The position numbers were made by a program, and so were the translations under genes. Below the pieces are notes generated by a model that did not search any database, had not been told where the DNA came from, and was given only the letters and a program-made list of their open reading frames with translations. 34,794 nt of DNA from assembly GCA_016282095.1 (NCBI GenBank), contig JAEEJW010000148.1, positions 1 to 34,794 of the forward strand, in the 5' to 3' direction. This DNA comes from Ruminiclostridium sp. (GTDB taxonomy: Bacteria > Bacillota > Clostridia > Oscillospirales > Ruminococcaceae). How positions within the stretch are numbered: the stretch's first letter is position 1; each line of letters begins with the position of its first letter. Positions 1 through 34,794 of this stretch are shown in pieces.

Positions 1-864
1 ATCAAGATACTGAAGAAGTACGCGGAGGAGAAGAACGATACCGAGTATATCAAGTATCTGGACGATGTAATGGCAAAGCTCGACAAGATACTTGCCGGCT
101 GCTGGAACGAGGACAGATGGATCCGCGGCTACAAGGAAGACGGCACGATCATCGGTCAGCGCACCGATCCCGAAGCAAGTATGTGGCTCAACCCGCAGTC
201 ATGGTCCGTTATCTCCGGCTACGCTTCCAAGGAGCAGGCAGAGAAGGCTATGGACAGCGTGGAGAGAGAGCTCAACACACCTTACGGTGCTATGGTTATG
301 TACCCGCCGTATGACAAGCACGGCTTTGACGGAGCTCTTATGCGCTGCTTCAACGCCTGCACGAAGGAGAACGCCGGTATATTCTCGCAGCCGCAGGGCT
401 GGCTGATACTTGCGGAGTCCAAGCTCGGACACGGCAACCGCGCATACAAGTACTGGAAGGAAGCATCTCCGGCAACTTACAACGACAACGCCGAGCTGCG
501 TGTTCTTGAACCGTATGTATTCGGACAGTTCGTTGAAGGCAAGGACAGCCCGTTTGCAGGCCGCGCACACGTTCATTGGCTGACAGGTACCGCTTCCACA
601 GTAATGGTAGGTACCACAGAGGGCATCCTCGGTCTCAATCCCGAGACAAAGGGTCTTGTGATAGATCCGTCCATTCCCTCCGAATGGAAGGAATACACAA
701 TGGACAAGACTTTCCGCGGAAAGAAGCTCCACGTTACCGTGAAGAACCCCAACGGTTCGGAACACGGCGTGAAGAGCGTAACCGTCAACGGCACGAAGCT
801 GGACGGTATCCTCATTGAGGACTCTATCCTCAAGGCGGAGAACGAAGTTGTCATAGAAATGTAA
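1..864 (+). CDS. GH94 cellobiose/cellodextrin phosphorylase, C-terminal part (5' end outside window)
   Basis: The reading frame is open from base 1 and the first ATG (70) lies inside the protein, so this is the last 287 residues of a longer gene; GH94 enzymes are usually about 800 residues. The sequence carries the end of the (alpha/alpha)6 barrel and the C-terminal beta domain. Typical stretches are RTDPEASMWLNPQSW, MVMYPPYDKHG, an AGIFSQPQGW stretch, and HVHWLTGTAS, which in the family lies near the phosphate-binding site. The family splits cellobiose or cellodextrins with inorganic phosphate to give glucose 1-phosphate in the cytoplasm. The catalytic Asp region is not in the window, so cellobiose and cellodextrin specificity cannot be separated. 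The GH130 gene at 7271-8278 is a second phosphorylase for plant beta-glycans. Confidence 0.9.
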   Translation: MKILKKYAEEKNDTEYIKYLDDVMAKLDKILAGCWNEDRWIRGYKEDGTIIGQRTDPEASMWLNPQSWSVISGYASKEQAEKAMDSVERELNTPYGAMVMYPPYDKHGFDGALMRCFNACTKENAGIFSQPQGWLILAESKLGHGNRAYKYWKEASPATYNDNAELRVLEPYVFGQFVEGKDSPFAGRAHVHWLTGTASTVMVGTTEGILGLNPETKGLVIDPSIPSEWKEYTMDKTFRGKKLHVTVKNPNGSEHGVKSVTVNGTKLDGILIEDSILKAENEVVIEM

Positions 865-876
865 TAACACAGCGGG

Positions 877-899
877 CCCCTGCGCGAAAGCCGCAGGGG
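877..899 (+). terminator. Hairpin after the GH94 gene
   Basis: A perfect 8-bp stem (CCCCTGCG, 877-884, with CGCAGGGG, 892-899) and a 7-base loop lie 12 bases after the GH94 stop. The following bases (TATCCTGTTT) are only weakly T-rich, so termination may be incomplete and some transcripts could run into pgsA, 20 bases further on. Confidence 0.6.
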
Positions 900-919
900 T
901 ATCCTGTTTCGGAGAAGTT

Positions 920-1492
920 ATGAATTTAGCAAACAAACTGACCCTGTTCAGGGTGATACTTGTGCCGTTCTTCATCGCGGCACTTATGACAGGGATCCCG
1001 TTCGGATTCACGATATCTCTGGTGATATTCGCGCTGGCCAGCATCACGGATATGCTCGACGGCAAGGTCGCCAGAAAGTACAATATGATAACCGATCTCG
1101 GCAAGTTCCTGGATCCGCTGGCAGACAAGGTCCTTGTAGCTGCGGCGCTTATATGTTTCATTGAGCTGGGCTGGACATACTCATGGCTGGTGTGGCTCAT
1201 CATGGCGAGGGAGTTCATGGTGTCGGGCGTAAGGCTCGTGGCCGCGGGCAGCAGGAAGAAGCTGGTCATCGCCGCCAACATCTGGGGCAAGCTGAAGACT
1301 GCCTCCACTATGGTCTCGATATGCCTGATACTGATAATGCACATACTGACCGGAGAGTTCGGTGTGCTGACAGTTCTGCCGGTGCAGCTGATAACCGATA
1401 TACTCATGTATATCTGTACGTTCCTGACGGTGCTTTCGGGCATCATCTATCTGTATGATTACAGGGAAGTATTCAAAGAGGAAGCAAAGTGA
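920..1492 (+). CDS. pgsA: CDP-diacylglycerol--glycerol-3-phosphate 3-phosphatidyltransferase
   Basis: This 190-residue membrane enzyme makes phosphatidylglycerol phosphate from CDP-diacylglycerol and glycerol 3-phosphate, the committed step to phosphatidylglycerol. The complete CDP-alcohol phosphotransferase motif D(x)2DG(x)2AR(x)8G(x)3D(x)3D is present: D44, D47, G48, A51, R52, G61, D65 and D69. Hydrophobic segments lie on both sides of it (about 10-40, 75-100 and 125-180). The length and the N-terminus (MNLANKLTLFRV) are typical for PgsA. A GGAG ribosome binding site lies just before the ATG. The stop overlaps the GTG start of the ANTAR regulator (GTGA), indicating translational coupling. 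Confidence 0.95.
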   Translation: MNLANKLTLFRVILVPFFIAALMTGIPFGFTISLVIFALASITDMLDGKVARKYNMITDLGKFLDPLADKVLVAAALICFIELGWTYSWLVWLIMAREFMVSGVRLVAAGSRKKLVIAANIWGKLKTASTMVSICLILIMHILTGEFGVLTVLPVQLITDILMYICTFLTVLSGIIYLYDYREVFKEEAK

Positions 1493-2052
1493 AAAAAGTC
1501 CTGATAGCCGCACGGACAGCCGAGGCCTGCCGCATACTGGGCGAGCGCGTTGATCCGGAGACCTGCGAGGTGACCACCGCCACCGACGGAATGACCGTCC
1601 GTGGGATAGACCTGAGCAGATATGAAGTGATATTCATATCCGTTCCTCTCGAAAACGAGAGCGGGCTTGAACTGCTGTCGGAGCTGCGCGAAAAGTCCAC
1701 GGCTCATCTTATCGCCATAGTGCGCGAAGAAGCCGCCGATGCTGCTGTGAAAAAACTTGCGCCCCTGGGTGTCTATATCGTCACAAAGCCTGTCAGCAAG
1801 ACCTCGCTGATGCAGGCTATACGCTTCTGTGAGACCAATGCCGTAAGCGAGGAAGGCTACCGGCGCCGGATAGCCGAGCTGGAGACCGAGGCGGAGCATG
1901 AACGCCTTATGCACCGCGCCACTCTGATCGTCATGGGCAAGGAGTCCCTTACCGAGGAGGAGGCTCACCGCCGCATACAGAAGCTCGCCATGGACCTGCG
2001 CGTCCCGAAGCACGAGGTCGCCGGGGACATCATAAACGGGCTTCTTATATAG
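1489..2052 (+). CDS. ANTAR-domain RNA-binding antiterminator with degenerate receiver domain
   Basis: A 187-residue protein with a receiver-like N-terminus (about 1-120), a short helical linker (122-140) and a C-terminal ANTAR domain (about 138-187). The ANTAR part shows the usual three-helix pattern, including LTEEEAHRRIQKLAMD. ANTAR proteins bind paired hexaloop hairpins in nascent RNA and prevent termination. The receiver part appears unable to accept phosphate: the strand that should carry the acceptor Asp reads EVIFISVPLENESG and has no Asp. The switch Lys is kept (K100 in TKP). The start is GTG, overlapping the pgsA stop. Targets are unknown; no clear dual hexaloop leader was found in this window. 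Confidence 0.85.
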   Translation: MKKVLIAARTAEACRILGERVDPETCEVTTATDGMTVRGIDLSRYEVIFISVPLENESGLELLSELREKSTAHLIAIVREEAADAAVKKLAPLGVYIVTKPVSKTSLMQAIRFCETNAVSEEGYRRRIAELETEAEHERLMHRATLIVMGKESLTEEEAHRRIQKLAMDLRVPKHEVAGDIINGLLI

Positions 2053-2142
2053 CCGAATTGTGATAATTTACAAAAACGCCCCCATAAATTGAGAGTTTTG
2101 CCTAAATCGTTTACAGCGATGAAAAACAGGCCTTTTTTCGTA

Positions 2143-2171
2143 TTGACACGGGGGCTGAAATATGCTATACT
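2143..2171 (+). promoter_or_regulatory. Sigma-A-type promoter for the membrane protein pair
   Basis: TTGACA at 2143-2148, a 17-base spacer and TATACT at 2166-2171 match the housekeeping consensus at 11 of 12 positions. The expected transcription start is about 40 bases before the ATG at 2220. Confidence 0.85.
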
Positions 2172-2219
2172 TTATTCAAGCATCACTATGCTCATTTTTA
2201 CGGAAAAGAGGTTTCAGGT

Positions 2220-2711
2220 ATGGCTGATACAGATGTACCGAGAGGCGGAGCCTACGTCGAAGACGAATTCGGTCTTGCCCTCAAGGGTTATCTTATAGTA
2301 AGGATCGTTTTCTATACGATCGGCGTATTCATGATACTCGGCGCGCTTATTGCGCTTATATTCGGAGCTACTACGCTCAATGACCTTGTGAGCAACGCAA
2401 CGGGTCTCAATTCCACTAACAAGACACTCAACGACTGCTTCAACGGACTTCAGCTCTGTATGTATGTTCAGGCGTTCTACACGATAGCATCGGCTGTTAC
2501 CGTGACACTGCTCTACATAAAGCGCTCGAAGCTCTTCGCTTTCATCGACATCGGACTTTTCATAGTGTTCACCGTCATGTTCTTCATCATGGGCTCCATG
2601 GATCTTCTGACCAACGGCTCGGCATGGCTGCTCTACTTCCTTCTCAATCCGATCTGGTCGTTCATAGCGCTGTTCGGCGGGAAGCACTTCGCTTATATGC
2701 CGATGATGTAA
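2220..2711 (+). CDS. Small membrane protein of unknown function, four predicted helices
   Basis: I do not recognise a family. The 163 residues begin with a short hydrophilic tail (about 1-22). Four hydrophobic segments follow, at about 24-50, 80-100, 107-130 and 136-155. A loop rich in Asn and Thr joins helices 1 and 2. The start is supported by AAGAGG upstream and by the strong promoter at 2143-2171. The next gene starts 13 bases after the stop with its own GGGAGG site, so the two are almost certainly co-transcribed and may form a complex. No catalytic motif is visible. Confidence 0.75.
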   Translation: MADTDVPRGGAYVEDEFGLALKGYLIVRIVFYTIGVFMILGALIALIFGATTLNDLVSNATGLNSTNKTLNDCFNGLQLCMYVQAFYTIASAVTVTLLYIKRSKLFAFIDIGLFIVFTVMFFIMGSMDLLTNGSAWLLYFLLNPIWSFIALFGGKHFAYMPMM

Positions 2712-2724
2712 GGGAGGCAGATGT

Positions 2725-3174
2725 ATGATACTTTCACTGTTTATGGATAAGCTCGGTATACCTGTTGTACCGATGATACTGATGATACTTTCCATCGTCG
2801 TTCTGGTCGCCGGTTTCGCATTCATGATTTTCAGACATATCTATGAAAAAGGCGAGTCCGACATCGACCCCGCGCTCTACAAGCAGATACAGGTGATTGC
2901 GGCATGGACATTCGTTGTCTACGCATTGATCGAAATGCTTGCTGCGGCTGCCTGCATCACAGTCAATGAGGCTTGCAGAAACGGATATCATTACGATATC
3001 GTCAAGGGCGTATGCCGCTTCTGCACAGGCTTTAAAGACACCGCCTCCCACTCGGCGGCTTCCGACTGCCTTACTCTCGGAGTTTACTTCGACGCGTTCA
3101 TTCTCAACTCCTTCATCACCAATGCGATCAAAGTGATAGGCGAAAAAATCGACAGCATGAGGAAGAAAGACTGA
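2725..3174 (+). CDS. Small membrane protein of unknown function, partner of the upstream gene
   Basis: The 149-residue product has clear hydrophobic segments at about 14-35 and 55-78, and a weaker one near 118-140. Between the second and third lies a Cys- and His-containing loop with CRFC at about 97-100. An ATG at 2721 is in another frame and stops after nine codons, so the ATG at 2725 behind GGGAGG is the likely start. A good terminator follows at 3196-3236, so this gene closes a two-gene unit. Function is unknown. Confidence 0.7.
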   Translation: MILSLFMDKLGIPVVPMILMILSIVVLVAGFAFMIFRHIYEKGESDIDPALYKQIQVIAAWTFVVYALIEMLAAAACITVNEACRNGYHYDIVKGVCRFCTGFKDTASHSAASDCLTLGVYFDAFILNSFITNAIKVIGEKIDSMRKKD

Positions 3175-3195
3175 TCGGAAAACTGACAGAAACCG

Positions 3196-3236
3196 ACAGA
3201 CTGTCACCCGAAAACGGGCGGCAGTCTGTTTTGTTT
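3196..3236 (+). terminator. Rho-independent terminator
   Basis: ACAGACTG (3196-3203) pairs with CAGTCTGT (3222-3229), and an inner CCCG/CGGG stem closes an AAAA loop. The right arm is followed by TTTTGTTT. It ends the 2220-3174 unit. Confidence 0.85.
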
Positions 3237-3257
3237 CATGCTGCGACAAAATATGAT

Positions 3258-3286
3258 TTGACAAGCACGGAATTTTGTATTATAAT
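3258..3286 (+). promoter_or_regulatory. Perfect consensus sigma-A promoter
   Basis: TTGACA (3258-3263), a 17-base spacer and TATAAT (3281-3286) give a 12 of 12 match. It drives the substrate-binding lipoprotein gene, whose ATG is at 3358. Confidence 0.9.
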
Positions 3287-3357
3287 AAAAACACTATCGT
3301 CTTTTAATGCAGTAAATATCTGCATCGTTGTTTCACAGTTTCCCATGGAGGAATGTT

Positions 3358-5691
3358 ATGAAGAAAATAAAAGGGATAATATCCGTTATGATATGCACGG
3401 CGCTGCTCGCGGGATGCGGCAGGGCGCCGGAGCCCCCCGCTGTCACCACGGTCACTTCGGAAGCTCTGGCTGTTACCACATCTGTCACGACGAAAGCCCC
3501 CGTAAGCGCCGCAGCCGCGCTGGACGGCGAGGATGAGCCTGCCGGGACCGCTGTTAAGGAGGTCAAGCCGCTGGTAATATCGGTGGACGGGCTTGATGCC
3601 GATTATTCGCCGTTTGTGAACGAAACGGACTTTGATAAGCTGATAAATAAGGCCTGTTTTACGCGGCTGCTGGGGAGGACCCGTTCCGGGAATACCGTAC
3701 TGAACGGCGTTACCGGCGTTTCGGAGATGTTCGGCGGCAGGAAGTATGACTATGAGGGCATCGCGGACACCGCCGTCACCCATGACGAGGAGAACGGCAC
3801 GACGACCTACGCTTTCAGCCTGCGCACAGATGTGCGGTTCGCGGACGGCGAAGTGCTCGACGCGGACGATGTGATCTTCTCGCTGTATGCCGGACTGTGC
3901 ATTGGCCAGGACAGAGCGCTCCGGGATGCCGATATCGTCGGCGCACGGAATTACATATACAACAGCTCCATTGCCGAGGAACTTACAGATGAGCAGATCA
4001 AAGAGGCTCTGGCATCCGAGGATATGCTGCCGATCATCCGTGAAAAACTGATAATACCCGTACTGAATGAGCAGTACAAGAGCGTCGAGGCTCTGTACAG
4101 CGACAATTCCCACGATATCTATACCGCCACATATCCCGACCCGCTGAAGCTTTTCGTCTTCTTCTGCTCGGCGGACAAATCCTATGAAGTCCCCGAGGGA
4201 GCGGATAAGGACAAGGTCATATCCGATGTTGCGGCGGGTTACGGCTCCGATTACCGCAGGCTTGCGGCCCTTACGGAGGGTGACGGCAGCGCCTTTGATA
4301 ACGACGTGCTCTCGATTGCCATAGCTTACCTTACCTCTAAACGGCGGGCTGAGGATAACGGCGCCGCTGATCCCGTGAAAAATATTTCGGGTATAGTCAA
4401 GACCGGAAAATTCAGTCTCACCGTTACTGTACGGGGAGGCGGAAAGCGTCTTGAAGATGCGCTGTGCGAACTGCCGATAGCGCCGCTGCACTACTACGGG
4501 AACGACACGCAGTATGATTACGGAAAGAACAGATTCGGCTTCGTCAAGGGAAAGGCCGCCGAGCTTTTGTCCGGCCATGCCGGAGAGCCCATGGGCGCCG
4601 GGGCCTATACCTTCGCGGGCGCAGAGACCGACCGTATGCTGCTGACAGCCAACGAAAGCTTCTGGAACGGCAAGCCGCAGACCGCCAATATAAATGTGAT
4701 CTCCGGCAGCGATCCCATTGCGCTGATAGCCGAGGGAGTCGCGGATATCGGTACGGAGCTGTGCTATTCAGGGTTTATCGAAAAACGTGACGAAGCTAAC
4801 CGTTCCCTCGAAAAAGTTATCACCGTGAATGTGAACGGTGCGGGTTACGGCTACGCGGCTTTTGACGTGAATGTCGTCAACGTGGGCGGCGAGCAGTTCT
4901 CGGTGCAGAGCTGCGCTCTCCGGAAGGCTCTGGCTTCTGCGATACGCTATTTCCGTGACAGCTCGGTCGCAGAATACTTTCTGGAGTATGCGCTGCCCGC
5001 AGAGCTTCCTTGCCTCGGCAATATCATGACAGACACCTCGGCGGAGGATTTTACGGCTCCTTATACCGTTGACGCAGAAGGCAAACCTATATTCACCGCC
5101 GAAATGACGGATAAAGAGAAGCGCGACGCTCTCAAGGCTGCCTGTCTCGGATTCCTTGAAAAGGCAGGATACACCGTGGAGGACGGCAAGGTCACCGCAG
5201 CTCCCGAAGGCGGCAGACTTGTATTCAACGCCGAATACTCTGCCGGCGGTACGGAGAGCCACCCTGCGAAGTACGCCTTTGAGCAGGCTGCGAAGCTGTT
5301 GGGCGAGATAGGGATTACGCTGAACGTGACAGATATGCCCGACGCAGGTCTCTACTATGACGATATCACATCCGGGAACGCGGCGCTCGGTGCGCTTTCA
5401 TACTCGGGCACTCTGCGCGGGAAGTTTGCTTCACCGCTGTCGGATGCGCTTGCCGGTGAGCTTGATGATCTTATAACCGCGGCGGAGGACGCTGCAGCCG
5501 AGGATGCACAGGCAGCTTATGCCGCTCTGTATGACAAGATGATATACGAGTACGCGGCTGAGATACCGCTGTATGAGCGCGCAGTCGGTATGCTTTACAG
5601 CGCTCTGCGCCTTGACAAAGCCTCGTTCACCCATGACATGACTGAGTGGTACGGACAGGCAGACGAACTCCACAAGATAAAGATGAAATAA
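3358..5691 (+). CDS. Peptide/nickel-type ABC transporter substrate-binding lipoprotein (SBP_bac_5)
   Basis: A 777-residue lipoprotein. The signal peptide ends in a lipobox, LAGC, with lipidated Cys20, followed by a Thr/Val/Ala-rich linker (about 25-65). The body resembles family 5 solute-binding proteins; the stretch [25 protein letters not shown] matches the family's LRdGvkFhdG...tAeDV block. Such proteins capture oligopeptides or similar solutes at the membrane surface and pass them to an ABC permease. No permease or ATPase gene lies nearby, so it is an orphan here. It is longer than the usual 500-600 residues. An in-frame ATG at 3328 exists, but GGAGG 8 bases before 3358 decides the start. 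The ispDF gene begins 10 bases after the stop. Confidence 0.85.
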
Positions 5692-5701
5692 GGAAAGAAC
5701 C

Positions 5702-6832
5702 ATGAAAGTCGATGTACTTATACTCGCGGGGGGCTCCTCGCGGCGAATGAACGGCATAAACAAGCAGTTCGCGGAGGTAGGCGGCATTCCCGTGATAATA
5801 AAGAGCGCCCTTGCTTTTGAGAATTGTCCCGCTGTGACCGAAATCATCATCGCTGCGCAGGAAAGCGATACAGACAGGGTACATGAGCTCTGCGGACAGT
5901 ATCGCATAACAAAGCTGAAAACCGTTATACCGGGCGGCGATACCCGGGCGGCTTCGGCGAAACGGGCTTTTGAGCACAGTGAAAATGCGGACATAGTGCT
6001 CGTCCACGACGGGGCGCGTCCGTTTGTCACGCCGGAGTTTATACAGCGTATCATAGAAGCCGCCGCAGAATACGGAGCTGCGATCCCGTCTTTGCCGGTG
6101 ACCGATACGGTCAGGTTTACGGACAGGGACGGATTTGCGGCCGGCACACCCGACCGCAGTACTCTGCGTGCGGTGCAGACTCCGCAGGCATTCACCCGGG
6201 AACTGTATGAGCGTATGATGCAGGTTCCGGACGAAAGTGCCACTGATGACGCGATGATAGCCGAACGTCTGGGAGCAAAAGTCAGGCTGATCGATGGTGA
6301 CCCGGCGAATATAAAGATAACGACGCGCGGCGATCTGCCGAAGGAGGAAAAGCCTATGCTGCGGATAGGGCACGGATATGATGTACACCGCCTTGCCGAG
6401 AATCGGAAACTGATTATCGGGGGCGTGACGATACCTTTTGAGCTGGGGCTGCTGGGTCATTCGGATGCTGACGTGCTTGTCCACGCGATAATGGACGCCA
6501 TGCTCGGAGCGCTTGCTCTCGGGGACATCGGGCAGCACTTCCCGGACAAGGATGACCGCTGGAAAGGTGCAGACAGCATCGAACTGCTGAAACAGGTAAA
6601 TAAGATGATAAAGGAGAAAGGCTTCACTGTTTCGAACCTCGACTGTACGATAAACGCCGAGCGACCGAAGCTCGCGAAGCATATCCCGGAGATGCGCGCA
6701 AACATAGCAGCCGCCCTCGGCATTTCCGCCGACTGTGTCAGCGTCAAAGCCACTACCGAAGAAGGCCTCGGTCTCGCCGGTGCCGGCATCGGTGCTACCT
6801 CCGTGTGCCTTCTGGAGAGCCGCTCCGCTTGA
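5702..6832 (+). CDS. ispDF: Bifunctional IspD-IspF (MEP isoprenoid pathway)
   Basis: One 376-residue frame encodes two enzymes. Residues 1-218 are IspD (MEP cytidylyltransferase), with LAGGSSRRM near the N-terminus, VHDGARPF, and QTPQAF. Residues 219-376 are IspF (MECDP synthase), with [33 protein letters not shown] and KATTEEGLG; the metal ligands are the Asp and His of DVH and the later His. The enzymes act two steps apart in the pathway, before and after IspE. The IspF part begins at an ATG (6356) preceded by AAGGAGG at 6341-6347, so a separate IspF could also be made. The linker is only a few residues. IspDF fusions are well known in alphaproteobacteria and Campylobacter. Function is secure. 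Confidence 0.95.
6341..6358 (+). promoter_or_regulatory. Internal ribosome binding site at the IspD/IspF junction
   Basis: AAGGAGG (6341-6347) lies 8 bases before the in-frame ATG at 6356-6358, exactly where free-standing IspF proteins start ([11 protein letters not shown]). It suggests either recent fusion by loss of the ispD stop or dual production of IspDF and IspF. Confidence 0.6.
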
Positions 6833-6835
6833 GAA

Positions 6836-7236
6836 GTCGCTCCGCTCGAGTTGCCTCCGGCGGCCAGCCCTTTTAAAAAAGGGCCGGCTCCTAAAACAAA
6901 CCGCTTCGCCTTGCAGCGGGGGTAGGTAGTACGCTTTGACTAACAACTGCGAGGCAGAAAGCCGCCTATAGCAGAATGTAACAGACGGATTGACAGCGGG
7001 GGTACCCCGCCGCCTTGCAGACTCGTTAAGTAGTACCCCTTTTGAGGGTAAAAGGTGCCAAAATATAAAAATATCTGCTCCTTTTGGTTGATAAAAGGAG
7101 CAGATCTCTTTTTACTGTGTATAACTGTGACGTGCAAAAGGCGTATTACCTACCCCCGCTGCAAGGCGAAGCGATAGGGTCCAGCCTCAGGCTGGCGCCG
7201 GCCGCGTAGGCCAAAAAAACTCGAGCGAAGCGACCA
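6836..7236. repeat. Noncoding stretch bounded by nested inverted repeats
   Basis: The 437 bases between ispDF and the GH130 gene have no credible gene. A perfect 27-bp inverted repeat lies at 6902-6928 and 7147-7173. Outside it, GTCGCTCCGCTCGAG near 6836-6851 is mirrored imperfectly by ACTCGAGCGAAGCGAC near 7218-7234. A GCCCTTTTAAAAAAGGGC palindrome lies near 6868-6885 and a GGGGTACCCC palindrome near 7000. A diverged direct copy of the repeat (CCTTGCAG, about ten bases, then GTAGTAC) is near 7012-7035. The bidirectional terminator at 7073-7105 lies in the middle. It could be a degenerate nonautonomous element or an accumulated extragenic repeat. Confidence 0.7.
7073..7112. terminator. Bidirectional terminator between convergent ispDF and GH130 genes
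   Basis: A perfect 13-bp stem (7073-7085 with 7093-7105) and 7-base loop is followed on the plus strand by CTCTTTTT. On the minus strand it is followed by ATTTTTATATTTT. It can serve both convergent genes. A near-identical stem occurs at 22069-22103. Confidence 0.85.
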
Positions 7237-7270
7237 GATTATAAAGAAAGTACTCGAGCGCGAAGCGCGA

Positions 7271-8278
7271 TCATATAGAGCTGTGGCTCTTGACGTACTC
7301 AACTACTTCTTCGGCGTTGCAGAACGCAAGGGATACGCAGGTATCGGCGCAGCCGTAGTAGATAGCTATTCTGCCGGTATCGCCGTCACAGAGAGCAGCG
7401 CAGGGGAATGTAACGTTCTGCACGTCGCCTACGCACTCATAGAGCTCACGCGGGTTGAGGAGATACTCGCCGCATCTGTACTTGACCTTCCACGGCTTGT
7501 CGATGTCGAGTATGCAGGCACCGAAGCTGTAAACGAAGCCGTTGCAGCTTTCCAGAACGCCGTGGTAGAATACCAGCCAGCCTTCGCTGGTCTCGATCGG
7601 GATAGGGCCTGCGCCGATCTTCTTGGATTCCCAGCCGCGGAGCGGTCCCATAACGTGTCTGTGTTCGCCCCAGTACTTCATATCGGGAGACTGGGAAACA
7701 TACATATCTCCGAAAGGTGTGTGGCCGCTGTCGGAGGGACGGCTGAACATAACGTACTTGCCGTCGATTTTGCGGGGGAAGAGCACACCGTTTCTGTTGA
7801 AGGGCAGGAAGGCGTTCTCGCACTGGTGGAATTCCTTGAAGTCCTTTGTCCAGCCTACACCGATAGTGGGCTTCCATCCGTAGGCGTTGCACCATGTGAT
7901 CCAGAAGCGGTCCTCGATCCATACGCAGCGGGGATCATAGCCGTACTGCCACGGGTTTGCTTCCTTTGTCTCCGGATCGTCGTTGATCCAGTCAACGCGC
8001 TTTTCGTTGATGTCCCAGTGGATAGCGTCCTTGGAGAAGCCGGCATGGATAGCCATATTTCTTTCCTTGTCATCAACTCTGAATACACCCGCAAATTTGT
8101 AGTCGCCGCATTCGAAGGGGACTACCGCACTGTTGAAGATCGAGTTGCTGCCTGCGATAAGGTCGCGGGGAATGATCGGATTTGCGTTATAGCGCCATAC
8201 AACGTCCTTGCAGCCCGCGGGCTTGTCCTGCCACGGGATATTGGGGAGGGAGGGCTGGCCGATGATCTTTAAGCTCAT
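7271..8278 (-). CDS. GH130 beta-mannoside phosphorylase (mannosylglucose/manno-oligosaccharide type)
   Basis: A 335-residue single-domain five-bladed propeller glycosidase of family GH130. Members phosphorolyse beta-1,4-linked mannosides to mannose 1-phosphate. The stretch [17 protein letters not shown] carries the expected proton-donor Asp (D115 with PR after it). [21 protein letters not shown] and [21 protein letters not shown] are also typical; conserved basic residues in these blocks bind phosphate in characterised members. It resembles the mannooligosaccharide phosphorylases known from R. albus, but exact specificity is not decided here. A start six codons upstream (8296) is possible, but AGAGGT before MSLKIIG favours 8278. 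It is transcribed alone from a perfect promoter at 8367-8395. Confidence 0.9.
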
Positions 8279-8366
8279 TTCTGTTACCTCTTTCATATTT
8301 ATTCCTGAATTTTCACTGTACGCCCGGGCGCATTACCGCCGCTCCGCGCGTATCACTGTAATTTAT

Positions 8367-8395
8367 ATTATATAGTATTTGGCATAAAGTGTCAA
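8367..8395 (-). promoter_or_regulatory. Perfect consensus promoter of the GH130 gene
   Basis: On the minus strand TTGACA (8395-8390), a 17-base spacer and TATAAT (8372-8367) match fully. The leader of about 80 bases is GC-rich and holds two ACAGTGA copies (near 8313-8319 and 8353-8359) around a CGCCCGGGCG palindrome. These could be regulator-binding sites, but this is only a guess. Confidence 0.85.
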
Positions 8396-8614
8396 GAAGG
8401 ACGCCGACAAAATCAGCAACAAAAATGTGAGGTTCGATTAGGTAATATTTACTTAACACAGTGGCTAATTAACGGGCCGTTGCTTAAATTAAGTAATGCC
8501 GGATGAGCCTGTGAAGAAGCCAAAAAAGCAAATAAATCCAAGCTGTAACCGCTTAATCAATAGAATATTAATTTTTATACAAATAATAGCTTGAAATTTT
8601 GTAATTATGCACTA
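8396..8614. other. AT-rich intergenic stretch between divergent promoters
   Basis: No gene is visible. The only structure noted is an 8-bp inverted repeat, TTACTTAA (8449-8456) and TTAAGTAA (8489-8496), lying upstream of both the GH130 and pilC promoters. It could be an operator for either. Confidence 0.4.
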
Positions 8615-8643
8615 TTGTGATACGGCTTGATTTGTGATATAAT
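8615..8643 (+). promoter_or_regulatory. Promoter of the pilC operon
   Basis: TTGTGA (8615-8620), a 17-base spacer and TATAAT (8638-8643). The -10 is perfect and the -35 matches at 4 of 6. Transcription would start near 8650, giving a 5' leader of about 175 bases that contains the structured element at 8664-8796. Confidence 0.7.
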
Positions 8644-8663
8644 CGTATTATATACAGGTGTGT

Positions 8664-8796
8664 GCATTATGCCCCCACTATTGTAAATAAAGTAATCAAA
8701 TCCGTGCGCTGAAACGGTTTCCCGGCGGTAAACCGCCGCGAAATAACGAAGAAGGGTACGGGTCCCGTTTCTTATTTACAATAGCCGGGGATATGC
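8664..8796 (+). ncRNA. Candidate structured leader RNA of the type IV pilus operon
   Basis: The leader can fold into a multi-stem RNA. The closing helix pairs 8678-8690 with 8772-8784 over 13 perfect base pairs. It extends outward through CCCC (8673-8676) with GGGG (8787-8790) and GCAT (8664-8667) with ATGC (8793-8796). Inside, GAAACGG (8711-8717) can pair with CCGTTTC (8765-8771). A hairpin CGGCGG/CCGCCG with a TAAA loop lies at 8723-8738. A purine-rich unpaired stretch (8739-8763) follows, with GGG/CCC pairing possible at its end. There is no T-run, so it is not an ordinary terminator. I compared it from memory with GEMM-I and c-di-GMP-II motifs and found no match. The outer right arm lies 16 bases before the pilC ribosome binding site. 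Confidence 0.55.
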
Positions 8797-8825
8797 TCCA
8801 CGATTAAAACGAATGGAGGGTTTAC

Positions 8826-10019
8826 ATGGCATACTATTCTTATGTTGCCACAGACGCCAACGGTGCTACCGTCAAGGGCAAGGAATACGCGGATGACTAC
8901 GCCGCCCTTAGCGAAAAGCTCCGTCAGAAGAATCTCTTCTGTACCGAATACACCGAGATAGCGGAAAAAGATGATAAAGTGCAGTACAAGTTCAAGACCA
9001 AAGATCTTGCCTTCCTCTGCCGTCAGCTTTCTTCCATGCTTACCGCGGGTATAAGTCTGGTGCGCTCCCTGCATATTCTTTATACGCAGGAAGAAAACAA
9101 AAAGGCAAAGGCGACTTTGCTGGAGATCTACGAGGACGTACAAAAAGGACGCTCTTTCTCCGAATCCGTAATGTCGCGCCCGGGCGTGTTCCCGAACCTG
9201 TTCACCAGTATGGTGGCAGCCGGTGAAGCTTCCGGTAACCTCGATGTCATCATGACGCGTGTCGCGGACTACTACCTTAACCAGAACAAGATCAACAACC
9301 AGATCAGAGGCGCTCTTATATACCCTGCTGTTCTGCTCGTACTCCTTATCGGCGTATTCTTCGGTCTGTTCATCTTCATCATGCCGCAGTTCCGTGCGCT
9401 GGCAGGCGATGATATCCCACCGCTGTCACAGGCGATGTTCGCTATAAGTGACTTCCTTATTCCGTACTGGTGGACGATAGTTATCGGTATCGTGGCTCTT
9501 ATCGTAACGATCTATTTCCTGAGAAAAGCCCCGTGGTTCAAGATCTGGTTCGATGAGGTCAAGACGAAGGCTCCGAAAGTAGGCCCTCTCCTGATAGTCA
9601 TCTACACGTCGCGTTTTGCGAGAACAATGGCAAACCTCTACGCTTCCGGTCTTCAGATGGTAGACTGTATCGAGAAATCGGCAGACACCATGAATAACGA
9701 ATACATAGCAAATCTGATAAGAACGAGTGTTATTGAAGACGTAAAACACGGTGAGGCGCTCTCGGCTTCGATCACGAAAATAGGCGTATTCCCGGGCGTA
9801 TTCACCTCGATCATCATGGTCGGTGAGGAATCCGGTGCGCTGGATGAGATCCTCTCAAAATCCGCCGACTACTATGAGGACGAAGCGGCATCGGCCATCG
9901 CCGGTCTGACAGCCCTCATAGAGCCTGTAATCATAATCCTCCTCGGTGTTATGATAGGTCTGGTACTCGCAGGTATCTTCCCGATACTCTATGGTGGTAT
10001 GGCAAACGTCGGAAAGTAA
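8826..10019 (+). CDS. pilC: Type IV pilus inner-membrane platform protein PilC (GspF family)
   Basis: A 397-residue protein with two T2SSF domains (about 66-188 and 268-390), each with the typical helical cytoplasmic part (FCRQLSSMLTAGISLVRSL; FARTMANLYASGLQMVDCI). Membrane helices lie at about 165-192, 215-240 and 365-392. The repeated motif VAAGEASGNLD / IMVGEESGALDEI is a family hallmark. PilC is the platform on which the PilB and PilT ATPases act. GGAGGG lies 7 bases before the ATG. It opens a plus-strand pilus operon running to 17704, preceded by a promoter and structured leader. Confidence 0.95.
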   Translation: MAYYSYVATDANGATVKGKEYADDYAALSEKLRQKNLFCTEYTEIAEKDDKVQYKFKTKDLAFLCRQLSSMLTAGISLVRSLHILYTQEENKKAKATLLEIYEDVQKGRSFSESVMSRPGVFPNLFTSMVAAGEASGNLDVIMTRVADYYLNQNKINNQIRGALIYPAVLLVLLIGVFFGLFIFIMPQFRALAGDDIPPLSQAMFAISDFLIPYWWTIVIGIVALIVTIYFLRKAPWFKIWFDEVKTKAPKVGPLLIVIYTSRFARTMANLYASGLQMVDCIEKSADTMNNEYIANLIRTSVIEDVKHGEALSASITKIGVFPGVFTSIIMVGEESGALDEILSKSADYYEDEAASAIAGLTALIEPVIIILLGVMIGLVLAGIFPILYGGMANVGK

Positions 10020-10058
10020 TGAACGTCAACAAAAAATAATTAATAAAAGAGGTACTGT

Positions 10059-11624
10059 ATGTTATCAATTGATATTACCGACAAGCAGATAAGACTTGTC
10101 CGCGGCGCCCTCAACGGCAATAAGATCCGTGTGCTCGAAGTTGAGACACGAAACCTCGCAGCAGGCTGCATAAGCAACGGCTACGTTACCGATATCCCTA
10201 TGGTAGCGGGTGAGATAACCGATATTATTGCCACGAACAACATCAAGGACAAGGAAGCTATCGTCTGCATCAACTCCGGTTCTATCCTGTATAAGGATAT
10301 GACGATCCCCAAGCCCAAGAAGATCTCCAATTCAGCCGCTATCGAGTCCATGATACTCACCACAATGGGTATCACCAAAGAGTATAACATCTCTTACTCG
10401 ATAGTCGGCGAAACAAAGGACGAGAACGACCAGCCGGCTATCAAGCTGCTGGCGACCGCCTGCCCCCAGAGAATGGTTGACGGCTATATCAGACTGTTCA
10501 CTCAGCTCGGTATCAAGCTGCACCAGATCAACGTATCGAACAACTGTATCACACGACTGATACTCAACACTCCGAAGCTGGAGGGCTCGATGCCCCTCAT
10601 GCTGGTACAGATCGACAACGACTTTATCAACCTCAACCTTTATGAGGACAATCAGCTCACGCTGTCCAGATACGTCAGAGTCGATCCGTATGACTACAAC
10701 AACGATGAGGATTACATCAACCAGGCGGTCTATGACAACCTGTTCCGCACGCTGCAGTTCACATCTCAGCGCAAGGACGCAAAGCCGCTGAAGGAAATAA
10801 TGTTCTACGGTCAGGTAACGGACTTCATCTCCCTTTCCAACGCCGTATCGAACTTCAACGTTCCTTCGCACATACTCAACATACCCAATAACATCGTTAC
10901 ATTCTGTGACTTTGACTTCGCAGAGTACGCAAACGCGATAGGTGCCTTCTTCAAGGTCAGAAAGGACCTTGATCACGTTAACCTGCTGGACGCTTCCGCT
11001 GTTAAGGAGAAGAAGGGCGCCAATATGTTCTTCGTAGGCCTTGCCGCAGCATCAGTAGTATGTGCGGGTGCAATTCTCGGCGCAAAGCTTGTGTGTGACG
11101 GTATCGCAGGCGGCATCAAGACGGAAGCTGATGCGGTATACGCCGAAATACACAGCGATGCGAACGAAGAAAGACAGAGACTCCTTACCGAGAAGGAAGG
11201 CGTACTTACAAACGTAACCAAGTATGCATCCAACATTGAGGAAGCCGATCTTATCTTCAGAATGCAGCCGCAGGGACTTTCTTCGGTGCGTGACATACTT
11301 GTGGACACATTAAAGAGCGTTGATGAGGAAGCCATGATAATGGGCGACATCTCCATAAGTCAGTACGCACTCACAATGTCGGTACGCTGCTACAATATGG
11401 AGACGCCTACAAAGTATGTAAGAGCGCTCATTGATGCGGATTACTTCGACAACATCACTTACACCGGTTTTGCCGGCGAAGAAAACAAGTCCGAAGAGGA
11501 TGAAGAAGACGGACAACAGGCTGGCAGACGCAATGTACAGGTAGCCGAAGCCAAGGGCGATTATAACTATTCGTTCACACTGAATATGCTGCTCAGAGGA
11601 GGTAACGGCTATGAAATTAAATAA
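10059..11624 (+). CDS. PilM-PilN fusion, type IV pilus alignment complex
   Basis: A 521-residue protein whose first about 310 residues resemble PilM, the cytoplasmic actin-like component (LSIDITDKQIRLVRG at the start, DIPMVAGEITDIIATN, ending ANAIGAFFKVRKDL). Directly after comes HVNLLDASAVKEKKG, which resembles the short cytoplasmic NLLP-type tail by which PilN docks onto PilM. One membrane helix (about 322-345) and a periplasmic-type coiled region up to 521 follow. The length fits PilM plus PilN. A Glu/Asp-rich insert lies near 470-490. It ends 14 bases inside the pilO-like gene. The fusion assignment rests on domain order and the NLL motif. Confidence 0.8.
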   Translation: MLSIDITDKQIRLVRGALNGNKIRVLEVETRNLAAGCISNGYVTDIPMVAGEITDIIATNNIKDKEAIVCINSGSILYKDMTIPKPKKISNSAAIESMILTTMGITKEYNISYSIVGETKDENDQPAIKLLATACPQRMVDGYIRLFTQLGIKLHQINVSNNCITRLILNTPKLEGSMPLMLVQIDNDFINLNLYEDNQLTLSRYVRVDPYDYNNDEDYINQAVYDNLFRTLQFTSQRKDAKPLKEIMFYGQVTDFISLSNAVSNFNVPSHILNIPNNIVTFCDFDFAEYANAIGAFFKVRKDLDHVNLLDASAVKEKKGANMFFVGLAAASVVCAGAILGAKLVCDGIAGGIKTEADAVYAEIHSDANEERQRLLTEKEGVLTNVTKYASNIEEADLIFRMQPQGLSSVRDILVDTLKSVDEEAMIMGDISISQYALTMSVRCYNMETPTKYVRALIDADYFDNITYTGFAGEENKSEEDEEDGQQAGRRNVQVAEAKGDYNYSFTLNMLLRGGNGYEIK

Positions 11625-12600
11625 GGTAGAAAAGGTCATAGTTGTAATAATAGTATTGGGTCTGATCCTTGGACTCGGTATATTCATGCTGGTAAAGCCG
11701 AGCTTTGAAGATATCGGCAAGCAGCAGAAGGTTCTCGATTCCTATAAGACCGAGCTCAACGATCTTAACGCAAAACTTGCAAGGCTCGATACCATAGATG
11801 CCGATATCGATGAGCAGAAGACTCTCGCAAAGAAATATGAAACAAAGTTCTATCCTGACCTTACCACATACGAAGCATCCGAAATCGCTATGGCGTATCT
11901 TCAGGCGGCAAACCTTGAGGCACACACCATAAACATCACCCCGCTCTCTACCGTACAGCTCTCGCTTTCGTATTTTGCGCCCCCGGAGGTCGAATATGCA
12001 CTCAAGAGTTACGGTTCGGCAGCAAAGGATCCGGAGACTGAAGAACAGGTTCTTGAAGAGGGTCAGTTCAAGGATGGCAACAAGATTTACACTCTTACGC
12101 TGGATTCCGCCGCAAAAGTTACTATAACAGACGAAAACGGCGAAGAAGTGCAGAAGAGCAGATACACCGAAAATATGAAAAAGGTGTACAAGGCAGCGAT
12201 CTGCAGATATGTGGCTTCCAATTCCATATCACAGACAACAGGTCTTATTACTGCGACCTATGAAGTAAAAGGCAAGTATGTTGACTATATCAACTTCATC
12301 GATCATATCTATTCACTCGAAAGAGCGACTACGGTACCGAGTGTGATTATCCCTATGACATACACACCCAAGCCTGAAGAAGATGATGAGGATACAACAT
12401 ATATCGACGAAGCCGGATATGCTCATACAAGTGAAGAAGTATCACATATGAGCGACGTAGCACTTCCTATCGAGGATGATACTGAAGTTGTACAGACCAT
12501 AACGCTCAACTTCATCGCTGTAGAGCCTATGAAGGCCCTCAAGAACGTCGATGCCGACGGAACCACAATCGTTGTTGATCAGAGACCTGCCGTTTATTAA
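11611..12600 (+). CDS. PilO-like type IV pilus alignment protein
   Basis: A 329-residue protein with a short cytoplasmic tail, one membrane helix (about 8-28), a coiled coil (about 30-75) and an extracytoplasmic alpha/beta domain. This is the architecture of PilO, which pairs with PilN between PilM and the pilus. The coiled-coil part reads PSFEDIGKQQKVLDSYKTE and onward. An acidic segment (EEDDEDTTYIDE) near 250-265 is an unusual insertion, and the protein is longer than the usual 200 or so residues. The gene overlaps the pilM-pilN stop by 14 bases and has GGAGG upstream, so translation is probably coupled. Confidence 0.75.
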   Translation: MKLNKVEKVIVVIIVLGLILGLGIFMLVKPSFEDIGKQQKVLDSYKTELNDLNAKLARLDTIDADIDEQKTLAKKYETKFYPDLTTYEASEIAMAYLQAANLEAHTINITPLSTVQLSLSYFAPPEVEYALKSYGSAAKDPETEEQVLEEGQFKDGNKIYTLTLDSAAKVTITDENGEEVQKSRYTENMKKVYKAAICRYVASNSISQTTGLITATYEVKGKYVDYINFIDHIYSLERATTVPSVIIPMTYTPKPEEDDEDTTYIDEAGYAHTSEEVSHMSDVALPIEDDTEVVQTITLNFIAVEPMKALKNVDADGTTIVVDQRPAVY

Positions 12601-12611
12601 GGAGGGCAGTT

Positions 12612-15287
12612 ATGCTGAAATTTTTCTACAGGCTGAAAAGACGCGGAGGCGTAGTGCTTTTCGCCGTAATAGCGTTCATGACGCTGCTGATAACAATGGC
12701 GACTGTCGCCTACTTCTCGGCACGCGCATCGTTCAATACGGTAATAAGCAACTATGACTTCTCGCAGATGTACATATCCACGACCTCGGTCTCGGATATG
12801 ATCATCGATGCGCTGGCGGAGGATACATCCAAAGCCGGTGCTGACGCAACAAAGGGTCTTAACTACTTCAAAGGACTCAAGTCCAAAATTGAAGGCATGA
12901 TCACAGACACAGGCGGAGACCCTTCCAAAGCAGGCGCGACCCTTATCGGCGTATCCAATAATATTGCATACGCTGACAGGGACAATGTAAGCAAGATAAT
13001 GGTCGACGGCGCAAACAACGCCGTCGAGCCCGGCGTTATCGATGCGGTAAAAACAACTGTAAAACTCGAGAGTATAGTCAAGGATAAGCCCTCAAGCGGC
13101 ATAAATACCTACTATTTCACGATCACTACAGTCGGCTACTACCGCAACAATACCATAACCGTACAGGATTCGATCTACGCAGAAGCAGGCGTGGCATCTG
13201 CCAAGAGCACTCCTCTGTTCAGCACATTCTTCACGGCAACAGGTCAGCAGCTCAAGAACGGTGTGCCTTCTCACACAACGCGTGCCGTTATCATAGATAC
13301 ACAGCAGATCTCCGATAACGCATACTTCCAGAACGAATTCACCGTCTTCACCGGTGCGAACACCGACTGCGCATTCCTCGGCGGTATAAGGACAACAGGC
13401 GGTCTGTATCTCGATAAGGTACAGAACTATACGATCACCGCTCCCAAAAAGAACGGTTCCGGAGATGTTATAGAAAGACATGACTGGATAATCGGCGGTG
13501 ATATGTATCTCGGATCCAACATTACCCTCAATCTTAACGGCAATGATCTGTTCGTTCACGGTGACCTTTACATCAACAACGGTCATACACTTACGGCCGG
13601 AAATGTATATGTAGAGGGTAATATCTACTTCCTGAACGGTGACGGAAATATCAAGATTGAGAACGGTACGGACAGAATAAAGATCATCAAGGACGAGAAC
13701 GGAAACGATAAGATCGTAAAGAGCGGCGACGCCAACGGCGTATGGGTAAACGGCAATATCATCAAGTGCGGCGGTACCCAGAAGACCGGCAGCGGTACAT
13801 GGGCTGAAGGAAAAGCAACGATCGCTGATCTCGCCGGAAAGAATCAGAGCGATCTTACTATCGCTGATGAATTCGCTGCGATAAACGGACTTATAAATAC
13901 CATAACAGGTAATAACTGGTCCGGCTTCCTTAATACCGGCGGCGGTGGAAATACTCCTCAGATCAGCGGCGGTCCGCTCAGGATCAACGGCAGCACAAAT
14001 AATTCCAGTACTGTCGGAACCACTTTCAACTGGGGCGATTACGCTGTTCAGGTAGACGTACAGGACGAAACGGCAACAGAGTATGTAGACAAGATCCAGG
14101 CCATGACTGTTGACAATCTTCTTGATCCTACCGTAGACGGCGGTATGAAGAGAATCGAGTACGACAACTATTCAGCTGATGAGGTTTACTCCAGCGGCAG
14201 AGTCCTGACACTCAATTTCGACGGAATCGGCTCGGTTGCTAAGGGAAACCGTCTCCCGATAGGTATCGTGAACGGCGAGGAAGCGTATATAATCTATAAC
14301 GATACGGATAATATCTGGAACTCGAAGGATGTAGTTATAGAGCTTCCTTATGTCAAGGGCGGCTATATGCTCAAGTACAACGGTGCGATACCGTATATGG
14401 GCGGCGGCGGCGGAAATGTTACCTTTAAGATCAAAACTCCGAATGGGGCTCAGCTTGATGAAAACGGTCAGCCGATGTATATGACGGAGACCGTTGAAAA
14501 GGACGGCAAGCAGGTTGAACAGATCGCAAAGGATGCCAAGGGTAATCCGATACCCGTTCCGGAGTCTATGCCCATAGTCCTTGCAGCTAACTTTGACGAC
14601 GGTTCCGGCACCGCAACCGACGAATCCGGTTTCAACGCTTTCAGATGGACGGCAGCGCAGTCGAGCAATTCCGGTATGGTAACCGTTGAGCTTGTGGATA
14701 AGGATGATCCCAGCAAGAGTGCTACAGGCAATGTAGTATTTGAAATGGGAACATACGACAAGGACGGAAAATATGTTGCCTATGATCCTGCAAAGGCTGC
14801 GAACACCGAGGCCGTAACATACTGGGCAAAGGAGAAGGAGAAGGTCGGCACACTCAATCAGGTGACGAACATATCCAGTCTTCAGCCTTCCACTCCTCAG
14901 GGCAGCGATCAGTACAAATTCCTCAAGTCCGGCTCGAACGATATACAGTCTGATTACGACAACAAGATAATCCTCGTATCGAACAAGAACGGTGCCAAGA
15001 ACGCGTTCAACGCTACGGGCGGCGATTCCACATTCTGCGGTTATCTGTATGCTCCGAACGGCAGCTTCAATGCGGTACAGGATAAGGGTACTATGCCTCT
15101 GTTCGGCGGTATGATAGTTTCCGACTATAACATAAAGCTCGGCAGCTATCTCTACGGTGAACCCGATCCCGGCCTTATAGCGGCACTCGGAACCACTCTT
15201 CACAAGAAGGGCGGCAACAATAATTCCAATCCTACAACTGCTGAGACAACGTGGTACACCAACCTTGGAAAGAACTATTTCGGTTGA
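12612..15287 (+). CDS. Large PilX-like pilus-associated protein
   Basis: An 891-residue protein with an N-terminal positively charged tail (KRRGG) and one hydrophobic helix (about 14-36), like PilX-type minor components. It lacks the Gly-Phe cleavage site and Glu5 of true prepilins. Residues about 250-350 form Gly/Asn-rich short repeats such as GGDMYLGSNITLNLNG, GDLYINNG and GNVYVEGNIYF, which look like turns of a beta-helix. The C-terminus has FCGYLYAPNGSFNA and LFGGMIVSDYNIKLG, resembling the C-terminal domain of some PilX-like proteins. It lies between pilO and the prepilin genes, with GGAGGG before the ATG, and is probably a tip or adhesive component. Exact role unknown. Confidence 0.65.
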   Translation: MLKFFYRLKRRGGVVLFAVIAFMTLLITMATVAYFSARASFNTVISNYDFSQMYISTTSVSDMIIDALAEDTSKAGADATKGLNYFKGLKSKIEGMITDTGGDPSKAGATLIGVSNNIAYADRDNVSKIMVDGANNAVEPGVIDAVKTTVKLESIVKDKPSSGINTYYFTITTVGYYRNNTITVQDSIYAEAGVASAKSTPLFSTFFTATGQQLKNGVPSHTTRAVIIDTQQISDNAYFQNEFTVFTGANTDCAFLGGIRTTGGLYLDKVQNYTITAPKKNGSGDVIERHDWIIGGDMYLGSNITLNLNGNDLFVHGDLYINNGHTLTAGNVYVEGNIYFLNGDGNIKIENGTDRIKIIKDENGNDKIVKSGDANGVWVNGNIIKCGGTQKTGSGTWAEGKATIADLAGKNQSDLTIADEFAAINGLINTITGNNWSGFLNTGGGGNTPQISGGPLRINGSTNNSSTVGTTFNWGDYAVQVDVQDETATEYVDKIQAMTVDNLLDPTVDGGMKRIEYDNYSADEVYSSGRVLTLNFDGIGSVAKGNRLPIGIVNGEEAYIIYNDTDNIWNSKDVVIELPYVKGGYMLKYNGAIPYMGGGGGNVTFKIKTPNGAQLDENGQPMYMTETVEKDGKQVEQIAKDAKGNPIPVPESMPIVLAANFDDGSGTATDESGFNAFRWTAAQSSNSGMVTVELVDKDDPSKSATGNVVFEMGTYDKDGKYVAYDPAKAANTEAVTYWAKEKEKVGTLNQVTNISSLQPSTPQGSDQYKFLKSGSNDIQSDYDNKIILVSNKNGAKNAFNATGGDSTFCGYLYAPNGSFNAVQDKGTMPLFGGMIVSDYNIKLGSYLYGEPDPGLIAALGTTLHKKGGNNNSNPTTAETTWYTNLGKNYFG

Positions 15288-15301
15288 TAACAGAAAATGC
15301 C

Positions 15302-15327
15302 TTCCCTGCCGCGAAAGCGGCGGGGAA
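15302..15327 (+). other. Intercistronic GAAA-tetraloop hairpin
   Basis: An 11-bp stem (15302-15312 with 15317-15327, one G-T pair) is closed by GAAA. It lies between the PilX-like gene and the first prepilin gene. No T-run follows, so it more likely stabilises or separates mRNA segments than terminates. Confidence 0.55.
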
Positions 15328-15356
15328 AGCAAATAAAACGAAAGGAAAGCAACGTT

Positions 15357-16772
15357 ATGAGAAAATTGAATTTTTATAACAAAAAGGGCTTCACGCTTGT
15401 AGAATGTATCGTTGCGATCGCTGTTTTTGCTGTTATGACCTCCATGGTAATGATCATCATAAGCTCCGCCATAGACACGACAAGACAGTCTGTCAACGGT
15501 GAGCGTGACCTCAACCAGATGGTAGAGGCAGTTGAAAACGATCAGGCGATAAGAAAATACGATGCGGGTGATTCCCGTACCCTTGTGATGAGATTCGGCG
15601 AACCTACTTCCACAGACAAGGATCCCAATTTCTCCATCACTTACAGCACCACGGACGGCTATATGAACTATATGAGCTGCCCGAGATGCGGCTATATAGG
15701 AAGCCGGCTTGAGTTCATAAAGCATATTGTCGATTCCTATACATACAAGAATTCAAGCGATACCCTTAAAGACAAATACTCGTATTCCTACTGGTTCGAT
15801 CCGATACTCAAGGCGGATAACGGCAATGAGGCGGGAACGTACAATGTAGAAGGCGTTACCTTTGATTCAAAGGACAACGACGACGATACGAGAAAGGCAA
15901 ACTTCAACACACAACAGAAGAAGTTCGTAACGTATCTTAGAAAATTTGTATGCCCCAACTGTGAGCAGATCGTAGAGAACGGCGTCGGAAACGCAAACGA
16001 AGTACGTCCGCTGTACTGCCTGACTTGTGATAATCAGGCAAGTCCCTACAGTGAAGATGTACAGACCGGTAACGCTGCAACCAGTAAGGGCTTCCACTGG
16101 GATAACAAGACAGGCTCGTTCTACTGCAACAAGTGCGGCAGCTCATATGTTATCGAAAAGGGCATGAAGGAAAGGCTCGGCGCGGGCTCACAGTTCAATA
16201 TCGGCGGTATATTCCCGAACGCTATAAGATACGGTTCGATAGAATCTCCTGCGAACGATGATGTCAAGACATTTGTTGCTGCGGAAAATACTGCAGGCGA
16301 CGAACTGTCCAATTACAGCGTAAAGCTCAATGTTACCTCTTATGCTTCCACACTCCCGGATAAGTATCAGATCACAATAAGCAACCTTACATCCGCGGTA
16401 ACCAACAACAAGGACGTTACTTTCACATTCCAGCTTCCTCCGGGTTATATGATACCGACTATGGTCGATGCTTCGGATAAGACAAAGACCAAGCTCAACC
16501 TCGGTATGGTCAACGGTACTTCCGGTACACTTACCTGGAAATACACCAACGGCGCAGATGCTTCCGAGGGTTCGCAGATCACGCTGAAGAACGTAAAGAC
16601 CGGTACTACTCCGTCATTTACTTTCACACTTGTAAATGTGAAGAGCGGTAACTCTTTCGACGCGGACTATGCGGATGAAGGCGGTCTTGCGGATTTCTGG
16701 TTCAAGATCAAGGATACCAACGGTGCGTCCGACACCTTTACGGTACCGCGTACCTTCAAGACCAGCAGCTGA
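15357..16772 (+). CDS. Prepilin-like protein with four CxxC motifs
   Basis: A 471-residue protein with a class III prepilin signal, KKG^FTLVE, cleaved after Gly11 by prepilin peptidase, with Glu at +5 and a hydrophobic helix to about residue 37. The in-frame upstream start at 15297 is rejected because AAGGAAAG and the usual short leader support 15357. The body holds four CxxC pairs: CPRC (108-111), CPNC (199-202), CLTC (221-224) and CNKC (257-260). They look like zinc-ribbon halves or disulfide knuckles, rare in pilins. Residues about 320-465 form an Ig-like or DUF11-like beta domain (FTFQLPPGYMIPTM, SGTLTWKYTNG). At 471 residues it is far larger than a normal pilin. It may be a minor or tip pilin; the ligand is unknown. 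Confidence 0.8.
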   Translation: MRKLNFYNKKGFTLVECIVAIAVFAVMTSMVMIIISSAIDTTRQSVNGERDLNQMVEAVENDQAIRKYDAGDSRTLVMRFGEPTSTDKDPNFSITYSTTDGYMNYMSCPRCGYIGSRLEFIKHIVDSYTYKNSSDTLKDKYSYSYWFDPILKADNGNEAGTYNVEGVTFDSKDNDDDTRKANFNTQQKKFVTYLRKFVCPNCEQIVENGVGNANEVRPLYCLTCDNQASPYSEDVQTGNAATSKGFHWDNKTGSFYCNKCGSSYVIEKGMKERLGAGSQFNIGGIFPNAIRYGSIESPANDDVKTFVAAENTAGDELSNYSVKLNVTSYASTLPDKYQITISNLTSAVTNNKDVTFTFQLPPGYMIPTMVDASDKTKTKLNLGMVNGTSGTLTWKYTNGADASEGSQITLKNVKTGTTPSFTFTLVNVKSGNSFDADYADEGGLADFWFKIKDTNGASDTFTVPRTFKTSS

Positions 16773-16789
16773 CAGGGAGGTGATAAGTA

Positions 16790-17704
16790 ATGCAGCAGTA
16801 TTTCAGAAGACTTAAGCGCAAAAAAGGCTTTACTATCACCGAGCTTATCGTCGTTGTTGCTCTGGTAGGTATCATGATGGCAACGCTCACAGCGTTCTCC
16901 GGCCCTGTCCGTGATATGGTCAGAAACACAAGAGCACAGAATGATGTTCTTTCGATCAACAACATCATAGGCAACTATCTTGAGCACAATCTCTCCTACG
17001 CAAGCCAGGTAACTATCTGCGCAGGCTGGGATCTGATCCAGCACAAGGATGCTCTCAAGACAAAGTTTGACAGCCTTAAGAGCACCTGGGCAACGTCGAA
17101 TGACCGTCCCGCCGCAATAATCATACATTTCGAGAAAGGTGACAGCGATCTGAGAAACACCTTCCGGCTGTATGAGTATGATTCAAAATCTGAGCTTCCT
17201 ACTACGACAACAGAAATAGACGGTGTGTACTACCCGGTAATGGACAGTAATAATCTTGTTTTCCACAAGGAATTCTATAATGATTATTCGTTCGTTATTA
17301 CGGCAGATGACCTTATCTTCCACAATAACTACCGTGAGAAGGCTTATGCAAGACTTAATGTTTCCGCATATAAATTCGACGGTTCCATACAGAAATCTGC
17401 CGGTGTGGAGGCTTGCCTTGATCGCGGCGACGCAAAGACACACTATATGAATCTTGCAGGCGCTGCTCCGATCTCAGGCGGTGCAGGTGTACAGACCGAC
17501 CTCCTTACTTCCGGCCACTTCATCATTGGCGGTGTAGGCTCGGAGAGTGTGTTCTTCCCGCTCCAGAACATAAACGTGAGCGGCAATAAATACGAGTACT
17601 TCCGCGGTTATGAGGATCCGACAACACATAACATCACTTACGGCGATGATATCGTGATCTTCTACAACATCAGAAAGTACAGCTACGGCAAGAGCAGTTC
17701 ATAA
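16790..17704 (+). CDS. Prepilin-like protein
   Basis: A 304-residue protein with the prepilin signal KKG^FTITELIVVVALVGIMMATL: a short basic leader, Gly-Phe cleavage after Gly13, Glu5 and a long hydrophobic helix. The rest is an extracellular domain without a family that I recognise, with four-residue Thr runs near 136-142 and an acidic C-terminal part. GGGAGGTGATAAGTA precedes the ATG. It is the last gene of the plus-strand unit and is followed by a group of hairpins. It could be the major or a minor subunit; its size and position after other minor-type genes favour a minor pilin. Confidence 0.85.
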   Translation: MQQYFRRLKRKKGFTITELIVVVALVGIMMATLTAFSGPVRDMVRNTRAQNDVLSINNIIGNYLEHNLSYASQVTICAGWDLIQHKDALKTKFDSLKSTWATSNDRPAAIIIHFEKGDSDLRNTFRLYEYDSKSELPTTTTEIDGVYYPVMDSNNLVFHKEFYNDYSFVITADDLIFHNNYREKAYARLNVSAYKFDGSIQKSAGVEACLDRGDAKTHYMNLAGAAPISGGAGVQTDLLTSGHFIIGGVGSESVFFPLQNINVSGNKYEYFRGYEDPTTHNITYGDDIVIFYNIRKYSYGKSSS

Positions 17705-17716
17705 CAAAAACACAAA

Positions 17717-17785
17717 TGCCCCGCGGATCAAACCGCGGGGCAGGCGTTGAAGAGGGCGCACTTTCGTGTGCTCCGTTCAATGCCT
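17717..17785. terminator. Two hairpins at the end of the prepilin operon
   Basis: A 10-bp stem (17717-17726 with 17733-17742) is followed by a long interrupted hairpin: AGGCGTTGAA (17742-17751) with TTCAATGCCT (17776-17785), and inner GCGCAC/GTGTGC closed by TTTC. The plus strand lacks a T-run after the first stem. AAAAA follows the second near 17791. The minus strand has TTTGTGTTTTTG after the first stem, so it can also back up pilD termination. Confidence 0.6.
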
Positions 17786-17790
17786 GACAT

Positions 17791-17822
17791 AAAAATATCC
17801 CGGACAGCAATTGCTGTCCGGG
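17791..17822 (-). terminator. Terminator of pilD
   Basis: A 12-base perfect palindrome arm pair at 17799-17822 (CCCGGACAGC, AATT loop, GCTGTCCGGG). On the minus strand it is followed by ATATTTTTAT, 14 bases after the pilD stop. Confidence 0.8.
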
Positions 17823-17836
17823 AATATATACGGTTT

Positions 17837-18919
17837 TCAGCGCATGAATCCGAGATACCACGAGATGATCTGTGTACCGAACAGGAACGACGTGAAGATA
17901 CCGATGGAGAGATACGGTCCGAATACGACCTGACGTTTGCAGGTAACTTTGGTCACCTTGTCACCGGTAATGACTATCGAGATCCCGAACTTCGTGATAT
18001 CGGAAAGCTCCTCGCTCAGCATGGAGTTGAGAAGTGTGATATCAGGAGTGCCGTTCCAGAATTTCTCGTCAACACATTCCTTCTCGATATCGGACTCGCC
18101 TTTGAAGATGCTTCCGAACAGGGCCTCGGTCTTATCCGGCAGCACCGATATCCCCTCTTCTTTCTGGAGTTCGTACCATTTGGCGGCCACTTCGAGGGAT
18201 TTCTCCTTCGCAAGCTGCTTGGCTCCTTTGGGAACGGTCAGCAGTTCGATCATACCGCCTATCGCGCCAAGTATGATGCCGATAGCCGCCGCGGGTATTA
18301 TGTTCTTCCAGCCCAGCAGAAGTCCGGCAGCCGCCATGAGCTGCACATCACCGCCGCCCATAGCTCCGAACATCGCGAGTACAGCGAAAGGAACGGAAAC
18401 TGCAACGGCACCGATAAGGTGATCATACCACGGCATATCGTTGGTGAACACCGACATGATAGTTGCCGCGACGCCAAGAGCTGCCACGACTATGCTGCAT
18501 CCGTAAGGAATTTCCATACGGTCGATGTCTATGCCGCTTGCAACTACAAGCGCTCCGATCAGAACGAACGAGATCAGCAGGCTCAGCGAAAGTCCGAGTA
18601 CGACTACCGAAAGCGTGAATGCTATCGCCGTCAGGGTCTCGACTATCCAGTAGCGTGGCGATATCCTCGACTTGCAGTAGCGGCACTTTCCGCCGAGGAA
18701 TATGTAGCTGAATATCGGAACAAGATCGAGTGTACCGAGCTGATGTCCGCAGCTCATGCAGTGACTGCGGTTGTGGGTGCCGGAGATAGGCTCTTTCCGG
18801 GGCACACGGATTATGACTACATTCAGGAAGCTCCCGATCGCCGTCCCGAGTATAAAGGTCAGTATCAGAAATATGACCGTGTAGTAGGTCGGGAAGCGCG
18901 GGTCAAATATACTTATCAT
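17837..18919 (-). CDS. pilD: Type IV prepilin peptidase / N-methyltransferase with long C-terminal insertion
   Basis: A 360-residue polytopic membrane aspartic protease (A24A). It removes prepilin leaders at the Gly-Phe bond and methylates the new N-terminus. The N-terminal domain has the GSFLNVVIIRVP motif and both zinc CxxC pairs (C54/C57 and C79/C82). Catalytic aspartates are D131 (GIDIDRMEIP) and D191 (GGGDVQ). Between the helix after D191 and the closing FGPYLSIG motif (about 333-340) lies an insert of about 100 mostly polar residues (231-330). Normal family members have a short loop there. AAAAGGAG precedes the ATG, and the promoter is at 18952-18980. It is transcribed opposite to the pilus genes it serves, and divergently from pilB. 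Confidence 0.95.
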   Translation of the reverse strand: MISIFDPRFPTYYTVIFLILTFILGTAIGSFLNVVIIRVPRKEPISGTHNRSHCMSCGHQLGTLDLVPIFSYIFLGGKCRYCKSRISPRYWIVETLTAIAFTLSVVVLGLSLSLLISFVLIGALVVASGIDIDRMEIPYGCSIVVAALGVAATIMSVFTNDMPWYDHLIGAVAVSVPFAVLAMFGAMGGGDVQLMAAAGLLLGWKNIIPAAAIGIILGAIGGMIELLTVPKGAKQLAKEKSLEVAAKWYELQKEEGISVLPDKTEALFGSIFKGESDIEKECVDEKFWNGTPDITLLNSMLSEELSDITKFGISIVITGDKVTKVTCKRQVVFGPYLSIGIFTSFLFGTQIISWYLGFMR

Positions 18920-18951
18920 GATATACTCCTTTTAAAAATGTTCTTTAGCTT

Positions 18952-18980
18952 ATTTTAGCACAAATTTCATACAATATCAA
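18952..18980 (-). promoter_or_regulatory. Promoter of pilD
   Basis: On the minus strand TTGATA (18980-18975), a 17-base spacer and TAAAAT (18957-18952) give a good sigma-A match. Its start is about 25 bases before the ribosome binding site. The pilB promoter on the opposite strand is not clear. Confidence 0.75.
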
Positions 18981-19103
18981 CTGTTTTGCGATATTATTTC
19001 CGAAAAATTACCTGGGTGTCGTTTATGCCCGAAAAATATATAAATTCCCGCTTCGCACGGAACGGAAGGATACCGGGCGTGGGCGGTGAGCGGAGGTCTG
19101 CAA

Positions 19104-20792
19104 ATGAAAAATATCCCGATAGGTCAGATACTGCTTGAAAGCGGTTACATCACCAAGCAGCATCTGGAGGACGCACTCGTCAAGCAGAAGGAGACCGGCA
19201 AAAAGCTCGGTGATATGCTGCTTGAGCTCGGCTATGTCTCCGAGACACAGCTTGCTCAGGCGCTTTCCCAGAGACTAAAGGTGCCGTTCATCGATCTGAC
19301 GACTACAAAGATCGAACCGGAAGCTGTAAAGAAGATACCCGAGGCGGTCGCCAAGAAAAACTGCGTTATTGCGTATAAGATCAATAACGGCCGACTCTAT
19401 GTAGCAACGAACGATCCTGTAAACTTCTACATATTTGAAGAGCTGAAGATCCAGACAGGAATGGAGATAAATGCTCAGCTCGCCACAAGGTCGTCCATAA
19501 ATGAAGCGATAGGCCGTGTTTATTCGCAGGCTACCGTTACCAACGTTATGGGCGATATCGAAAAGGAATATGATGCCAACGCCGCTCTCATGGAGCAGCA
19601 GGACAACGGCTCCGAAGAACGTATAGATAACGCGCCGGTAGTTAAGCTCGTTAATACGATCATTGAGTCCGCTTATCGTGACAGAGCTTCCGATATCCAT
19701 ATCGAGCCCTTCAAGGACAGAACCCGCATACGTTACCGTATAGACGGTGAGTGCGTTGAGAAGATGGCAGTAAAGCCCGCCGTTCATTCCTCGCTCATCA
19801 CACGTATCAAAATTCTCGGCGGTATGAATATCGCCGAAAAGAGAATACCGCTGGACGGCCGTTCCAGTGCGGTCATCGACGGTGTTACGCAGGACCTTCG
19901 TATTTCGACCATACCGACCGTTTACGGAGAAAAGTGCGTTATCCGACTTCTTGCAACCGGTGACGAAAAGGCAAGAAAGATCACCGACCTCGGTATGACG
20001 GATTACAACTATGAGATGTTCAAGCAGATAATCCGCTGCCCCAACGGAGTTATGCTGGTTACAGGACCTACAGGTTCCGGTAAGTCCACGACTCTGTATG
20101 CAACTCTCGGTGAGCTTTCAAAGCCGAACGTAAACATCGTTACCGCAGAGGACCCTGTCGAAAAGAAGATCGACGGCGTAAACCAGTGCCAGATGAACGA
20201 AAAGGCAGGCATGACCTTCGCGGCCGCACTGCGTTCTATACTCCGTCAGGACCCGGATATAGTCATGGTCGGTGAGATCCGTGACGGTGAGACCGCCGAT
20301 ATCGCTATCAGAGCGGCTATCACAGGACACTTGGTGCTCTCGACACTGCATACGAACGATGCCGCTTCGACTATCCTGCGTCTCGTTGATATGGGCGTTG
20401 CGCCTTATATGGTGGCGACTTCGCTGATCGGCGTTATCGCACAGCGACTTGTAAAGCTGCTCTGTGAGGAATGCCGCGAAAAGATCCTGCTGACAGATCC
20501 CGCGGATCTGAAGCTCGTCGGAAAGACCTCACCGGTTGAGATCTACCAGCATCACATCGGCGGCTGCCGTGCCTGCCACAATACCGGTTTCAGGGGCAGA
20601 ACCGCTATCCATGAGATCATCGTTTCCAACAACAGCATCAAAGAGCTTATCGCAGCCAATGCCACAGCCGAGCAGATCGGCATCAAGGCACGCGAGAACG
20701 GTACCAGACTTCTGCGTGACAACGTTACGGACATGGTGCTTGCAGGCAAGACCACAATGGACGAGCTCGTAAAGGCAACATATTCCGTATAA
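19104..20792 (+). CDS. pilB: Type IV pilus extension ATPase PilB
   Basis: A 562-residue hexameric ATPase that powers pilus assembly. It has an N-terminal MshEN domain (about 5-145, with GQILLESGYITKQHLEDAL) and the secretion ATPase core. Walker A is GPTGSGKSTT (about 321-330); Walker B is DPDIVMVGEIRD (about 383-394). The Asp box begins near RASDIHIEP and the His box is ITGHLVLSTLHTNDA. The tetracysteine metal site CEEC...CRAC, typical of extension ATPases, is present at about 453-490. MshEN domains bind c-di-GMP in several homologues, so pilus assembly could be nucleotide-regulated. A GTG at 19086 is in frame, but GGAGG before 19104 decides the start. pilT follows 75 bases later. Confidence 0.95.
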   Translation: MKNIPIGQILLESGYITKQHLEDALVKQKETGKKLGDMLLELGYVSETQLAQALSQRLKVPFIDLTTTKIEPEAVKKIPEAVAKKNCVIAYKINNGRLYVATNDPVNFYIFEELKIQTGMEINAQLATRSSINEAIGRVYSQATVTNVMGDIEKEYDANAALMEQQDNGSEERIDNAPVVKLVNTIIESAYRDRASDIHIEPFKDRTRIRYRIDGECVEKMAVKPAVHSSLITRIKILGGMNIAEKRIPLDGRSSAVIDGVTQDLRISTIPTVYGEKCVIRLLATGDEKARKITDLGMTDYNYEMFKQIIRCPNGVMLVTGPTGSGKSTTLYATLGELSKPNVNIVTAEDPVEKKIDGVNQCQMNEKAGMTFAAALRSILRQDPDIVMVGEIRDGETADIAIRAAITGHLVLSTLHTNDAASTILRLVDMGVAPYMVATSLIGVIAQRLVKLLCEECREKILLTDPADLKLVGKTSPVEIYQHHIGGCRACHNTGFRGRTAIHEIIVSNNSIKELIAANATAEQIGIKARENGTRLLRDNVTDMVLAGKTTMDELVKATYSV

Positions 20793-20867
20793 TCGGCATG
20801 ATCGTAGGATCAGAGAAACAATCCCGACTTTGATAAGTCATATTAAAATCAGGACAGGAGTAAAATT

Positions 20868-21947
20868 ATGAGCAGCAACCTCACGATCGACATTAACCAG
20901 ATACTTGACGAAGTAAGAGCTATGGGCGCGTCCGACCTTCATTTTACAGCAGGTCTGCCGCCAATCGTAAGACTTCACGGTAACATCAAGAAAGTCTCGG
21001 GCTATCCGGACTGCACCGAGCCGATCATCGTTAACGTAATAAACCAGATCACATCAATCAAGCATAAGCAGACCATTCAGAAGGGTCTTGACGCCGACTT
21101 CTCGTATGTATCGAACTCGGGTCACAGACACCGTGTCAACGTGTACAGACAGCGCGGCTACCACGCAGTTGCTATGCGTCTGCTCCGCAACGATATCCCG
21201 ACGCTGAAAGATCTGTATCTGCCGGATATCCTCGGTGAATTCGCTCTCAAGCCCCGTGGACTCGTTCTCGTAACAGGTCCTACAGGTTCGGGTAAGTCCA
21301 CCACACTTGCGGCTATGATCGACCATATCAACCGTCAGAAGAACTGCCACATCATCACTATCGAGGACCCGATCGAGTATCTGCACAACCACAAGCAGTC
21401 CATGCTCAACCAGCGTGAGATCGGCGTCGATGTAGACAGCTTCGCAGGCGCTCTCCGTGCAGCCCTCCGTGAGGACCCGGACGTTATCCTCGTCGGAGAG
21501 ATGCGTGACTTTGAAACTATCAACGCAGCGGTTACTGCGGCTGAAACGGGACATCTCGTTCTTTCGACACTTCATACCACCGGTGCGGCTGATACCCTCG
21601 ACCGTATCATAGACGTTTATCCGCCTCACTCCCAGGGTCAGATACGTTCCCAGCTCGCGAACTCCATGGTCGGCGTTGTTTCGCAGACACTCTGCGCTAC
21701 CACGGACGGAAAGGGCCGTGTTGCGGCACTCGAGATCATGGCGGCAACAGACCCGATCAGAGCTATGATCCGTGAAGGTAAGATATTCCAGATCCCCAGC
21801 TCTATCGCAACAGGTCGTAAGGACGGAATGTTCTCTCTTGACCAGGACCTCGCAAGACTCGTCCGCAACGGTCGTATCTCCGACGAGCTTGCCCTCTCCA
21901 GATGCCAGGATCCTACCGAGTATAAGCGCTTCCTCACCATGGGCTGA
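20868..21947 (+). CDS. pilT: Type IV pilus retraction ATPase PilT
   Basis: A 359-residue ATPase that drives pilus retraction. It has ASDLHFTAGLPP near the start, Walker A GPTGSGKSTT (about 136-145), Walker B DPDVILVGEMRD (about 203-214) and the His box TGHLVLSTLHTTGAADT. The C-terminal AIRAMIREGK corresponds to the AIRNLIREGK motif needed for retraction, which separates PilT from PilB; it also lacks the tetracysteine site. Length fits the family. A CAGGAG site lies 8 bases before the ATG. It is probably co-transcribed with pilB, and a strong terminator follows at 22069-22108. Confidence 0.95.
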   Translation: MSSNLTIDINQILDEVRAMGASDLHFTAGLPPIVRLHGNIKKVSGYPDCTEPIIVNVINQITSIKHKQTIQKGLDADFSYVSNSGHRHRVNVYRQRGYHAVAMRLLRNDIPTLKDLYLPDILGEFALKPRGLVLVTGPTGSGKSTTLAAMIDHINRQKNCHIITIEDPIEYLHNHKQSMLNQREIGVDVDSFAGALRAALREDPDVILVGEMRDFETINAAVTAAETGHLVLSTLHTTGAADTLDRIIDVYPPHSQGQIRSQLANSMVGVVSQTLCATTDGKGRVAALEIMAATDPIRAMIREGKIFQIPSSIATGRKDGMFSLDQDLARLVRNGRISDELALSRCQDPTEYKRFLTMG

Positions 21948-21966
21948 TCCGGCGCCTGTACGTTTT

Positions 21967-22021
21967 GTCGCTGACGCTCGAGCCTGGGGGAAAACTTTTG
22001 TGAACAAAAGTTTTCCCCCAG
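21967..22021. repeat. Extragenic repeat with 17-bp perfect hairpin
   Basis: GTCGCTGACGCTCGAG (about 21967-21982) resembles the GTCGCTCCGCTCGAG copies around 6836 and 7220. It is followed by a perfect 17-bp inverted repeat (21984-22000 with 22005-22021, TGAA loop). There is no T-run. Together with the similar terminator stem 50 bases on, it looks like a second copy of a dispersed extragenic module. Confidence 0.65.
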
Positions 22022-22068
22022 ACCCCCTTTCAAAAAACTTTAATCACTTCGTTATTAAACTCGCTGTT

Positions 22069-22108
22069 TATCTGCTCCTTTTGGCAGTCAAAGGGAGCAG
22101 ATATTTTT
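22069..22108 (+). terminator. Terminator of the pilB-pilT unit
   Basis: A 15-bp stem (22069-22083 with 22089-22103, one T-G pair) with loop GCAGT, followed by TTTTT. The stem ATCTGCTCCTTTT is the same as in the 7073-7105 terminator. Confidence 0.85.
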
Positions 22109-22186
22109 ATGTTTGCAGTCTCTTTATGCTGACTGAGTCTGCAAGATTAAGCTGTCTGCCTTTACGAAAGTGTGAGAAAACAATCT

Positions 22187-22233
22187 CCATATAAAACAAC
22201 ACCGCCGCAGGTACGAAAGTACCTGCGGCGGTG
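22187..22233 (-). terminator. Terminator of the SLH protein gene
   Basis: A perfect 15-bp stem (22200-22214 with 22219-22233) with GAAA tetraloop. On the minus strand it is followed by TTGTTTTATATGG. It lies 41 bases after the stop at 22274. The rest of the 21948-22273 gap holds only the repeat and the pilT terminator. Confidence 0.8.
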
Positions 22234-22273
22234 CCGTTGAGATAGAGATATTTACTGAGAAGTGTGGCGTGAA

Positions 22274-24472
22274 TCATGCTTTGGCAAGGATATCATAAAC
22301 GAGCTTGAGTGCTGCGCCGCGGGAGAAAGCCTTCTTGGGAAGGAATTTGCCCGAGGAATTGCCCTTTATGAGACCTGCCGCATCGGAGATCGCGATATAG
22401 CCGACATATTTGCTGTCCTCGCTTACATCGCTGAAATTCGATTTGTAGATGCCCTTGAGTTCCGCAACGTCCTTGCCGAATCTGGATGTTACCATCAATA
22501 CCGCTGCTGTCTGGCGGTTGAGCTTGGTATCTTCCTTGATATTAGCTATTGCGGTATTCTGGAGATCGATCCAGCCGATGCCCACATTGCTGATAAGAGC
22601 ATTGAAATCGCCGGCTGTTATAGCTTCGTTCTCATTGAGTCTGCCGTTCTCGTCCATAAGGTAGATGCCGTACTTCGCGAGCTTTTCGGCATACTTCGCG
22701 TACTTGCTGCCTTCGAGGTCGGTGTATTCGCCCTTGGTGTTCTCTGTGAGCTCCGAACCGTCATAGTTGACGGGCTTTCCGGTAAGTGCATCAACGCAGA
22801 GTGTTCCGTTTGCCGAGTAAACAAGTGCGGAAACTATCTTCTTGGTATCGGTCTTGTACGCTACACGATATTTCAGCGAAATGCCGATCTTATCAAAGAA
22901 TGCCTTATAAGCGTCGTCAGCCGACACTTTGTTTGTCGGGTCGGGATACTCTACATTTTCAAGATAGCTGCATCTGAAGTTGCTTACATAACCGTTATTG
23001 TTGACCGTGATGCTGTAGGATTCGTCGCGGCACTTTATGCCGTATGCTTCTCTGTTTGCGGAGAAGCTTACAGAAGTAGTGATAGGTGTGCCGATGCCGC
23101 GGCCGGTCCTGGGATCATATTCGAGGTATCTTTTGTTCGCGTAGGTTTGTTCGAGGGAAGCAAACTTTGTGAGCTTGTCACCCATGAGTTTCTTTGCCGC
23201 TGTATCTGCGATCTTCTTCGCCTTGCTTTCGGAAATGCTGGTGCCGTTGTCTCCGTCGTAGTTGTTGTACGAGAGAAGCTCGCCGGTCTCGGCATTGTAG
23301 CTGAAGCTGCCCCAGATGTAGTCGTTGTCGTCAATGTCCTTTTCATTTAAATAAGGAGTGAGGCTTTCGCCCGAGAGGTCATAGTAATCTTTGAGCTTAG
23401 CCTTGAAGGATACGTTTCTTACATAATAGCCGTTTCTTTCGTTGTAGCTGCAATTTTCCCACTCGATGTCGCAGTTCTCGGGAATTAGGAAGAAATCATA
23501 CTCAGCCAGCTTGTCGAGAGCTGCACGCGCTGTTATCAGCTTGCTTTCGTCCTCGAGCTTCTTGATCTCCTCGGCAGTGAATGTGACTGCCTTGTTGGCA
23601 CCGGAAGCCATGGTAGGGGCAGCGTTATCATAAGCCGCTTCCTCGGCCATATCATCATTGTCGCCGCGGTCGTAGCTGTCATAATCCTCGAAATTCGAGA
23701 GCTTACCGGTGAAGGCGTTTATCTGACCGGTGGAGTTCTGTGTATAGAGCAGGTGCGGGATGTATTCCTTCTTCTCCCAGTCGTAGGAAACGGTGTAGTA
23801 TATATCACTGCCGAACAGGGACTTGTAGGCTTCCTCGGCTGCGCTCTGTGAGATAGCGCCTTCGGGATCCTTGAACGAAGCGCCGTTGGTCCAGTTGTAG
23901 GAATAGGATATAAGTTCACCGCTGTTCTTGTCAATGGTGACAGTACCGGTCTGACCTGTTACGGGAATGCCCTTGTACTCTCTGTGGAAATTTACATAAG
24001 CATAATTGCCGTACAGAGATATGTTCAGAGAGTCCTCGTCGATGACGGTTTTTTCTCTTATCGTGGGGTTGAGTTCATCGATGTACTTCTTTGCCGCCGC
24101 CATTATCTTAGCGTCGGACAGCTTTGCGAATGACGCCTCCCAGTTGCCGTTCTTATCGTATTTTGTGAATCTCGCGCTCTTGATGACGCTGCCGGTTATC
24201 TCAACTCTGATGTTAGAATATGTACCGTCCCTGAGCGTCGAATAGTCGGTATCATCGGGAAGTCTCCATGTAAACACATAGCGTTTGCTGTTGTTTTCGG
24301 AGCGGGTGGAGTAATCGAATTCACTGCACTCCTCCGGGATATCCATTCTTTCTTTTACATAAGTGAGCGCCTTTTTCATGGCTGCGTCCTCCTCCGCATA
24401 AGCGGTGATGCACATTGTCGGCACCGCGAGGGCTGCTGCGAGCAAAGCTGCTGTTGCCTTTTTAAACCTCAT
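22274..24472 (-). CDS. Secreted YcdB/PepSY-like repeat protein with C-terminal SLH domains
   Basis: A 732-residue protein with a signal peptide (basic MRFKK, hydrophobic core, cleavage after about Ala26). Two long similar regions follow, about 28-290 and 310-560, each with PepSY/YcdB-like pieces such as GELISYSYNWTNGASF and GELLSYNNYDGDNG, and alternating short helices and beta hairpins. Residues about 610-732 contain S-layer homology motifs (NFSDVSEDSKYVGYIAISDAAGLIKGNSSGKFLPKKAFSRG, quoted here only as its landmarks FSDV, YI and SRG), which anchor proteins to pyruvylated wall polymers. Function of the repeat part is unknown; PepSY-type domains often inhibit peptidases. GAGGAGG before the ATG. 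No link to the pilus genes is shown beyond adjacency. Confidence 0.8.
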   Translation of the reverse strand: MRFKKATAALLAAALAVPTMCITAYAEEDAAMKKALTYVKERMDIPEECSEFDYSTRSENNSKRYVFTWRLPDDTDYSTLRDGTYSNIRVEITGSVIKSARFTKYDKNGNWEASFAKLSDAKIMAAAKKYIDELNPTIREKTVIDEDSLNISLYGNYAYVNFHREYKGIPVTGQTGTVTIDKNSGELISYSYNWTNGASFKDPEGAISQSAAEEAYKSLFGSDIYYTVSYDWEKKEYIPHLLYTQNSTGQINAFTGKLSNFEDYDSYDRGDNDDMAEEAAYDNAAPTMASGANKAVTFTAEEIKKLEDESKLITARAALDKLAEYDFFLIPENCDIEWENCSYNERNGYYVRNVSFKAKLKDYYDLSGESLTPYLNEKDIDDNDYIWGSFSYNAETGELLSYNNYDGDNGTSISESKAKKIADTAAKKLMGDKLTKFASLEQTYANKRYLEYDPRTGRGIGTPITTSVSFSANREAYGIKCRDESYSITVNNNGYVSNFRCSYLENVEYPDPTNKVSADDAYKAFFDKIGISLKYRVAYKTDTKKIVSALVYSANGTLCVDALTGKPVNYDGSELTENTKGEYTDLEGSKYAKYAEKLAKYGIYLMDENGRLNENEAITAGDFNALISNVGIGWIDLQNTAIANIKEDTKLNRQTAAVLMVTSRFGKDVAELKGIYKSNFSDVSEDSKYVGYIAISDAAGLIKGNSSGKFLPKKAFSRGAALKLVYDILAKA

Positions 24473-24500
24473 TTTTATTCCTCCTCATATTCTGATTGTC

Positions 24501-24527
24501 ATTATAGTGCGAAAAGGCTGTCTTCAA
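24501..24527 (-). promoter_or_regulatory. Probable promoter of the SLH protein gene
   Basis: The minus strand has TATAAT (24506-24501) with TTGAAG (24527-24522) 15 bases upstream. The -10 is perfect, but the spacer is short. A start just before the strong ribosome binding site is expected. Confidence 0.5.
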
Positions 24528-24638
24528 TTTCGCTTTCTATAATATAAAACGTGATACGGAGCAGAAAAGTGACAGAATTTTCTGAAAAAATACTCATTTT
24601 CCGAATATTTGTGCAAAATAGCCAATGCGAAGTGCTTT

Positions 24639-27600
24639 TTATTCGAGCCAGCCGGCATTATCGCCCATAGACGCGGCGAGAGATTCGACGGTCTGAATAT
24701 TCGAGCAGTCGGTGGCATCCGCGGTCATTACCTTGCCGTCGATCATCACGAACAGTGTACCCTGCCTTATGGCGGTGCAGACGTAGGGGGACTTGGTCTC
24801 GTAGAGCATCAGTTCACCTGTCTGTCTGAGGCTGCTGCCGGAGAAGGTCACTATTCGCACGACTTCGGAGAAGCCGTCGAAATAAACCGTCGGCACAGCT
24901 ATGATATCGCCGTTCTCGCTGACAGAGATGAAGGCCGGGTCTGTCTCCGCATCGCTGGCGAGGTATTTGAGATTGTCGGCGTCAGTCTTTTCATCAAGGC
25001 CGATGACTGTGGAAGCAGTCTCTTTCAGAGCGCCGCTGTAGCTGTACAGCGACAGTTTCAGACCTGTGCGGTCGCCGCTTTCGTCACATTCAGCCGCCAG
25101 TCCGGCAAGTCCGCTGCCTGCTGCGATAAGCTTTTCGCCGTAGAACGCCGATGTCGGTGCCGGAGTCGAAGCGGGTTCCTCGCCCGACATATCGAAGCCG
25201 TACAGCATTACCGATGAGCTGTTCTGTGCCGCGAGGACGTAAGCTGTCGAAGCATCCGATGCCCACGCCAGAGACTCGGGTTTTTCACCCTCAACGCCGG
25301 TGGTCGAGGCGTTGTCTCCCATGGCAGCGATGATTCCGCCGTTCCTGTCGGCGCCTATGAAGGCTTTGCCGTTCAGACAGTCGCCGGAGAACGCTTCTCC
25401 CGCGAATACCCGGGCGTTCTCGGCTTTGAGGTCAGCGGTGATATCCACCGCATAGGTTCTGTTGTTGTCCGCAGCGAGTATAGTGAGCCCACCGTCAGAG
25501 TTCACGAATGTGGCATTGCCGCCGTATATATCAAGCAGGCCTGTGCCGCCTATCTCGCCTATCACGGTGAAGCCCGCGAACTCGCTTCCCGCGAGCCTTA
25601 CTATATCGACAGGAGCAGGAGCGTCAGCAGTTGAGCTGTGCGGAACGGCAGTGCCGTTCACCTGTGCATGGGTCACTATAACAGGCTTGCCGGCTACAAT
25701 GCAGATATCCGCGAAAGTTCCGTCAAGAGAGTAGGGCTCGATCGCAAATCCGCCGTCGAATATGTCTGTCCAGACTTTGGCAGAGGCTGTGCCTGCGCCT
25801 GTCTGCGAAACGGCATAGATTACGCCGTCCAGGACTGTGAAGCCGAGGAACTCACTGCCTTCACGGGTTTTCAGTGTGACAGTCCCCAGTTCTACGGGCG
25901 CTGCCGGATCGAGGGATACCATTCTGACGGTACCCTCATTATAAATGTATGCTATGTTGGCGGTCTGGAGATATCTCTTTGTCAGTGTCGGAGTATAGGG
26001 CCTTGCCGAGGCGTTCATGTACTTTATATCATACGCTGCCGCAGGAACGTTCTCTCCTGCCGCAGTTATCTCGTCATAGGACGCGAAAGCAGCAAGTATG
26101 TCCTTGCTTTCGGTCGGCACAGTGACCGCAGGAGCCGCGATCTCTGTGGTCTGCGGCTCTGACGCCGCGGAGGCGGACACCGGAACTGCGGGATCGGCTG
26201 CGGGCTTGTCCTGTTTCGGAAGGAACTTCATTGCACAGGCTCCGCCGATCAGCAGCACGGCACAAACAGCGCAGAATATCATCTTGCCGTTATTTATGCC
26301 CTCGACATATTCATCGTCATCGACAAAATGCTCGTTGCCCTTGTAACGTTTGCGGGGTTCCTCGGGTTCAAAGGGTTCTTCCGGTTCTTCCCGTGCAGCC
26401 GGCATTGACGCGGAAACAGTCTCGCCGGGAGTGAAGGGCTGTTCTCCGGTTTCCGGAGTTTCAGGTTCAGCGGGAGCGGCAGGTTCTTCCTCATGCTTCT
26501 CACCGGATACCTCGAACTGTACCGTGTCGTGTATCTCTCCGGGGGTGAAGCGCATCGGAGCTTTTCTGGTCACGGGTACGTCGGGTTCCTGCACTGCCGG
26601 AGCTTCGGCCTCTGTTTCCCCGGTAACCGTTTCTTCAACGGTTTCGGTATTTTCGGCTATGATTTCTTCCGCATCGGGAGCGGTTTCTTCTTCGGCAGCT
26701 GCGGGTTCTTCGTCAGCGAAATGCACCACAAACGGCACAGAAGTATCTGTTTCTTCTTCGTATTCCTCCGCTTCCGTCGTGTCGGCTTCTTCCGCAGCCG
26801 GTTCGTTGTCGTCCTCGTCATCGGCGTAATGTACTTCAAAGGGCAGAACTTCTTCCTCCGCATCTTCGGAGACGATTTGTTCCGGCTCCGGAGTTTCCGC
26901 ATCGTTTCCGTCGTCCTCATCGGCATAGTGGACCTCGAACGCAGGCATTTCCGGTTCTTCGTCATCTGCGAAGCGGCCGTCGGACGCGGATATCTCATCG
27001 GTTTCGTCGCTGTCAGCATCTTCTTCGTCGTCGGTTACGATATCATCGCTATCGTCGTCGATATGGAGATAGCTGTCTGTGAAATCGGGTATATATACGG
27101 GGCCTGTGTGCTCCTTGATCGTCAGCGGTACATCAGGCACGGACTCCGGCTTGTCCCCGACCTCAAATACAGGCGCGGAAACTCCTTCGGCGGACTGTTC
27201 CGGCTGTGCTGCTTTGTCGTTTTCCTCCGTGGCGGCAGATGTGAAAAGCTGTGTATCCGGAGTTTCCTTTCCTGCGCCGGTCCATATCGGAGCCTTTATG
27301 CCGTAGGTCGAAGAGGCGCTTTCATTCAGCCCCTCATTCTTATTATCGAGGCCTTCAAGTATCTGTGTCACCGACATATCGTAGCCGCGGTGATCCTCGG
27401 TGTACGAAAAATCGTCAAGTATCTGCGTAACGGAAAGAGAGGCATTCTTTTTCGCGGGTGTTTTCGCGTCAACGGACAATTCAGGCTTGCTGTCTGCGCG
27501 GAAATCTCCTGTGAAAACGGGCTTTTCGGGTTCTGCGGATCTGGTCGGTCCGGGCGTGGACATAACCGCGAACGGGTGTTCCTGCATATCGGAGCTGCCG

Positions 27601-29414
27601 AGTTTCGGGAACGGCATTTCGAGCTGCTGTGTGCTTGCAATTGAACCGGTATCCGGTCCGGGCTCCGGAGTCTTCTCGTCAGGCTCTGTTTGTTTGCTGC
27701 CGTGAAAAGCGGGTTTTGCCGGTGTTGATTCAAAACCGATATCACGAGCATAGATAGCGGCAAACGGATCTACCGCTTCTCCGGCGGCTTCGGTATCGGT
27801 TTTCAGCGCGATCTCGGCCGAACGGAAAATGTCGGACTCTCCCCGCTTATGAGGCATACCGCTTCTTGTTCCTATAATATCGCTCAGGCTTTCGGGTTCT
27901 TTTGAAAGCGCCGCTGTACGGCTGCGCCTTTCTTCTTTTGTATAAGTTCTGCGCGGTTCCGTCAGAGCGGGTGCTTCGGTCTTTTCCGGAACAAAGGGCT
28001 TCCGGGGCTCCGCAGCTGTGGTTTCAGGGAGGGGAGCGGGCTCCTCGTCCGGTATCCGAATTAACGGGCTGTATGCTTCAGGCGGTCTGGGCGGCTCGGT
28101 TCTTTCCGGAACGCCCACGGGTGCCGGAGCGGTGCTTTCGCTGTGCATTTCCTTTTCTATGGCGAGCTGGAGCTCGGACTTCTGCGGTTTATGTTCTTCG
28201 CGCAGACGCCTTCTGGCAGGGCGCTCTCTCGGAGTTCCGGAGAACAGGCCTGCGCGTTCATGGGCGGCTTCGATCTTTTCTTTCGCTTTCAGTATCTCAC
28301 GGCGCTGCTTCACAGCCGTCAGCATCTTGTAGTAATCCGCTTCGGTCAGCGGCGATTCTTCAAGCAGCGTGATAAGGCGCTCCCTGGTAAGGTGCGGGTT
28401 CTTTTCGATCTCGCGGTAAGCGCTGTTGCTTATTCTCGTGTTTCCGATAAGGCGCAGGAATTCGCTGCCCTTCAGCTTCTCCGCAGAGACAACGGCTATG
28501 AATGTCTTTGCGTTCAGCGGCAGCGGCGAATTGCTTTCATCACCGTTTTCCGGGAACTCATCCATTGCCGATTCCTCATCAGGGACTGCTTTATCCGCTG
28601 CCGATTCGTCCGCGAAGACCTTTGCGGATCCGGCAGTTTCTTCCGTCTGTTCTGTGCCGGTTTCTTCGTGAGCGGATTCTTCTTCGGTGGTTTCTTCAAT
28701 CTGCTCGGATTCGGATTTCTCGTTCTCCGGCTCTTCTTCGGCGGATTCTTCGTTCTCCGGCTTTTCTTCGGCAGTCTCTTCCACCGGTTCGGATTCGGTT
28801 TCCACGGTATCCGGTTCTTCGGTCACAAGCTCGGCTTCGGCAGCTTCCGCTTCCGGTTCGGGCTTTTCCTCTTCGGCGGCGGATTCGTCAAATCCCCTGT
28901 ACCGGTCTTTCAGATCCTCCGGAGCGCGGTATGCCGCAGCTGCGGCAGTGAGCGGGGCATAATCGGGGCCGAGGCGGTTCATTGCGGAGTCCAGCTTGTC
29001 ACCCACTGCATTTTCGGACATTCCTGTAAGCAGGGATATCTCGTGCTTGCCGTAGCCGAAAGAAGCGGATATGGCGAAAACCAGCCTCTCCACATCGGGG
29101 AGAGCCGATGTGACGCCGAATATGCCGGGGAGAGTTCTCGTCACGCCCGAAGCTTTGTATTCCTTAAGTGTGTCAACTATATTTTTTGTGAGTTCGTGGA
29201 CGAGCCAGGATCTGAGGTGCTTTTCGTCCTTGATCTTCGAAATGCCGCGATAACCTTCCATAATTGCGGAAGAGACGGATTTTTTGGCCGCCGTGTCGCT
29301 TTTCAGCGAGATGAGGGCGGTGGTGTAAAGTTCGTCGGTGATATCAAGACACAGCGATTCATAAGCGGCTTTGCTGCCGTTTCTGGCTCTTTCGAGTTTT
29401 TCGGAAAATGTCAA
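24639..29414 (-). CDS. Giant membrane protein: sigma-like domain, acidic linker, one TM helix, beta-propeller-like domain
   Basis: A 1591-residue protein. Residues 1-150 resemble an ECF sigma factor: a region 2-like part (about 14-88, DELYTTALISLKSDTAAKKS) and a region 4-like HTH (about 105-148, LPDVERLVFAISASFGYGKHEI). A Glu/Pro-rich acidic stretch (about 178-290) and a small helical domain (about 300-372) follow. The long disordered linker has SVTQIL twice (about 659 and 680) and VHYADE-type repeats three times (about 822-900). One membrane helix lies at about 1043-1063. Residues about 1100-1591 resemble secreted beta-propeller domains (start LAAFASYDEI). The sigma part would be cytoplasmic and the propeller outside. 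The start is TTG (29414) behind AAGGAG, nine bases away; no nearby ATG exists. Sigma activity is unproven. Confidence 0.75.
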   Translation of the reverse strand: MTFSEKLERARNGSKAAYESLCLDITDELYTTALISLKSDTAAKKSVSSAIMEGYRGISKIKDEKHLRSWLVHELTKNIVDTLKEYKASGVTRTLPGIFGVTSALPDVERLVFAISASFGYGKHEISLLTGMSENAVGDKLDSAMNRLGPDYAPLTAAAAAYRAPEDLKDRYRGFDESAAEEEKPEPEAEAAEAELVTEEPDTVETESEPVEETAEEKPENEESAEEEPENEKSESEQIEETTEEESAHEETGTEQTEETAGSAKVFADESAADKAVPDEESAMDEFPENGDESNSPLPLNAKTFIAVVSAEKLKGSEFLRLIGNTRISNSAYREIEKNPHLTRERLITLLEESPLTEADYYKMLTAVKQRREILKAKEKIEAAHERAGLFSGTPRERPARRRLREEHKPQKSELQLAIEKEMHSESTAPAPVGVPERTEPPRPPEAYSPLIRIPDEEPAPLPETTAAEPRKPFVPEKTEAPALTEPRRTYTKEERRSRTAALSKEPESLSDIIGTRSGMPHKRGESDIFRSAEIALKTDTEAAGEAVDPFAAIYARDIGFESTPAKPAFHGSKQTEPDEKTPEPGPDTGSIASTQQLEMPFPKLGSSDMQEHPFAVMSTPGPTRSAEPEKPVFTGDFRADSKPELSVDAKTPAKKNASLSVTQILDDFSYTEDHRGYDMSVTQILEGLDNKNEGLNESASSTYGIKAPIWTGAGKETPDTQLFTSAATEENDKAAQPEQSAEGVSAPVFEVGDKPESVPDVPLTIKEHTGPVYIPDFTDSYLHIDDDSDDIVTDDEEDADSDETDEISASDGRFADDEEPEMPAFEVHYADEDDGNDAETPEPEQIVSEDAEEEVLPFEVHYADDEDDNEPAAEEADTTEAEEYEEETDTSVPFVVHFADEEPAAAEEETAPDAEEIIAENTETVEETVTGETEAEAPAVQEPDVPVTRKAPMRFTPGEIHDTVQFEVSGEKHEEEPAAPAEPETPETGEQPFTPGETVSASMPAAREEPEEPFEPEEPRKRYKGNEHFVDDDEYVEGINNGKMIFCAVCAVLLIGGACAMKFLPKQDKPAADPAVPVSASAASEPQTTEIAAPAVTVPTESKDILAAFASYDEITAAGENVPAAAYDIKYMNASARPYTPTLTKRYLQTANIAYIYNEGTVRMVSLDPAAPVELGTVTLKTREGSEFLGFTVLDGVIYAVSQTGAGTASAKVWTDIFDGGFAIEPYSLDGTFADICIVAGKPVIVTHAQVNGTAVPHSSTADAPAPVDIVRLAGSEFAGFTVIGEIGGTGLLDIYGGNATFVNSDGGLTILAADNNRTYAVDITADLKAENARVFAGEAFSGDCLNGKAFIGADRNGGIIAAMGDNASTTGVEGEKPESLAWASDASTAYVLAAQNSSSVMLYGFDMSGEEPASTPAPTSAFYGEKLIAAGSGLAGLAAECDESGDRTGLKLSLYSYSGALKETASTVIGLDEKTDADNLKYLASDAETDPAFISVSENGDIIAVPTVYFDGFSEVVRIVTFSGSSLRQTGELMLYETKSPYVCTAIRQGTLFVMIDGKVMTADATDCSNIQTVESLAASMGDNAGWLE

Positions 29415-29443
29415 TTCTTCCCACTCCTTATTATATTACACTC

Positions 29444-29486
29444 ATACCTATGTACGGAGTCTGTGCTCCGGGTCCGTATGAGGTAT
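29444..29486 (-). other. Leader hairpin of the giant sigma-like gene
   Basis: In the roughly 118-base leader, ATACCT (29444-29449) pairs with AGGTAT (29481-29486) and TACGGA (29453-29458) with TCCGTA (29473-29478). An alternative GGAG/CTCC inner stem is possible. No T-run follows. It could affect translation from the TTG start 30 bases downstream. Confidence 0.45.
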
Positions 29487-29538
29487 TCAGCGAACGGACG
29501 GATCTGGCTCCCCGCCGCCTGCTATACTATAATATTTT

Positions 29539-29547
29539 ATTATACCA
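29539..29547 (-). promoter_or_regulatory. Extended -10 promoter of the giant sigma-like gene
   Basis: The minus strand reads TGGTATAAT (29547-29539), an extended -10 element. The -35 region (TTTTAT) is poor, as is common for such promoters. Confidence 0.55.
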
Positions 29548-29612
29548 TATATAAAAGAAAAATAAAAGAGTTTTTTGAAAAAACATGATATATTAACAAA
29601 ATTTCCGCCAGC

Positions 29613-29645
29613 AAAAAGACCGGGAACATCTTCTGCTCCCGGTCT
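29613..29645 (-). terminator. Terminator of leuS
   Basis: A 9-bp stem (AGACCGGGA, 29617-29625, with TCCCGGTCT, 29637-29645) is followed on the minus strand by TTTTTG, 16 bases after the leuS stop. Confidence 0.85.
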
Positions 29646-29660
29646 GCGTTATCTGTTGAC

Positions 29661-32063
29661 TTACTTTACGACGATGTTGACCAGCTTCTTCGGAACTGCT
29701 ATCTTCTTTACAATAGTCTTGCCGTCAAGAAGAGGCTTTACAGTCTCGTTTTCGAGGGCTGCTGCGATCATGGTGTCCTGATCGGCGTCAGCGGCGATGT
29801 TCATTTTCGCGCGCACCTTGCCGTTGATCTGGACTACGATCTCGATAGTCTCCTCAACGCAGAGAGCCTCGTCATAAGTTACCCAGCTCTGCTCGGAGAG
29901 TATTCCGCCGAACAGTGTGTTGTACATTTCCTCGGTGATGTGGGGAGCGAAAGGATTGAGCATAGTCAGCAGGGACTTCATCTCACCCTTTGTGATGCTG
30001 CCCTTGTCGCTTATCTGATTGAGCAGGGTCATCATAGCCGCTATCGCGGTGTTGAATTTCAGCTGCTCGATGTCCGCGGAGACCTTCTTGATCGTGCGGT
30101 GCATCGAAGCGGACAGCTCCTTGCTGTAGCCCTCGTCGTCGGTCATTATATCCTGCAGAGCCCAGATGCGCTCGAGGAAGCGCTTGCAGCCCTTCAGGCT
30201 GCTCTCGCTCCACGGAGCCGCCTGCTCGTAGTCGCCCATGAACAGAACGTAAACTCTCAGAACGTCCGCGCCGTACTCGTCGACAACATCGTTAGGGTCA
30301 ACGACATTTCCGCGGGACTTGCTCATCTTGACTCCGTCGGGACCGAGGATAAGACCCTGTGCAGTTCTCTTTGCGTAGGGTTCATCTACCGGCACCGCTC
30401 CGATATCGTAGAGGAATCTGTGCCAGAAACGCGAGTAGATAAGGTGGCGGGTAACGTGCTCCATACCGCCGTTGTACCAGTCAACGGGCAGCCAGTATTT
30501 CAGAGCTTCCTGAGATGCGAGAGCCGTGTCGTTGTTCGGGTCGCAGTAGCGCAGGAAGTACCACGACGAACCTGCCCACTGGGGCATGGTGTCTGTTTCG
30601 CGCTTTGCGTCGCCGCCGCACTTCGGACACTTGCAGTTCACGAAGCTGTCTATCTTTGCCAGCGGGCTTTCGCCGTCCGAGCCGGGCTGGAAGTTCTCCA
30701 CCGGCGGGAGTCTGAGCGGGAGTTCCTCATAAGGTACGGGCACCATGCCGCATTTCGGGCAGTGTACTATCGGGATAGGCTCGCCCCAGTATCTCTGACG
30801 GTTGAATGCCCAGTCCTTCATCTTGTACTGAACGCCGGCTTCGCCGACACCCTTCTTTTCGAGGACTGTCAGCACCTTGGCAATAGCGTCCTTCTTGTTG
30901 GTTATGCCGTTGAGTTCACCGGAGTTTACCATCTCGCCGTCGCCGGTGTAGGCTTCCTTGGAAATGTCTCCGCCCTTGATGACTTCGATGATCGGTATGC
31001 CGAATTTTGTCGCGAACTCATAGTCACGGGTGTCATGAGCCGGTACTGCCATGATAGCGCCGGTTCCGTAGCCCATCATTACATAGTCTGAAACATATAT
31101 CGGTATCTCTGTGTCATTTACAGGGTTGATAGCTGTGAAACCGTCGATCTTTACGCCGGTCTTGTCCTTTACGAGCTGTGTACGCTCGAACTCGCTCTTC
31201 TTTGCGCACTCGTCCTTGTAAGCGTCCAGCTCGTCGATGTTCTTTATGCTGCCGCGGTACTTTTCGATGAGCGGATGCTCGGGAGCCATTACCATGAAGG
31301 TAACGCCGTAGAGCGTGTCGGGACGTGTGGTATAGATCTTCAGCTTTTCGCCGTTCTCCTTGATGGTGAATTCAACGAAAGCGCCGGTGGATTTGCCTAT
31401 CCAGTTTTCCTGCTGGAGCTTGATGTTCGGCAGGAAGTCAACCTTTTCAAGACCCTGAAGGAGCTTGTCGGCATACTGGGTTATGTGAAGGTACCATACT
31501 TCCTTTTCCTTCTGTATGATATCGCTGTGGCATACGTCGCACTTGCCGCCCTGTGAATCCTCGTTGGAGAGAACGACCTTGCAGCTCGGGCAGTAGTTTA
31601 CGAGAGTTCTGTCACGGAAAACAAGTCCGTTCTCGAACATCTTGAGGAATATCCACTGTGTCCACTTGTAGTAGCCCTCATCGGTGGTATCCACGACTCT
31701 CGACCAGTCAAAGGAAAATCCCACCTTGCGGAGCTGGCTTGTGAACTTGTGGATATTTCTGTCGGTAACGACACGAGGATGAACGCCGGTCTTTATCGCG
31801 GTGTTCTCGGTGGGCAGGCCGTAAGCGTCAAAGCCTATGGGGAACAGTACATTGTAACCTTCAAGTCTGCGCTTTCTGCTGACTACTTCGAGTCCGGAAT
31901 AAGCCTTGATGTGGCCGACGTGCATTCCGGCGCCCGACGGATACGGGAATTCGACAAGAGCGTAGAACTTCGGCTTGCTGCTTCCGGTCTCTGCCTTGAA
32001 GCTCTCATGTTCATCCCAGTATTTCTGCCATTTGGGTTCTATTTCTTTAAAGTCGTATTTCAT
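29661..32063 (-). CDS. leuS: Leucyl-tRNA synthetase
   Basis: An 800-residue class I synthetase that charges tRNA-Leu. The HIGH motif is HVGH (48-51, in YPSGAGMHVGHIKAY); KMSKS occurs exactly as KMSKSRG near 577-583. A zinc-binding CPSC...CDVC segment lies near 157-180. The CP1 editing domain is intact, with the TTRPDTLYGV threonine-rich motif near 247-256. Length fits bacterial LeuRS. AAAGGAAC precedes the ATG. galM ends 49 bases upstream on the same strand, so the two are probably co-transcribed; that gap is too short for a T-box leader. Confidence 0.97.
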   Translation of the reverse strand: MKYDFKEIEPKWQKYWDEHESFKAETGSSKPKFYALVEFPYPSGAGMHVGHIKAYSGLEVVSRKRRLEGYNVLFPIGFDAYGLPTENTAIKTGVHPRVVTDRNIHKFTSQLRKVGFSFDWSRVVDTTDEGYYKWTQWIFLKMFENGLVFRDRTLVNYCPSCKVVLSNEDSQGGKCDVCHSDIIQKEKEVWYLHITQYADKLLQGLEKVDFLPNIKLQQENWIGKSTGAFVEFTIKENGEKLKIYTTRPDTLYGVTFMVMAPEHPLIEKYRGSIKNIDELDAYKDECAKKSEFERTQLVKDKTGVKIDGFTAINPVNDTEIPIYVSDYVMMGYGTGAIMAVPAHDTRDYEFATKFGIPIIEVIKGGDISKEAYTGDGEMVNSGELNGITNKKDAIAKVLTVLEKKGVGEAGVQYKMKDWAFNRQRYWGEPIPIVHCPKCGMVPVPYEELPLRLPPVENFQPGSDGESPLAKIDSFVNCKCPKCGGDAKRETDTMPQWAGSSWYFLRYCDPNNDTALASQEALKYWLPVDWYNGGMEHVTRHLIYSRFWHRFLYDIGAVPVDEPYAKRTAQGLILGPDGVKMSKSRGNVVDPNDVVDEYGADVLRVYVLFMGDYEQAAPWSESSLKGCKRFLERIWALQDIMTDDEGYSKELSASMHRTIKKVSADIEQLKFNTAIAAMMTLLNQISDKGSITKGEMKSLLTMLNPFAPHITEEMYNTLFGGILSEQSWVTYDEALCVEETIEIVVQINGKVRAKMNIAADADQDTMIAAALENETVKPLLDGKTIVKKIAVPKKLVNIVVK

Positions 32064-32112
32064 TTCTTTTGTTCCTTTCTTACGGGGGAGCTGCTGATTT
32101 TTACAGCCGGAA

Positions 32113-33138
32113 TTACTTTCTTACGCCGAACTTATAAATAGTTGTGAAGTTGTATTCCTCGTCCTTTTTGAGTACGCAGCTCGGGAAATTGGGCTGATTG
32201 GGTGAGTCGGGGGCGTACTGGCTCTCAAGGCAGAGCGCGGTCTGTATCTTCATGACAGCGCCGTCCTTGCCTATCTCGCCGGAAAGGCCTATAGCGGTGT
32301 AGAACTGGATAGCGGGCTTATCGGTGGAAACGCGCATCTCTCTGCCGGTATTGGGGTCGTAAACAACGGCGGCTTCACGCATAACGTGGGGTTCGCCGAG
32401 CATGAAGTTGTGGTCATAGCCGATAAGGTCGCTCTGATCGAGGTCGCGGCAGATAGCCTTAGGCTGTCTGAAATCAAATATCGTGCCTTCAACGGGAGCT
32501 ATTTCACCGGTAGGAATGAGCTTGCTGTCAACGGGAGTGTAGCTCTCGGCATTGATCTGTACGATCTGGCTCAGAACGGAGCCGGAGTGGATACCGCCGA
32601 TATTGAAGTAAGCGTGGTTGGTAAGGTTGAGGATAGTGTCCTGATCGGACTTTGCGTTATATTCGAGCTTGAGTTCGTTGTCTTCTGTGAGGGTGTACTT
32701 GCAGGTCATCTTTACACTGCCGGGGAAGTTCTCTTCCTGGTCGGGGCTGAAATAACCGAAAGTAACGCTGTTGTCGCTTGTAGCGTCAACTGTCCATACT
32801 CTCTTGTTGTAGCCTACGATGCCGCCGTGGAGGCAGTTTGAGTTTTCATTGGCGCGGAGCTGTATTTCCTTGCCGTTCAGCGTAAATTTGCTGTCCGCGA
32901 TACGGTTAGCGTATCTGCCTATGAGAGCGCCCTGGGAGGAAACGCCGTTAACATAGCCTTCGAGGTCGTCGTAGCCGAGGACTACGTCGTCCATTTTGCC
33001 GTCCTTATCGGGGACGATGATGCTTACTATCGCACCGCTGTAGTTTGTGAGCTTTACAGTCATTCCGCTGCTGTTTTTCAGCGTAAAGAGGAATACCTTG
33101 TAGCCGTCGTGCATACCGAATACTTCTTTTTCGATCAT
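32113..33138 (-). CDS. galM: Aldose 1-epimerase (galactose mutarotase)
   Basis: A 341-residue beta-sandwich enzyme interconverting alpha and beta anomers of aldoses. Typical motifs are LRANENSNCLHGG (about 92-104), LTNHAYFNIGG with the catalytic His, and LCLESQYAPDSPNQPNFP near the C-terminus with the catalytic Glu. Two in-frame upstream starts (33192 and 33171) would add 18 or 11 residues. I chose 33138 because family members start close to MIEKEVFG, although its AAAGGTCAGG ribosome binding site is a little far away. The product fits use of sugars released by phosphorylases. It lies just upstream of leuS on the same strand. Confidence 0.93.
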   Translation of the reverse strand: MIEKEVFGMHDGYKVFLFTLKNSSGMTVKLTNYSGAIVSIIVPDKDGKMDDVVLGYDDLEGYVNGVSSQGALIGRYANRIADSKFTLNGKEIQLRANENSNCLHGGIVGYNKRVWTVDATSDNSVTFGYFSPDQEENFPGSVKMTCKYTLTEDNELKLEYNAKSDQDTILNLTNHAYFNIGGIHSGSVLSQIVQINAESYTPVDSKLIPTGEIAPVEGTIFDFRQPKAICRDLDQSDLIGYDHNFMLGEPHVMREAAVVYDPNTGREMRVSTDKPAIQFYTAIGLSGEIGKDGAVMKIQTALCLESQYAPDSPNQPNFPSCVLKKDEEYNFTTIYKFGVRK

Positions 33139-33262
33139 GTGAGTGTACCTGACCTTTCTTAAAATTTTCATATTGAACCGCTTCCGCGGCAAATTTACTT
33201 TTGTCTGTGTGAATAGATTTTATATGAGCAGAGCTTAACGGATCTGTAAGGCGAAGCGGCTG

Positions 33263-34678
33263 TCAGAAATGCCAGTAGAGGAACGGGGCGTTGGTGCTGT
33301 TGACGAGGAGCAGGGTGCTTACCAGCAGGATAGCGATGTTGCTTACCACTGTGGCCACGCCTATGGCGTTCTCGCCGGCATCGGACTTCTGGAGCTTTCT
33401 GCGGACAGCCGGGATAACGGGAGCGCTGAATACCGCGGCTGCCAGGATGAGGAACAGATTATTCATGAACGATATCTGCGTACCGATGTCTATGAACTGG
33501 TTGCCGTTGGCGCCGACGAGATTTCCGAAGAATGTCCCGAGAGCGGCAAGTCCGCCGGAGCTGTCGTCAAAGTAGAATATGCCGAAACCGATCACCATGA
33601 CCAGCTTGCCGTAGATGTGCATTATGGGGGCGGGTATCTTTTTCAGGCGTTTCGCACCGATAAGGCGCTCGATGAAGATGAAAATTCCGAAATACATACC
33701 CCAGATTATATAATTCCAGCTCGCACCGTGCCAGAAGCCAGTGCAGAACCAGACGAGGAAGAGGCTGGCATACTGTCTGCGCTTTCCGAATATCGGAATA
33801 TAGAGCAGATAGTCGCGGAAAAATGTTCCGAGGGAAATGTGCCAGCGCTGCCAGAACTCGGTGACATTTTTGGAAACGAAGGGATAAAGGAAGTTCTCGT
33901 CGAAGTGGAACCCGAATATCCTTCCAAGTCCTATCGCCATATCGGAGTAACCCGAGAAGTCATAATACACATACAGCGCGTAGAGAATTACCGCGTACCA
34001 TGTTCCTGCCACGGACAGGGTGGTGAGGTCTGAACCGAAATACTTGTCCACGATGTCGATAAGTCCGTTGGCTATGATCACCTTCTTGCCGAATCCGTAG
34101 ATGAAACGGGTTATTCCGACGCTTATGTCGTTGGCCGAAGAAGTGCGGTGGTCTATCTCATGTTCGATAACGCTGTACCTTACTATAGGTCCGGCGACAA
34201 GCTGCGGGAACAGGGAAACATAAAGCAGGAATTTATAGAAGCTTTTCTGAACTTCTACCTTGCCCCAGTAGCAATCCATGATATAAGAGATTATCTGGAA
34301 GGTATAGAAACTTATGCCAATCGGCAGTACGATATTCGTAAGGGGTATCTGAGTGCCGAGCGCGTTGTTGATATTCGTGATGAAAAAATCGGTGTATTTG
34401 AATACGAACAGCATACCCAGACTGAACACCAGCGATATCGCTACCCATAGTTTTGCGCGCGGGGTATCTTTGTCTTTCCCGATGAGCAACCCCATGAAGT
34501 AATTGACCGATATACTTGCCAGCAGGAGCACCAGCCATTCCGGCCGGCTCCATGCGTAGAAGATGAGCGAGAATGAGATCAGTACGATATTTCTGTATAT
34601 TGTGCGTTTGCTTATAAAATAGATAGGAATAAGTGCAGCAAGAAATATATAAACAAACAGCAGGTCGGTAAATTTCAT
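33263..34678 (-). CDS. MBOAT family O-acyltransferase (AlgI/DltB-like)
   Basis: A 471-residue multi-span membrane protein. The MBOAT core is clear: YYDFSGYSDMAIGLGRIFGF (about 239-258), FWQRWHISLGTFFRDYL (about 275-291) with His280, and TGFWHGASWNYIIWG (about 313-327) with the catalytic-type His317. Homologues move acetyl groups across the membrane to alginate, peptidoglycan or wall polymers, usually with an AlgJ/DHHW or SGNH partner. None lies downstream here (galM follows). An ATG at 34732 would add 18 basic residues, but it sits at the predicted transcription start, so 34678 is preferred. The substrate is unknown; a surface polysaccharide is likely. Confidence 0.9.
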   Translation of the reverse strand: MKFTDLLFVYIFLAALIPIYFISKRTIYRNIVLISFSLIFYAWSRPEWLVLLLASISVNYFMGLLIGKDKDTPRAKLWVAISLVFSLGMLFVFKYTDFFITNINNALGTQIPLTNIVLPIGISFYTFQIISYIMDCYWGKVEVQKSFYKFLLYVSLFPQLVAGPIVRYSVIEHEIDHRTSSANDISVGITRFIYGFGKKVIIANGLIDIVDKYFGSDLTTLSVAGTWYAVILYALYVYYDFSGYSDMAIGLGRIFGFHFDENFLYPFVSKNVTEFWQRWHISLGTFFRDYLLYIPIFGKRRQYASLFLVWFCTGFWHGASWNYIIWGMYFGIFIFIERLIGAKRLKKIPAPIMHIYGKLVMVIGFGIFYFDDSSGGLAALGTFFGNLVGANGNQFIDIGTQISFMNNLFLILAAAVFSAPVIPAVRRKLQKSDAGENAIGVATVVSNIAILLVSTLLLVNSTNAPFLYWHF

Positions 34679-34742
34679 TTTTCTTTCTTGTCTCCGCCTT
34701 TTCTTTTGCGCCGACCGCCGAGCGGACGACATTAGTATATTT

Positions 34743-34771
34743 ATTATACATTATTATGGTACTATTTTCAA
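34743..34771 (-). promoter_or_regulatory. Promoter of the MBOAT gene
   Basis: On the minus strand TTGAAA (34771-34766), a 17-base spacer and TATAAT (34748-34743) match 11 of 12 consensus positions. The start point falls near 34735, supporting translation from 34678 rather than 34732. Confidence 0.85.
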
Positions 34772-34794
34772 CTGTTTTCGGAAATTTTTTGAAA

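Follow-up and report, generated by a model that had tools for sequence, protein, structure and literature searches.

A degenerate ECF sigma domain fused to a membrane beta-propeller protein in Ruminiclostridium, probably retained as a captive pseudo-sigma

What role is left to a sigma factor that is joined in one polypeptide to a membrane receptor? The question is raised by a gene of the window (the whole stretch of 34,794 nucleotides that was analysed), which codes a protein of 1591 residues. The gene has leuS upstream and the gene of an SLH-domain protein downstream. The only match of the protein in its own genome is itself, and 66/71 genomes of the genus, its own included, match the protein or parts of it; this conservation and the dN/dS ratios given below rule out a chance open frame. 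Pfam gave no match at E<=1, thus no direct match to PF09826, and the ECF matches in NCBIfam are all below threshold. Neither an RsgI N-terminal domain (E<=1) nor a receiver domain was found in the Pfam and NCBIfam scans. A phage-defence protein was also considered and rejected, PADLOC giving no match. The features are the following:

24639..29414, minus strand: gene of the 1591-residue protein, stop codon included, with a TTG start
29424..29429, minus strand: ribosome-binding site AAGGAG, before the TTG start
29539..29547, minus strand: extended -10 element TGGTATAAT, preceded by CTTTTATTTTT
28950..29414, minus strand: degenerate ECF sigma domain, residues 1-155 (sigma2 ~1-90, sigma4 ~103-152)
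28866..28937, minus strand: anti-sigma-like segment, residues 160-183, containing APEDLKDRYRGFDES, assigned by position and a PxxL match
28518..28865, minus strand: first acidic linker, residues 184-299, of low model confidence
28239..28517, minus strand: conserved helical domain, residues 300-392, delimited by alignment and AlphaFold2 (pLDDT mostly 90-97)
26280..28238, minus strand: second acidic linker, residues 393-1045 (653 residues, 25% D/E)
26280..26354, minus strand: juxtamembrane motif RKRYKGNEHFVDDDEYVEGINNGKM, residues 1021-1045, common to most fused proteins
26223..26279, minus strand: single membrane helix, residues 1046-1064 (hydropathy 2.24, the only candidate)
24675..26093, minus strand: presumably extracellular beta-propeller, residues ~1108-1580, a divergent relative of PF09826

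A preliminary description had recognised one chain with a sigma-like amino terminus, a single membrane helix and a carboxyl-terminal propeller, and this layout is borne out by the minus-strand frame, hydropathy, profile comparisons and AlphaFold2. Other parts of that description need adjustment. The segments resembling sigma regions 2 and 4 do belong to an ECF sigma fold, but regions 2.2 and 4.2 are degenerate. The very long linker is acidic as described, but it is in fact two linkers flanking the helical domain of residues 300-392. The propeller does lie within residues 1100-1591, where it occupies ~1108-1580, but the membrane helix stands before residue 1100.

The sigma fold at residues 1-150 is supported both by structure prediction and by profile comparison with ECF sigmas. 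The match to NCBIfam TIGR02954 (residues 8-87, E=1.9e-8) reaches 34.3 of 188.5 bits, far under the model cut-off, and profile-profile alignment with 18 intact ECF sigmas is strong (99.8%, E=1.5e-28, 149 columns). AlphaFold2 models residues 1-160 with a pLDDT of ~97. Foldseek searches of the PDB with the model of residues 1-404 gave SigW and other ECF sigmas as best matches; the best for the sigma part has E=8.6e-3 (none <0.001), a probability of 1.00 and a TM-score by target of 0.76, and the matches listed for this model apparently all fall on the sigma part, judged by their names. A sigma2-sigma4 fold is present in the window protein according to these models. Downstream of it, helices are predicted at residues 166-170 and 174-183 of the anti-sigma-like segment. 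Position and the PxxL match make this segment the probable counterpart of a VPExLxPxNI-type motif found at the amino terminus of the partner protein in two-gene relatives (see below). The sigma domain would touch the anti-sigma-like helix, a contact that we infer from AlphaFold2 output other than coordinates or PAE.

The domain of residues 300-392 has no match in Pfam or NCBIfam and nothing convincing in the PDB by sequence (best E=0.013). It was found in 10/295 genomes of the order, 9 of them from the genus of the window, with weaker matches in loci L038 and L043 of the family, so that it appears mostly restricted to this genus. No other part of the protein is as well conserved in the 8 pairs compared, and the dN/dS of the domain is 0.03-0.08 in the 6 of these 8 pairs that could be scored. 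The linkers of fused proteins share short words that may be docking motifs: YKG...F occurs in 16/17 fused linkers examined (the commonest word of shuffled linkers reaches 4). The word VTQI was seen in 12/17 of the same set, and the acidic linker of the window protein has a repeated PFEVHYAD-like word.

The propeller is modelled by AlphaFold2 with pLDDT 90 and pTM 0.87. The recognisable Foldseek matches of this model, which have low TM-scores, are what we take to be beta-propeller proteins, and a PDB search by sequence gave nothing at E<=1. The carboxyl-terminal sequence used as a family query matched in only 3/197 genomes, its own included, and the propeller link therefore rests on profiles. 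Aligned by hhalign with PF09826-bearing relatives, the propeller scores 100% over 466 columns (E=3e-53). That alignment holds 15 partner proteins, and the four scanned (L036, L037, L043, L052) all match PF09826. Among the genus relatives scanned, L035 matches PF09826 (E=4.2e-11) while L053 and the fused L086 do not. Kinship with PF09826 thus runs through relatives. A standard PF09826 member is rejected by the lack of a direct Pfam match in the window protein. The Pfam model finds 0 matches in the genome of the window; 37/71 genus genomes have one. Strong PF09826 proteins (E<1e-120) were observed in 11/71 genus genomes (G240, G235, G204, G211, G208, G203, G199, G206, G200, G209 and G202), and among these 11 the intact sigma of the two-gene group is found only in G235 and G211.

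The origin of the protein is revealed by its relatives. The family search with the sigma part gave a match in 92/197 genomes, its own included, nearly always in a frame of 150-250 residues. Wider stretches were taken from 20 of those 92 genomes. As most of these 20 rank among the best matches, the intact sigmas are not a random sample; within the genus, loci from 61 of the 66 genomes with a match were examined. At 21 sigma loci (19 of the 20 and two from the genus) a frame of >600 residues follows within 100 bases downstream and bears at its amino terminus a variant of VPExLxPxNI. The twentieth locus, L035, has the same two-gene plan. In related genera the two-gene relatives code an intact ECF sigma and then a one-helix membrane propeller protein, and since sigma and partner are separate there, the window protein is, by this comparison, the product of two genes that were fused. 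The intact sigma presumably has its anti-sigma in this partner. The ancestry first proposed for the protein, a one-chain version of a transmembrane sigma/anti-sigma pair, agrees with this finding of the same parts as two adjacent genes.

Four states coexist within the genus: split genes, fused genes, partner genes without sigma, and an additional intact sigma copy. The last is found in 2/71 genus genomes, G235 (E=8.5e-73) and G211 (E=2.6e-71), the best other match having E=7.7e-29. A tree of 61 partner proteins, built by a quick method without bootstrap, groups 19 fused proteins on one branch (SH-aLRT 100) together with L100, in which a contig end truncates the upstream part. The neighbouring branch carries ten two-gene loci and L115 (SH-aLRT 88), and 14/15 rows labelled sigma-less form another branch (SH-aLRT 99); L038 and L043 have long branches and are placed unsurely. 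The sigma-less branch keeps domain 300-392, the helix and the propeller. The sigma domain is therefore dispensable in some species, and these three parts can work without it.

The fused sigma domains have lost the residues by which a sigma factor reads promoters and meets the core enzyme. Both recognition-helix arginines are present in 18/18 intact sigmas, 0/20 fused and 0/24 split ones. The two aspartates of region 2.2 are each found in 18/18 intact sigmas, in 3/20 and 0/20 fused ones and in 0/24 split ones each. When conserved positions are defined as those kept in >=17/18 intact sigmas, 10 of them are charged, and here the residue is retained in 7.5% of cells in the 20 fused and 23% in the 24 split sigmas; for the 31 that are hydrophobic or small the figures are 62% and 69%, respectively. 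The mean net charge of the recognition helix is +5.9 in 18 intact, -0.05 in 20 fused and +0.5 in 26 split sigmas. In the window protein it is -2, so that the basic sigma4 recognition helix expected of a promoter-reading sigma is missing from the sequence. Acidic region 2.2 contacts core RNA polymerase. By sequence this region too is depleted in the window protein, where 1 residue of 15 is acidic (mean of the intact group 4.3, of the fused 2.2). Note that these counts leave out six unrelated ECF paralogues (L035_32, L104_11, L133_7, L102_13, L103_5 and L100_7), that L038 and L043 stand apart from the split group in the residue and promoter-motif counts but inside it in the charge count (n=26), and that L098, of which only the sigma part is visible before the contig end, is counted as fused.

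Controls set the limits of these comparisons. Recognition-helix net charges are +2 to +6 in six unrelated ECF sigmas. They are +3 to +5 in six single-chain sigma-membrane proteins, of which five belong to the genus and the sixth to another genus of the family; tethering alone therefore does not erode the recognition helix. The charge of one unrelated intact sigma is as low as +2 and falls inside the range of the fused forms (-3 to +2). Region 2.2 of another intact-looking one contains just 2 acidic residues, close to the mean of 2.2 in fused proteins. A net charge of at least +3 is kept by 6/26 split sigmas. The promoter motif described next is kept in L043 among these six and is absent in L038 and the rest, and therefore charge and motif are not linked everywhere.

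The genes of intact sigmas are preceded by TGCAACAAAA and then CACT. The pattern TG(C/A)AACA-N16-18-CACT was found upstream of 17/18 intact genes (shuffled mean 0.01), a count that is partly circular as the motif was derived from this set, and in which the match at L044, one of the 17, lies partly in the start region and is possibly due to chance. The independent parts of the evidence are the absence of the motif from other groups, locus L043 and a genome scan. The pattern has 0/24 occurrences in split, 0/20 in fused and 0/15 in sigma-less loci, the last count leaving out L100 and L115, where a contig end makes the upstream part doubtful. The two-gene locus L043, whose sigma is intact and which also bears the domain of residues 300-392, retains the motif; L038 is without it. 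A stricter pattern scanned in 52 genomes was present at the sigma operon in 13/19 genomes with an intact sigma; these 19 genomes had six further matches vs two for the reversed control, and the 33 other genomes had 6 vs 6. The motif probably serves self-regulation and, at the stringency of the strict pattern, its own operon seems to be the main target of the intact sigma. The genome of the window has 0 strict matches. The strong ECF-type motif TGCAACAAAA-N-CACT was noted upstream of the intact sigmas at L036-L054, L114 and L125, the sigmas of L036 and L052 having a TGCAACAAA-type promoter; among the best-ranked papers listed on beta-propeller and anti-sigma, no description of this motif for sigmas with a PF09826-type partner was found.

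Fused genes have instead an extended -10 element. TGnTATAAT, first noticed on the fused set and then counted there, is found in 18/20 fused (shuffled mean 0.24), 7/18 intact, 4/24 split and 0/15 sigma-less loci. A CTTTT box stands before a looser extended -10 in 13/20 fused and 12/24 split loci.

The fold itself is under purifying selection. The dN/dS of the fused sigma domain is 0.06-0.19 in 7/8 close pairs, the eighth not being computable, and zero gaps were found in 8/8 pairs. The fused sigma domain is therefore not decaying, and the same ratios and gap-free alignments rule out a decaying pseudogene.

The sequences thus support a fusion, the loss of promoter- and core-facing residues, the absence of the promoter motif with an extended -10 in its place, and purifying selection on the sigma fold. 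The explanation that we consider probable is that the window protein is a membrane receptor derived from a two-gene operon of an ECF sigma and a beta-propeller anti-sigma, in which the sigma was fused to its restrainer and is now a captive pseudo-sigma. Degenerate split forms suggest that degeneration preceded fusion: the operon would have lost its transcriptional output first and its gene boundary later, the sigma fold being kept for another purpose. In the present protein the propeller would sense an outside signal, with the sigma fold remaining clamped on the anti-sigma-like helix that follows it. Held on a long acidic tether, the pseudo-sigma would be a protein-docking or autoinhibitory head, and output would pass through this head and domain 300-392 and not through sigma-directed transcription. 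On this reading the captive pseudo-sigma has ceased to select promoters, and its present use is probably the docking of a partner protein. A more specific formulation, to which we give an even chance, likens it to a pseudokinase: having lost promoter recognition and its autoregulatory motif and been fused to its own receptor, it would be under selection as a non-transcriptional signalling module together with domain 300-392, which would be a new domain on the cytoplasmic side.

Release of an active sigma was one mechanism first envisaged. In a one-chain sigma/anti-sigma protein of this kind, an outside signal would trigger proteolysis in or near the membrane helix, freeing a sigma with altered promoter specificity. 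The layout does resemble that of IutY, a substrate of Prc and RseP (PMC5411451), and of ECF52 (PMC5826349); the sigma fold is conserved, and the same genus and family also have single-chain sigma-membrane proteins whose sigma motifs are intact. The loss of the recognition-helix arginines (0/20) and region 2.2 aspartates (3/20 and 0/20), together with the presence of the promoter motif in 0/20 fused genes and of its strict form at 0 sites in the genome of the window, makes this mechanism unlikely. The fallback offered with it, a scaffold, comes closer than release of an active sigma. Taken strictly, as a non-signalling structural or wall-proximal adaptor whose sigma fold only caps the amino terminus, it agrees with the long acidic linkers and with the sigma-less branch that retains domain 300-392, helix and propeller, but strong selection on the sigma domain and domain 300-392 suggests specific contacts and leaves it improbable. 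A partner switch like that of PhyR, in which the pseudo-sigma would titrate an anti-sigma and free another active sigma, is very unlikely: the Foldseek matches include PhyR, in which NepR is the anti-sigma bound by the sigma-like domain, and the genome of the window has 20 matches to the intact-sigma profile, its own included, but this genome has 0 PF09826 proteins by the Pfam model, its best other ECF sigma is distant (E=8.8e-19 vs 2.6e-71 and 8.5e-73 for the two true copies in the genus) and the window protein has no receiver-domain match.

PhyR nevertheless offers a parallel to the captive pseudo-sigma, as a case of the sigma fold reused for protein binding in place of promoter recognition. 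By Foldseek and residue counts the window protein has, as expected of a PhyR-type protein, a sigma-like fold without promoter-reading residues; PhyR differs in being a soluble response regulator of Alphaproteobacteria without membrane helix.

Among transmembrane systems, SigI/RsgI had been put forward as a precedent. It shares with the window protein the transmembrane restraint of a sigma and an outside sensor, but it consists of two proteins, and no RsgI match appeared in the family scans of the window protein. Nearer precedents than SigI/RsgI are Tt-RpoE1/Tt-TolB among two-gene systems and, for a single chain, IutY and ECF52. The partner part of IutY is FecR-like and is not known to include a propeller. 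In Thermoanaerobacter tengcongensis, the ECF sigma Tt-RpoE1 is directly followed by a one-helix protein annotated TolB, whose amino-terminal residues 1-39 bind the sigma, and Tt-RpoE1 transcribes its own gene in vitro (PMC3397946). This is the plan of the two-gene relatives described here; unlike the window protein, the pair is two proteins with an active sigma, and the Tt-RpoE1 promoter tGTTAC-N16-CGTC differs from the motif of the intact relatives (PMC3397946). One-chain sigma/anti-sigma proteins are known as IutY, ECF48, ECF52 and ECF53 (PMC8999054, PMC5411451 and PMC5826349). IutY of Pseudomonas putida (ECF243) resembles the window protein in joining a sigma, an anti-sigma and a membrane segment in a single chain, but its active sigma is released by Prc and RseP (PMC5411451, PMC8999054). 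The ECF52 protein SCO4117 of Streptomyces coelicolor is likewise a single chain, with a sigma, a membrane region and a carbohydrate-binding domain; it differs in that many genes change expression on its knockout and that a putative DNA motif has been reported for it, and ECF52 has a zinc finger and is described as exclusive to Actinobacteria (PMC5826349). The window protein matches the IutY/ECF52-type plan in that a single chain comprises the sigma, a putative restrainer, the membrane helix and a domain outside.

Single-chain sigma/anti-sigma proteins are thus known, and the degenerate yet conserved form looks new. Among the best-ranked papers listed on pseudo, degenerate or inactive sigma and on beta-propeller and anti-sigma, none was found to report a protein that joins a degenerate sigma to its own propeller receptor, and PF09826 led to one listed paper, on a pipeline by its title. 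If the captive pseudo-sigma reading is true, it describes a route by which a transcription factor becomes part of a receptor. Intact two-gene, degenerate two-gene, fused and sigma-less forms are found in one family, so that the order in which promoter motif, DNA-reading residues and gene boundary were lost, and the function that remains, are directly testable. For bench work the intact systems also offer a clear ECF promoter motif, which is apparently self-targeted.

The frames L188:1161-2936 (minus strand), L191:538-3315 (minus strand) and L192:1104-3053 (minus strand) code single-chain proteins that combine intact ECF sigma motifs with a predicted membrane helix; further such frames lie in L189 and L190. 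The L188 protein has two membrane-helix candidates and a carboxyl-terminal leucine-rich-repeat region, the L191 protein ends in DUF5050, and the L192 protein, from another genus of the family, has a carboxyl-terminal region without assignment. Going by their sequences, proteins of this type are a better fit than the window protein to the idea of a tethered working sigma. The L188 gene is flanked by two TIR-like genes (60-1088 and 3042-4004, both on the minus strand); Pfam TIR_2 was found in the first, which the second resembles. Elsewhere in the window, positions 8826-21947 of the plus strand hold a series of genes for a type IV pilus or for type II secretion, with T2SSF, a PilM match just under the cut-off, N_methyl and two T2SSE ATPases.
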